Origin: Actinostola sp. cb2023
Taxonomy: Eukaryota; Cnidaria; Anthozoa; Actiniaria; Actinostolidae
Direction of reading: 5' to 3'
NCBI GenBank assembly: GCA_033675265.1
Contig: JAUJYZ010000968.1
Location: 167,751-231,750, forward strand
DNA length: 64,000 bases
Below, in pieces: positions 1-64,000 of the stretch; the first letter of the stretch is position 1, and the number at the start of each line of letters is the position of its first letter. The translations under genes were made by a program, and so were the position numbers. The notes under the pieces were generated by a model that did no database searches, was not told the origin of the DNA, and was given only the letters and a program-made list of their open reading frames with translations.

Positions 1-778
1 GATACTCGACGGTTTGATTAAGTTTTTTTATGTCGTCTAATGCATTTGGAAGATACTTTTTGACAACCCATGATTTGTTGGAATAACCAGGGTGTTTTGT
101 TGAGGCTTTGAAAACCTTTCTGAATCCACCAACTCCCAATGGTTTTTCTTCAATAGTAAACTCAACTCGTGTTGGGTTTTTAGTCCATGACATATCAGAT
201 ATATCAAACGAGCGAAGTGAAATCAAGGTTGTCTTCTTTTGTTTCGTCACGAGTTTTCCCAGTTTCATCATATCTACCACAGATAAGCTTTTGGGATAAA
301 CTGTTCCCTTTGTTTTGCTTTCTTTTGTTGGAGTGGTTTCACTTTTAACAGCTCTTTTGATCTTCTTCACGGGTGTCGAGTGTTCATCATCACTCGAGCT
401 GAGGTCTTGATATTCGCATGACTTTATAAATCGAACATGGAATAATTTTTTTTCAGCTACTTGCTGGAGGCTTGAACAAGAAGGTCCTTGCTCCCCAGCA
501 AGGATATCGCAGCTTAAACCACCAGGTACAAGTGGGGCAAAGTGCTTCTCGCAGGCTCTTTTAATCCCTTCGATGGTCAGCTCTTCTTCGTCATATGTGA
601 CAAATTCTCTTGCCCCAACTCGAGTGTATTTTTGAGCCTTACCGAACACCGTGGCACTGAGTCGTTGAACAACTAATTCGTGGGTTTTTTCCTTTGATTT
701 TCCTAATTTTTCTCTGCCTTTCTGTGTTCTTTTACCTTTCATCTTGTCTTTAAAAGCCCCCCACGCTTTGTCCGCCAT
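1..778 (-). CDS. Alpha-kinase protein, 5' part (runs off left edge)
   Basis: An open frame starts at an ATG whose first base is 778 and stays open to the edge (259 codons, no stop). The start reads MADKAWGAF and is followed by a Lys-rich tail and a Ser/Asp/Glu linker. From about residue 205 the sequence fits the N-lobe of an atypical alpha-kinase (eEF2K/TRPM7/MHCK type): the glycine loop GVGGFRKVFKAS at about 215-226, then WVVKKYL with the expected ATP-site lysine at about 237. Such kinases phosphorylate Ser/Thr. The catalytic C-lobe and zinc-binding end would lie outside the window, so activity cannot be judged. No intron is needed in the visible part. A broken relative lies at 8.9-9.75 kb on the same strand. 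The N-terminal 200 residues are not recognised. Confidence 0.72.
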   Translation of the reverse strand, partial: MADKAWGAFKDKMKGKRTQKGREKLGKSKEKTHELVVQRLSATVFGKAQKYTRVGAREFVTYDEEELTIEGIKRACEKHFAPLVPGGLSCDILAGEQGPSCSSLQQVAEKKLFHVRFIKSCEYQDLSSSDDEHSTPVKKIKRAVKSETTPTKESKTKGTVYPKSLSVVDMMKLGKLVTKQKKTTLISLRSFDISDMSWTKNPTRVEFTIEEKPLGVGGFRKVFKASTKHPGYSNKSWVVKKYLPNALDDIKKLNQTVEY

Positions 779-850
779 GACAACAACTACTCGTCATGCG
801 ACCTTCCTGCAATGCATGCTGGGACGCATAAGTATCGAAGTGCATTATGG

Positions 851-1212
851 TCTATGGCAGCTCTAGGCCATGCATGATTTTTTTGAAATAAAAGTTAAAA
901 AAAAGCAAAACAATTTTAAAAAAACCGAGAGTAAAGTAAAAAAAAAACATATTAAAAAGAGTAAAAAAGCAAAACAATTAAAAAAAAAACGAAAGTGGAG
1001 TAAAAAAAAAAATTAAGAAAAGGAAAAAAAAGCAAAACAATTAAAAAAAACCAAAGAAAGTAAAAAAAAAAACATAATAAAAAAGGAAAAAAAATCAAAA
1101 CAATTTTAAAATAACAAAAGTAACTTAAAAAAAAACATGTATTAAAAAAATTAAAACATTAAAATTAAAACAATAAAATAATGTGAAAAATCTCTATGGC
1201 AGCTCTAGGCCA
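851..1212. repeat. A-rich degenerate tandem repeat between 20-bp direct repeats
   Basis: The 20-mer TCTATGGCAGCTCTAGGCCA occurs at 851-870 and again at 1193-1212. Between the copies lies A-rich DNA with a loose 50-60 bp period built around AAAGCAAAACAATT. This could be a slippage-expanded A-rich tract with a target or segment duplication at its ends. No coding potential is seen. Confidence 0.6.
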
Positions 1213-2039
1213 CCATACTTGTCAGAGATTATAACAAAATCTTTTCTTCGAATTCGTGTTGATTTTCAATACCCCATTTGGAATTTGCTCCAAAGGCCTT
1301 TTCCTTGAAATCAGAAGCATTAATTTGACAGAAGAAATACTGTAATCTATGATAGAACGAAATTTTATTCAAGTGTCAACTTGATTAGATTATTATATAC
1401 TGCACGTTCGTATTTTGAACGAGCTTCAAACTCCTGGACAACACGTGTTGAAATAAACTATTGTATTGTATTGTACCTCTGTCCCTCCCCGGAGTGTGCA
1501 TTTTTGTACGGCCGTTCAAAATCCGTGTCAGACTTGAAGGTACAGAGGTTCATGATGCCGATGAAAGTCACAAAAACCTTCCTCATGGATGCAGATAGCG
1601 ATGAGTAAGAGAAAGGAATGGTAGTGTGATTTATTGGACTTGTATTGGACTACAGTTTACCGAAAGAAATTTGGCGTTATGTCTAGTTTCGAGAAATTTA
1701 CGAGCATTTGAGTGGGACCATGTGAGTTCGCTGGCGGCCATGAGTGACCTACCTTCTATATTTTCTTACTGGTAGGGAATGTTTTTTAAAACCGCCGTAA
1801 CTCTCTCAATTTCAAGCGGAATGGCCTAGAAATTCCTACAGAGGTAAAGGACAACACAAGGAACAAGTATGAGGCGAATAAAGGCAATCGATTTTTTATT
1901 ATTTATTCAAGTACACCAGAACAAGAAAGCCTATACATTTACTGTATTTACGCCACTGATACTGAGCTTGGGCTACCTGTGGTTCACAAAATACAAAAAC
2001 AAAGTGTAACAAGCATTCATCTGTAAATTTCTGACAGAA
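1213..2039. other. No recognisable gene or repeat
   Basis: AT-rich DNA. A 75-codon frame at 1381-1608 has no recognisable motif and is probably chance. Confidence 0.5.
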
Positions 2040-2310
2040 AATAGCATTCTTCAAAACGTTTTCTTGTCAAAACACCAAACGGGGAAACGCACACTGATGA
2101 AAGTTGTCGATTCGCTTTGCCATTTTGATTTCATTCGTGAGATTTGAGACGCTTTTCAGGATAATTGAAAATTTGATCAGTAAAATCTCGCGTAAATAAA
2201 GGATTTTTAAGAAATAAATCCTTGCAGTTATTTTATTAAAGCTTTATAAAATGGTTTTCCATGTGTTGTGCTCTTATATCAACACGCGGGATGTTGGGAG
2301 AACACGAGAA
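2040..2310 (-). repeat. Dispersed repeat, copy 1 (related to 42.8-43.3 kb)
   Basis: The reverse complement of this stretch aligns by eye with 42.78-43.3 kb. Shared blocks include TTTATTTACGCGAGATT, GAAATCAAAATGGCAA and GTTTTGACA. ACGCGGGATGTTGGGAGAAC is also found in both regions (about 2285 and 42790), though on the same strand. The family is unidentified. No reliable protein is encoded. Confidence 0.55.
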
Positions 2311-2599
2311 AAGCTTTAAATTTATAAAGCTTAATTATTTTAAGTTTAAGTTTAACTAATTACTATATTGTAAGAGCTTCGAGACTATTTATTATTATTT
2401 ACTTTCCGGGAGCCGTTGGGGGATGGGGGGTTTGGATTGGTGTTTTTACAGTTAATGTCACTTGACGCGAACCGTGATCTTTCCTTTTCTTGTAAATTCA
2501 GTGCTCTATATGCAATGCTGTAAAGCACAAAATGCACATCCACCATTCCTATTTCCATTTAATTTCTCTTAAGAGTTAGACAATGTCAATTTCCCATGT

Positions 2600-2880
2600 A
2601 ATTCCTGACAGTAACTCCTCCCCAAATTCAGGGTATGATTGATAGGTTGATGGTAATTCCAGCACTAATCCACAAGTGTGGGCAATGGGTTTACTTAGAC
2701 CATTTTCAGTTTGGTTAAAGGTCACTTGTAGTTTATCAAATAGCATCAGCTCCGACCCACTGACAAACCTTTAAAATTGGTTCAGTTTGGTTTTGTCAAG
2801 TCAAGCCCCCTTGGAAAAGCATTCAGATCAATCTTATGTTTTTTTTATCTTTGTGTGCCAGCACCTTTTTAACCCTTTCC
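2600..2880 (-). pseudogene. Degenerate coding fragment, copy 1 of a two-copy family
   Basis: On the minus strand one frame reads KPIAHTCGLVLELP followed by STYQSYPEF. A second copy at 6696-7081 reads GRPIANTFG and PSTYQSFPEL at the same place, so the similarity is at protein level. The order HTC, then LELP, then Y-x-S, resembles the end of a HECT C-lobe (Cys followed by L-x-LP-x-Y). That is a weak resemblance only. The frame is broken and short. Confidence 0.35.
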
Positions 2881-3077
2881 CTACTGACCCCGCCCATGTG
2901 TAAACCACTGTTATTTCCTGGGCTAATCTCAGAGTTCTGAAGCCAAGTCTACCCAAAACCAAAACATGCATGCTCAGTAGATTTCTAGAGCATTAGATGA
3001 ATTCAAACATACAAAATTAGAAAGTCCAATGGTTTTTTAATGATAATCTTTAGAAATGGGTAAGTAACACAACTTAA

Positions 3078-4063
3078 GGTATCAGGGTACCCCAAACGAC
3101 CATCATGCACGCAACACGCTCTAGCACGTACTCGTTACGCTAAAACCTCTATAAAGTATACATTTTCTGAAAGCTGAATAAATGCAGAATTCAATAAAAC
3201 AATTAAGTTTTAGAACAGTATATTTGAAATAGGTAAAAAAGTTCAAACATACAGCCGCAATTTATCGGAAATCCTCGACTAATACCTCTATAAGCTCATG
3301 AGATATAGCTTACAAAAAAGGTGTCTCCGTTTATTGATAAATTAACCCGTTGCGTTTTTATACGGTCCTAAACTTCGAGCTCTGCAAAAACTGGAAAACA
3401 CTTTACAAAACAAGTTATAACTTTCGAAGGAAATTGAATAATACAATTCGGAGATACCTATTTGAAGGATATTTATCTGACAAAGTGTCTACCAGCTAAA
3501 TCTGATAAAATTCCTTTGACCGGGAACTCAAAATGTGCGCTTGATTGATGGCTATTTTGTTTCCGAAATAAAAGGCAAAAGAGTTTTCAAGTCAAGTGGC
3601 GCCTTTGTTTACACAAGCGTGGATAATCCACCACAAATATGTCATCCAATACCTGATGACATATGAATGGCATTCATAAGTAGATCGCCTTACAGTACGT
3701 AGCGTTCGTAACACAACGATGCAGGAAAACAAAGTTACTGTTGGCGGAAAATACGAGCACTTTGTGTGTGGTTTAGCATCTTATTCAAGGATGTTTTGAG
3801 TGAGCAGTTACGATTTTTGGATACTTTCTTCGCATCTGAATCTTTGTGGAAAGTCTGTTGCGTGAATGCTGTTGACAGCTTGCTTGTCAACATCTTTTAG
3901 CATCAAATGAAATCCAAAATGCGTTTTTTGATTCTAACTTTTTAGGAAAAAAATATTTTTAGATTCTGTTTTTTGGAGATGGTAGATAATATTCAATTTG
4001 ACATGATTATAAAAAAAAATCAAAACCGGTGGTTTGAAAGATTTTTTGGGGTACCCTGATACC
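3078..4063. mobile_element. TTAA-flanked non-autonomous DNA transposon A
   Basis: Terminal inverted repeats GGTATCAGGGTACCCCAAA (left, 3078) and its complement (right, ending 4063) are each bordered by TTAA (3074-3077 and 4064-4067). About 986 bp, with no coding frame. TTAA target duplications are typical of piggyBac and Kolobok, so one of these probably moved it. Its right TTAA is also the left TTAA of the next element. Confidence 0.75.
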
Positions 4064-4067
4064 TTAA

Positions 4068-4603
4068 GGTGGCTCGAAGTAGTTTTTAACTGACCACACT
4101 TCTACTTTTCATTTGGTGAATTGATAGACTTATCTTAGACCGATCAAAACGATGGCAAAGATGAACATTTAGAATTATATCAATTTCAGCTCGATCGAAG
4201 TTTCCTTGGCAACGATAAACAAAGATAAACAAAGATCGTTGAAATCAGTATATGATAAACTACATACTAACTAAGCAAAGTATCTGAGACAGAATTCAAA
4301 CTTTTTGATCAGAGCGATTTTTAATAATTTGCATATAGAATGTTTAGTATGTAGTTTATCACGCATATAGTCGCTTGTCGAGAGCTTATCGAAATGTTGA
4401 GATATTTTAGTAAAACTGATTTCAACGATCTTTGTTTATCGTTGCCAAGGAAACCTCGATTGAGCTGAAATTGACATAATTCTAAATTTCCATTTTTGCC
4501 CGATAACTGGTGCAAAAGTCGTTTTGATCGGTCTAGGATAAGTCTATCAATTCGCCAAATGAAAAGTGTAAGTGTGGTCAGTAAAAAACTACTTTGAGTC
4601 ACC
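4068..4603. mobile_element. TTAA-flanked palindromic MITE B
   Basis: The two halves are long inverted repeats: GGTGGCTCGAAGTAGTTTTT at the left and its near-complement ending at 4603. Flanks are TTAA at 4064-4067 and 4604-4607. The arms share over 150 bp (blocks include TCGTTGCCAAGGAAAC and GACTTATC). The 93-codon frame inside is a by-product of the palindrome. It abuts element A and shares one TTAA with it. Confidence 0.78.
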
Positions 4604-4804
4604 TTAAAATGAACTGATTTTTCAGCTCAAAAAAATGGATTATGATCTTTATGAATTTGCCGCCATGACATTCAAAGCGTTTCATTTGCAGATCTGCAGA
4701 GAAACTTACAAATGGCCAGTATTGAATCAAGATATATTATATACACTTATCAAAGTTCGATTTGTAATAAGAATGAGTTCTAAACATCCGATTGTGTGTT
4801 GTAT

Positions 4805-6048
4805 TTACTGTGAATGATACTCGAGGAAGCAAGGTTCTTTGTATGAAGCAATGCTGCACTGTGAGCACTCGTAAATCGTCTCCTTCGCTCGACCGCTTGC
4901 AGTCTGTCGTCCAGTTTTTTTGCATTGCACACAGTGAACACAGTGCCTCCTAGCATTTCTCTCTCTCCTTGAAATAAAATATTCAGGAACATTTTCTGGC
5001 GTCACATTCTGCTGTACAGCAGCTGCTTTTAAAGATCTTTTCTTGTTTTCCGATCGGCTAGAAAACCCACCAATTAGTTGATCGGCGAGTGCCAAACGGT
5101 GATCTCGTAGGGAGTATCTCTTTGGTCATTGAGAGTATTCTTTCTCAAGAATGAAGGAATTATTGATCAGGACCTCAAAAATAAACCAAAAGAGTGTACC
5201 ACTTGTGGGATGAGCGACAAATGTTGTAAAAAGAGCGAAATTGATCAGACTGATATATCTTTACTTGGCTGATAGCAAGCTTGCACTTTGTTGTTGGTCA
5301 AATTTTACAGAGACGATCGAAATTATCTTCGCCACGCTTGGGCTCAACAGAAGAGTCATTGAAGTGAAGAAATCGGTTTATTTCCTCAAATCTGTTCTTG
5401 GTCATGACTTTTTTAATACCTTCATTCCCTAAGTAAGCGTTCGTTGACCAATAATCAGCAGTTGTTGGGAGGGAATTTAGCCCATGATTATACAAACACC
5501 AAAGAAGGCTTTCATTTCGACTGCTGTAGTGTCAGTCCACTTGTCAAGTCATTGTTGATTTACCTCGAGATTTTTTTGTGTATAACGGTTTGTTTCTTTA
5601 ACGATATTGACCAAAATATCTCGGTCAAAAAGGATGTTAAACGTTTTGCTAGTAGGAGAGACAAATTGTTCAACAACAACATGAGTCAAATCACCCCGCC
5701 CGTCCACGCCACATCACCGCTTTTGCCATCATCACTATTGATTTCTTCACTTTCACTGTCTTGTTTGTCGCTACTTTCACTCTCTAAATCACTGAAGTTT
5801 AAATCAGAAACTGATGATCCAACTTCAGAATCGGAATCGCCAAAAATATCATTGTATTTTTCTTGAGTTTCGACCATAGGTTCTTGTGCATACGCCATTT
5901 GTAATTTTTGAAAACCAAAATACTTTGAAAGCACGTGCAGTCTTACTGAAGCGGTTAATTTAAGCGCACTATCTGCCATTTGATTGACCAATGCTTTGTG
6001 ATATATTAAAAAACTATAGAAAGCAAAAAGCCTGTCTGGGGCTAACAA
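4805..6048 (-). pseudogene. piggyBac transposase pseudogene, catalytic core deleted
   Basis: The N-terminal part (6048 down to about 5560) is acidic and Ser-rich (YNDIFGDSDSEVG) and leads into the domain read as DILVNIVKETNRYTQ. After stops, 5495-5298 gives the piggyBac signature YWSTNAYLGNEGIKKVM with FLHFNDSSVEPKRGEDNFDRL. Then about 200 bp separates it from the C-terminal part (5095-4805), with LADQLIGGFSSR and a Cys-rich ring (CVHCVQC, YECSQCS, CFLEYH). Normal piggyBac transposases are about 550-600 residues with a DDD catalytic triad. The triad region is missing here, so the copy cannot be active. Several nonsense and frame changes confirm decay. Its own terminal repeats were not located. 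Confidence 0.82.
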
Positions 6049-6196
6049 GGGATCTTTTTTTGCGTCGGGCGGTATAGGGCGGTACAGGAAATTCTGCCAT
6101 GTTTTTTTCAGTGCGGTGTAGTAGGGAAAGGGGCAAATCTTTCTTTTGCAGCAACATTTTTTATTTTTTTTATTTTACGGTGATTCGTTTTAATAC

Positions 6197-6318
6197 ATAC
6201 AATCATTCTCAAAAAGGTTGTCCAGATGAAAAGACTACAATAAAGTCACGTGGTTCATCATGTATTCAATTTCCTTGTGTGGAATTTCAATTTGAGATGC
6301 AAAAGTACACGCCATCGT
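6197..6318. mobile_element. Half copy of a palindromic MITE (family of 44.1 kb)
   Basis: ATACAATCATTCTCAAAAAG, TTGTCCAGATGAAAAGACTA and CAATTTGAGATGCAAAAGTA match the left half of the complete palindrome at 44120-44366. The right inverted arm is absent. Confidence 0.65.
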
Positions 6319-6695
6319 GAAGTTGAAGAAGCCAAATAACTTTATCATTTTCTGAAATTTAGAAATTTTAAGAAATTAAGCACAAAATACAAAACCACTA
6401 TTCCTATTTCAATTAAGTTTCTGTTAACAGTTAGATAATGTCATTTCTCAATACTATGCAGCAGAATCTAAAAATATAGTAAAAAAACACTGGCAAAAAT
6501 GGAATAAACTTTTAAAAGCTCTATAATCTACAGAAAAAATCAGTAGGTGACCGGCCGGGAATACCGCAAATTAGTACTATTATAGTCACAGGTATATTAC
6601 TGTATTTGTAAATCAACTGTAATAAGTATATTAAGGTAAATAAGTATTTTGAATGTTAATTAATGATGTAAATTTTTTTGTGACAAATAAAGTTA

Positions 6696-7081
6696 TTAAG
6701 AAAATATTTTTTTAGGTGACAGGATATTCAATTCAGGAAATGATTGATAGGTTGAGGGCACATATCCAAAAGTGTTGGCAATGGGTCTACCTAGAACATT
6801 GGTTTTGTCAAGCCCCCTTACATACCTCTTGAGATCTCTTCCTATTTCATTTGTGGCTTCTGCCCTGATGGCTTCAACTTTCACATTGGAAGGGAAAAGC
6901 ATTTGCATAAATATTGTGGTTTTTGAATTAGCTCTTTGTGGGCCAGCACCTCTATGATCTTTTTAAGCGAATCTTTCTTTTGCAACAACTTTGAAGTCGA
7001 AGATTCCAAATACCTTTCTGGGTCAGGTTCATCCCCAGTTAGGCATCTATCCATCAATATACATTGCTTTCTGAGACACAA
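6696..7081 (-). pseudogene. Degenerate coding fragment, copy 2 of a two-copy family
   Basis: Two overlapping frames (7081-6881 and 6908-6696) join by one frameshift near 6890. The first has DPERYLESSTSKLLQKKDSL, the second EAIRAEATNEIGRDLKRYV and PSTYQSFPEL. The end matches the fragment at 2600-2880. The family is not recognised with confidence. The tail is slightly HECT-like, but the cysteine expected there is replaced (HTC in copy 1, NTF here). Confidence 0.4.
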
Positions 7082-7439
7082 TGTCTAAACGATGCAATCA
7101 AAAGACATGTGCAAATAATGTTTTCAACATTAACAGTGGGAAGTACCTGTGTGATGAAGGTAGGATGGACATCGTTTCTGTCAGGTTGTCGCTATGACAA
7201 CGTTTCTCCTTGCTAGTAATGAATAACGTGCATTGCAGGGGCGGGTCCAGGATTTTTTAAACAGGGGGTTCTGTAATATGAGTGACAAAGCTGCGAGCTA
7301 CTAGGTCTGCCCCCTAGAAAAAATTGAAATCTAAAAGCTCTGGAAGGCAATTTTTAGAAACCTGGAGTTTTTTATTAACACAACAAAACTAAAGTTTTAG
7401 TAAAATTTTGAGTTTATTCGACATCCAACAAAGATACGT

Positions 7440-8290
7440 GGAAGAGTCTTCTTGGGTGAGCTTGTATAAAGGCTTCACATACTTCATTGATTCAAATCCT
7501 CTCAGAATAGTGCATGGCCATTACTGTGAGGTCAGAGGCGCTCATCAGATATGGTCGACCTGGAGTAGGTCTTTTAAGGCCTCTGCTTCTGAACTATTTA
7601 TATACAGGGTGCATGCTATCACTAGAAGGTAGTGAATGTTTGGCAGATAATCTTCATCACATGCACTAAGCGCTTGTAGAAGGTTTTCTGAAACTTCATT
7701 TCTTGCAGCCTTCTAAAGCCTGCCATCTTCTCAGTTCATTTTCCAGGGATTTGGTTAATGGAAGATATTTCCCAATGCATACCTTCTATATTGTCAGTAA
7801 GTTGCACACTGTTACTCACTATGATCAATGGCACTAGACACAGAAGGTAACAGGCATGACGTGCTTGCCCAGGAAATATATCTTTCATCTGAATAATGAG
7901 TCAAGTCGAGAAGAGGAATGGCAACATATTTCTTGTAGTGATCCATTGGACTGGTGCTGGGAATATTCGTTCTATTCCTTGGAATCAGTCTGTTCCTAAC
8001 GCCCATGCCAGTAGTATTTCGTTGTACCTAACAGTAAAATCAGCGTGAATGCCTTCTCTGGTGGTATGGATACTTTGAATGACTCTCTCAACCATACTGT
8101 ACACCTCGAAGATATATCGATCCCGTTTTTGAATCTTTGAAGCAAGATATTTTACTTCATCCAGGATGTTCTTTGTTGTGATGAAAACGACAACAATGAG
8201 GCCTTCAGAACGTGTAATTCCAATATCTTTGTACATATCGTGGTGGCATTCGTTTTTTCCAGATGCATCAAATGGCTCTAAATGCAACAC
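7440..8290 (-). pseudogene. hAT-family transposase pseudogene (C-terminal half)
   Basis: Pieces in three frames follow the order of a hAT transposase of the THAP12/DUF4371 kind. First a helical segment (ILDEVKYLASKIQKRDRYIF, 8290 to 7985). Then NIPSTSPMDHYKKYVAIPLLD (from about 7950), matching the 'EYY..IPFLD' block. Then NIEGMHWE, LTKSLENELRRWQALEG, LLQALSACDEDYLPNIHYLL and the dimerisation signature IACTLYINSSEAEA, where S-x-E-A-E is typical. Frameshifts and stops separate the pieces. The N-terminal zinc finger and first catalytic Asp are not visible. It is a dead remnant; the terminal repeats were not found. Confidence 0.75.
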
Positions 8291-8926
8291 ATATTGTTTG
8301 TTGAAAATGACACCTTCATTTACATTACCATGTTATGTGCTTTCCTTGTGCAATTCTGTGAGGGAAATATCATAATTATATATACATGTACCTCGTATTT
8401 TATTGTTACTAAGTTTCGAGGTTTTACACCATTAGCTGTTAGCCACTGGCTCTTTCAATTCTGTGGATAAAATGTCATACTTATACATACATACCTGCAT
8501 ATTTCATAACAGGCCGAAACATCATTGCTTTTGAAGCAATATAGGCTTGTTTATTTTGTAATCAGTCTTCCGTCAATGTTACAATTTAATTATCTGGCAA
8601 AGGCACAGGGTCTAGTAGTGAATTTAGAGGTAAACATTGAACCAGATTTGAAAGCACATGCGAAGTGGACACTTCCACATCTGTTAATGTTAGACCAACA
8701 CCTAAACAGGGAGACACATGGTTAATAGTTTTAATGGGGAGTTTGCAGTAACTTTTGCTCTATTCTTCGTAATTACTTCAAGATTTCAACTTTTGCTAAC
8801 TTTGGTGTGCTCTTTTCAAATACTGCATTTTTGTTTTTGTTGGATTATAATGCATTTAAAATGACACGCAAGATCTGCAAACTCCCCATTCATTTTTTCC
8901 TCCTGCAAATGAACGAAATCTCTTAC

Positions 8927-9752
8927 CTTGTAAATCAGTGACAATCATATTCCCATCGATGTAATTAAAACACCAATGGGCGAATGCCTGGCACACTTTT
9001 CCAGGGTTGGTGGACCCATGCTTGGTTGCCACACCTAGGTTATTAAAAAGTTGCCTTCCAACGCTTCCTCCATGAAGACAGGCTCGAGCTCAGCCTGTGC
9101 TGTGTTAGCCTCTTCAATAAGGAAGCTTGGCACAATTCTGAAATGTAATAAATGGCAACAATTCAACATTTAATTCCATGTTATAAAATAATGGATTTAA
9201 GCACCTATACAAAATAAAAACAAATTAACCTACTCAAATCTGAAAGCACTTCCAAAAGAAGGCAAACCATTCATTTCCACCTGAAATTGGTGCGCCACTT
9301 GACTGGCAACCATCTGTGTTTGTACTTCCAAAAATAATACAATTAAATTAAAAAAATAATTTGGGGAAAGTGTGAATCAACATAATTCATAAATCTCCTC
9401 AGTGTCATTCTGTTTTTGAACACTTGCTACTGCCTTGCTCCATTCGCCGACTGTATAAAACATTATAAAGAAATTGTAGCTATAAATTTTGCCCTCTTAC
9501 CTTCATGGCGATACCTTTGAGGCTACGCCCTGCTTCCTCAACCTTCTCTTTTAAGGAAGGCAAGCATGTTTTTAGGATAACCTGCTTTTCTGGTCTGAAG
9601 CTTTGCAAAAGGGGGTTTGCATTGGATAAAGAGCCAAATTTGGCTTTGTATGCCTGTCGCATGCCCCCTTTCGCAAATTACTCTTTGGCTTTTTCCATTA
9701 TACTAATCAACCCGAGTAGTTGCCATGTCTTCTTGACCAAATCAAACGTCAT
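8927..9752 (-). pseudogene. Alpha-kinase pseudogene, three exons
   Basis: Exon 1 (9752-9501) reads MTFDLVKKTWQ, then an in-frame TAA, then the alpha-kinase loop FAKGGMRQAYKAKF and the lysine strand QVILKTCLPSLKEKVEE, ending at a GTAAGA donor. Exon 2 (about 9326-9235) reads VQTQMVASQVAHQFQVEMN; its acceptor looks mutated. Exon 3 (9137-8927, TTTCAG acceptor, GTAAGA donor) reads IVPSFLIEEANTAQAELEP, shifts frame near 9040, and continues KVCQAFAHWCFNYI, then DGNMIVTDLQG, the conserved C-lobe stretch with the metal-binding Asp. Exon order and motifs make the family assignment firm, while the stop and frameshift make it a pseudogene. It may derive from the kinase at the left edge of the window. Confidence 0.75.
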
Positions 9753-9891
9753 GGTCTGTTAAACTCGACCTGAAAAGAGACAATAAACACACGTGCAAAA
9801 TGCTGAACAATAATTTTATTATTATTTTAATTAAAAATTTAACATTTTCACAGGTAATGAGAAAAAATGCAGAAAACTTGGAGTGATTTAA

Positions 9892-10274
9892 AGTGCCTAT
9901 GAAACGAAAATGTCGATCCTTGTTTTATTGTACATTATTGTTGTTTGGTCTTTCTCTGAACATTTGCTGTATTTAAATGTCGACTTTGAGTGTGCGAACA
10001 TTTTCTTTTCACAGTTCGATTTTCAACCAAAATGTGCGACAAGAGACTGGGCTCTTGACAATGACTCGGTGACGTCAAGAGCTTGTGTATGCCTTTGTTT
10101 GCACAACTCCTGACGTCGCACTTTGAAACCCAAAATGCCCAACTTCGAGCGCAAAATAAAAATTGTTCCTGAAGCTCAATTCACTTTTTATTAACGTCGT
10201 GTAAACAAGCAAATACTAAACTATCGTAGTAGCAAATGAAAACGGGGTCTGTTTTTTTTCGTTTCATAGGCACT
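9892..10274. mobile_element. TTAA-flanked MITE, AGTGCCTATG family
   Basis: Inverted ends AGTGCCTATGAAACGAAAA (9892) and the complement (ending 10274) sit between TTAA at 9888-9891 and 10275-10278. 383 bp, non-coding, with two TGACGTC motifs inside. Its AGTG ends resemble those of the two-gene elements at 39.8 and 58.4 kb. Confidence 0.78.
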
Positions 10275-10278
10275 TTAA

Positions 10279-11112
10279 TGTCAATGTCAAAATTATTGTA
10301 TTGTCAATTATACAGTATAATTAAATGTTGTACTTGTGATTATTAGTCAGTTGGTGATATTTTAGGATGTAATATTCCTTGATTTCACCTTTAGTTGTTA
10401 TCGATGGAGGAAGCACACCCATCAGGGTGGTTTTCGACAACATGTTCCCTTATTTGAAAGAAATTTGAGAGTTCATTTGAACATGCAATTGCTGTTAAGC
10501 CTGTGCTTTCTTGTAGATATACAGCACAACCGATATGAAGTGAATCTTACACTGTAGGAATATACATGTGTAAGTGTAAGTCTTGTGCAAAGTTTAATAA
10601 TCTGACAATTAGAGTAACAGTAATCATTAGAGTCATTTTTGTATGAGTGGGAAACCTACGGTACACATCTATTCAACCAATCACAGTGCGCAAAATCATT
10701 TCTCAACCAATCAGAATGCTTGGATGCCGCACGATGATGGCGCGATACGGTCACCGCATGGCACGTACTGTACCGTAACTACTTCCCACGCTTATGAAAA
10801 CGACTCTGTGAAATATACATGTAATAAAACAAATCATATGGTGCCCTTGAAAACTAGCAATAATATTATTGCAATAATATTATTCAATTCATATATAATC
10901 GATTTTCAAAATAACAACAATTTGTGTCATATACACTTTAATATTCAAAAACAGTTTGGCAACCTGCCTTCAACACATTATCTAGTGTAGTTGGCTTGTT
11001 GAAGGGTATCTACATGTATATATATAACAACAAATACAAATTTAGGTCAATACAGTACCATTGCAAACAATAATAATTATAAGTTATATGGTAATTTGTC
11101 GCTTGGTAATTG
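10279..11112. other. No recognisable gene
   Basis: AT-rich. The 115-codon frame at 10643-10990 is His/Asn-rich, has no motif and is probably chance. Confidence 0.45.
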
Positions 11113-11210
11113 TTAGTAATGTCGTTCGTAAGGTTTCATCAAGCGTAAAACGACTCTAGCGTAAAAAGACTATTTGCACTTGATGAAACCTTACGAACTA
11201 CATTACTAAT
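11113..11210. repeat. Short palindromic element (98 bp)
   Basis: Left arm TTCGTAAGGTTTCATCAAG pairs with right arm CTTGATGAAACCTTACGAA around a loop with two CGTAAAA(C/A)GACT repeats. Foldback MITE or hairpin. Confidence 0.6.
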
Positions 11211-11338
11211 AATTATGTTTTATGACTATACTAGTTTTTACGGTTTTCACATGTAATGTCAAAAATAGTATAGTCATGCATGTCTAACTCACATGAAAGC
11301 CTAAAAAGACCAATTGAAAATGTACATTGTACTGTATA

Positions 11339-11617
11339 CACCTATTTCAAATAACGTTGTCGCGTTCAAAGCAACAAGCGTCAAGCCAAGACCGAAGTGA
11401 ATGCTAGTTTTGTGTTGACAATTATTTAAAACACAATTGTTTCTATAAGGACTAATTACAAAATGTGAACGTTTTCACGTGCTTGTTTGCATATCACACT
11501 TCGTTCCATAGAAAATAGATCTGATTTGAATAATTTGCTAGCACATAACCAGCATTCACTTCGGTCTTGGCTTGACGCTTGTTGCTTTGAACGCGACAAC
11601 GTTATTTGAAATAGGTG
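11339..11617. mobile_element. Palindromic MITE, CACCTATTTC ends, TATA-flanked
   Basis: Arms of about 70 bp are inverted copies: CACCTATTTCAAATAACGTT at left and the complement ending 11617. TATA lies at 11335-11338 and 11618-11621. The next element shares the second TATA. Confidence 0.72.
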
Positions 11618-11621
11618 TATA

Positions 11622-11780
11622 CACCGATTTCGAACATGGCGACCAATTTAAATAACCATTGTTCTTGACTGACTAGCCTCTAATACAGGTGAGGACGCTT
11701 TTGTGTTTCCACATGAACACGAGGCTAGTCAGTCAAAGAACAATGGTTATTCAAATTGGTCACCATGTTTGGAATCGGTG
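11622..11780. mobile_element. Palindromic MITE, CACCGATTTC ends, TATA-flanked
   Basis: Arms CACCGATTTCGAACATGGCG and its near-complement ending 11780, about 60 bp each, with TATA at 11618-11621 and 11781-11784. The end sequence is related to that of the preceding MITE. Confidence 0.7.
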
Positions 11781-11820
11781 TATAGAAAACCAGAAATAGT
11801 ATAATGATAATGATCAAATT

Positions 11821-14800
11821 CTTAACACACACCACCATCGACATATGTTCTTTTTTGGCCACCTTTCATCAACTTTGGCCTCTTCAGTTGGAGCTTGATG
11901 GACTGGCAATTACATCAAGCAATTGTTACTCATTTCAAACCATTACTTTACATGTAATTTAATCAATTTGGTATGCATCGGTCATATCTGAACAGTTCAT
12001 TTGTGTGTCACTTACACTTGCCGACATCATTATGGAATCATCGAATCTTTACCTTTCTAAATGTTGGAATGTTTGGATCATTCCGTGGCCCCTTTGCCTT
12101 TGCGCCAAGCATCATCCTTCTTTTTTCCTTGTTGGCATTTACCATGTCACTAAATCCTGAAACACATATTGTTACCGAAGATTAAGTCATTCTTCAACTA
12201 AGCATGGGAAAAGATCAATCACTCTTACGCAAACAGTTTTCCATGCCATTGGCTTTTGGAGTTGTTCCAAGAACTCCAGACACACCTGGTAAAACAAAAC
12301 ATACAATATATAAAGAGGAAGGAATCCAAGGTTGGAAATGTGAATTATGCAAGCATAATATGATATGCATACATGTACTTGCATGTTACTATCAATATAC
12401 AGATAAGAGAATTATACATTATGTTATTTCACTACTGCAATATTTGATAGGGAATATAATTAAATTGTTGTTTGAAGGCACTTAGGAACTAAAATACCCA
12501 TATGGCTTGGTACATTTGCTTGCACATACCCAATGTGCTGGACTAGTCTTTGCTCATAATGATATGTTAAGGGTTGCAATGCCCAGAAATTGATTTAAGA
12601 AATATGCTCTACCCCCACCCCTTAACACACCTGTTGTTGATCACCACCATCGACATATGTTCTTTTTTGGCCACCTTCCATCAACTTTGGCCTCTTCAGT
12701 TGGAGCTTGATGGACTGGCAATTACATCAAGCAATTGTTACTCATTTCAAACCATTACTTTACATGTAATTCAATCAATTTGGTATCAATCGGTCGTATC
12801 TGAACAGTTCATCTGTGTCCCTACACTTGCCGACATCATTATGGAATCATTGAATCTTTACCTTTCTAAATGTTGGAATGTTTGGATCATTCCGTGGCCC
12901 CTTTGCCTTTGCGCCAAGCATCATCCTTCTTTTTTCCTTGTTGGCATTTACCATGTCACTAAATCCTGAAACACATATTGTTACCGAAGATTAAGTCATT
13001 CTTCAACTAAGCATGGGAAAAGATCAATCACTCTTACGCAAACAGTTTTCCATGCCATTGGCTTTTGGAGTTGTTCCAAGAACTCCAGACACACCTGGTA
13101 AAACAAAACATACAATATATAAAGAGGAAGGAATCCAAGGTTGGAAATGTGAATTATGCAAGCATAATATGATATGCATACATGTACTTGCATGTTACTA
13201 TCAATATACAGATAAGAGAGTTATACATTATGTTATTTCACTACTGCAATATTTGATAGGGAATATAATTAAATTGTTGTTTGAAGGCACTTAGGAACTA
13301 AAATACCCATATGGCTTGGTACATTTGCTTGCACAAACCCAATGTGCTGGACTAGTCTTTGCTCATAATGATATGTTAAGGGTTGCAATGCCCAGAAATT
13401 GATTTAAGAAATATGCTCTACCCCCACCCCTTAACACACCTGTTGTTGATCACCACCATCGACATATGTTCTTTTTTGGCCACCTTCCATCAACTTTGGC
13501 CTCTTCAGTTGGAGCTTGATGGACTGGCAATTACATCAAGCAATTGTTACTCATTTCAAACCATTACTTTACATGTAATTCAATCAATTTGGTATCAATC
13601 GGTCATATCTGAACAGTTCATCTGTGTCCCTACACTTGCCGACATCATTATGGAATCATTGAATCTTTACCTTTCTAAATGTTGGAATGTTTGGATCATT
13701 CCGTGGCCCCTTTGCCTTTGCGCCAAACATCATCCTTCTTTTTTCCTTGTTGGCATTTACCATGTCACTAAATCCTGAAACACATATTGTTACCAAAGAT
13801 TAAGTCATTCTTCAACTAAGCATGGGAAAAGATCAATCACTCTTACGCAAACAGTTTTCCATGCCATTGGCTTCTGGAGTTGTTCCAAGAACTCCAGACA
13901 CACCTGGTAAAACAAAACAAACAATATATAAAGAGGAAGGAATCCAAGGTTGGAAATGTGAATTATGCAAGCATAATATGATATGCATACATGTACTTGC
14001 ATGTTACTATCAATATACAGATAAGAGAGTTATACATTATGTTATTTCACTACTGCAATATTTGATAGGGAATATAATTAAATTGTTGTTTGAAGGCACT
14101 TAGGAACTAAAATACCCATATGGCTTGGTACATTTGCTTGCACATACCCAATGTGCTGGACTAGTCTTTGCTCATAATGATATGTTAAGGGTTGCAATGC
14201 CCAGAAATTGATTTAAGAAATATGCTCTACCCCCACCCCTTAACACACCTGTTGTTGATCACCACCATCGACATATGTTCTTTTTTGGCCACCTTTCATC
14301 AACTTTGGCCTCTTCAGTTGGAGCTTGGTGGACTGACAATTACATCAAGCAATTGTTACTCTCATTTCAAACCATTACTTTACATGTAATTCAATCAATT
14401 TGGTATCAATCGGTCATATCTGAATAGTTCATCTGTGTCCCTACACTTGCCGACATCATTATGGAATCATTGAATCTTTACCTTTCTAAATGTTGGAATG
14501 TTTGGATCATTCCGTGGCCCCTTTGCCTTTGCGCCAAACATCATCCTTCTTTTTTCCTTGTTGGCATTTACCATGTCACTAAATCCTGAAACACATATTG
14601 TTACCAAAGATTAAGTCATTCTTCAACTAAGCATGGGAAAAGATCAATCACTCTTACGCAAACAGTTTTCCATGCCATTGTCTTTTGGAGTTGTTCCAAG
14701 AACTCCAGACACACCTGGTAAAACAAAACAAACAATATATAAAGAGGAAGGAATCCAAGGTTGGAAATGTGAATTATGCAAGCATAATATGATATGCATA

Positions 14801-15717
14801 CATGTACTTGCATGTTACTATCAATATACAGATAAGAGAATTATACATTATGTTATTTCACTACTGCAATATTTGATAGGGAATATAATTAAATTGTTGT
14901 TTGAAGGCACTTAGGAACTAAAATACCCATATGGCTTGGTACATTTGCTTGCACATACCCAATGTGCTGGACTAGTCTTTGCTCATAATAATGATATGTT
15001 AAGGGTTGCAATGCCCAGAAATTGATTTAAGAAATATGCTCTACCCCCACCCCTTAACACACCTGTTGTTGATCACCACCATCGACATATGTTCTTTTTT
15101 GGCCACCTTTCATCAACTTTGGCCTCTTCAGTTGGAGCTTGGTGGACTGACAATTACATCAAGCAATTGTTACTCATTTCAAACCATTACTTTACATGTA
15201 ATTCAATCAATTTGGTATCAATCGGTCATATCTGAATAGTTCATCTGTGTCCCTACACTTGCCGACATCATTATGGAATCATTGAATCTTTACCTTTCTA
15301 AATGTTGGAATGTTTGGATCATTCCGTGGCCCCTTTGCCTTTGCGCCAAACATCATCCTTCTTTTTTCCTAGTTGGCATTTACCATGTCACTAAATCCTG
15401 AAACACATATTGTTACCAAAGATTAAGTCATTCTTCAACTAAGCATGGGAAAAGATCAATCACTCTTACGCAAACAGTTTTCCATGCCATTGTCTTTTGG
15501 AGTTGTTCCAAGAACTCCAGACACACCTGGTAAAACAAAACAAACAATATATAAAGAGGAAGGAATCCAAGGTTGGAAATGTGAATTATGCAAGCATAAT
15601 ATGATATGCATACATGTACTTGCATGTTACTATCAATATACAGATAAGAGAGTTATACATTATGTTATTTCACTACTGCAATATTTGTTAGGGAATATAA
15701 TTTGTTTGAAGGCACTT
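11821..15717. repeat. Tandem array, about 4.8 copies of an 809-812 bp unit with minus-strand exons
   Basis: Anchor sites repeat at 12204, 13013, 13822, 14633 and 15445 (spacings 809, 809, 811, 812), with only scattered substitutions between copies. Both array ends are partial units. On the minus strand each unit has three stretches bounded by good splice sites: a 57-bp exon after TTTTACCAG ending at TTTGC|GTAAGA; a 104-bp exon after GTGTTTCAG (MVNANKEKRRMMLGAKAKG, then PRNDPNIPTFRK) ending AGAAAG|GTAAAG; and an 84-bp stretch after TTGCCAG (SIKLQLKRPKLMEGGQKRTY) ending CAACAG|GTGTGT. The first two join in phase. The third leaves the cycle out of frame, so the true exon set is uncertain. Plus-strand 93- and 131-codon frames recur only because the unit is repeated. 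Confidence 0.8.
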
Positions 15718-15853
15718 GCATGTTACTATCATTATAACATGACCTAAGAAAATCCTGCAATTCGATTGGCTGAGAGGAGTAGTATTTCAGCGTAATAGTG
15801 GTATTTCAAGCTCTCAGGAGTGGTATTTCAAAATCACCATGGTAACCATTGTT

Positions 15854-16253
15854 TTAGCACCAAGCATGACATTCAAATCTGTGGTCTTTCGGGAGATGGC
15901 CACAGGTGTAGCAGTCATTGGTGCCAAGAATATTCACGTATTCCTTGCATGTGCAGTCATGGGCTCCAATGCAACCTTTTTTTGCTTCCTAGAACAGAGA
16001 AAAGGAAATGTTCAAATAACTATTTGCTGCATGTATGTAACGATCACAATTTAGTACCAAAGCAACGGCTTGTTTTGAGTTCGGCAGCAATTGCTTGCTG
16101 TGAAATTCCATTGTGTTTCATGTCAAGAACTTCTTCTCGTAAAAGTTTTGAATAACAACGACCATTATAGTAGAGTTTACCGTCTCGATTCAGACATAAC
16201 CTTATTTCGCGTTCCATGTTGAACGTTGCAGCCGTTGAACTACGGAGATGCAA
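15854..16253 (-). CDS. Candidate exons: paired-like helix-turn-helix and Cys/His-rich segment
   Basis: The exon near 16253-16058 reads DGKLYYNGRCYSKLLREEVL followed by DMKHNGISQQAIAAELKTS, which fits the first helix-turn-helix of paired-like DNA-binding domains found in some transposases and Pax proteins. A second exon (15988-15854, after a CTAG acceptor) reads KGCIGAHDCTCKEYV, then CYTCGHLPKDH and FECHAWC, a Cys/His pattern that could bind metal. It ends at a TAA or is trimmed by an earlier donor. Both lie just upstream, on the minus strand, of the exon-bearing tandem array and may be the start of the same gene. The splice phase between these two exons as drawn does not fit, so one boundary is wrong or the gene is broken. 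The family is not recognised. Confidence 0.4.
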
Positions 16254-16363
16254 ATATTTATAAATTCAAACTTTGTGGCTATTCTATTGTTTAGGTACTC
16301 GAAAGATATTGGATAATGTGCAAACAAATTTCTCGGGTGGCCTTGGTTAGAGTAGTCGCACAG

Positions 16364-16460
16364 TAAAAACAAAAACGAAAGACTTTAAAACAAAAACGAA
16401 AACCTTAAAATCAAAAACGAAAACCTTAAAAACAAAAACGAAAACCTTAAAAACAAAAAG
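16364..16460. repeat. Short tandem repeat, 22-23 bp unit
   Basis: About five copies of a unit containing AAAAACGAAAACCTTAAAA. Confidence 0.75.
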
Positions 16461-16576
16461 CATCTGTGTCCCTCCTGGGCTTCCGTAAATAGGTCTATTG
16501 TTAGCTATTTGGCATCAGCCTGTTATGAAACAGTTACCGCAAGGATTTTCCCTCATTTTGTTTTCAACAAGCTTAA

Positions 16577-16834
16577 AGTGCCACTACGATGAAAATATCA
16601 TAACTTCTTTTTCTTGCATATTTGAAAACTTATATGTTTATAAGGATGGCTGGCCAAGTTTCGAATATAGCGTCCGCCATTAAATGATCGCGAACTCGAT
16701 CGGAAATAGGAAGTGACGTCATATATTCAACACATCAGAATTTCGCGGAGAATTCACTTGTATCATACCAGCCGTGCTACAAACAATATTCTAAACGATT
16801 TTCAGTTTCTACACGTTTCATGTGATACTAAATA
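16577..16834 (+). mobile_element. Left end of a Kolobok-like element (AGTGCCACTACG family), truncated
   Basis: TTAA (16573-16576) is followed by AGTGCCACTACGATGAAAAT, the same terminus as the element starting at 58409. Further shared blocks are CCGCCATT and GACGTCATAT. The sequence ends where a LINE fragment begins (about 16835). No coding part survives. Confidence 0.65.
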
Positions 16835-19106
16835 AAGAAACTATTCTACTAGGCGATCTCAATATTGATTTTATGAAATCAGAAATCTTCTCAAAGCATT
16901 GTCTGGTACGAACACTGAAAGATCTTAAAAAATTCATCAACTTGTAAAGAATATTACTCGACCAGTCAGTAAAACTGGACTCAATCATATTTGGAGCAAC
17001 AAACCAGAACGGGTGATTGGTATTTCAATTCGGAACATTTGCATATCTGATCATTTACCCATCTTAGCTGTGAGATTGTATAAACAGAGTCAAGTGAGCA
17101 ATACTCACATTCATCAGTCTATCACCTATCGTGATTTTGACAAAGAAAAGTTTATACAATATCTGCGTTACACCCCATGGGATATGGCTTTTGTCTTTGA
17201 GCATACACATGACATTGTTGGGAGTTGTTATGATCTTTTGAACATGGCAATTAACAACCATGCCACATTTAAGAAGAAAAGGGTCAAATTCAAATATCAA
17301 CCTAAATGGTGGAAACCGGAAATTATGGACTTGATGAAAACTAGAGATAATTTAATAAAGCAGGCCAAGCAAACTGATTCTAGCAAGACGTGGAGTGATC
17401 TAAAAAAGGCCAAAAACAAAACAACATCAGCGATTCGAGATGCAAAAAGAACCTACTTTAAAGACTCCGTATCAGAGAGTCGCAATGACCCAAAACGTCT
17501 ATGGAACACTCTAAAGAGCCTTTCAGGGAATCCAAAAAAAAATATCATCAATCATCTTGACATTAATGGATCACAGACAAACAATGGCAAGGAAATTGCG
17601 GAAGCCCTCACTAAGCACTTTATGGGTCTCGCCAAAGAATTACTTGGTCCACCCTCCGCTACAAATACGGATTTCTCTAAACTGGTTGACTTCGTGACTA
17701 AATGTAAGTCACCTGGGACTACTGACATGAATATTCCTCCAATGACTATAAACCAAATTGAACAAATTATCAAAGGTATTCCCTCTGGCAAAGCTACAGG
17801 TGCTGACGGTCTAAGTATTAGACTTATAAAACTCGCTGCTCCGGTAATTGCGCCTTCCTTGACAAGGTTGATGAACCACTGTATCTCGATGGGCTCTTTT
17901 CCTACAGTGTGGAAGATTGCGAAAGCAATTCCTCTTCATAAGAGTGACGACAAATCGAATAGGAACAACTATAGGCCTGTCTCCATATTACCTGTTCTTT
18001 TAAAGGTACTCGAGAGACATATGCATAATACACTGCATACATACCTGAAGGAAAATAACCTAATCTATAAATTACAGTCTGGTCCACAGAGACAGCACTT
18101 ATAGCCATTGTTGACAGACTACTAATGAATATGGATAACAATGGAGTCAATGGTCTAATTTTTACTGACTTTAAAAAGGCATTTGACCTTGTCGACCATG
18201 GGATACTGCTAAAAAAGCTTCAGATATACGGTGTAGATACTGTGGCACTAGAGTTAATAAAATCATACCTGAGTAACAGAAAGCAGTTCACTATGGACAG
18301 TCATCCTCTACCGGCGAACTTACACATGGAGTCCCACAAGGGTCAGTTTTAGCTCCTTTACTATTCTTGGTCTTCATAAACGACCTGCCTATACAGCTAC
18401 TTCAGACTGCGATGTGGATATCTTTGCTGATGATACCACTGTGAGTGTATCCTCTGTTTGGACTGAGATTGATCAGCTTAAGCACAATATGACTGAGAAC
18501 GCCTGCAGTCTTCTCAACTGGTCATCAAATAACAAGCTGGTCCTTCATACTGAAAGTAAGACCACCACTATGCTACTGCCTGGTATAAACGTTGCGTACA
18601 GATCAACTGGAGCTAAACATCAAGTTAATTCAAGATACACTAAACCAAATCTCCTCTCATAAGTTACTAGGACTTACAATTGATGAGGACCTGACTTTGA
18701 TAGCCACATCGACAACCTATGCAAGAAACTAACTCATCGCATTGGCTTATTATGCAGGATAAGAACATTTCTGCCATTAAAGGAGAGATAACTTTTCTAT
18801 TCAGTAACCATCAAACCACTTCTAATGTATGGTAGTTCTGTCTGGAATAGTACATCTAAGGACAATCTAAAAAGAGTGTTCAAGTTACAAAAGAGGGCAG
18901 CTCGTGTTATCCTTCATGAAAGTACCCTTATCTCAAGGACTGTTTATTTATTTAAGAAATTAAACTGGATACCCTTCTTTGATGAAGTTAAAAGATCAAT
19001 AAATGTTCCTTATTTGCAAAGAGATTGCAGGACAACATTCCAGAATATCTCGAGGACAAGTTAATTACAAATTTTCAAATTTCTAATAGATCTACTCGTT
19101 ATTCTA

Positions 19107-19267
19107 TGTAATGTTATTTGCTTGTTGATGGAACATATACTACGATTAGAACAGATTCAGAAAGAACATCTTTATTCTGTTATGCGTAGCCATCTTGAAG
19201 CATGTGAACGGGCTATCTAATTTACATAAAGAAACCGGAAGTGAATGTACCGGAAGTAACTATTACA
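19107..19267 (-). repeat. LTR of the Ty3/gypsy element (3' LTR in element sense)
   Basis: 161 bp, TG...CA ends (TGTAATG/TTACA palindromic tips). Next to it, in element sense, is the purine run AGAGAAAGAAGGAGA (complement of 19268-19282), the likely polypurine tract for plus-strand priming. Confidence 0.93.
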
Positions 19268-19538
19268 TCTCCTTCTTTCTCTTGTTAGGAAAATATCAAC
19301 TGTAACAATGTTATGAAATAAACAAGTGTTAATGTTTATACATTAAAGGTCTAGTCTTTCAGGCGATTTTCTAACACGTGTCGATCGCCTCAACTCTGTG
19401 GTTTGGGGTTCACTAGATTGTTCAACCGTGCTAACAATGTCATTGTTCAGATCTTGATTAAGTGTAGTTGGCACGCATGGTACATCAGTAGCTGCATTGT
19501 CAGTGTCTCTAGGTACATTACCTACATTTGTAAATGTT

Positions 19539-22500
19539 TCACCAGTGCGGTGTAAATGTCGTCGGTTCCTTCGTAGAACATTTCCGCTTTCCATGGCGAC
19601 CATGTAAGAACGAGGGTGTATGGTTGCATCCTTGATGATACCTTGCTGCCATGTGTGTGTGTTGGGGGTTGAGCACACGAACTTGTTCGTTAGGATAGAG
19701 TGGTGATAAGGACTTGGCTGTCTTATCGTAGACAAATCTCTGTTTGTCTTGTCTTTCCTGCAATTTGCTGTTTATATATCCATCAGCTGATAGTCCAACA
19801 TTTGCTTTAGAGATTGCTGGTAAATTGGTCTTATAGACACGCGAGTTTAGTAATTCTGCTGGTGATGATAAGGTATGATCGAGTGGCGTTGTTCTGAGAC
19901 ATAACATAGCTAAATGAGGGTCTGCACCTGACTCCTTGCATTTTTGTAGCAGATTTTTTACTGTTTGTACGTTGCGCTCTATGAAGCCATTAGCTTGTGG
20001 GTAATATGGTGATGTTGTTACATGATCAAAACCATAAGTGTTGCTAAACTTCTGAAATACCTCAGATGTAAACTGTGTGTCATTTCCTGTAATCAACTTG
20101 TCTGGAATTCCATGTTCTTCAAACATACCCTTCATGTGTGCAATGGTGGTGCTTGACTCACAGTTGGCAAGTTTACGTACTAAAGGGAATTTGCTGTAGT
20201 AGTCACATACTAGCAAGTAGTGTGAGTTATTCCAGTAAAATAGATCTGCTCCGAGAGTATGCCATGATTTCTGCGGTACATCATGTGGAATCATGGGCTC
20301 TTTGGTGTTTTCTTTCTGATGACGCTGACAAGGTGCACATTGTTTCACCATAATATCAATATCTTGATTGATATTAGGCCAAAACACTGAGCCTTTAGCA
20401 CGTAGCTTACATTTTTCTGATCCTTGATGACCATAATGTAGTTGGTTTAGTACTTCAACTTGCACTGTCTTAGGAATTATAATCCTAAGTCCTTTCAGAA
20501 TTATGCCGTCTGCGACAGTTAACTCATCTCGATAATTCCAATATGCATGTAGTTGTGATGGACATTCTGATCTGACTTTTGGCCAACCATTTGTTATGAC
20601 TGTCCGTAATAGTGCTAGGTCAATGTCCTTTGCTGTCTCATCTCTTATCTGATCAAGTCTTGTAGGAGTTGCATTCAAGTGTAAGTGCAACTCATGTACC
20701 GATACATCTAAACCTGGGATTTCATCTCCAGGACAAGGGCTGATTCGTGACAAGGCGTCTGCGAGTGGTATGTCCTTTCCTGGAATATAGGTAACTTGTG
20801 CATTGTATTTCTGAATTCTTAAGAGCATTCTGGCAATGCGTGGGGGTGCACTTGCCAAATGTTTTTTAGATATTGCCTCGAGGGGCTTGTGATCCGTCTG
20901 AACAACCACTGGTCTCCCATAGCAATAATAGTGAAATTTCTCTAGTCCATGCACTACTCCAAGCATTTCTCGTTCAATGTTGGAGTAGCGTCGCTCAGTG
21001 TCAGTTAGTAGTTTGCTAGAATAGGCCAGAGGTTGATTATCCTGCAGGAGTACAGCGCCTAATCCACGCTGTGATGCGTCAACCTGAACGACTACTGGTT
21101 TCTTGCTGTCAAAATATTTAAGTGATGTTGGTGCTGCTATTGCTTGTTTTATCTTGTCAACAGCTGCTTGGTGTTCAGGACTCCAAACAAATTCACTGGA
21201 TTTTTTGACTAAATCCCACAAGGGTGCTGCAACTGATGCCATATGAGGGATGAATCTGCTAAGATACTGTGTAGCTCCTAGAAATGACTGTAAATCTGGA
21301 AGTGAAGACGATGGATCCAATGCATTGATTGCCTCTACCTTTGAAGGGTCAACCTTAAGACCATTTGCACTCAAAATGTGCCCATAGAATGGAATACTAG
21401 TGCTCTTTATGACACATTTATCAGGGTTGAACTTTAGACCAGTACTGCGTGCTCTCTCCATAACAGCTTGTAGGTTAGTATCATGATCACTGCCATCTTC
21501 TTTGAATCCAACCACGACAATATCATCAGCAATTCCAGTCACACCTGTAAGGTCACCGAAGGTTTCGTCTACTTTCTTCTGGAATACATCCTGTGCACAG
21601 ATTAAGCCAAAGGGGAGTCGGCAGAAACGATAGCGACCAAAAGGGGAATTGAAGGTTGTGTAGTAGGAGCTTTCTTCATCCAACTTTATATTCCAGTACC
21701 CACTTCGTGCATCAACTATTGAAAAATATTTGGCTCCATTCAGCTTTGCTAAAATGTCCTCCAGTGTTGGTGTATAGTGGTGAGGCCTTTTGGTGGCTTT
21801 GTTGAGATCCTTTGGGTCTAAGCACAGCCTGATTGATCCATTTGGTTTAGTCACACATACAAATGAGTTAACCCAGTCAGTGGGTTTGTCCACTTTCTTC
21901 AGTATTTCTTGAGCACATAACGAGTCAAGCTCTGCTTTGAAGGGTTTACGAAGAGCTTCTGGTATACGACGTGGTGGATGTACTACTGGTGGTACTGTTT
22001 CATCAAGAACAATGTGGTACTCGCCTTCGAAACATCCAATTCCTTCAAAACAGTCACTGTATTCAGTAAGGAGTTTCTCCGTCGCTTGTGCATTTCCTTT
22101 GGGCTTGCCTTTCTTTTGCTCTGGTTGTGACTTTGTATCTGACTCAGTTGTGCAATTTAAACTACAATGAAGTGTTATCAACTTGAGATCCTGACTTGTC
22201 TGTAAACCCAGTATTACCGGTCCTTGTGACTCCACTACATGAAACAAACTTTCTATGGTTGTATTCAAATGTGTAACAGTTAATGTACAGTTACCATAAT
22301 TCTTGATTGGATGTCCTCCATAAGCAATGATTTTAGTGTTACTTGTCTTAATGTCTACATCTTGAAATAGCTCTTTGTATTTGTCAATAGGGATTACGTT
22401 GCCCTCAGCACCACTGTCGACCTTGCATGCGACAGGCTTAGAGTTGATGTTTATGTTTACCATTGCTTGCTTTATAGTAGATCCTTGGCCAATATTATCA

Positions 22501-23447
22501 ATGACCAATGGGCTGAAGTAAAGCTGCTCTGTATCATCAGCTTGCTGTTCCAGGGCATGTAAGTTTTGCCTTGAATTTGGTTTGGCTTGCTGAGTTTGCG
22601 TGTTTGGCTTTGGGAGTGTTGGATATTGCTGTTTCTCTGCTTGATTTCTTCGACACTGGCGTGACCAGTGGTGTAGAATATTACACGTATTACATCTTGT
22701 GTTGAATGCTGGACAATTCTCTCTCTTTGATACATCATGGTTTAAACCACAGTTCCAACATTTTCTCTGATCATTATTTGAAGGTCGTTGTTGCCTTCTA
22801 GGTCTGTTATTCTGTTCTTGCTTCAGTACATGAAGCTGTGAGTTATCTTGCTGTGAAGCGTGTAGATTCATACCTTGAATCTGACGTTTGGTCGCTTCCT
22901 CTGTTCTTGCGATGTCTATAGCTTTGTTGAACGTCATATCTGCTGGTTCTTTCAAAAGTTTTGATCGCACCTGGTCCGAGTTGGTTCCAAATATAAGCGC
23001 ATCGATGAGGTGTTCATCTGGATTTGCAAAGTTACACTCTTGGGCGAGAACTCTGAGTCTCTTTACAAATAGATTTACTAACTCTTCTGCTCCTTGCTTC
23101 ATCGATCGGAGCTTGAATCTGGACAGCCTGAAATTGCTCTTTGGCACGACAAAGTCCTCAAATTTCTTCCAGTACGTCGCTAACTTGCCTTCTTCGTCTT
23201 CGGTAAGGGTCCACGTGGAGGCCAGTTCAATACCGTCATCCCCCGACCAAATAAGTAAATAATTCACTTTCTCTTTCTCAGATTTGTCTTTGAGCGGCCC
23301 TTCGAAGATTAACGTACATTTTGCTTTGAATTTTTTGAACAGTTGAGGCGCATCTGGGGCGTTCAAGTCCATTGTTGGTACCGGTAATCCTGCTAGCTCG
23401 GTTGTCATCTTGCTCGTTTGGCTGTAAACTTTCGCAGAAAATTTCAC
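19539..23447 (-). CDS. Ty3/gypsy Gag-Pol polyprotein (1,302 codons)
   Basis: One frame holds Gag, protease, reverse transcriptase, RNase H and integrase. Gag ends in Cys/His knuckles (CWNCG at about 232; CNTCNILHHWSRQC). The protease motif DSGAEGN is at about 344. The reverse transcriptase has YFSIVDARSGYW, PFGRYRFCRLPFGL and GIADDIVVVG (about 642), the A-D-D active site used by some invertebrate lineages. RNase H begins near VQVDASQRGLG (about 787). Integrase has the zinc part HYGHQGSEKC and CAPCQRH, a first Asp in LGADLFY, and an ERNVQTVKN block with the Glu. The second-Asp block reads TGNDTQF (about 1119), where D-N-G is normal. Near 19,650 the frame shifts by one base in a CA-rich tract; the overlapping 130-codon frame down to 19343 is the original tail (ELRRSTRVRKSPERL). 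Confidence 0.93.
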   Translation of the reverse strand: MKFSAKVYSQTSKMTTELAGLPVPTMDLNAPDAPQLFKKFKAKCTLIFEGPLKDKSEKEKVNYLLIWSGDDGIELASTWTLTEDEEGKLATYWKKFEDFVVPKSNFRLSRFKLRSMKQGAEELVNLFVKRLRVLAQECNFANPDEHLIDALIFGTNSDQVRSKLLKEPADMTFNKAIDIARTEEATKRQIQGMNLHASQQDNSQLHVLKQEQNNRPRRQQRPSNNDQRKCWNCGLNHDVSKRENCPAFNTRCNTCNILHHWSRQCRRNQAEKQQYPTLPKPNTQTQQAKPNSRQNLHALEQQADDTEQLYFSPLVIDNIGQGSTIKQAMVNININSKPVACKVDSGAEGNVIPIDKYKELFQDVDIKTSNTKIIAYGGHPIKNYGNCTLTVTHLNTTIESLFHVVESQGPVILGLQTSQDLKLITLHCSLNCTTESDTKSQPEQKKGKPKGNAQATEKLLTEYSDCFEGIGCFEGEYHIVLDETVPPVVHPPRRIPEALRKPFKAELDSLCAQEILKKVDKPTDWVNSFVCVTKPNGSIRLCLDPKDLNKATKRPHHYTPTLEDILAKLNGAKYFSIVDARSGYWNIKLDEESSYYTTFNSPFGRYRFCRLPFGLICAQDVFQKKVDETFGDLTGVTGIADDIVVVGFKEDGSDHDTNLQAVMERARSTGLKFNPDKCVIKSTSIPFYGHILSANGLKVDPSKVEAINALDPSSSLPDLQSFLGATQYLSRFIPHMASVAAPLWDLVKKSSEFVWSPEHQAAVDKIKQAIAAPTSLKYFDSKKPVVVQVDASQRGLGAVLLQDNQPLAYSSKLLTDTERRYSNIEREMLGVVHGLEKFHYYCYGRPVVVQTDHKPLEAISKKHLASAPPRIARMLLRIQKYNAQVTYIPGKDIPLADALSRISPCPGDEIPGLDVSVHELHLHLNATPTRLDQIRDETAKDIDLALLRTVITNGWPKVRSECPSQLHAYWNYRDELTVADGIILKGLRIIIPKTVQVEVLNQLHYGHQGSEKCKLRAKGSVFWPNINQDIDIMVKQCAPCQRHQKENTKEPMIPHDVPQKSWHTLGADLFYWNNSHYLLVCDYYSKFPLVRKLANCESSTTIAHMKGMFEEHGIPDKLITGNDTQFTSEVFQKFSNTYGFDHVTTSPYYPQANGFIERNVQTVKNLLQKCKESGADPHLAMLCLRTTPLDHTLSSPAELLNSRVYKTNLPAISKANVGLSADGYINSKLQERQDKQRFVYDKTAKSLSPLYPNEQVRVLNPQHTHMAARYHQGCNHTPSFLHGRHGKRKCSTKEPTTFTPHW

Positions 23448-23495
23448 CTTCCTGGTGTATCCTGACCTAGGATAACAGCTCTTCTATGTAGATTC

Positions 23496-23513
23496 GGTTC
23501 ACTTCTGACACCA
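23496..23513 (-). other. Primer-binding site of the Ty3/gypsy element
   Basis: Directly inside the 5' LTR in element sense, the minus strand reads TGGTGTCAGAAGTGAACC. TGG next to the LTR end is the expected complement of a tRNA CCA tail. The priming tRNA cannot be named from this alone. Confidence 0.7.
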
Positions 23514-23674
23514 TGTAATGTTATTTGCTTGTTGATGGAACATATACTACGATTAGAACAGATTCAGAAAGAACATCTTTATTCTGTTATGCGTAGCCAT
23601 CTTGAAGCATGTGAACGGGCTATCTAATTTACATAAAGAAACCGGAAGTGAATGTACCGGAAGTAACTATTACA
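23514..23674 (-). repeat. LTR of the Ty3/gypsy element (5' LTR in element sense)
   Basis: 161 bp, reads the same as the other LTR. It should hold the element promoter. No clear TATA box could be singled out. Confidence 0.93.
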
Positions 23675-23939
23675 TTCTAAGTTAAATATATGTTGCCCTC
23701 GTTACAATAGAGAGTCTGAAGGTGGTAGAACCTTTATAGTAAAATCTTCAAAACTATGGAACTCATTACCAGCTTCGATAAAACAATGTTCTAGTATTCG
23801 TTTATTTAAGAATTATTTTCGTAATTTTATAGTTAACCAGTATGAAGGCATTGATCATTTCATAGTTGATTAATTTTAATAAATTTTATATTTTAGAAAT
23901 ATATCAATATTATGTATATGTATTAGGTTTAGATTAATA

Positions 23940-24083
23940 ATGGTAATTGAACTGAGTGGAGTGCAATTTGGTCTGAAATCAAACGCGCGATTACAAAATT
24001 GCACGACCGCGTAGCGGGAGTGCGATTTGTAATTGCAAGTTTGATTTCAGACCAAAATTGCACGACACGAAGTTCAATTACCA
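23940..24083. repeat. 144-bp palindrome next to the Crypton-like element
   Basis: Arms GGTAATTGAACT and AGTTCAATTACC close the structure, and inner arms TTGGTCTGAAATCAAAC and GTTTGATTTCAGACCAAA continue it. It lies 2 bp from the left inverted repeat of the recombinase unit. It may be a separate MITE or part of the same element. Confidence 0.65.
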
Positions 24084-24085
24084 CT

Positions 24086-26327
24086 TAATTATATCCATTT
24101 TGAAATCCTAAACAAATAAGAGACGGACAATGTATACAAGCAAATACAAATTTCCTTTTAATAGAAATTGATTTAAGTTCAAATAAAATACAGTGTTTTG
24201 AACCAAACTTCCAAAAAATACAAATAATGGCGAACTACTGCTTTGTTAAAAATCTGGCGAATCACAGTCCATATTGATGTTGTCATAGCAACATATACTA
24301 AAAGTGTCATGTGATAATTAAAACACAAGAAGCCATTTTGTCTTGCACGCTTTGTATGCCTCGTGTAAGAGATGAACAGTCAGATAAATGAGGAAATGTC
24401 ATGTTTTTAATTTTCTTTTTCATCATCTGAATCGTAAATAACATATCTACGTTTCCTTGGAGTTGGAGAGACAGTTGGAGAAGCCTTTTTCGCTGAAGAG
24501 TAGACAGTAATCGTGCAATTATTGTAGTTAACTTTGTGCTTTGAGCTTGAAGCTTGATCGTTCATTCTAAACATTGGGACTGACTGCAAGACATCCTGAT
24601 TGCCATAAGGGATCATTGGTCGGAAGGAGTTATTGCTTGGAAGGACTCTTGGCTGAATTATCTGAACTGGCAGAAGTGCTTTGTTTGTGTTTGGAGCGTT
24701 TGGAGATTGAGATGTAGTAGTGGTACATGTACTTGACACGGAGGTCGACTGCACTGGAAAGCCACTGATTATGTGCGACAACTCTTTTCGCTGTTCTTCA
24801 TCAACTTCATCATAATCGTCTAGAGATGACTCTCTTGCATGGCCTGTGATTTCTTTTATTATGTGCCGAGGCTGTCCGGATTTTTTCAATTTCTGTACCA
24901 GGGTCTTTCTCATGCTGTGGTTCGTAATTCTCTTGGTTGTTGATAAACAAGACGACGCCATTGATTTCATGATGTTTCCGATTGTATTCTGTCCCATCCT
25001 TATTTTACCATACCAGATGTTTGGATTTTTTGGACGATTGATCACTTGAAGATATAGTGGCCCATTATCTTTCATTCCTTCGGGTCTCTTGGACAACCAG
25101 AGCTTAAACAGACGAACTGGGTCTCTTTCACCTCCATCAGTACTCGACATGACCTGGGGAGTTGTTCTGCGACGAATAGAAAGGCCTCCACTCCTTGTTT
25201 TGGTTGGATTTTCTGTAAACTTGATGCTTTCAGACCCATCCTCATGATTTATGAACTGGAAGTCTTCAATATATGCATCGTAATGGTCTTGACGGCCCCT
25301 AAATCCCATCTGCTCCGTCAAGTTTTTGAAGTTGACTTGTGTTAGCGTTCGGCCATTATGGTCGCCAAGCTGACCACTCGACCAGAGTTTTTCTTCTTCT
25401 TCGCCCGTTAGTGGACACGATTTGTTTGGTCGTTTACCTTTGCCTTGCATACGTAACGATAAAGCCTTTGCTTGTAAGGTTTTTTGCGAGTTAGCAAACT
25501 CTCTTGAGCGAGTGATACTGTGTTTGTAGTTCATCTGTTTGAGGTATCGATCAATGGCCGCCTGCATGATCTTCAGCGATTCTGGCTCGTAATCCTCTCC
25601 ATCAACCTTCTTAACTTCTGCATAAAATTGATTGAGTAACGTATTGAGGTCTGCTGGCTCAAGAGTCTCTATTTTTACAGTTACATCTCTGGACTTGCAC
25701 CATGTAGCCAGTACTTTCATCCAATATATGGTGGATCTTTTTGTGTTGGCGTTTTCGGCCGAGGCTTGTAGATGGGTTATGTCGTCTTCACTTAGAACAG
25801 GAAACCTTGACTGGTCAACATAACTGGCTGATAAATTTGTGGAACTTGAAGTTGTCTTTTCTGTAACTGTTGGCTTACTGGTAACACAATAATGAGAATT
25901 ACTGCTGCTGGGAATTTGCTCTGCTGTGTCCGTAAGATGTGTTTCTTCTCCAAAGACTCCTCCAAGGACGTCAAAATTCGGAAAATCTAGCTCAATGCTG
26001 CTGAGGATATCATCATCACAAAACTGTAAGTTATTTATAAACTCTTCCATGGATATTGTGTTAAAAAAATGACAATTTGTACTGAATATGTAGCAAACAA
26101 AGTGTCAAAATTTGCAAAACAAACAATCCCACTCAGCTTTTCAACATCAAAATGGCTTTCTAAATTCTTTGATTTGATTGGCTAACAAATGTCATGGCTG
26201 TTTTGTGATTGGCTGAACACAATGATGCGATTAAAGAAGCAAAGAGATGCGCTTTAGGAATTAATCGCATCCATTTTAACCAATCAGATTGCAGGATTTA
26301 CTAGTGATTTCAAAATGGATATAATTA
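24086..26327 (-). mobile_element. Crypton-type unit between perfect 22-bp inverted repeats
   Basis: TAATTATATCCATTTTGAAA (then TC) at 24086-24107 recurs as the exact complement at 26306-26327, enclosing a tyrosine-recombinase gene. Classical Cryptons are known for lacking terminal inverted repeats, so these may be recombination sites, or the gene may ride in another type of element. A clear target duplication was not seen. Confidence 0.55.
24407..26050 (-). CDS. Crypton/DUF3504-type tyrosine recombinase, intact (547 aa)
   Basis: A single uninterrupted frame. Residues 1-80 are acidic and Ser/Thr-rich. Residues 84-205 form the helical SAM-like DNA-binding half (TIYWMKVLATWCKSR). Residues 210-430 form the catalytic half shared by Crypton recombinases and the domesticated ZMYM2/QRICH1/KCTD1 proteins. 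Catalytic candidates are Arg in GFRGRQDHY (251 or 253), the H-x-x-R box NHSMRK (His378, Arg381), TGHARESS (His404) and the nucleophile Tyr413 in LDDYDEV. The tail (430-547) is Ser/Pro/Gln-rich and ends in the basic RKRRYVI. All catalytic positions appear kept and no stop is present, so the gene is recently active or under selection. Start chosen: first ATG, MEEFINNLQF. Confidence 0.85.
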   Translation of the reverse strand: MEEFINNLQFCDDDILSSIELDFPNFDVLGGVFGEETHLTDTAEQIPSSSNSHYCVTSKPTVTEKTTSSSTNLSASYVDQSRFPVLSEDDITHLQASAENANTKRSTIYWMKVLATWCKSRDVTVKIETLEPADLNTLLNQFYAEVKKVDGEDYEPESLKIMQAAIDRYLKQMNYKHSITRSREFANSQKTLQAKALSLRMQGKGKRPNKSCPLTGEEEEKLWSSGQLGDHNGRTLTQVNFKNLTEQMGFRGRQDHYDAYIEDFQFINHEDGSESIKFTENPTKTRSGGLSIRRRTTPQVMSSTDGGERDPVRLFKLWLSKRPEGMKDNGPLYLQVINRPKNPNIWYGKIRMGQNTIGNIMKSMASSCLSTTKRITNHSMRKTLVQKLKKSGQPRHIIKEITGHARESSLDDYDEVDEEQRKELSHIISGFPVQSTSVSSTCTTTTSQSPNAPNTNKALLPVQIIQPRVLPSNNSFRPMIPYGNQDVLQSVPMFRMNDQASSSKHKVNYNNCTITVYSSAKKASPTVSPTPRKRRYVIYDSDDEKEN

Positions 26328-26400
26328 GGATATATATTAGGTTATATATTTATATTTTTTAAGATTATATATAAAGTTTATTATTTATTTATTTACTACA

Positions 26401-28041
26401 ATGCCTCCAAGTAGGTGTAATATTTCCAATCTTAAAGGGGCAGTGTCAAGCCATATGACCGCGTAAGCCTGGGTACGAAGAAGCAAGAAATAATAAAGTC
26501 CACCGTGGACTTTTATTATTTTCGATGTTTTGAATCCGTTTCCATCGACCTTAATCATGTTTGTTCAAGCGTCTAATGGATCACTAGTAATAATTCAAAG
26601 CATGTTCTTCATTTTCAACAATTCCTAGTGGGGATTATTTCATCTTAGAACTGACTTTGAAGCCGTTGAAAAAAGTGTCGAACAGCCGTGGAGAGGCAGG
26701 CCGCCATCATCCTCGAGTGAAGAAAACCGAATTGTAAACCGGCAATTCTGGTCGATTGCGAAGGAATCTTGATCATCAACCGTAGGTGCAGTACTGTTCA
26801 TGACTTTTGAAGAGATAAACTCACGTAGAATGACTTGTAAACCCGGTGAGCTTCCCACCATCTACTTATGTGTTGGGCTTCCTGTGTTTTATTTGATCGG
26901 CCGTTGGAAAATGATATCGCCGTGAATTCTCTTCTTGAATTCAGTCCTTTTGATATATTGAAGTTCTAAAATTGCTTTCTAAATAAAGATTAGTATCTAC
27001 ATGAGTCCTGTAGGTCATTTATTTAGCGATTAGAACGGTTTTAGGGGGGTTTTGTAACTCACTACCGGGCAAGATAGGCTTCTCAACCGAGTGTTATTGT
27101 TTTGATTTTAATGCGCATGCTTGAGGCTTGACACTGCCCCTTTAAAGCCAGTATTTCGCTTCATGTTTGTACGGGTAGCGCGAGCTACCAGCGTAATCAA
27201 TGAGTCAGGTTCTTGCACACTCATCAAAGCAACTTCTGTCCGCAAGGAAGTTTTGCAATCTGCTCAGAGCACTTCGAGCGTAACTGTTTTACAAGAACTA
27301 TGCTAGTGGAAGGTCATGGACGAAGAATTCTACCTGGTTCTATACCAACAATATGGAAAAAGTCGTCACCACTGAATCAAGTCCAAATGTCAGAGAGAAG
27401 TCCTCGCATGGTAAGTTACAATGTCGATGTCTTTCAAAGCGACATTAATTGAAACATAAATTGATGTTTTATTAGTAATATGTTACAACTCCAGCTTGAA
27501 CTAGATACAACACCAATGATACTAATTTATTTGATAAAAACTTGACCGACGCAAAGAAAGTGAGAAGATTCCTCACAGCAGATCTAGCTGCTTTATGCAC
27601 ATTCTTAATTCATTTGTGATACGAAAGAAATACCTTGCATCCTTATTTTCGATTTTGTGGAATCACATGTACATCATCTTATTCCCCAACTTTTAAGTTA
27701 ATAAGAGAGTTGCACATTTACTGTTCAGTAGTAGTGTTGGTGAACACTGTTTAAAAACTCGCGCCAAACCAAACAACTGATAGCGCATATGAAGCTAACG
27801 TATTTCGTATTTTTTGTACGTAGGCATTGAAAGAAATTACTAAAGAACTGCAGGAAAATACGGAAGAAACAGTTCTACCATCTAACGGCAACGCTGGTAA
27901 AAATGTAGAAGTAAGTTATCCTTGTAGATTTCTATTGTAGATTTCGAACGATCATCTATTAATTTTACCGACGTCGTCATTGTATATATTCAGATATCCA
28001 AAGAAACCGCCAAGCAAACGAATCTACAAGTCTTTTCATAG
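26401..28041 (+). pseudogene. THAP-domain gene, first exon split by a TTAA element
   Basis: The ATG at 26401 gives MPPSRCNISNL, the usual THAP start with its first cysteine. A 706-bp element then interrupts, and coding resumes at 27146. The exon continues to FAICSEHFERNCF, with the C-x2-H pair, and SIPTIW, the variant of the THAP end motif AVPTIF, and stops at a GTAAGT donor (27410). Exon 2 (27824-27910, 29 codons, ALKEITKELQENTEE) and exon 3 (27994-28041, ending VFS then TAG) follow in phase 0 with good splice sites. At least one frame change between 27150 and 27250 shows decay in addition to the insertion. THAP domains bind DNA through zinc. This copy could be a host gene or a Kolobok remnant. 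Confidence 0.65.
26436..27141. mobile_element. TTAA-flanked element, AGGGGCAGTGTC family
   Basis: Ends AGGGGCAGTGTCAAGCC (26436) and its complement (ending 27141) sit between TTAA at 26432-26435 and 27142-27145. 706 bp, no convincing coding region. It sits in a THAP exon. Confidence 0.82.
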
Positions 28042-28044
28042 ATT

Positions 28045-28644
28045 TGCATTTTTGCACCCCTAATATATTCATACTAAAACCTACTATTTTTAAAAATATA
28101 CCACTTACTTTCTCAAGTATTGACTATTTTCTCAAAAAGATCAAATTTAACATAATTCATTTTATCAAATTCTCAATATATTTTATTTATTTATTTATTA
28201 TTATTTATTTTTTTATGTTCACTTTTTGCCTTTTTTCGGTTTAAAGTTTTGAATGGCAAAACTAGATTGCGTAAACCAGTACTATTTCAGTATTAATCCA
28301 TGTTAGTAATCATCACAAAGTCCAAAATTTCCTTTAAAATGGAATTCCAAAAAAAAATGCTCTGTACTGTTATTGTTGGGGAAACAAACACTTTAAAAAG
28401 TGACTTTTCTCAGGTGTCAAATGTTATTTTTGAGTACAAAACAGTGAATTTGGGTGTATTATTTTTATTTTCATATCAAATACAAAACCATTTTTCTAAA
28501 ATGCCTAAATTTCCATTTTCTTCAAGGAATTGTTTAAAATGTGGAATATTCCTATCATAATTGTGTATTCCAGATTCAAATATTCACATCTACAAACAAT
28601 AACTTAAGAAATTTAATTTTTGGGTCTACAACTCCTGATCACAC
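28045..28644. other. AT-rich, nothing recognised
   Basis: Low-complexity A/T runs. The 66- and 86-codon frames here are compositional. Confidence 0.5.
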
Positions 28645-29147
28645 ATTCATAAGGGCCTGAATTGATAAGCTTATGAAGTCTGACTACAGAAGGCCTACAT
28701 GAACTCATAAGCTTATGATGTCTGTCTTATGAAGTCTGATCACAGAGGGCCTTAACTCATAAGCTTATGAAGTCTGATCACAGAGGGCCTTAACTCATAA
28801 GCTTATGAAGTCTGATCACAGAGGGACTGAACTCATAAGCTTATGAAGTCTGATCACAGAGGGACTGAACTCATAAGCTTATGAAGTCTGATCACAGAGG
28901 GACTGAACTCATAAGCTTATGAAGTCTGATCACAGAGGGCCTTAACTCATAAGCTTATGAAGTCTGATCACAGAGGGACTGAACTCAAGCTTATGAAGTC
29001 TGATCACAGAGGGACTGAACTCATAAGCTTATGAAGTCTGATCACAGAGGGCATTAACTCATAAGCTTATGAAGTCTGACCAATTTCATAAGCTTATGAT
29101 GTCTGACCACAGAGGGACAGATCTCATAAGCTTATATATTATGAAGT
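28645..29147. repeat. 38-bp minisatellite with palindromic core
   Basis: About 12 units of the form CATAAGCTTATGAAGTCTGA then TCACAGAGGGACTGAACT. Each holds the 10-bp palindrome ATAAGCTTAT, and most also have TGATCA. Units vary at a few positions (CTTAACT versus ACTGAACT). The outer units are more diverged, as expected for a mature array. Non-coding. Confidence 0.9.
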
Positions 29148-30645
29148 CTGAACAATAAAGTTGTACACTTGTAAATACTGTAAATATTTATTATGATACA
29201 TTTCATTGTAACGATTTTTTTTACATTTCTGTTTTTAGCTAAAACAAATGAATTTAGCTTTTAGAACAGCACTCTCAGATGTTAACGGTGTTGAATGAAG
29301 GAAAGTAAAGATGTATGCGGTAATGAATATACTGCGTACATTTCCAACTAATTATGTCTATACGTGAAATTAAATTACGATAAATTTGCCGCGTGTTTAG
29401 AATAATCGCCTTCAGTTAATTCAGACATATTTACATATTTACGCTAACCAACCTCTATAGTTTATATATGATCAAGAAGTAGAATTTCTAATGTTTATTT
29501 TTTTAATATCTCTCGGTTTAAATACGCGATGTATTTTCAAACGTAAAATGTCAGTATAGTTTCTTCCCTTGAATTTACTTGAGGTTGTTATATTATTACG
29601 TTCCATGTCCAAATTTAATAATATATTTGATGAGTATGTAAAATGAACTACCGTATCAATGAAGAAGTCTACTACTGATCAAAGTTGTTACAGACCTTGG
29701 CGCCAAGATCGAGTCACGTACGGCGTTATCGTACGGCGTTCGAGAGTTATAAACAAACTACAGAAGAACTTTGCAGCGACAAATAGTTTCTACATGGAAA
29801 TATGTAAATTACAATTTCTACTAAACGGTTTATGCTACCTTGAATTGGAGATATTTGGCTTTTCTTCCTTCGAATTCAAAGCAGTGTTATCGTCGTGGTA
29901 TTTGGCGCCAAAATTTGTTCCGAACTTTATTCGGCGTCAGGCTATCATCTAAACGTTTTCTCGCTAGTTTGTTCGTAAACAATACTCCACAAACTCCACG
30001 GACTTGAGCATGGCTTTTGGTTTTCAGTTATTTTCATGATTCTAGTAGAGAATACCAATCGCTCCAGTGTTACGAACTGTCTTATAACTACACAAACATG
30101 ATCTGAGTTTGACCTCGGCAGCTTGGAGTCACATTTCAATCGCCGACTTCTAACTTCCGGCGATCTCGAATGACAATCGTTGTGGGTCATGACGTATTCC
30201 TGAGTTGCCGCTGGTCGGTCATACTGTACATACATACGGTATATAACAACTATACGTATTCCCCTCTCTCGTTCTAGTAGGTCACAACGTATTCCTACAT
30301 CTCAGGGATCTATATTAGGGAGATCCTTCAGAGGGAGAAATGCCCATCACTGCAAGACATGGGGAAATAAAAAATTATAGGGGATATCTTTCCGATCCAA
30401 AGATAGAAGCGGTCTGATTTCTTAATTTTCGCTTGTAATTATCGTGAAAACTATGGCGAAATTGTGAGGCCGGGTCAAACGTCGTGAGTCAGTCAGACTA
30501 GCTAAGGGTAGTAAGGGAGCTTTAGCTTTGCAAAATCTACGACGGCGACGTCAACCGGAAGTGTAAATAACTTCTGTTCGGGGTTTCGTACATTAGAGAT
30601 TTAGTTCAAGCCTAATAATAATAATAATTTCACTCCACGGAGACT
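29148..30645. other. No gene recognised
   Basis: Unique-looking AT-rich DNA. The 96- and 97-codon frames have no motif. Confidence 0.4.
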
Positions 30646-30649
30646 GCGT

Positions 30650-30765
30650 TACTGAGAGTCTCAAACGATATATTACGATCAGTTGATACGCATCAGGAAG
30701 TGGTATTAGTTCTTTTGGATCTCTCAGCCGCATTTGACACTATAGACCACGAAATTTTACGTGGA
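30650..30765 (+). pseudogene. LINE reverse-transcriptase fragment
   Basis: About 40 codons read [20 protein letters not shown], the RT palm motif A (D-L-S-A-A-F-D) of CR1/L2-like LINEs. Both ends are lost. Confidence 0.8.
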
Positions 30766-31357
30766 TATTGACAGTATGTTAATATGAGTCTAAATTGGTA
30801 ATGGGACAAGTATTTGGGACAGGAAGTCTTGGCATTTAATGAGTAATAGATGGGATATGCACAAACAGGATAGGAGTCGGGTATACTTAGATAATATTCG
30901 CATTCCTACACTCTCACATAATCATATATATAAGTAGAGCCATCCTTAGAGTAGAATCATAGCATTATTTGGCAGCATTTACATTGTAAGCAATAACAAG
31001 AACTAGCTTTTCGGCATTTGATTTAAACACCAAACCACACCATTTATATTGGCAGTCATGATTGAATATATGTTTGTAAATTATAGAAATAATTTTGTTT
31101 TAATATACAGACTGTACTCCAGTGTACGGGCTGATTATTTTTAGATGTCGAAGAAAATGCCGACGCTAAGCACAAAATACCGGAAAATAGCATGGAATAC
31201 TACAAATACGAGAGAGGGCTGGTCATATTATCGGTCAAAATGGCCAAGGGGTGTCAAGCATTTTTGCAAGGGTTTGTAGCTACTCCTCTGGTGTGATCGT
31301 TTTAGTGGATCGCAATAGAGACTGCCTGCCTGACACCGTGTACGTACGCTGAAACGC

Positions 31358-31639
31358 GCACAGGCAGCCCGGCCCAATCAATGGGTCTTGTAACGATTAT
31401 ACAGTGAAAGACGTGAAAGAAGGGGGTCGAAAATTGTAAAATTCAAAATATAATAAATTTAACATACCTATATTCAACGTAGCTTTTGGTATTTTGTAGA
31501 TTGCATATACAACTGAAAAACCAAAACTACGCTGGGTATAAGTATGTTAATATTTAATATATTTTGATTTTTACAATTTTCAACCCTTTCAGTTCACTGT
31601 AATCGTTACAAAAGACCACTGCTTGGGCTGCCTGTGAAA
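31358..31639. mobile_element. Palindromic MITE, about 280 bp
   Basis: Outer arms CACAGGCAGCCC and TGGGCTGCCTGTG, then inner arms GGTCTTGTAACGATTA and TAATCGTTACAAAAGACC, continuing for about 70 bp inward. Non-coding. Confidence 0.68.
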
Positions 31640-31673
31640 CGCCCAGGAATTTGATACTGAGAATTTGAGTTGA

Positions 31674-32370
31674 TTATTCCCTATCTGTCCCAACGTCCTC
31701 TTCCTGCAGTTCTTCGACGGCTTCAGTTCGACCATACGTTTCTTTCAGATGGCGGACTGTGTTCAAACGCAACTTTTCGCTGTTGGTTAACGTGAAATCG
31801 AACAGAACAACAGAGTCTTTCGGCACGTCTTCCGACCATTCAACCCACTGCCTTCCTTCCTTTCTTTTCGCGACTGTCCATTTAGTTGTCCAAGAACCAC
31901 TGTACCATACAACAGTAATGGAGTCTTCTTGAACTTCACGAATTGTAGCAATTAATGGGCGTTCTTTGTATATTTCGCTTTCAAGGGCGACTAGCATACC
32001 CTTCGCCAGATCGTTTAGATATTGATCTTCAATTACGTGAGTTTGCTTTTCTTTTGGTGGTCGGTAACTCCCCGTATAAATCTGTATTGAAGTTATCAAA
32101 TGCATCAGACCTGTTAAAAACGCATTGTGATAGCCTAACAACTCTATAATCTAAAAGTGATACTTACGGGTAAAAAGCCTTCTCCACGTTCGTAGGCCTC
32201 ACTGGTCTTCAACGCCTCGTTGAGATTTGGGCATGATTCGTCATTGGGTAGTACCCTTTTCCTTAGATCGTCTAAAGGCCAGGTCTTATCACAACAATGG
32301 ATGTACGAAAGCTCCTTTTTGTGGTACTTGTCATCTTTGGAACAAATTTGAATAAAATGGAGTAAGTGAG
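31674..32370 (-). CDS. Last two exons of an unrecognised gene (SH3-like segment)
   Basis: Exon 1 (32370-32168) follows a TTTCAG acceptor and ends CCC|GTAAGT. It reads CSKDDKYHKKELSYIHCCDK and YERGEGFLP. Exon 2 (32081-31674) follows AATACAG in phase 0 and runs to the stop. It holds KGMLVALESE, then ITVVWYSGSWTTKWTVAKR and VVLFDFTLTNSEKLRLNTV, a beta-rich W/Y pattern like an SH3/tudor fold seen at the ends of transposon-related proteins in such genomes, and ends with an acidic tail (EELQEEDVGTDRE). Both exons are clean. The 5' part would lie above 32370, where a LINE starts at about 32400, so the gene may have been cut by that insertion. Function not assigned. Confidence 0.55.
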
Positions 32371-32568
32371 CTGAAAGAATCCTATGTCCGGTGATAAATC
32401 CTAACCATTTCTACAAGTACAAGCAGATAAATCAATTTTCGATAAATAAATAAAATATGGGGTGCGTGAAGCGTGAAGAGGTAGGATGCTCGTTTGAGCG
32501 CTCCGTATATACTCTTGCTCATTTCCCCAGTAATTGTAAATCATAGCCAGCTTTATTTCAGTTATTTC

Positions 32569-33414
32569 ATGAGTACTAACACGGGAGTTCGGAGAACCAG
32601 GGAAGAACTGTCATCGAATTCGTCAGTCTCTAGCGTAGACTGTTCTCCACAAGCAAAGCTGCAAAGAATGGACGCCGACAAATCAAACCTAACCTTGGAA
32701 TCCATCTATAAAGTTGTGACGGAGATTCAAAGTAATACAAACAGGTTACTGACAGAGAACAAGTCTTTAAGAATAGAATTTGACGAGGTGAGGACCGCTA
32801 TGACTTTCCAGTCGAAATTAGTAGAGGACTTGGTAAAGGAGAACAAGTCCACAAAGAAGGATTTCACAGACCTCACAAACTCCTTGAGTGACTGCAACGC
32901 CGAACTAAGGAACGCTAACACCAAGATAGAATGGTTAGAAACTAAAATTGACGACCTGGAGGCACAATCCAGGAAATACAACATCGAAATTCACGGCATT
33001 CCACAGACCGAAGACGAAGACCTGGAAGAAACTACAATCAAGGTTGCCGAAAGCGTAGGAGTAGTACTTGACGAGGACGATATAGATATAGTCCACCGTC
33101 TGTATTCCAAAGCACAGATTAAACCCATTCTAGTGAAATTTAAAAGCCACAAGACTAAGAATGAACTATACCAAGCAAGAAGGAAACTACGGGATGTGAA
33201 GGCTAGCGAAACATTTAATGGGGCAGTGGCAGTATACATTAATGAAAACCTAACAGCCTTTCGACGACGACTTTATGGAGAGGTGAGAAAGAGAGCCTAC
33301 CAAAACAAGTGGTACAGGACATGGACACTCGATGGAAAGATATTCGTATGTAAAGAAAAAGGTGAAAGGTCAATACGTATCAACCACCACGGTGATTTGG
33401 AGAGCATCTATTGA
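32569..33414 (+). CDS. LINE ORF1 protein (coiled-coil RNA-binding)
   Basis: The open frame extends to 32494, but the ATG at 32569 (MSTNTGVRRTREELSS) starts the typical polar region and is preferred. A Ser-rich head is followed by a long coiled coil (ESIYKVVTEIQSNTNRLL to IEWLETKIDDLEAQSRKYN, about residues 45-150). Then comes the L1-ORF1-like RRM and C-terminal fold: NIEIHGIPQTEDED, DIDIVHRLYSKAQIKPILVK, LYQARRKLRD, ending ERSIRINHHGDLES. Such proteins trimerise and coat element RNA. 281 codons, no break. Confidence 0.85.
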   Translation: MSTNTGVRRTREELSSNSSVSSVDCSPQAKLQRMDADKSNLTLESIYKVVTEIQSNTNRLLTENKSLRIEFDEVRTAMTFQSKLVEDLVKENKSTKKDFTDLTNSLSDCNAELRNANTKIEWLETKIDDLEAQSRKYNIEIHGIPQTEDEDLEETTIKVAESVGVVLDEDDIDIVHRLYSKAQIKPILVKFKSHKTKNELYQARRKLRDVKASETFNGAVAVYINENLTAFRRRLYGEVRKRAYQNKWYRTWTLDGKIFVCKEKGERSIRINHHGDLESIY

Positions 33415-33823
33415 TAGTCAGGTTTGAACTCATATTATAATACTAGTAAGTCTTGGTGTTATAAAAACTACAAAACTACAATATTTACTGATAATATATT
33501 AATTACGCTTAATGTTGTTAGTGAAAGAAATAACTGATCATATTTAGGAACAAATATTAACATTAGGATAAATTGCACACTTATTTTGCTGGAGCGAAAT
33601 TGTCAAGGAATTTGCATATCTAAAGTCTATGGGGAAATGAAAGAGTATTTCATTAAGTACATATACCGGAGGAGAATGCATCCAACATGTTTTTCATTGT
33701 TTGTTGATAAGTATTGTGTGTTGCGAGTGTTTTCGTTTGTCATATATGTTTACTTGGCACCTTATACGGGGTATTGTTCCAGTGGGACTGATAACGGCCA
33801 AATTGAACAAACGCATTCCTTAA

Positions 33824-36800
33824 CACATTCCACAAAAGCATTATGACTTTGAAGTAATTTCACTTAATGTCAGGGGAATGAGGGATAAAAATAAGCGCCA
33901 TAAAATGTTAAACTGGTTTGTTAAGCACGGAGCTACTGGTGGGGTAACCTTTGTTCAAGAAACTCATACTACCGCCGACAGCCAGCAAAAATGGGAGGAG
34001 TGTTTCAAAGGCGAAATTATCATGTCGCACGGGGCTAACAATAGTAAAGGGGTTGCTATTCTTATGGGTAATAAGCTCGATCAAACTATAACCGCGAGTG
34101 TTATTGATCAGAAAGGCAGATACATTATTTTACTAGTGGAAATACAGGGCTCTAACTTCTTACTGATTAATAGCTATCAGCCAAACGACGAAAAAAGTCA
34201 AGTGGAAGTTCTGAAAGAAATAATCGAGAAATTGGTTACAATAGATTATCCCGTTGACACTTCAATAATATGGGGAGGCGATTTCAATCTCGTATTTGAC
34301 CTTGACTTAGAAACGTCGGGTGGAAATCCATCGTTAAAACACAAAAGTATAGAAACTATGCAAACAATTTTAATGGATAGTGACTTATGCGACATATGGC
34401 GAGTGCGTAATCCCGATGTAAAGCGCTTCACATGGAGCGGATGTGCACAAGGGAAGAAGAGTAATAGCAGGGACAGATTGTTTAGGAGACTTGATTATTT
34501 ATTTGTTTCAGATAGCCTTCAACCGTTCATTGACAAAACTAGCATCATTCCTGCCCCCTCAACTGACCATCATGCCATCACGTTAAAATTCTGCTCGTTT
34601 AATGAAGGAAAGAAAGGTCCATCGTTCTGGAAGTTCAATAACTCTCTGTTGAGAGATGAGGTTTATGTTAAAGAGGTCAGCACGATAATAGAAAATAAAC
34701 AAAAGAGTTTTCGAAAAGAGGGCATAGCCAGCCCTCAAAACAAATGGGAGTTAATTAAGTACGAAATTAGGAAATTCTCAATATCATATTCGAAGACTAG
34801 GGCTAGAAAGTTTCGTGCACATTACAAAGATATAGAAAACAAAATTCAAAACGTCGAAAGTTTCAGAGGATGGGAAAAGGATGCTGATTTGTTAACAAAA
34901 CATGGACAATATAAATTAGAATTGGAAAATTATAGTAACTATGTAACTGAAGGAATCATACTGAGATCCAGGTGTAAGTGGTACGAGGAGGGAGAAAAAA
35001 ATACAAAATACTTCCTAACATTAGAAAAGAGAAACAAAGCTAAGACGCATATACGTAAATTAGTGGACGGAGATCAAACAATAATAGACCCAACAGATAT
35101 ACAACAAAAGATAACATACTTTTATAGCAGCTTATACTCATCAAAGAGTATGAAATCGGAAGAGGAGTGCTTAACTTTTTTATCAACTTTAAATACTCCG
35201 AAGATATCGGTTGAGGAAAGAATGAAATGCGAAGGTTGTCTTTCATTAAAAGAATGCTATGACGCCCTACAGAAACTGGGATCATCCAAATGCCCAGGCA
35301 ATGACGGTTTAACGAAAGAACTTTACATGACCCTTTGGCCCCTGTTAGGTCCACTTTTAGTAGATTGTTTGAATGAATGTTTTGAGAAGGGCTGCTTAAC
35401 TACATCTCAAAGACAGGCAGTTATTACAATGATTGCAAAACCGGGTAAAGACAATCGCTATTTGAAAAACTGGCGTCCAATAAGCTTGATAAATGTAGAC
35501 GTTAAAATTTGTACCACAGCCCTCTCCGCTAGAATTATTAGTATATTACCTAGTGTCATTCATCCGAATCAAGTTGCCTACATTAAAGACAGAAATATTG
35601 AGGAGCCGATAAAGTTTATTGAGGACCTGTTAGACCATACGTTAGCTGAAAATGAATCATTGCTCCTTTTTGCCGCAGATTTCGAAAAAGCATTCGACAG
35701 TATAGAACATAACTTTATTTTTGCGACATTAAACAACTTTGGGTTCGGAGAGCAGTTTATCAACTGGATTCGTATAATGTTCAACAAGACACAGAGCTGT
35801 GTATTAAACAACGGAACGGCTACAAACTTTTTCGATATAACAAGGGGCACGAAACAAGGAGACCCTATCTCTCCATATTTATTTATCTTAGCCATAGAGA
35901 TAATGGCGATAATGATTCGCGAAAATAGGGACATAAAGGGATTTAATTTAGACAAAGATACTATGTTGAAGATCCTACTTTTTGCTGACGATACAACCTT
36001 CTTTTTGCAAAATTCGGAATCTCTAAAAAAAGTATTGGAAGATTTTAGCAAATTTCAGCTCTATTCATCGTTAAAGATTAATGTGGATAAATCCGAGGTT
36101 GGCTGGATTGGCCCAAGAACAGGGCTCACAATTACTAAACCAGGTGAAAAAGAACTCAAATGGATTGACTTTCACGTTTCGGGTGTCAAAATTTTAGGGG
36201 TACATTTTTCTCATAATAAATTATATCGGGAGAAAAATAATTTTGAACGCATATTTGAAAACTTTAGGACAACACTCTCGATTTGGAATTCTAGAAATCT
36301 CACCCCTTACGGGAAGATACAAATTTTACGGGCGCTAGGTCTCTCTAAACTATATTATATCTGTACTAAAACAGGAGTGAAGGAGAGTTTTATAAAAGAA
36401 GTAAAGTCTGAGGTGGCAAAGTTTGTATGGAATGGGAAAAAACCAAAAATCAAATATAATACACTTATTGGGAATTATGAAGTGGGAGTGTTAAAGCTTC
36501 CTGATTTTGAGAGTATGATTAAAGCGAGTCACTTTAAATGGGCAACTAAACTACTTGATAACACTTATAGTTATTGGAAAGTGCTACCGTTACGGAAACT
36601 GAGAAGTATCGGGGGGCCTGAATGCATCAGAGAAAATTTTGACTGCACAAAAATACCTAAGGACTTGTCTTTATTTTACACTAACGTACTGAATGCATGG
36701 GCTACGTTTTGTGGCACAAAAATCGACGACAATCGGACCGACATTTTAAAACAGTCCCTGTGGAACAACATTTACATTAAAATTGATAAAGGGTACATGC

Positions 36801-37540
36801 AACGACTAGTTAAAAAGGGAATTCTGTTAGTAAGTGATTTATGGGACCCCACCACTGGCTTCAACTGGGAATGGGCGAAAATGAAAGGATTACTGGAGGT
36901 AGATTATATGAGTTGGAGGGGTTTAATTAGTGCTATTCCAGCGGAGTGGAAGAGAGAATTAAAGAAAAATATGCACATGCCTTCACAAGTACATGCTCCA
37001 CAGAGACAAATTGAAATAAGTGGCAAGAAGATTAATATAAACAAAATCAAAACAAAACAGAAGAGAGAATTAAAGAAAAATATGCACATGCCTTCACAAG
37101 TACATGCTCCACAGAGACAAATTGAAATAAGTGGCAAGAAGATTAATATAAACAAAATCAAAACAAAACAGATTTATGACCTATTTATTGACAGAAAGTT
37201 CACTGCTCCAACTTCTCAGCGTAGGTGGCAACAAATCTTTTCAGATATTTCTATTGACTGGGAATCAGCTTATTGTCTGATATATAAAACTACTATTGAT
37301 ACGAAACTTAGATGGTTTCAGTATAAAATACTTATGAATTGTCTATATTTAAATAAGGATCTAGTTAGATTTAAACTCCAAACTTCCCCTCTGTGTTCTT
37401 TCTGTCAATCTAATAACGAAACTATTGAACATATCTTTGTGTACTGTAAAGACTCAGCAACATTATATCTTGATATAACTAATTGGTTAAAACCGTTTAA
37501 AAGGCTGCACATTTACTGCTACTTTCTGTACTTATATTGA
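33824..37540 (+). CDS. LINE ORF2: AP endonuclease and reverse transcriptase
   Basis: The frame opens after a TAA at 33821-33823. The first ATG is 33878, yet the endonuclease begins upstream of it (FEVISLNVRGM), so the catalytic Asn lies before that Met. Endonuclease motifs: FVQETHT, GGDFN, RRLDYLFVSD, STDHHAI. Reverse transcriptase: LKNWRPISLINVD, FAADFEKAFDS, GTKQGDPISPYLF, LLFADDTTFFL. The end has a zinc knuckle (CSFCQSNNETIEHIFVYC). A 37-residue segment is duplicated exactly at 36950-37171. The frame ends at 37540 where the next element begins, so the last residues are foreign or lost. It otherwise looks functional for target-primed reverse transcription. Confidence 0.88.
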   Translation, partial: HIPQKHYDFEVISLNVRGMRDKNKRHKMLNWFVKHGATGGVTFVQETHTTADSQQKWEECFKGEIIMSHGANNSKGVAILMGNKLDQTITASVIDQKGRYIILLVEIQGSNFLLINSYQPNDEKSQVEVLKEIIEKLVTIDYPVDTSIIWGGDFNLVFDLDLETSGGNPSLKHKSIETMQTILMDSDLCDIWRVRNPDVKRFTWSGCAQGKKSNSRDRLFRRLDYLFVSDSLQPFIDKTSIIPAPSTDHHAITLKFCSFNEGKKGPSFWKFNNSLLRDEVYVKEVSTIIENKQKSFRKEGIASPQNKWELIKYEIRKFSISYSKTRARKFRAHYKDIENKIQNVESFRGWEKDADLLTKHGQYKLELENYSNYVTEGIILRSRCKWYEEGEKNTKYFLTLEKRNKAKTHIRKLVDGDQTIIDPTDIQQKITYFYSSLYSSKSMKSEEECLTFLSTLNTPKISVEERMKCEGCLSLKECYDALQKLGSSKCPGNDGLTKELYMTLWPLLGPLLVDCLNECFEKGCLTTSQRQAVITMIAKPGKDNRYLKNWRPISLINVDVKICTTALSARIISILPSVIHPNQVAYIKDRNIEEPIKFIEDLLDHTLAENESLLLFAADFEKAFDSIEHNFIFATLNNFGFGEQFINWIRIMFNKTQSCVLNNGTATNFFDITRGTKQGDPISPYLFILAIEIMAIMIRENRDIKGFNLDKDTMLKILLFADDTTFFLQNSESLKKVLEDFSKFQLYSSLKINVDKSEVGWIGPRTGLTITKPGEKELKWIDFHVSGVKILGVHFSHNKLYREKNNFERIFENFRTTLSIWNSRNLTPYGKIQILRALGLSKLYYICTKTGVKESFIKEVKSEVAKFVWNGKKPKIKYNTLIGNYEVGVLKLPDFESMIKASHFKWATKLLDNTYSYWKVLPLRKLRSIGGPECIRENFDCTKIPKDLSLFYTNVLNAWATFCGTKIDDNRTDILKQSLWNNIYIKIDKGYMQRLVKKGILLVSDLWDPTTGFNWEWAKMKGLLEVDYMSWRGLISAIPAEWKRELKKNMHMPSQVHAPQRQIEISGKKININKIKTKQKRELKKNMHMPSQVHAPQRQIEISGKKININKIKTKQIYDLFIDRKFTAPTSQRRWQQIFSDISIDWESAYCLIYKTTIDTKLRWFQYKILMNCLYLNKDLVRFKLQTSPLCSFCQSNNETIEHIFVYCKDSATLYLDITNWLKPFKRLHIYCYFLYLY
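36950..37171 (+). repeat. Perfect in-frame 111-bp tandem duplication inside ORF2
   Basis: 36950-37060 and 37061-37171 read the same. Each encodes 37 residues beginning KRELKKNMHMPSQVHAPQRQ. It lies between the RT domain and the C-terminal zinc knuckle. No mismatches were seen, so it is recent or an assembly error. Confidence 0.93.
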
Positions 37541-37568
37541 CACCATAACATCATTATGCTCACGTACA

Positions 37569-38600
37569 TTGATTAGATTGATAACTTTCTCTAGTAAAAA
37601 CAAACAAGTTGACGGCTGTGGTATAGGTAACCCTTTGTCATCTGTCCTTGCTAACATCTTTATGAGCAAACTGGAAAAAGAAATCATCCAAAAACACAGT
37701 CCAACCTTCTATAACCGTTATGTGGATGACTGTATTACCAAGAGAAAGACAACCTCCCCAGATCTCCTCCTTCAAGACCTCAACTCGTACCATCAGAACA
37801 TTGTCTTTACAGTAGAAGAAAATCCATCCCATTTCTTGGATACTGCTTTCCAATACAAAGACAATGGCTTCTCCACATCGACCTACAACAAGCCGGGAAA
37901 ACTCCCCACTCATTGGAAATCAGCCATACCCATCAAGTGGAAACGCAATACATTACGAAACGCCCTCCACCGCACCATACAAATAACGTCTAACTGGAAA
38001 TCCGACCTACAAAACATCATCAACAGGTTCCAACACGCTGGATATCCCTGGCACTTCATCCAGAAAGTCATCCACGAATTCGAATATCCCAGTGAACCTA
38101 CCACCATAATCCCTACCAACTGGTTCGATGAACGCCGACCAATCCTTATACGAATTCCTTACTGCCAGAACAACGAACACCAAAGCCGTTCTTTTGTACG
38201 CAAGTTGGAACGTTTCACGCGTGGCCAATACAAATTCATAATCATCTGGAAAACAAAGAAAATGTCCTCTTTGTTCCAGTTGAAGGACAAAAACATCCAC
38301 AAGTCCCACGTAATTTACCATGGAACGTGTATGTCATGCTCTGCCACTTATGTTGGTGAAACAGCCAGGAACGCTGATCTACGTTTTAAAGAACACAGCA
38401 CGCCCAACAGCCAATCAGAACCTGCTCATCACTGCACTCAAAATCCTAATCACAAGTTCGAATGGAACATCATTAGTACAAGCTACCCGTTGGGAATACG
38501 GAAAACACTGGAAGCCCTTTACATTGCTAAATTAAGACCAGACTTAAACAAACAAGTTAAATCCTATCACCTAAATTTATTCCCTAGAGGTATCACTTAA
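37569..38600 (+). CDS. Penelope-like RT tail plus GIY-YIG endonuclease
   Basis: 343 codons with no break. GIGNPLSSVLANIFMSKLE and NRYVDDCI are the RT palm motifs; the Y-V-D-D active site is kept. The thumb region follows (HFLDTAFQYKDNGF, STYNKPGKLPTHWKSAIP). The C-terminal endonuclease has the Cys pair in VIYHGTCMSCSATYVGET, RFKEHSTPNS, and the catalytic Glu region ALYIAKLRPDLNKQ. This order, RT then GIY-YIG, is diagnostic of Penelope-like elements. The N-terminal RT part is gone, so this copy cannot move by itself. Start taken at the first ATG, although the real coding continuity begins near 37590. Confidence 0.85.
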   Translation: MIRLITFSSKNKQVDGCGIGNPLSSVLANIFMSKLEKEIIQKHSPTFYNRYVDDCITKRKTTSPDLLLQDLNSYHQNIVFTVEENPSHFLDTAFQYKDNGFSTSTYNKPGKLPTHWKSAIPIKWKRNTLRNALHRTIQITSNWKSDLQNIINRFQHAGYPWHFIQKVIHEFEYPSEPTTIIPTNWFDERRPILIRIPYCQNNEHQSRSFVRKLERFTRGQYKFIIIWKTKKMSSLFQLKDKNIHKSHVIYHGTCMSCSATYVGETARNADLRFKEHSTPNSQSEPAHHCTQNPNHKFEWNIISTSYPLGIRKTLEALYIAKLRPDLNKQVKSYHLNLFPRGIT

Positions 38601-38639
38601 GTATTTAATTTCATTCACCATTGACCTCCAGCATTGAAC

Positions 38640-38666
38640 CTGATGATGATCGAATGATCGAAAACG
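38640..38666 (+). ncRNA. Hammerhead-ribozyme-like core in the Penelope 3' tail
   Basis: CTGATGA (38640-38646) is followed by a 4-bp stem GATC/GATC around the loop GAAT, then GAAA (38660-38663) and ACG. This is the spacing of the conserved core and stem II of a hammerhead. Penelope-like elements are known to carry such ribozymes. Stems I and III and the cleavage site could not be drawn convincingly, so it may be degenerate. Confidence 0.35.
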
Positions 38667-38808
38667 TTTGCTAACTAATAAGAAAATGTATATCTTACAT
38701 ATGTAATAAAGTAAAGATATACTATACATACTTTTTTAGATCAGAAGCAACTAAGCAGTGGTGAAACAAATAATGATCCAATGAAGCATGTTACTTATAG
38801 AGCCCTAT

Positions 38809-39093
38809 TTACAATAATAACAGATCAATAGCGCTTTCCAATAGATAAATGTCAACATCTGGATTGAACATAAACTTGGTGGAAACTAATTGCATGTCAA
38901 TCATTTGTGGTCAACCAAAGAAGTTATCATGTTGACCTTTTCTTTTTTTTAAGAAGTTGATCTTCGCATTGTCTTCTTCAACTTCAATGTTCTCCACTCT
39001 TCCAATGTACCAATCATCCTTTCCGTAAATAACCGCAACCCAAGTATTGACCTGTATCTTTTGAATATCAATTTTGCGATTGAAGAAATCCAC
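38809..39093 (-). pseudogene. C-terminal fragment with tudor/SH3-like segment
   Basis: WVAVIYGKDDWYIGRVENIE and AKINFLKKRKGQHDNFFG are followed by an in-frame TGA where Trp would be expected. The frame then stays open for about 35 more codons (PQMIDMQLVSTKFMF) to a TAA. The pattern resembles the small beta-barrel at the end of transposon-associated proteins in cnidarian genomes. Only one exon is visible. Family uncertain. Confidence 0.45.
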
Positions 39094-40075
39094 CCAATTA
39101 TCTTTTCAGTTGAACTACATTTAGCACATGAGAAGTTGGAAGTATGAAATGGTCCCTATTTCAGAATTTCTCTTGGTTTCGTCATCCCCAAGTACACCAC
39201 AATTTGCCGAGAGGCCGACGAAAATGCAAGCAAATATAATATGTAAATTGAAAATATACTTTTGTCTCGGACTTTAATTGTTTTTTATTTTAGTTTTCAC
39301 TGTAAATTAACACCTTTGACATTTTAGGAGTTCTTTTTAAAACAGTCCATTTTTAAATCAGAGTAACCAACTTATATCAAATACAACCCCTAATCGTTAG
39401 GGCTTCTAAAACATCTTAGTTTAACTCTTTCAGCACAAGGTTTCTTTGATGACTAAGCTGATCATGGTAACTGCATGGGTTCGAAGATTCTTAAGCAGCT
39501 TAGAGTGACAGGAGGATTGACCAGAAAGGAATTATTTGTAGCTGAGACCGTTTGGATTAAGTCAGTACAATCCGAGATGAAGCAACAAGAAAGCTTTGAG
39601 CAACTGAAGGGTAAGTTGGGCGTGGTTGATGAAGAAGGTGTGCTGGGATGCAAGGGGAGGCTTTGCAATGCTGAGTTGGAGGGTGATGCCTCGATGCCCA
39701 TCCTCTTACCTAGGGGTAATAGACTTACTGACTTGATTGTATTAGACTGCCATGGGAAGGTACATCAGTGGGACGAGAGCTACTCTTTCAGAGTTAAAGT
39801 GTATATCACCTGAAATTTTTTGTTATTTCTATGAAAAGTCTTAGATAAGTAGAATATAATTTTAAAAGTTTGGAACGAAAATCACAACATTATCATCGTA
39901 TTTTTGGCTCGCAAAGTTCGTAAAAGAGCCAAATTTCCGAGCTTACAAAGAGGACTGGTACGAGTGGCTCGTGACGTCATCGCAGGGATCACTTCTCTTG
40001 GTCAACAAAGAAACACACGAGAGTTCACGAGAGTCTACTTGTAGTTGGTTTCAGTTGGTTTAGTTTTCCCTGAAT

Positions 40076-40618
40076 ATGTCGAGCGATAGCGATATTTCTC
40101 TCTCAGAACAAAGCGAAGTTGACTCTGAAGTCAATTTCCAACAAAATTACGCACTGGAGAGCGAGAATATAAATTCCCTTGTGGCTGAAGATCTCGAACA
40201 CCTACATGTAGGTGCCTACCACTCATACCAGCCATATTCAGATGAACCTCTCGCTGACGAAGACTGGTTTTCCGAATTTTATGACGAAAAAGAACAGGAA
40301 GAAGAACGAGTTCATGAACTTCAAAGACGTCTCGATGGAGATGAAGCTGTTAGTTCGTGGTAAGGAGCCTATTAACTGTTGAATCTTTTTACATTCGCTG
40401 TATAAAGAAGTCACGGCACGGACGTGCCATGCCGTGACTTTTTACTTCAGTCATACACAGGCCTACATTTGTAGTCACGAAAGTACCACAAGCATATGAA
40501 ATCTGCTCAACAAGTACGTGTGCTAACCTCTATGTAGTCCTTTATATCTCCTCTATTTTATTTCAGGTGTCAATGTGGAAAGTGCGAGATCACATATCTT
40601 CAGAGCGCCAAAGAGTGA
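40076..40618 (+). pseudogene. P2X7-ballast-like protein, exon 1 plus truncated exon 2
   Basis: Exon 1 (40076-40359) encodes an acidic N-terminus (MSSDSDISLSEQSEVDSEV; YSDEPLADEDWFSEF; RRLDGDEAVSS) and ends at a GTAAGG donor. Exon 2 starts after TTTCAG at 40567, completes the Trp codon and gives CQCGKCEITYLQ, the W-C-x-C-G-x-C start of the Cys-rich domain that forms the C-terminal ballast of vertebrate P2X7 receptors. It then stops after about 17 codons, at the deletion junction. No transmembrane segment is present. The related gene at 58681 shows the rest of the domain. Function in the transposon is unknown. Confidence 0.72.
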
Positions 40619-40960
40619 TCGTGCAGACATTGTCGTGACCTCTTTTGGCTTGTGGATTGATGGTACTACACAAATACCCACGCTATCACACTTGAGCCGA
40701 GGACGAATAGCTGCTGTTTGCCCTTCCAATTTAGAAAACATATTGCAGTAATCCTCAGGCCGAAAGTGCTTGGAGCAGATCACCGAGTTTTTTGTGGCTT
40801 TCCATTTATCGCGATACCGCAGAACAAAATCAACCCATGTGTTTCTCCTCGCTTTAGCTTCGGGCCGCTGATCTTCGAAATACGGAATTCTGTGTAATGA
40901 GATGTTCTTCTGTAGACTGGCTTCGTTGTCGCAGTTATAAACTACACAACGATCAGGCAT
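40553..40960 (-). CDS. THAP-domain protein, N-terminal part of a transposase
   Basis: 135 codons. THAP zinc residues: Cys5, Cys10, Cys62 and His65 (CSKHF). Also Trp42 and the end motif VVPSIH at 98-103. This is a DNA-binding domain typical of Kolobok transposases and of host THAP proteins. After about residue 110 the frame runs into the antisense of the P2X7-like exon 2, which marks an internal deletion that removed the DDE domain. The start ATG (40960) is about 310 bp from the right end of the element. It could still make a short DNA-binding protein able to compete with transposase; that is inference. Confidence 0.8.
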   Translation of the reverse strand: MPDRCVVYNCDNEASLQKNISLHRIPYFEDQRPEAKARRNTWVDFVLRYRDKWKATKNSVICSKHFRPEDYCNMFSKLEGQTAAIRPRLKCDSVGICVVPSIHKPKEVTTMSARSLFGALKICDLALSTLTPEIK

Positions 40961-41481
40961 TTTCGTAAAACAAGAACAAGACTACTAGTTTTTAAAATTT
41001 ACTCGACCAGAAACTTTTCACACTGAAAGAAACCAAAACAATCACTGCTTGAATCAGCTCATCCCTGAGATGACGTCACAGAATGCTCGACCCATTCTTA
41101 CTTCCTTTCTCGAAATTATTTGCACAGGAAGCCCAAATCTAGCTCTTTTACGGACTTTGCGAGCCAAAAATACGATGATAATGTTGTGATTTTCGTTCCA
41201 AACTTTTAAAATTATTTTCTACCTATCTAAGACTTTTCATAGAAATTAAAAAAAATTTCAGGTGATATACACTTTAAGGACGTGCTTTTGGGTACCCAAG
41301 GGAAGGCAAGTTGTGAAACGATTGGTAAATAGGTGTGTTGTTTGTAAGAAGCTTGAAGGGAAAGCGTACTCAACACCACCCGTAGCAGATCTTCCAGACG
41401 ATAGGGTAAGACAAACTGAGCCATTCTCAAAGGTGGGAGTAGATTTCGCTGGGCCTTTGTACTATAAAACAACGACAGGTA

Positions 41482-42236
41482 GCCTGATGTGTTTACAATT
41501 ATTCGCCATTCTCACAGTTGCTCCCCTCACTACACCGTCCTTCCCTCGCACAAGCCTCTCGATCACTCCCAATCTCCATTGGTTTCTCCTCTTATTCTCA
41601 TCAGTCACCACAACCACATCTCCTATCTTTACTGACCCGCCTTGTTTGCCTTTCCTACTGTCATGGTGTTCTCTCAAGTGTGACAGATATTCTGTTCTCC
41701 ATCGATTCCAGAAGTGTTGTAGCTTTAAGCCGAGATATTTGAACCTCGCGCTGTAAGTGACATTATCCAATTCGTCGTCTAACTTTCTCACCTGCTCTGG
41801 CATCGACTTCAACCTTCTCCCCTGTACAAGGTCAATGGTCTCGCATTTAGCGTGCCTTCTATTTCCAGTCAATCCTATTTGTTTCCAGATACGCCGTCAT
41901 TTCTGGGTGGTTTTGTAATTCTCGGAGGGCTCGTTCAGTGGCTCTGTCGGACACTATGAGCGTAGGTGCTCCCCTCCTGGCTGCAAATCGCCTTAGACAT
42001 CTTCTAAATGTCTCTGCCCTTAAATCCTGTACTAAGTCTAGGTGTACCGCCCTCGTCACACAGCAAGTAAATAACGCAACATAACACTTCTCCATACTAC
42101 CTGTCGTTGTTTTATAGTACAAAGGCCCGGCGATATCGACTCCCACCTTTGCGAATGGCTCAGTTTGTCTTACCCTATAGTCTGGAAGATCTGCTACGGG
42201 TGGTGTAAACACATCAGGCTCTCTAGACCTATCCAA
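41482..42236 (-). pseudogene. BEL/Pao integrase and C-terminal domain, inverted copy
   Basis: 42236-41859 reads KVGVDIAGPLYYKTTTGSME, VALFTCCVTRAVHLDLVQDL and LIVSDRATERALRELQNHPE (integrase core; the second Asp is in VSD). A frame change leads into 41872-41462 with KCETIDLVQGRRLKSMPEQV, LGLKLQHFWNRWRTEYLSHL and KIGDVVVVTDENKRRNQW, the DUF5641-type C-terminal part. It lies head-on against the plus-strand copy; both contain PPVADLP and GPLYYKTTTGS. Confidence 0.8.
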
Positions 42237-42254
42237 AAGTTACACCCTGTCGAG

Positions 42255-42520
42255 ATCCATAGTGACGAGAGTGAAACACCAGGTGCACAGGGCTTGGGCC
42301 AGAATGGAGCGAACGCGAGTGTGAGACCGAGACGTGCGGCAGCGATTGACGCATTGAGCAAGATGGCCATGCTAGAGATGCTTGACTCAGTATGAGTCAA
42401 GGGGGGAGAGTGGTTTCTCCTCTTAATTCTCATCAGTCACCACAACCACATCTCCTATCTTTACTGACCGGCCTTGTTTGCCTTTCCTACTGTCATGGTG
42501 TTCTCTCAAGTGTGACATTG
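42255..42520. pseudogene. Rearranged BEL/Pao 3' fragments
   Basis: On the plus strand RPRRAAAIDALSKMAMLEML is followed by a stop and the purine run AAGGGGGGAGAG, like a pol end and polypurine tract. From about 42410 the sequence repeats 41580-41690 (DUF5641 antisense) almost exactly. This is a scrambled junction of two copies. Confidence 0.55.
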
Positions 42521-42639
42521 TCACAAGTACCTTTACGAGAAAGTTTTGTAATTTTCTTGTATTATTTGCTTAGAATTCGTGTAATACTGTTATAAATCAA
42601 GGCAAATTGGGATGGAGTTTTAGAAGTCGTTTATAAAAC

Positions 42640-43760
42640 TCGATCCTCGCCTACGGCTCATATCTTTATATGCCGATAAAACACGGTCTCTCGTTTTCTA
42701 AACTTCACTTAGTCATACAACGTCTCTTTGACATTGGTCAAAAGTCATATAAAACATTGATTTTCACAGTTGTATTTAAGAAATAAACACGCGGGATGTT
42801 GGGAGAACACAAGAGAAACGTAGGAAACCACGACGCGAAGCGTTGTTTTCCCAACATCCCAAGTGTTTAGATCAGAGTATATAAAACGGAAAACTGTTTT
42901 ATATTTATTTAATAAAATAATTGTAGCTACAAGAATCGCTCTGTTTTGTGAGTAAGTTTATATTAAATACGGCTATCGTTCCTTGGTATTTTCAGACGTT
43001 GACTGACTTGAGAAACTATAGAACTATAGAACTCATAGAACGGTTAGTATGTGATTGAGAAAACTAAGCAGTTAGATTATTATTTTCTTTTTGAAAAAAC
43101 CGTTTATTTACGCGAGATTCTACTGATCAAATTTGCAATTCTCCTGAAAAAGCATCAGAAATCGCCCATCATCCAATCAAATCTCGTGAAAGAAATCAAA
43201 ATGGCAAGCGACTCGACAAATTTTATCTGTGCCGTTTCGCCGTTTAATAAGTGTTTTGACAGGAAAAACGTTTTGAAGGATACTATTTTCTGTCAGACAA
43301 TTAAAGAACAATGCTTCTTACGGCTTCCTTTATCAGCTTGTGTGATCCTGTGAATACGAAAAACGAAGAAAAGCTGAGCTAATGAAGACGAATCGCCAAC
43401 TTTTTGTCGAAATATTTGACAACTAGATGAATGAGCACGAAGTCAGGTAGCCAAATATCGACAGTTTTTGTTGTATTTTTAAATCTTTTCAGCGTTTTTC
43501 TCGACAAGAATGTATACACGTATACACGATGGACGTTTTTAAGACATTTGACAATATTTTTTCTCTTTGATATATTGTCAGGCGAACAGCTCAAATTGTA
43601 GCTACAAGAATCGCTCTGTTTTGTGAGTAAGTTTATATTAAATACGGCTATCGTTCCTTGGAATTTTCAGTCGTTGACTGACTTGAGAAACTATAGAACT
43701 ATAGAACTCATAGAACGGTTAGTATGTGATTGAGAAAACTGAGCAGTTAGATTATTTAGT
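42640..43760 (+). repeat. Repeat with two 163-bp direct copies, plus a hairpin
   Basis: 42919-43081 and 43594-43756 are near-identical direct repeats (starting AATTGTAGCTACAAGAATCG) that enclose about 510 bp. Upstream, ACGCGGGATGTTGGGAGAAC (about 42791) pairs with TTCCCAACATCCCAAGTGT (about 42850). Parts match 2040-2310. The direct copies could be LTR-like or a segmental duplication. The internal 100-codon frame has no motif. Confidence 0.6.
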
Positions 43761-44119
43761 TTTCTTCGTTTATATTGTGATTTGTGGACAAAAGTGGACG
43801 ATTCGTCGCCCGTTTTTGGTGTAAACTCAATTCTTGCAAGTTTTCAGTTTCAAAACAGCAAAATCACGTCTAGATAGAACTTGAACCTGACAAAACAAGA
43901 AAAACTAATTATATGGCTTTCGTTGAAAATATGTTTATTAAATAAAACATGTTTAACAGCAGAAAAACAAATATTTGGTGTCGATCAAATCCACTGCATT
44001 TCTTCCAGGTCGTTCAAGGTCATGAAAAACGGTGTTTTGACCAATGAGAGTGCGCGTTATATCTAAATTATTTTATAAAAGTAGCTCTAAGTAAATGTTA
44101 TAAAAAAAAACTTATTCTA

Positions 44120-44366
44120 TATACAATCATTCTCAAAAACGTTGTCCAGATGAAAAGACTACAATAAAGTCACATGATTCGTTATGTATTCAATTTCCTC
44201 GCATGGAATTTCAGTTTGAGATGCAAAAGTACACAGCATTGTATGTAATGGCGATGGTATCAACTCGTAGTTCCGCGCGCAGAAATTGAAAACATGACGA
44301 ATCATGTGACTTTATTGTAATATTGTAGTCTTTTCATCTGGACAACCTTTTTGAGAATATCTGTAT
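44120..44366. mobile_element. Palindromic MITE, complete copy
   Basis: Left arm (ATTCTCAAAAACGTTGTCCA...) and right arm (complement, ending GAGAATATCTGTAT) pair over about 60 bp: GTTGTCCAGATGAAAAGACT and AATAAAGTCACATGATTCGT. A half copy lies at 6197. Target duplication unclear. Confidence 0.75.
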
Positions 44367-44778
44367 AAGAGCCAATATGGTCAATCGCAATGCGTTCTAA
44401 GCGATTCAGCACAGCCAGCATTCATTGTAATTAGCAGTATCATTTAAGGCACTGTTAAGAATGACGGCGTATTTTTCTTTGATACAAAGTTGATAGTACA
44501 AGTATTTAACCTCCATGTAATCACGCAATAAATTAAATAAATGATTGGTATCAAAGTCATTCTGTTTCCGCTCCTTTGAATGCTTTGCTGGTTAATGGAC
44601 AATTAGCTTAAAATGAACGATCGGAGATCATACTTATCTATATTATACTATTTTAATAAACCTTGCTTGAGTTTCCAAACTATGAATAAACAGATTTCAG
44701 AGTCACATAACGAAGTTGTGAAACGTGATATAGCGGCAAGTTATTGTTAATTGAATGTGTCAACTGGTAATTGACATA

Positions 44779-45188
44779 CAGTAAAAACCCGCATATAAGA
44801 AACTGCGGATTAAGAACCTTCAGGCTGAAATTTAGCCAATTAAGCACCCAATATATCCAATATATAAGAACCAGTTCAGCCTGAAAAATGAAGCAGGTTC
44901 TTATGAGAAAATGACTAAAGCTCAGAACACACCGGTACAGTCGGTGCTGAATATGCTGAAATAGTATATTTACTATACAGTTGGGTTGTTAATGTTTAGT
45001 GTGAATATTAGACCTTTCAGGGTCAATGTATACACCATATCAGGAACAATAAATTATTATTTTTTGCCCTGTAAATAAGAACCTGTTAAGAACCTATTCA
45101 GCCTGTTTTCTCACTAGACACCCAATATATAAGAACCATTTCAGCCTGACTTGGAAAAATAGGGGTTCTTTTATGCGGGTTTTTACTG
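44779..45188. mobile_element. TA-flanked MITE (mariner-like ends)
   Basis: Ends CAGTAAAAACCCGCATATAA and its complement (ATGCGGGTTTTTACTG) with TA at 44777-44778 and 45189-45190. Inside, AAGAACC(A/T)GTTCAGCCTGA-like blocks repeat. 410 bp, non-coding. A decayed relative may lie near 58100-58200. Confidence 0.8.
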
Positions 45189-45190
45189 TA

Positions 45191-45910
45191 TCTATTTGTC
45201 TATTATTATTATAAATGCGGTATACACGATACTGATGGACGACAAGAGGGAATCACGAAACGTCGAATTTGGAATCGAGTTTGAGTTACGGTTCGAGTTA
45301 CTGTTCGAGTTATGGTCCGACCTAGTCCGACCCTGGATCCCAGAGTTTATTCATTCTTCAACATAACATATCGTGAATTCGTTGAAATTTACTTCATTAA
45401 AATCTCTCTTTTGTATATCGGGCATTTTAAGAAACGTTTTGTACTCGAAAAATAAAAATTGTGGGAAACTGAAATAAATATATATCTGCTGTATTGTGAT
45501 GTCGTGGTATTAGGAAAATATGTCAAGAACTATACTGAAGGCAGGAAATAGACCGTCTGTATATGTAGGTTAGAATATGTGTGTCTTCGTTTTAATAAGT
45601 GAAACAGGAGACAGGAAAACCCTCAGTACTGGCAATACATCCCTGAAATTCCTGTGTGATTCAACAAAATAATTCCGAATCGAACCTCGATGTAACGATG
45701 ACACAAGTATAACGAACCATTTTCTTCCACATTTCTTCATCCTGTCAAACAGAAAATATATGGATTTTGACCCTGATATAACGAACCCCAATATTATACA
45801 AACGAACATATTTTTACAGTCAAATCATTGTTATCATGATATGTCTACTAATTGTGTAACGATGAACATTGCACAATGCTGTTACTCCCCTAAAACTTTT
45901 GGTAGTTCAG
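45191..45910. other. No gene recognised
   Basis: AT-rich, with short GAGTTACGGTTCGAGTTA repeats at about 45290. Confidence 0.4.
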
Positions 45911-45915
45911 TCGCG

Positions 45916-47037
45916 ATGTCTGCAATAGCTGTAGAAATCTCATCAGACACTGACTCGGATTCTTTTCTCAACCACAGGTAAAGTAGAAGCAATATGCATA
46001 TTTGTAAACTGAAATAACTAGATGGTATTCACCCGATAAACTTTTTTCAACTTGATATTCAGTAGTCTCTTCTCTGCGCAAAGAAACGAGATAAGGTAAC
46101 ACTACATCTGTTCATGTATTGCAACCCCTATTTGGGCCTATTTGACCAGAAACTGCCATCCCTTCCAATTCTACATTTTGTATTCTGCATATTGCCATAA
46201 TTTCTATGTTAAAAAGAGATTCCCAAAGGAGGGAGAGAAAGACTTGTGTGGTTGAACACGAATAGCATAGTCTGTATGTCAGTTGCAAGTAATAACTTTT
46301 TAAAAAAATTCACAATATATATAGTATTTGATATGACCAAGTGAACATAAAAACACAAATTTAATAAATTTTCTACATTTTGGCATAAAGAACGCCTAGA
46401 TTCACTGACTTTTGCATGGGCCAAATGGCTTTTAAAGATCCATCTCTTATACTTTTACTCATAAAATCATGGGCGGACTTCACGCTTCTGTGAACAGTGG
46501 GTCGGCTTTATTTACATAACCAGATTCATTTGACAATGGCAGACAGGCGATCCTCGGATGATCTTCTTGTAGGTGAATGTTTGTCTCTACCTCCCGAGTA
46601 CAAACCATACCAATATCAAATGTCCTCAAAATGTATGCAATATTTTTGATATGATAATTATTTGTTTCCTAGTCGAAACGATGATTTTGCTGATGGTGGT
46701 GGTGATGATGAAATATGCAGTGAAGATCGTGCGTCAAGTGTTGCAAGTTAAGAAAAATAGTCAAAGGCCGAGTCTCAGATAAAGACTGAAATAACTGTTT
46801 CAACTCGTATTTTTAAGACATGGTGATCAAGGCAGCTCTGATGACCCAATACTAGTTCAAGGTAAGTCAGCAATGACTTTGCATTTCATGCAACAATATG
46901 AGCCGCAAGTGTGGTTGTGGTGGGGGAAAAGAAGATGATGATGATTCGCGTTATTGATTGATGGAGGGATTGATTAATTGGCTGATTGTTTGAATAGGTT
47001 CTCCTATCAAGAAAGTCAAGAAAGATATTTCCAAAAG
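45916..47037 (+). CDS. Candidate short exons of a plus-strand host gene
   Basis: Several short open stretches have splice signals: 45916-45977 (MSAIAVEISSDTDSDSFLNH, ends CACAG|GTAAAG); 46536-46568 (MADRRSSDDLL, ends |GTAGGT); an acidic stretch near 46673-46752; about 46822-46861 (GSSDDPILVQ, ends |GTAAGT); and 46974-47037 (SPIKKVKKDISK, ends AAAAG|GTAAGT). Similar S-P-V-K-K micro-exons occur beyond the transposon at 53804 and 54044, so the transposon may lie in an intron. Phases are not all consistent and the product is unknown. Confidence 0.3.
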
Positions 47038-47057
47038 GTAAGTGTAGCTTTGTTTAG

Positions 47058-47445
47058 TACGGAAGCCGAGAAGGGCCAATCAAAAAATATATTAGAAATC
47101 CGAAAATATTTTGCAAATCCACATTTTTTTTATTCAAAATCCGAAAATATTTTGGAAATCCACATTTCTTTATTCAAAATCGAAAAATATTTTGCGAATC
47201 CTGAAATCTTTATTCAAAATCCGTAAATATTTTGGAAATCCACAATTCTTTTTCAAAATCCGAAAATATTTTGCGAATCCTGAAATCTTTATTCAAAATC
47301 CGTAAATATTTTGGAAATCCACATTTCTTTATTCAAAATCCGAAAATATTTTGGAAATTCGATTTTTTTTAAATCCAGAAATCTTTATTTTTATCGATCC
47401 GATATCGATCCTTACACCCTGGTGACACCGATCATTGCGGTCAGA
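47058..47445. repeat. Left terminal inverted repeat with internal tandem repeats
   Basis: The TIR includes about seven units like AATCCGAAAATATTTTGGA with ATTCTTTATTCAAA, then CTTTATTTTTATCGATCC and CACCGATCATTGCGGTCAG, the last shared with the right arm. Confidence 0.85.
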
Positions 47446-47466
47446 GGTATTACCGTGCAATCCAAA

Positions 47467-48788
47467 ATGGCGGCAGACGTGACTTACATGTACTGTCAGG
47501 ACTGTCAGTCGTTTTTCTTGCCAATGTGCTAACTCATGTTTTGCTATAATTGTGGGAAAGCATTCAGTAATACAGGGTGCTTTTGCAGCAATTGTGGTAC
47601 GAAGAAAAGAAGCGACCAAAGCACATTTCCAAGTTTTGCAGACGAGAAAGAAGCCATAACAAACTACTTTCGAAGAGGATACAAGTATGAAACAATTATT
47701 TAGTTTTTATCAGAATATCACGGTATCTCATTGAGTTTGCGGACTTTAAAGAGAAGATTAAAAGAGTATAAGTTGGATAAGAGATCCCACTCTACATCGG
47801 AAGATACTGTTTGTCAAATTATTCAAGATGAAATTCAGGGACCTTCATCATCACTAGGTTATCGAGGAATGTGGAACAAATTAAGGACAAGCTATGGCAT
47901 TACAGTACCGCGAGATACTGTTATGAGAATTTTAAAGGAATTAGATCCAGAGGCATCCGCTCTTAGAAAGGCAAGAAAGCTACAACGTCGAAGTTACGTA
48001 TCACCTGGACCAAATGCAGCTTGGCATGTAGATGGATACGACAAATTGAAACCATTTGGCCTGCCTATACATGGTTGCATTGACGGATATTCCCGAAGAA
48101 TTGTGTGGCTCAAAGTATGTAGAAGCAACAAAAACCCAGTAATCCCAGCAAGTTTCTTTTTACACTGTGTAGAAGAATTGGGCACATGTCCTCTGCTTGT
48201 TCAGACAGATTGTGGTACAGAAAATGGTATTTTAGCAGGAATTCAGTGCAAATTTGTTGAAAGTGAAAATGCTCATCGATATTCATCATCACATGCTAAT
48301 CAAAGAATCGAAAACTGGTGGTCTCATTGCAAGAGAGGGTTTACAGCCTGGGTAATCGATTTTTTCAAAGCTCTAGTTTACAATGGAAAGATTGCCCTAG
48401 GTAATCCTCTTCACATGGAATGTGTATGGTTTGTATTTTCTAATTTCTTGCAGTCTGAACTTGACAAGGTAAAGCAAGAATGGAATACGCATTACATACG
48501 ACAGTCCAGACACAACACAGTGTCTGGTGTTCCAGATGAACTTTTTTCTTACCTCAATCTCATGGACATACAAATTGTGGTATCCATATTTCCAAAGATG
48601 ACATTCAAAACATTCTTGATGAGAGAGATATTTATGCTGAGGCAGATTTGGCTGGAAATACAGTTGACAGTGAAATGGTAGAGTACTTTAGCTATGTTGT
48701 CAAGGAAGAAAATCTGCAACACCCACCTGGCAGCTGGTCTCAAGCCAAAGCTATGTATGAAAAGCTTATAGAGCTCTCAGGCCACTGA
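47467..48788 (+). pseudogene. IS3EU-like DDE integrase (transposase), two stops and a frameshift
   Basis: The frame from ATG 47467 has a Cys-rich head (YCQDCQSFF; CYNCGKAFSNTGCFCSNCG), interrupted by TAA at 47530 and TAG at 47701. Then comes an IS3-like helical region (LRTLKRRLKEYKL; LGYRGMWNKLRTSYGITV; ILKELDPEA) and a retroviral-type catalytic core: first Asp in AWHVDGYDKLKPFG, second in VQTDCGTENG, Glu in NQRIENWWSHCKRG, then WNTHYIRQSRHNTVSG. Near 48570 the frame shifts and the tail continues to 48788 (HPPGSWSQAKAMYEKLIELS). Both stops fall where a C-to-T change in a Gln codon would explain them. All three catalytic residues remain. It is at most a recent pseudogene unless introns bypass the stops. 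Confidence 0.8.
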
Positions 48789-48870
48789 CTGACCTTCAAT
48801 GATTTACCTGTCTAATTTAACATACAATTTAACTACAGTTGTATTTTTGCTTGTATTTTTAACCCTTTGA

Positions 48871-48969
48871 TTCCCTGCTGGCAGAGGTTTCTTTTCCTTG
48901 TCCTGGGCTTATTTTCCTACGAGGCCCAGGATGAGGGAAAAGAAACCTCTCACCTCTGCCAGCAGGGAA
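48871..48969. repeat. 99-bp foldback hairpin
   Basis: TTCCCTGCTGGCAGAGG and CCTCTGCCAGCAGGGAA at the ends, with GGTTTCTTTTCC pairing further in. It lies between the two convergent genes of the IS3EU-like element, where it might act as a boundary or terminator; that is speculative. Confidence 0.7.
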
Positions 48970-50217
48970 ACCCTTCAACACCTAGATTTAGCGATTTTCT
49001 TGCCCTGAAATTGAAAAATTGAATTTTGCTGAGAAAGTGGCTTTTTGTTTCACAATAAATTGATGTATTTGGAAGAAAATTGAAGTCAAATTTTGCTCAT
49101 TTTGGATGTTGTGAAATGATGTCATGTTTTGATTTCTATGAAAAACAATCAGCTTTCAATCAGCTGACAAAAGCCATGAATCTCATTATCTGACCCCAAA
49201 TTCTTGTTTGACCACTATGTGATTTGCTCTCTCAGAAAATGATGCCTAATTTTACTAATATCAAATTGAATTAGTTTTACGGACTTGGTACCAGTCCCCT
49301 GCTCGTTTTGGTAATGGCTAATAAATTTTCTGAGAGAGCAGATCAAACTTAGCTAGTCTGCAAAGTTTGGTGAACTTCGGCTTAATATTGACGATGCTAG
49401 AGGTAACTAAGGGCATTAAAGATGACAATTTTCCCATACAAACTCTGTAATTTTTTGATGTTGTCCATCCAAACCATACATTCACTTTAAAATTTTGGAT
49501 GGACAACGCAATTTCAAAAGCTTATAATTCTGACAGAATTCGCTCAAATCACATCAAACTTTGCACAGATGCTAATTTCAACATGCTGTTTCATGTCATG
49601 AACTTAATTTCGTAATTACATTAATTCTAATGAACTCGTTCCCAGTCCCTTGCTCGATTTGGTAGTGGCTAATTGAACACTTGTAATTGAGATGCCCAAA
49701 CTATAATTTATTGATAATGTTGGGATTCCTGTTTTGTGCTGAATGTTTTAATCCCTTATTGCACTGTCAGCATTAAGAGATCATTCAAGCCTGGTATTAG
49801 TGTGTCATATAATCAGGAACAATTACATGTACACCTGTAACTACATGTACATATGCAATATAGAGTGACTATTAAAAATCGCAATTACACTACTGTCAGG
49901 GACTCAGTAGAGGTGCATGTACTTGTAACATTGATTATTCAATATAGCAAAATACCATTAACTAACAATATTGGTTAATAAAGACTTGCACATAGTTTCT
50001 GGTTCACACTAGTTACAAATGTTTTGTGTGCTCATCGCACAATTCAAACAAGGTTTTGAAAATGTACACAACAATAATAATTATCTAATAAGTCATAGTG
50101 TAAACACTAACTCCATAAAATACATTTGTCATTGTACTAGTGATGAGATAACTATATCATATGGGTATCTGATTGGGTCTAGTGTAACTGTATTAGCCTG
50201 TTTTATGTAGCTTATAT
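48970..50217. other. Spacer between integrase and HECT genes
   Basis: No coding region recognised. A block containing CAGTCCC(C/T)TGCTCG(T/A)TTTGGTA occurs twice (about 49292 and 49645). Confidence 0.5.
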
Positions 50218-53200
50218 TTAGACAGACCCAAAGCCACAACATTCCTTTAACATTGATACCCCAGCTTCAATCATAGATGCTAGTGAAATGATATGAAGGG
50301 GAAGATGCAACAGTAAATCACAAGTAGAAGCCCTTGGTCGACATTTGCAGTCATATGGGCAACCATATACAAATCGGACCTCAATCTTCTTTGCAAACCC
50401 AAGAACTGGTACCTTTGGACTTCCAGTGGCAAATTTCAATACATCCTCTACTGTTGATTCACAATTTGGAACTCCTTTGGAAAGATAAAGTAGAATTTTG
50501 AGTTATTTGATTTCATTGTCGTATTGCTAATTGGGTACTTGTAATATTAATATTATTGATAGATGTTAAGAATGTGGAGAAGAGTTAGACAAATAATATT
50601 AATAATCATTTTATTTCGACTTCCTATACTTACCATTGTTGTCTAGTAACTCAACAAAGTCACAAAATGCCTTGTATGTACGAATTTCTCTGTCTTTAAG
50701 ACTATCATTTAAAGAAAATGTGACTTTGAGGTGAGCAAAGAGGTCATCAGCTGTAATGTGTTCTTGTTCTTGAGCAACAAACACTTTTCGAAGTTGATCT
50801 TTATGTTTCTTTACAGAATCCAACACACCATGGAGTTGCAGACCATTTGCCATCTGATCTATCAGTGGTAGTTTGGACTCAATGCATGTCTTGATATACA
50901 TGGATCTGTTGAGAAATAACCACCTTGAAGAATACTAAATTTGTACTAGTTATATTGTTTGTTATATTATGTAATAGTGTCCCGATTAGAGTGATTCCAA
51001 TAAACCTGGGCATTACTAACTACACCAATACACACTATTAGACAGTTCACTCTTTCGTTTTCTTTTGTTCCTTTGCATCTAATTAATAGTGCCCAGGTTT
51101 ATTGGAATCACTCTAGTGGAGCACTTGTGCTCTGCTAGAAGAGATCCTGACACTTTAATAAAGTTATTATTATTATTATTATATTATTATTATTACTAGT
51201 TTTGCCTGCCAGTGATCCACAATTACACAGGGTACCCAACAATTAAGATCACAAAATAATTAGAGTGATTCCAATAAACCTGGGCATTACTAATTACACT
51301 AATACACACTATTAGACACTCACTCTTTTGTGTTTCTTTTGTTTCCTTGCATCTATTAAAGTGCAACTGAAATGAAATATTTTATTGCATTTTACATTAT
51401 AGATCATTGAAAGAAATAAAGTTATCATAAATATATTTTTGTAAAATGATTACTTTCTAAGATATTCAAGAAAAACATGTTGCAGAGTGTGACGTCACAA
51501 GGTTTGTAAAGTACTTTGTTTCACTCAAATCCTCTAAATGTATTTTGACTTTTACACTGGAAAAAGAAAAGAACATCAAACAATGTAAAGCTTTTTCTCA
51601 GGCACATGATGTGTACTTTTACTCAGCTAAAAGTTGTTTCATGTTCTTTTCTTCTTCCACTGTAAAAGTCAAAATAAATTTAGAGGATTTGAGTGAAACA
51701 AAGTACTTTACAAACCTTGTGACGTCACACTCTGCAACATGTTTTTCTTGAATATCTTAGAAAGCAATCATTTTACAAAAATATCTTTATGATAGCATTA
51801 TTTCTTTCAATAATCTATAATATAAAACGTAATAAAATATTTCACTTCGGTTGCACTTTAAACACTGACAGCTAATTAGTAGTGCCCAGGTTTATTGGAA
51901 TCACTCTACCGGTATATAGACTAAAACCATGAAACAGTGCTAACAATTAGCACTAAATAGTACAATGTCTTTTGTTTTCTAGTGTTTCATTGGTGCTATT
52001 TAGCACTAACTAGTTTGTACTGTTTCGTGGTTTTAGTGTTTGCACTCTATTATATTGTTATTGTGAAAATGTATTTAACTGGATAACAGATAACCTAATT
52101 CAAGTATTTCAATACATGCAGTAATCTTTGATAATTTACCTAAGAATTCTCTCTTTCCCAGACATTGTTTCACGTTGTGGTACACCCCTGTAGCCCACTT
52201 TCTGTAGAGCATCTAAAGTGGTGTCCTCTAAAAGGACATTACGAAGTTCTGCTTCTGTTTTCACACTGTCAATCTATAATTTTGTAAAATTAAATTATAA
52301 CTGAAATGTTTTTTTTCATACATAATATTTCAAACATTTACAAGAATTGACATGTATCCTAGGAATTTAATATAAACTGACCTTTGTTGCAACATCTTTA
52401 AATTCTGTTTCCATCAGCTTAGCTTTGTTTACTTGTATCTCGTTTATACCTCCACACAAATAATCGTACACCCATCCTGATAGAAAATCAGGTGGAGGCC
52501 CTTCTTGGGCAATGGAATTGGCCATTAGTTCCCCAACAATAGACAAACTCCCATCAGCAAGGGTCATAGTGCTTCCACATGGTGAATGGCCCCCATCTCC
52601 TTCATCAACAAACAGTCTTTGTTTGATAACTTCAAAACAATAAACAATAAACAAATAATTTATACATATATTTACCATAAGTATGCTATTTCCACCTCTT
52701 TTTACCAACAACTGAAAAATTGTATTTTTTTAAAGCAACCACTACTGCCTTCACTAGCTACTAGCTAACCTGTAAAAAAATCACGCTTTGGTCCCCCATC
52801 ATCTATAGCTGCTTCTCCAAGAAAAACAACCTTAATAGTATGGCAAGGCTTAACCCAGGGTCGTTTTCTCGATTCTAAGAAATCTTCCCACAGAAACTTT
52901 CTTCGAACATGTATGCGGAATATCTTCTTATCAACATGGTTTGATATGCCCTTTAATATGTCCTTGATATCTGGTGGATTTGGAACCTCTGCGGCACTGC
53001 ATGTAGGTTGCTCATCTGCAGCATTATCACCATTGGACTGGTCACACATGACATTTTGACTGCTCGTATTAACATGCAGTGTCGACATTAGATCATTATA
53101 CGTAAGCTCTTCAGAGGTGCGCTGTTGGTCACAACACATATCAGCATGCTCTTCGATTTCATTAATTTGAAATGAAATCAAACATGTGGGGCATACCACC

Positions 53201-53376
53201 CTTCCATCTTGGCCGTTTATGGCCTCAAAAACACTGTGGTCCAATTCATGATCACTTTCCTCATCAGAAACTGAGCTCAAAAGGGCGCTAAACTGACCGC
53301 TGACCGCAATGATCGGTGTCTCCAAGGTGTAGGATCGATATTGGATCGATAAAAATAAAGATTTCGGGATTTGCAA
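50218..53376 (-). CDS. HECT-type E3 ubiquitin ligase (G2E3-like) with UBZ-like finger, five exons
   Basis: Exons 53376-52770, 52629-52382, 52273-52140, 50905-50634 and 50474-50218 join in phase to 1,518 bp (505 aa and stop) with GT-AG introns. Residues 62-81 (CPTCLISFQINEIEEHADMC; Cys62, Cys65, His77, Cys81) look like a UBZ/Rad18-type finger. The HECT fold follows: RKRPWVKPCHTIKVVFLGE, AAIDDGGPKRDFF, QRLFVDEGDGG, PPDFLSGWVYDYLCGG, FATGSPKVPVLGF. The catalytic cysteine is Cys472 in PRASTCDLLLHLP. A HECT enzyme takes ubiquitin from an E2 onto this Cys and passes it to a substrate. The chosen start (MQIPKSLF) lies in the right inverted repeat; an untranslated or alternative first exon is possible. 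Intron 3 holds three MITEs. Confidence 0.85.
50987..51115. mobile_element. TA-flanked MITE, GAGTGATTCC family, copy 1
   Basis: TAGAGTGATTCCAATAAACC and its complement (ending CACTCTA) bracket about 129 bp in HECT intron 3. Confidence 0.75.
51261..51907. mobile_element. GAGTGATTCC-family MITE, copy 2, carrying a nested TTAA MITE
   Basis: Same ends as copy 1. Its interior is interrupted at 51360-51857 by another element; the flanking halves match copy 1 across the gap. Confidence 0.78.
51360..51857. mobile_element. TTAA-flanked palindromic MITE, AGTGCAACTG family
   Basis: Ends AGTGCAACTGAAATGAAATA and complement (CGGTTGCACT), with TTAA at 51356-51359 and 51858-51861. The arms are nearly full-length inverted copies (TGACGTCACAAGGTTTGTAA appears on both sides). 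498 bp. Confidence 0.85.
51919..52038. repeat. 120-bp foldback element
   Basis: ACTAAAACCATGAAACAGT pairs with ACTGTTTCGTGGTTTTAGT; GCTAA...TTAGCACTAAATAG is repeated and inverted inside. Confidence 0.7.
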
Positions 53377-53631
53377 AATATTTTCGGATTTTGAATTAAG
53401 ATTTCGGGATTTGCAAAATATATACAGATTTGAAATAACAAATTAGGATTTGCAAAATATTTTCAGATTTTGAATAAAAAAATGTGGATTTGCCAATTAT
53501 TTACGGATTTTGAATAAAGATTTCGGGATTTTTGCAAAATATTTTCGGATTTTGAATAAAAAAATGTGGATTGGCAAAAATATTTTCGGATTTCTAATAT
53601 ATTTTTGGATTGGCCCTTCTCGGCTTCCGTA
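53295..53631. repeat. Right terminal inverted repeat with internal tandem repeats
   Basis: Complement of the left arm, including the CGATCATTGCGGTCAG block, the tandem ATTTTCGGATTTTGAATAAA units and the terminal GGCCCTTCTCGGCTTCCGTA. Confidence 0.85.
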
Positions 53632-53803
53632 GTTTAGTGTGCTCAAAGAGCTCAGTGATTACTTGTTCTGACATAATTGTACATACTTGCAGGACTTTGC
53701 AAAGGGAGCCTACATGTATACTAATAGGAGGTACAAAGTAGAGCTGTTTTATAATCTCTTGTTTGTGTTTTTAAAATTACTTCTTTCTTACAATTCCAGA
53801 CTC

Positions 53804-54067
53804 TCCTGTTAAAGAAACCGATATAGAAAGGTAATTGATTTAAAACTAATTAATGCAATTAATTATAATCTGATTTATCATTTTTTATGATTAGACGACT
53901 AGTTTTACCAGGTATTCTATAAACTAGAATCAAGGTACATGTAAAACCAAAAACATTTCTCCAATATATTTTATTAATTACATAACTGGTTTGCTGAAAT
54001 GAAATGACCTTTTTTCCCTAAAGGTTTCATTACTAAAATGAAAAGTCTGATTCCCCTGTTAAGAAAA
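53804..54067 (+). CDS. Two candidate micro-exons (S-P-V-K motif)
   Basis: 53804-53830 (DSPVKETDIER) lies between TTCCAG and GTAATT. About 54044-54067 (SDSPVKKR) lies between AAAAG and GTAAAT. They resemble SPIKKVKKDISK at 46.97 kb, on the other side of the 6.6-kb transposon. Product unknown. Confidence 0.3.
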
Positions 54068-54069
54068 GG

Positions 54070-55040
54070 TAAATCGATCTATATTTCATTTTCGTTAGTT
54101 CGGTCATTCACCAATTCCTTCGTTCCATCATTTATGGATTCCCTCATTTATTAATTTGTTCTTTCTTTCTTTCATTTATAGATTTATTCATTCATTCGTT
54201 GATTCGTTGATTCATATAGTAAGTCACCTGCCTATTCCTTTTCAAAGATTGGGCGCCGGGAAAAAAACACTACATGCACAAGTGAACTATCATTCTTCTT
54301 GTATCTCACTTAAAGTTCTCAATTATTATACAACAAAATCACTTTTTGCAAGATGTAGTATCAGGAGTCTCATAAAGAAGTACAATGATTTGCAACCATC
54401 GTTGAAACTCAAACGAAACGTAAAAGAACTGGCAATCAAAGGGGTTTCCAAAACACATGGCATACCATGTGGTGTAGTGGGAACCATGGCCATACACCAA
54501 TGAGTACAGACACATCCAACACTAACACATTTTTACAACATAGAACTATTTCTATTTTAACAGTTAATGAACAGTGATGACTCAAGATTGCAAAAGCAAT
54601 CCTGGAATCACAAGGACAATTTACAACGGTGATAGTTGTACAGAAATCGAAGTTCAGCCATGGTAAAAATAGGCAATCAGATCCATTAGTTATCGAGGCC
54701 ATGCACAACCTTCAAAGCCATCGCCAGAAATATAAGACATTGAGCCTGCGATAATCACTGGCTTTCCCCAATCGAGTTCGGAATTAAAGATGATAAAAAT
54801 ACAAAGGATTTTGAGGAGAACAAACAATATAATTTCGGCAATTGGCCTATTTTCAGCCGCATTAAAATAATTAATTCTACCTAAACTGATGGGATATCTT
54901 TTGACATCATTTCGGGTTTCAAGTATTCGGATCTCTTCAGTGAAATAGTTCAGTCGACGATCTTGTATGTATACAGTTTATGGATAAGCAATAACCTATT
55001 GACTACACTGCATTGGACATTTATTTATTCATTTATTTAT
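54070..55040. other. No gene recognised; simple repeats
   Basis: ATTCATT/ATTCGTTG runs near 54180 and ATTTATTTATTC near 55025. The 115-codon frame at 54156-54503 starts inside simple repeat and shows no motif. Confidence 0.45.
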
Positions 55041-55044
55041 TTTA

Positions 55045-55513
55045 AATCCGAGTGTCAGTCCACGTGCGGGCTCTGAGGGACTTCCCAGCCCTAAGGATAC
55101 GGCAACCAGGACTGTAGAAAAACGCAAACCGGAGATAGATCAGTTCGCGCTTTCACTACAAATGAATGAGAAGTTGGAACGTATGGTTCTCGAGAATAAG
55201 AGGTTAGAGGCGATCGTTCAGGAAACACTCCCAGCACGCTCAAGGTAGGATGAAGGATAAGTTGGGGTCTAACAGAGAGCGCAAGATAATATCATCACGC
55301 ATAGCCATCAATGACCTGCGTCAAATGGAGGAACTAACTCGAGCAGCAGATCATGTCCTGCGAAAGCTTGGAGTGGCTAATTCCGACTCGAGTTCAAATT
55401 CTAGAGACGAAATCGCCGAGAAGCATTGGAAGAAATCCAATACTTCAGATAAGCGATCAAAGAAACTTGATTCAGAGAAAACGGCATGGATCATGACTCA
55501 CGTTAGATCTTAG
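55045..55513 (+). pseudogene. Coiled-coil coding fragment, frameshifted
   Basis: One frame reads KRKPEIDQFALSLQMNEKLE and VLENKRLEAIVQETLPARS up to 55244. After a one-base shift the next frame reads RIAINDLRQMEELTRAADHV and ends WIMTHVRS at 55513. Helical and charged. Family not recognised. Confidence 0.4.
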
Positions 55514-55808
55514 TGGGGTTAATTATCAACCGATTGAATAACGCCTTACCTCTAGACAAACTAGATACATTTATCTACAGCATGATATAAAAAGTTTCGC
55601 TGGATAATGCGAGACGAAGTTTGTACAGCGCCGTAAGAAGTGCATTTAATGCAAATTTGACCTCTTGACCAGCTCTGATGGAAATCATTTAAAAAAATTA
55701 AATAAAAATATTTCGAAGCAAACCAAACCAGTTTTAGTAATAACCTTTCATTAGCTAGAGTTTGGGAGATATTTATTTTAGAAGCGAAAATGACTGAGAG
55801 GTTCTTAA

Positions 55809-58055
55809 AGAGCTACTGACGCGATTTTTGGGCACATTTTAGACAAAGTTGATAAAAAGTATTAGGTTTGTTAATTACGAATTAAAAAATTTTTTCCTTA
55901 TAAACAATCATTTATGAATCCGAGAAGAAAGCAGTTTTTAGAATTTCCCGCGGCGCACGAAAACAACGAGGCAGTGACGTCACAGCCAGAACTCCCCGTA
56001 ATCCAGAGTCGGTAAACACAATAATACTTCATTGTTTCTTCGAATTTTTAGAACTAAATAAATATGCCAAGTTGTTGTGTAGCTGCTGAATGTGACCATA
56101 AAGATAATCAGCTGTATGTGTGGCCTTCAGATAAGAATATTGCCCGGGCATGGACAAAATTTGTACAATTAAAAAAGGATAAATGGCCACCTAGTTCAAG
56201 ATCTGTACTTTGTAGAAAGCACTTCAAAGACGAATGCTTCACTAATCTTGTATTGGTCAATTTAAAGCAGGTCTAGCGAAACGGTATGTTTTCATTGTAC
56301 TCTGTGGTCTACTACTTTTGTATAATATTTTATAAGCTTCGTTTTCATTCATTTTTGTCAATTTTGATTAATTATAAAGTGACATGTTCGTGACTATGTA
56401 CGTCACTATATCACCGGGTATATCAGTAACTTATATGTAAACAATTTGTCAACTTTTTTCTCTTTCAGTTTGCTTCTTAATAGAATAACTGCCGTTCCTA
56501 CTATTCATAGTAGCCAGTTGTTATCGGGTACTCCAGAGCCAGCAGAAACCCCCAACCTGCAGGTCTGCATTTAAAAAACGCGAGACCAGAAGAACGTCCA
56601 CAAGCACAGCAGAAAATTGTGAACACAAGGAAGCGATTTCCACAAAAGCAAAGGAACAAGGCACACAAACTCATAACAAGCTACTTCTACTGTTATCTAT
56701 TTGTCTGACCTGCTATTCTACTGATGTTCAACTATATCAAAAGTTGTCTGGATGTATGCTTATTGTCTTCATCAAATGTATTTTGCTGTAAAACATTGAG
56801 AGGATGGAGGAGCCAACCAGAAATTAAGGGAACTCCATAGAATAGAGGCTCTATTCTATTTACTGGTGCATTACCTTCCAAAGTAATACGTTTGTTGACC
56901 TCACTAAACAAAGCTTGCATTTCTCCAAGAACGTTCTTTAGACACCAACAAAGATATCTTCACCAGGTCGTATCCGAGATATGGCTTTCAAAGCGAGACA
57001 GTTACTTAGTGGAACTAAAAGATGAGCAACTGATTGTTGGAGGAGATGGCAGGTGTGATAGTATGGGCCACTGTGCTAAGTATGGGTCATATACAGCCCT
57101 AGAATTAACAATCAATAAAGTACTGACTCTTGAGCTCGTACAGAGCAATGAAACCTCATCATCTAATGCAATGGAGTTGATGGGACTGAAAAAAATGGTA
57201 GATGTATTTAACCTGTTTAATTTGAATGTTCGTGATGTAGTAACTGACAGACAAAAACAAATTAACAAATGGATAAGAGAAGACTGGGAAGTTGTGGATC
57301 ACTTTTATGATTGCTGGCATGTTGCCAAAAGCATCAAAAAGAAATTGCAGGCTCTAGCCGAAAAGAAAAACTATGAAATAATAGGCCAGTTAATCACTTT
57401 TATTGGTGACGTCCTCAGAGCACAACAACAAGGACTTGATTGAGGCTAATTGTAGGTCTATCATTAACCATGTACAGAACAAGCTTGATGGGCATAGTGA
57501 TCTGTTCCCATATTGTGCTCATGATGACCTACCTGACACAGAAATAAGGTCAATCAAGTGGCTACAACCAGACACAGAGGTATTCGAGGCACTAGAAAAA
57601 ATCATCTTAGACAAGAATTTAATCAAAGATATTGCAAAATGTTCAAAACATGGTCAAACATCTGTAGTGGAGGGTTATCACAGTTTAGTAAACCAGTTTG
57701 CCCCAAAGATGTTTCATTTCTCATATGATGGTATGAGGAGCAGATTGTATCTTGCAGCCTTACATTACAATGAAAACAGTTCAAGACCCCAAAAGAAACA
57801 TTTACAAAATGAAGAGCAGTACAACATTATTTACCCCAAGTACAAGAAAGGTGGTCATATTGTAAGGAAAATACTGGAAGAATGTTCATATGGGTATGTA
57901 GATGACCTACTCATAAGTTTAATCCATGCAGTTGAAAATGGTCAGCGTGTGATGCACACAGTTGCCAATCCACCACCATTATGCTCAGCCTTTACTCGGC
58001 CAGACAAAGACCAAGCTGTTGGAGAACATACAACAAGATTTGCAAGGGTGTAATT
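55809..58055 (+). pseudogene. Kolobok-type THAP-DDE transposase, broken copy
   Basis: TTAA at 55805-55808 followed by AGAGCTACTGACGCG may be the element start. THAP exon 1 (56064 to about 56280): MPSCCVAAEC, LYVWPSDKNIARAWTKF, VLCRKHFKDECF. Exon 2 (from about 56469, after CTTTCAG) has the end motif ITAVPTIHSS and a basic stretch. The catalytic part (56892-58053) has RTFFRHQQRYLHQV, GGDGRCDSMGHCAKYGSYTA (first Asp), VVTDRQKQINKWI (second Asp), FYDCWHVAKSIKKK, then a frameshift with loss near 57420, and TSVVEGYHSLVNQFAPKM (Glu) and LYLAALHYNENSSRPQ. The DDE set and THAP head fit Kolobok, whose target duplication is TTAA. At least two frameshifts, so inactive. The matching right end was not found. 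Confidence 0.82.
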
Positions 58056-58079
58056 TTACTCTTATAGATAGTGGTTATA

Positions 58080-58200
58080 CTTAACCTGTGAAATAAAAAC
58101 CAAAAATTCTCAGTAGACACCAAATATATGAAAACCATTTTAGGCTAACCTGGAAAAATCTAGGTTGTTATATGAAGCTTTTTACTCAGGTTAAGTAAAA
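58080..58200. repeat. Decayed fragment of the CAGTAAAAACCCG-type MITE
   Basis: Blocks such as CTCAGTAGACACCAAATATA and GAAAACCATTTTAGGCTAAC resemble the interior of 44779-45188. Confidence 0.45.
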
Positions 58201-58680
58201 TCACTCTACAAGTTATGATATCATAATATTAATTTGTTTCTTTGAAATAATTATTGTCAAATCTTACGATGAATCCAGAAATTGTACACTCTATATTCAT
58301 TATCTACTATGGTTATATAAATATATATAAAATGAAGCATAATTGTAACAATTCGCAACTAATCTAAGAATCAGGCAATGAACTCTTAATCTAATCATAT
58401 CTATTTAAAGTGCCACTACGATGAAAATTGACTACCTTTTGAAGAATGTTTTCGTGATGAACATGTCCATAATAAACATGTCCATAATAAACATTTCGAA
58501 TGAAAAAAAATATTGTAAATGTGAATTTAGCGTGTAATTTTTCATGATTTATACAGCGAAAATACTGTCCGCCATTGAAATGAGCCTTCAGATTTCCATC
58601 AGCGGATTCTATATTGAGACGTCATATACTCAACCCACTTCAGACTCCTCGTTTACACTAATTCTTTGGCATTAGTACTA

Positions 58681-59415
58681 TGGATTCTTCATCTGAGTCG
58701 TCAGATATTCCTTCGGATCTTGATTACAGTGGTTCAGAAGATGAAGGCAATGATTGTGAGCCTTTAGCTACTGAACAAGAAGTATCAGATTATGAAAATA
58801 GAAGAGCAAGTGAGGATGAGGAGGAAGCTCGATTCAAAGAGAGATTTTCTGGCGAAACAGAAATAGTTTGAAGGTTATTTGGTCTTTTATCCACTATATT
58901 GCACTAACCTTTTGCCTATTTTTATTATTGTAGGTGTAAGTGCTCGAGCTGTTCACTGGAAATGATCGTAAAGGAAGATGAATGCAGGTGTTGTGTCGAG
59001 TTCGACCGATGCACAGACAAGATGGCTGATCATGAATTAAATCACTGCATTACTTTACACCCTGCCTTCAGAGATATTTGTCTTAATACATACGTTCTGG
59101 AAGTTGCGGCAATTGGCTTAAAAACTAAAGGAAGAAGATCGTACACTGCTATGTTGGCTGAAGGACGCACTTCTGAGTTGAAAAATTGAAATGACAAATA
59201 AGCTTAATAATATTTTTACAGCTTATTTGTTGCCAATTATTTATAGATCATATCGATTTAAAATAATCTGAACTGATTATGTTTTGAAACATTTTATTTC
59301 TAGGTTTTATAGAGCTGTTTCTTACAGACAATTCGTGAGATTTGTGTGGGAATGCATTGGTCATTCGAACAGAGTTCCCCTCCCTTGTGGTGTATACAAC
59401 ACAATTCGAAAATAA
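58681..59415 (+). pseudogene. P2X7-ballast-like protein, three exons
   Basis: Exon 1 (58681 on) is acidic: MDSSSESSDIPSDLDYSGSE, SDYENRRASEDEEE, RFSGETEIV. Exon 2 (from 58934, after TTGTAG) reads CKCSSCSLEM, ECRCCVEFDRC, CITLHPAFRDICLNTYVLEV. Exon 3 (59304-59415, after TTCTAG) reads RFYRAVSYRQFVRFVWECIG and VPLPCGVYNTIRK. This is the full order of the Cys-rich P2X7 C-terminal domain (C-x-C-x-x-C, E-C-x-C-C, C-I-T-x-H-P, Y-R-Q-F-V-R, L-P-x-C). The donors after exons 1 and 2 lack GT where expected, so the copy is probably broken. No channel part is present. Confidence 0.78.
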
Positions 59416-59457
59416 TACAACACAATATCAAATTGTAAATAAAACATATAGACAAAT

Positions 59458-59594
59458 TTACATGGAGTTGTCAGTGTCATATGGAACACACTGTCCTCTC
59501 TTGTGGCGTTTTCTGGGGTTACCACAAGTTTTACAAGTCGGTTGTTTTGGCCTTTCATTGTTCCTGGTTGTTGTCAATGCTTGGACCTCAGCTT
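59458..59594 (-). pseudogene. C-terminal exon of a Kolobok-like transposase (zinc knuckle)
   Basis: After TTTTCAG, the exon reads EAEVQALTTTRNNERPKQ then CKTCGNPRKRHKRGQC and ends YDTDNSM, stop. A Cys-Cys-His-Cys knuckle of this kind closes many THAP-DDE transposases. It faces the P2X7-like gene tail to tail. Only this exon is visible. Confidence 0.55.
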
Positions 59595-59757
59595 CTGAAA
59601 ATATATTATACATAATTTGTAATCATATTACATACAAATACTGTGTTTATTGTCATGCCACTATGCCAATATATTATTGTAGAATACCATTGATCTTATT
59701 AATTAATATTTATTTAAAAAACTTCCAACAGAAATTAGCCTGCGTAGCCAGGCTCTA

Positions 59758-59832
59758 GGGGAAAGGAGGGGAGGGGAAGGGAGAAAGAAGGAGAGGGACT
59801 GGAGAAGAGGGGGCGGAGAGAGGTGGAGGGAT
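59758..59832 (+). repeat. G-rich purine tract
   Basis: Runs of GGGG and GGG separated by A/G (GGGGAAAGGAGGGGAGGGGA) could form a G-quadruplex on the plus strand. It lies about 120 bp upstream of the helicase fragment. Confidence 0.6.
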
Positions 59833-59954
59833 AGCGTGCAGTCACCTATTGTTATTTTTCGTGTGTAGCATTCGCCAACGAACGCTGATCACCCATTGGC
59901 TAAAACCCTGTCAATCAAAGAGTTCACAAATCCAGTTCAGATTTTAGTTTCAAG

Positions 59955-60413
59955 ATGGCTGACGAGTTCGAGGAGTGTTTGGAGTTTGTTGTAAATGTCT
60001 TAAAAGAAAAGGTTTTCACCATTAAAGTGAAGCCCGAACAGAAGAAAGCTATAAGGCAGCTGTACGAAGGAAAATATTTAATGGCTGTCCTCCCGACAGG
60101 GTACGGGAAGAGTTTAATTTTTCAACTATTAGTCATGATGAAACATCGAAGTGGAAGTGCTTGTGTTCTAGTGATATGCCCTTTAATGAGCATTATCAAT
60201 GACCAAATTGAAGAGGTTGAATCGATGGATGTCTCTGCATGTAATCTGACTGAAAAGCTGGAAAACCTTCACGAGGTAGAAGCGGGAAGATACGAAATTG
60301 TATACGCGTCCGCCGAAAGTGCAACTGACAAGAGGTTTCTCGATGTACTCAAAAGCGACTCGTGCTTCACACGGAATCTTATGGCGTGCATTGTCGACGA
60401 GTCGCACACATAG
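59955..60413 (+). pseudogene. RecQ-type helicase, N-terminal fragment (152 codons)
   Basis: MADEFEECLEFVVNVLKEKV is followed by KPEQKKAIRQLYEGKYLMAV (Q-like motif), LPTGYGKSLIFQLL (Walker A), VLVICPLMSIINDQ (motif Ia) and ACIVDESHT (motif II, D-E-S-H in place of D-E-A/S-H). A stop follows at once. A RecQ core needs about 200 more residues plus the zinc domain, and none is seen. The DNA after the stop holds a 124-codon frame (60426-60800) with no helicase motif. It is either a truncated copy or exon 1 with an unseen donor. Similar fragments are common in cnidarian genomes, some inside transposons. Confidence 0.75.
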
Positions 60414-61357
60414 TCCAGTCAATCTATGAGAATTTTGGGGTCCAGTTGGAACAAATTGCAACAGAATTTCTGTCACCGCCATAACATCAAGGAAGGCTCT
60501 CTTATCAACATACTAAAAGTCCTCAAAAATCCCTGTGGTGGAACATCCCCAAATTTAGCATTTTGTAATTTGACCAAAAACCACAGGGTTCCCGGGTCGA
60601 GAAAAATCTTAAACATTCTCAAGAGAAAAAAATCGGTCCATTTTTCAAAGCTGTTCACTGATAAAACATTCTTAAGGTGGAATAGAATAGAAAAATATGC
60701 ATTCCTTGACAAAATAACATTGTTTGATGGTTTGTTCGCAAAGGCTGGTTCACCACAGGGTTCCTACGCAAAGAAAATGTATTATTTCATAACGTTATAA
60801 AAAAGTCCTTGAATATAAATTGTATGTAGTGCGCTTATACTGCCAAAATGAATTTTAGTTGCAAGAGGGCTAGGGCTCATTTCCGCAGTGTTAATTTATT
60901 TCAATTTCCAGCCATGAAATCTCTTTGGTCTAGCCAAACGAAACAAAACGAGACATGACTTACCGTTGTATTCATGGGAAAATTGTTTCCATTCACCAGC
61001 TAACACCAGAGTTTCTGATCATAGCTCATTTGTAAGTTTGGCTCATCGATTGTTTATAAATACCTACGCAATTCACGCTTTACATGACTCCAGGTATAGT
61101 TATTCTACTGATAGTACTCTCCCAAGTCTCACAGTGTCTTTACGACAAAAGGTAAGCCGCTGGGAGAGCTATATCCAAGCGATATACTTGAACAGCTTTC
61201 ACGCACGTGCTTTCACTCTATTTCTGAATTCTATTTGATAAGGTTATTGGTATTGCTTTAAATTAAAAATAAGAGAATGTTTTTATTCCTGATTCAGTGT
61301 CGTCTGATTTTTAAATGTCCATCTATCATTTCATTGTATTACAAGAGGGAATAAAAA
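60414..61357 (+). other. Unassigned DNA with one possible exon
   Basis: The 124-codon frame at 60426-60800 has no known motif. 61094-61152 (STDSTLPSLTVSLRQK) lies between CTCCAG and GTAAGC and might be an exon. Confidence 0.3.
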
Positions 61358-61690
61358 CTAACCTATAGATAGCATATCTTTGCCATCCATACTTGTAATA
61401 GCTTGTAATGTCTCTACCCACTGGACTTGATTTGCAGAGATGTCAATCACCTGCTTTCTTATCTTCCTTTCCAAACTGTGTACTTTAGACTTGAGTTGCG
61501 TATTGTCTCTTATAAGAGATAAGGCATTTGCTGGACTCCTTTTAAAACATGAAAAATCAGTTGTTGTTTCATTAACGTGCAAGTATATGCAAATTATACA
61601 CTACCTGAAGTTCACTGGTGAGTAGTATGGCAATCGTCTACGCCAATGCTGGTATCACTATCGTCAATCTGAAAATGGATGGAAAATAAA
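61358..61690 (-). CDS. Candidate coiled-coil exons
   Basis: One possible exon begins after TTTTCAG near 61675 (DDSDTSIGVDDCHTTHQ). The next stretch (61582-61358) reads ALSLIRDNTQLKSKVHSLER, KIRKQVIDISANQVQWVETL and ends DMLSIG. Helical, with leucines at coiled-coil spacing. This kind of tail is common in THAP and transposase-linked proteins, but the family is not recognised. DNA near 61770 resembles the end of the THAP gene at 28.03 kb (ACAAGTCTTT, ATTTACATTTTTGCAC). Confidence 0.35.
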
Positions 61691-62730
61691 TGTACGCGTG
61701 CAAATGTTTATAGCTACTCACTTCGTTTGTGTTTACAGCTTCCGAAAGTCTCACATCTGATTGAACAAGTCTTTATATGGATTTACATTTTTGCACTCTT
61801 TAATTAAAAGTCAAAAAGTGTATTTTTCATTCAAAATATCTGTTAATTATGCATGTTTAGGTTATTTCAATTTTTGTTTGATTTACTATTTTTTTGGAAA
61901 ATACAAAATTGATCACTTTAATAACTAATACATTATACTCTTGAAAATAGTGTCTATCTTAACATCATTTTGGGGGCTAGAGTGATCACGTGACCACGTG
62001 ATGTTGATATGATGGAGACAAAATTTGTTTTAAAATAGGGTCGTGAGTTATTTCAATTACCGAGTTCTACGATTCCACGTTTAGACAATTGGACATTATT
62101 TGCAATATAAGGCGATTTTGGCTGAAATAGGTCACGTGAAAAACTTCTCTCCTTAAGGTGGTTTCCGCATAATGAATGACCGGTTTGCCGTTTTTTTAAC
62201 TCGCTCGCTCCGCGTCAATATTGCCTGGATTTTATTGTGCTTAACACAAATGCTAACTCAACTATTCTGCCTTTGAACGCGTTTGGGAATGCCAGCTGAT
62301 ATTCAAACGACACTATTTTCACTAAATCAGCTGCCAATCGTTATTTGCTCGTATGACTTTTTTTATACCTCGTGAACGGTCTTTTTAGGTCACTAGTATA
62401 CTTAATGTTCTGACGAGGTAAGAAGGAAATTGTTCGAGCCGAAATCACGTAACAACCGATAGGTCCATATTTTGACAACAAAAATATGAACTGATGATTT
62501 CGGTTCATTTTCTCTTGCAAAAACTAAACAAAAAATTAAAAAATATTAAAATCAACAAAATATGTAAATGTGACTCGAAACTGTTTTTGGTTTGCCACGA
62601 AACAGTCAATTATATGTCCAAGGTCAAATAAGGACCAATAAGGTAATTGCTTTAAAAATCGCCAGTGTAAACGGTCCTATAGTTCAGAAATGTTCAACTT
62701 ACTAATGCAATTCACTTTTCTTGAATTTAG
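61691..62730. other. No gene recognised
   Basis: AT-rich intergenic or intronic DNA before the exon at 62731. GATCACGTGACCACGTGATG near 61985 is a double CACGTG site. Confidence 0.4.
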
Positions 62731-63544
62731 ATAACACGATGCAGAATATCGTTCACCTAATCGTGTTTGGGCATTGGTGCAAAGGTGGTAAAGTGACTGA
62801 TGCGCACTGCCATTTTGTCGATGGCATCGACAACGCCTCCAATGCATTCTGCCATGACAGGGAGGCAGACAGACTAATACCCAAGGCACTTATCAGCCAC
62901 ATCGTCCAACATTTTAGCTACGAAGGACAGTGGGTGTTAGACCTGACTAGCTCAAAAGGTAATTACTATTCTCTGTGGGAAGTGTTTACTAATAATATGG
63001 AAGTGTTTTTACAATGCATATGCCAAAAGGGACCGGGTTGGAGTTAGATGATCAGTTAAAGGAAACCCTGATTGTTGCCGAGATGAATCAGTTGAATAGT
63101 TAGTACTTGGCGTTGATGAAAAAGATTTTGAAGATCAGTTTTCATTCTAGTATAGGTTATTTGTCTAAACAATAGGGGTTTCCTTAGCTGTGCGTTTATC
63201 AAGGGAGTTCAACATAAAGAAATTAACAGCCTTTGACACTGAGCCATATAGATCAAACATGTGACCTTGCCTAGTGTCTGCTTACTTGATAAGGGTACTA
63301 TACACCTGTTATTTACTTTTAAAGGCGTTTTCATTGCAAATAAAAGGGAAAGTTTATATATATATTTTTTCCATTTCTAGATTCTGGAATGGTTGCGTCA
63401 TTGACCCATGGACGAAATTGTGTCAGCCTGATGGATGGCGATGGGTTGAGAGAAACAGCGGCCCTATCAGCACACTCCGTTGCTGAGATCAATGAACCCG
63501 CATGTGAAGATGCCGAAACTGACCAGCTCAGTGACGATGATTAG
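62731..63544 (+). CDS. Last two exons of a possible methyltransferase-like gene
   Basis: Exon A (62731-62958) starts after GAATTTAG and ends AAAAG|GTAATT. Exon B (63381-63544) starts after TTTCTAG and runs to TAG. The phases fit (one base plus two). The joined product has READRLIPKALISHIVQHFS, then EGQWVLDLTSS (a class I SAM-binding motif I: V-L-D-L-T-x-x), then MVASLTHGRNCVSLMDGDG, which fits the following strand of N4/N6 DNA methylases (G-R-N-C/F ... E/D-x-D), and an acidic tail (TDQLSDDD). The usual glycine after motif I is not kept, so catalysis is doubtful. Upstream exons were not identified. Confidence 0.45.
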
Positions 63545-64000
63545 CTGAAATGACACACATTTCTTATTACGCCGGGTACCGGTTTCGCCAACTACTGTAA
63601 ATGTCAGCTTCTTAGGCAAAACAATTAATTCAAATATAACTGGGTGTTACATATTATATCCTTGCTACTTTTTATATATTTTTTATTGACATGCATTATA
63701 TGTATATGTATAATCAATTAACGGATTCATCTACAACGGAGGGGGTTGTTAGAATGTTTGTAAAAAAAATACCTTCTTAATATTAATTATTTGATAATTT
63801 ACAAATAAAGAGCAAAAGTAAATGAAAGATAAGATCGATAAAACAGTTATTGACTAAGTAAGTTCGTGCCGAATGGGAATATAATATTTCCAATAATTAC
63901 GCTTTTCCCATTTTTTTGTTACCCTATGCAAAAGGAGTGAAGACTGGGAACCAGCACCACGAAATTGACCATTCCGTAGTTTCCCAGAATTCTTCAGGAT
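63545..64000. other. 3' flank, AT-rich
   Basis: An AATAAA about 260 bp after the stop (near 63804) could be a poly(A) signal for the preceding gene. Nothing else was recognised. Confidence 0.4.

Follow-up and report, generated by a model that had tools for sequence, protein, structure and literature searches.

Elements of the Repbase superfamily IS3EU/GingerRoot are described, in the available part of PMC10045372, as transposons with TA..TA ends and a target-site duplication of usually 6 bp, whose transposase lacks the HHCC motif and carries its first D 100-300 residues from the N-terminus. In rust fungi, IS3EU elements with TAYGG..CCRTA ends have their transposase and alpha-kinase genes in opposite orientations, with a TET/JBP gene placed between the two, and in the available portion of that report the author reads TET/JBP as serving counter-silencing (PMC12730594). 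Accessory enzyme genes are instructive where they occur in eukaryotic cut-and-paste transposons, the TET/JBP gene of the fungal elements being one example.

The element analysed here lies in a 64-kb stretch of DNA (the whole of which is referred to as the window) and resembles IS3EU as outlined in PMC10045372 in three respects: its TACGG..CCGTA termini conform to the TA..TA ends, its target-site duplication, GTTTAG, is 6 bp long, and its DDE integrase-like transposase is likewise without HHCC, with the first D at residue 166 (numbering of the relative P0007). On the basis of ends, duplication and DDE integrase the element would belong to IS3EU according to published criteria. Beside the transposase gene it carries a gene for a HECT ubiquitin ligase, an unexpected enzyme for a cut-and-paste transposon; the words "HECT" and "ubiquitin" have 0 occurrences in the main text of PMC10045372.

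Element boundaries and terminal arms

The segment 47058-53631 is one complete transposon copy, delimited by the following features:
47052..47057, left target-site duplication, GTTTAG
47058..47448, plus strand, left terminal inverted arm, beginning TACGGAAGCC, with about 6.6 copies of a 40-bp repeat at 47096-47358
53296..53631, minus strand, right terminal inverted arm, with about 6 copies of the 40-bp repeat at 53354-53593
53632..53637, right target-site duplication, GTTTAG

The terminal sequence TACGGAAGCCGAGAAGGGCC is present at both ends, in both orientations, with 20/20 terminal bases matching. Local alignment gives inverted arms of 391 bp (left) and 336 bp (right), both largely made of the 40-bp repeats, and their outermost 55 bp are 98% complementary. 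The exact limits, the flanking GTTTAG and the long inverted arms proposed in the initial annotation were all reproduced. As a control, every TAYGG (n = 98) and CCRTA (n = 73) word in the window was considered, and pairs 200-15,000 bp apart were required to have identical 6-bp flanks; the pair 47058/53631 was the sole one found. The boundaries are consequently not attributable to chance, since no other such pair in the window has identical flanks. For the GGCTTCCGTA word at 16478, a partner with matching flanks was not found within the window. Short exon-like peptides (SPIKKVKKDISKR and SPVKETDIER) precede GT sites at 47000-47037 and 53800-53830 on the plus strand, to either side of the element, which suggests insertion into an intron of a host gene.

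Other features of the window

Several further open frames and repeats were observed outside the element. A long frame at 19542-23483 (minus strand) with reverse transcriptase, RNase H and integrase domains is probably a Ty3-type retroelement, and a frame of the DUF3504/QRICH1/phage-integrase type at 24410-26104 (minus strand) is perhaps a tyrosine-recombinase element. A LINE-type frame (endonuclease, RT, zf-RVT) occupies 33824-37537 on the plus strand and includes an exact 111-bp tandem duplication at 36949-37172. At 56841-57440, 57394-58050 and 59904-60410 (plus strand), a weak Mutator-like transposase frame (E 0.005), an unmatched frame and a DEAD-box helicase frame follow one another in that order, and could represent another transposon with an accessory gene. 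Tandem repeats comprise a 38-bp array at 28726-29135 (11.1 copies, 89% matches) and, at about 12.2-16 kb, near-identical frames repeated at a spacing of ~810 bp, apparently a tandem array of long units. An open frame at 2-793 (minus strand), cut by the window edge, was suspected by eye to be the start of an alpha-kinase, and was of interest only because rust IS3EU carry alpha-kinases; it received no Pfam or PDB support and was set aside.

The transposase gene

The plus strand of the element carries:
47536..48788, plus strand, IS3EU-like DDE transposase gene (417-aa type)
47536..47598, plus strand, N-terminal zinc ribbon, MFCYNCG...FCSNCG
48031-48033, 48208-48210 and 48310-48312, plus strand, codons of the catalytic D, D and E (derived by hand from P0007 numbering and the sequence)

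In agreement with the DDE integrase proposed initially, the gene matches the Pfam family rva_4 with 103 bits (cut-off 26). The catalytic residues, D166/D225/E259 in P0007 numbering, are invariant in 24/24 aligned transposases, and the integrase zinc-binding (HHCC) family is absent at E 0.01 from the 13 families found in these 24 members. A structure comparison using P0007, and not the window's own protein, returned an integrase-type fold.

The frame is interrupted by an in-frame TAG at 47701-47703 and by a frameshift in a T run near 48545. The initial count had been one stop higher: the frameshift was recovered, but of the two stops reported only the TAG was found. Apart from these lesions the window differs by one residue from P0007, a relative with an open frame. 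As this almost identical open relative exists, the damage is either recent or an assembly error. That both lesions are sequencing or assembly errors, and the frame in this copy really open, is compatible with the interpretation favoured below and is supported by the near-identity to P0007 as well as by the position of the frameshift within a T homopolymer. The TAG, however, is a substitution and not a change in homopolymer length, and the one further residue that differs means that P0007 need not be the same locus. We regard this reading as improbable on balance, albeit not negligible.

The HECT gene

The ligase gene lies on the minus strand, opposed to the transposase gene, and both are enclosed by one pair of terminal inverted repeats flanked by the target-site duplication. 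Its features are:
52770..53271, minus strand, exon 1, from VSDEES, the start of the match to the Actinostola protein P0001; donor ...DDGGPKRDFFT/G
53134..53193, minus strand, UBZ-like finger, CPTC...HADMC
52382..52629, minus strand, exon 2, with a start 4 residues short relative to the Actinia tenebrosa protein P0130
52140..52273, minus strand, exon 3
51261..51908, element with inverted TAGAGTGATTCC ends, nested in intron 3
50987..51115, small element with the same TAGAGTGATTCC ends, nested in intron 3
50634..50905, minus strand, exon 4
50218..50474, minus strand, exon 5, with the catalytic Cys and the C-terminal GFGSV (Phe at -4)
50320-50322, minus strand, catalytic Cys codon (position derived by hand)

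The five-exon structure of the initial annotation was borne out, with GT..AG introns and exons that join in phase. In the window copy the HECT family (PF00632) scores 34.9 bits against a cut-off of 23.9. The -4 Phe has a role in HECT E3 ligases; together with the catalytic Cys (ASTC) it is present in the window copy and in 7/7 alignment rows that reach the C-terminus. The Cys had been numbered 472 and becomes Cys494 when counted from the upstream stop.

The open frame comprises 528 codons including the stop, and its first in-frame Met is codon 102. The frame of exon 1 stays open to 53442 but without an ATG, and no ATG in any frame was found on the minus strand at 53275-53631. A 1,518-bp reading frame had been annotated; it is indeed open and in phase, but counting back from the stop places its start at a TTG codon. 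A HECT reading frame complete with a start codon was hence not found in this copy. Where exons 1 and 2 meet, the window copy is 4 residues shorter than P0130. A search of the window with the front ends of five relatives (P0001, P0002, P0003, P0005, P0006) gave a best E of 0.19, a zinc-ribbon match aside. With no detectable front end in the window, no early ATG and a splice junction 4 residues short, the description of the ligase as intact had to be abandoned, and neither gene is complete in this copy, as assembled.

The UBZ-like finger shows the CPTC..HADxC pattern noted initially, but its zf_UBZ score in the spliced window copy does not reach the Pfam cut-off (12.9 against 25.6 bits), and at E 0.01 this profile matches 1/26 HECT relatives. 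A profile built from the HECT family finds the UBZ of WRNIP1 at E 0.0082. Both elements nested in intron 3 are non-coding and share inverted TAGAGTGATTCC ends of 36 bp, and the one at 51261-51908 contains a palindrome with 237-nt arms that are 92% complementary.

Distribution of lesions between the two genes

It had been proposed that the HECT frame outlived the transposase and that the ligase might be undergoing domestication. Two lesions in the 1,254 nt of the transposase correspond to 2.25 expected in the 1,413 nt of the HECT exons, where 0 were seen (Poisson 0.105); the probability that both of two lesions fall in the transposase under equal decay is 0.22. Two lesions against none are weak evidence at such a level, and the pattern was rejected as a sign of selection. 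The claim of a preserved ligase fails for this copy, because start and front end are missing and the outcome would arise by chance in 22% of cases; the near-identical open transposase P0007 also speaks against it.

If the host were using the HECT gene of this copy while the transposase decays, a frame free of stops over 1,413 nt next to a transposase with two lesions is what would be seen. The same numbers are nevertheless compatible with equal decay, no start codon precedes codon 102, and the transposase has its open relative. Mobility signals have not been lost: the element ends and the target-site duplication are flawless, contrary to expectation for a domesticated gene. We therefore consider domestication in progress highly improbable. 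Conservation across genera shows constraint on the HECT family, not on this copy.

Relatives of the ligase

The ligase is homologous to an anthozoan protein family with a HECT fold, members of which are annotated as G2E3-like, HECT-domain or uncharacterized proteins. Structure comparisons were made with the relatives P0003 and P0007, not with the window's proteins, and the fold matches cover the HECT part only. Among five relatives compared, P0130 is the closest over the whole HECT part (47% identity, 449 alignment columns). The longer relatives add a predicted ubiquitin-like domain, which is a reading of predicted strands and helices, a UBZ-like finger and, in some, an N-terminal zinc ribbon.

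In exon 1 a stretch of 148 residues, and in exon 3 one of 45, is shared without a difference by the window and P0001, whose ubiquitin-like front end directly precedes the part matching these exons. Exon 2, exons 4-5 and the end of exon 1 are left out of the P0001 gene model, which closes with a stretch that we take to be ABHD-like; owing to these omissions it is no evidence for a complete ligase, and it may be a chimera of gene prediction. The front end and the tail of P0001 were both undetectable in the 10 kb upstream and 50 kb downstream that the window covers, so that P0001 probably represents another copy. From the identity to P0001, the host of the window is probably Actinostola sp. cb2023 or a close relative.

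G2E3 carries N-terminal PHD/RING-type fingers. No PHD/RING family was found at E 0.01 in 26 HECT relatives or at E 0.1 in the window copy, a test informative for the longer relatives, because a front end is lacking from the window copy and from several rows. Identity of the HECT gene with host G2E3 was rejected on the grounds that the relatives are without PHD/RING.

The physical association of the two genes was seen in one copy. No fusion of HECT and rva_4 was seen among 53 proteins with precomputed Pfam domains, most rows of which list no domain, and a comparison by eye found no HECT and transposase relatives matched to one contig (best 120 of 1,136 transposases), where a match would be a mere hint. 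In viral contigs there were 34 and 101 pattern matches for the two proteins, none of which was confirmed as a relative. A scan of genome contigs with the transposase query returned one contig (L001, 3.8 kb, sponge-symbiont assembly); it holds a relative of the transposase, itself broken, and gave no HECT match at E 0.01.

Since only one physical copy with both genes has been seen, a host HECT gene of the G2E3-like family could have been taken up once, by a single IS3EU copy or lineage, as a passenger without a role in transposition. The annotation of several relatives as G2E3-like genes, the host-like multi-exon structure and the absence of the front end in this copy are in line with such a capture. 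Against it, the named relatives are spread over nine anthozoan genera, clusters at 90% identity can be large (that of P0003 has 45 members, possibly drawn from many species or assemblies), the exons recur in P0001 next to other neighbours, and some HECT relatives have an N-terminal zinc ribbon in common with transposases. In combination, these observations leave a one-off capture doubtful, albeit a serious contender.

A zinc ribbon common to both families

The N-terminal C..C..C..C ribbon is present in 22/24 aligned transposases and in 9/26 aligned HECT rows, several of the remaining HECT rows lacking that end altogether; Pfam Zn_Ribbon_1 is matched at E 0.01 by 13/24 transposases and 6/26 HECT rows. 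The ribbon of the HECT relative P0006 matches that of the window's own transposase with 48% identity over 21 residues (E 0.076 with the long query, E 0.012 with the ribbon alone). At the level of sequence the ribbon is thus a suggestive link between the two families and not proof of common origin; the likeness extends over ~21 residues of a common module, and may reflect convergence.

Similar ribbons in members of both families could bring the two proteins to the same site, and this, together with the convergent arrangement of the genes within one element, would also suit a ligase that regulates the element itself, ubiquitinating the transposase for dose control instead of acting on host factors. 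The anatomy would be the same as under the interpretation favoured below. This copy has no ligase front end, and we consider such putative self-regulation unlikely.

Proposed origin and mechanism

In our preferred interpretation, held with moderate confidence, the element is a young copy, degraded in part, of an IS3EU-type transposon of anthozoans, most likely of a sea anemone; the autonomous form would encode a DDE transposase and, opposed to it, an accessory HECT ligase. The initial proposal that the ligase is cargo of an IS3EU-type transposon is upheld as likely, because both genes lie within one duplication-flanked pair of inverted repeats, and the rust-fungus elements offer a precedent; the parts concerning an outliving frame and domestication are not retained.

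Under the preferred interpretation the transposase would cut the TACGG..CCGTA ends and join them to target cuts staggered by 6 bp. The full-length ligase would act as a helper in trans, with the zinc-ribbon module of both proteins possibly bringing it to the element ends or to the transposase, and could ubiquitinate a chromatin factor or a silencing factor at the element. This putative helper role is similar in kind to the one proposed for TET/JBP in fungal IS3EU, although the enzyme differs. The present copy has no ligase front end and, provided that the assembly is correct, no open transposase frame either; it therefore probably survives merely by serving other copies as a substrate. More tentatively, and as a possibility we would not bet on, anthozoan IS3EU in general may have a standing full-length HECT ligase, built of zinc ribbon, ubiquitin-like domain, UBZ finger and HECT, that shares the ribbon with the transposase, marks a host silencing factor or the transposase for ubiquitination at the element, and is a possible source of coral G2E3-like genes; the transposon would then encode a ubiquitin system of its own. 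A HECT ligase in an animal IS3EU would imply that part of the "G2E3-like" predictions from coral genomes belong to transposons and not to the host.

Comparison with known systems

Among single proteins, the closest parallels are the anthozoan genes annotated as "G2/M phase-specific E3 ubiquitin-protein ligase-like" (Actinia tenebrosa P0130, Acropora muricata P0003), which combine the same UBZ-like finger with HECT; the longer ones have a ubiquitin-like front end and some a zinc ribbon, both of which are missing here. The solved structures of Smurf1, Rsp5, HUWE1 and UBR5 share the bilobed HECT fold, as judged from relatives of the window's protein, together with the catalytic Cys and the C-terminal Phe, whereas identity is roughly 15-20% and no WW, C2 or UBR family was found in the window copy or its relatives. 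A G2E3 match among the unclassified repeats of a fish, given in the available part of PMC5638112, hints that such genes are repetitive elsewhere too. In the open-access literature, outside which Repbase Reports falls, no paper was found that links IS3EU to HECT or places HECT in DNA transposons with terminal inverted repeats; the available part of PMC8195603 contains "HECT domain" but makes no mention of a HECT carried by a transposon. Repbase entries may already record the association.

The rust-fungus IS3EU come nearest as whole elements. As described in the available text of PMC12730594, they have the same TAYGG..CCRTA ends, the same 6-bp duplication and likewise an accessory enzyme gene opposed to the transposase gene; there, however, the accessory enzymes are an alpha-kinase and a dioxygenase, the hosts are fungi, and "ubiquitin" and "ligase" have 0 occurrences in the paper. 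The present element fits the layout of the rust IS3EU, a HECT ligase taking the position of the accessory enzyme, and a HECT ligase in an animal IS3EU would suggest that transposon and host also contend through the ubiquitin system.
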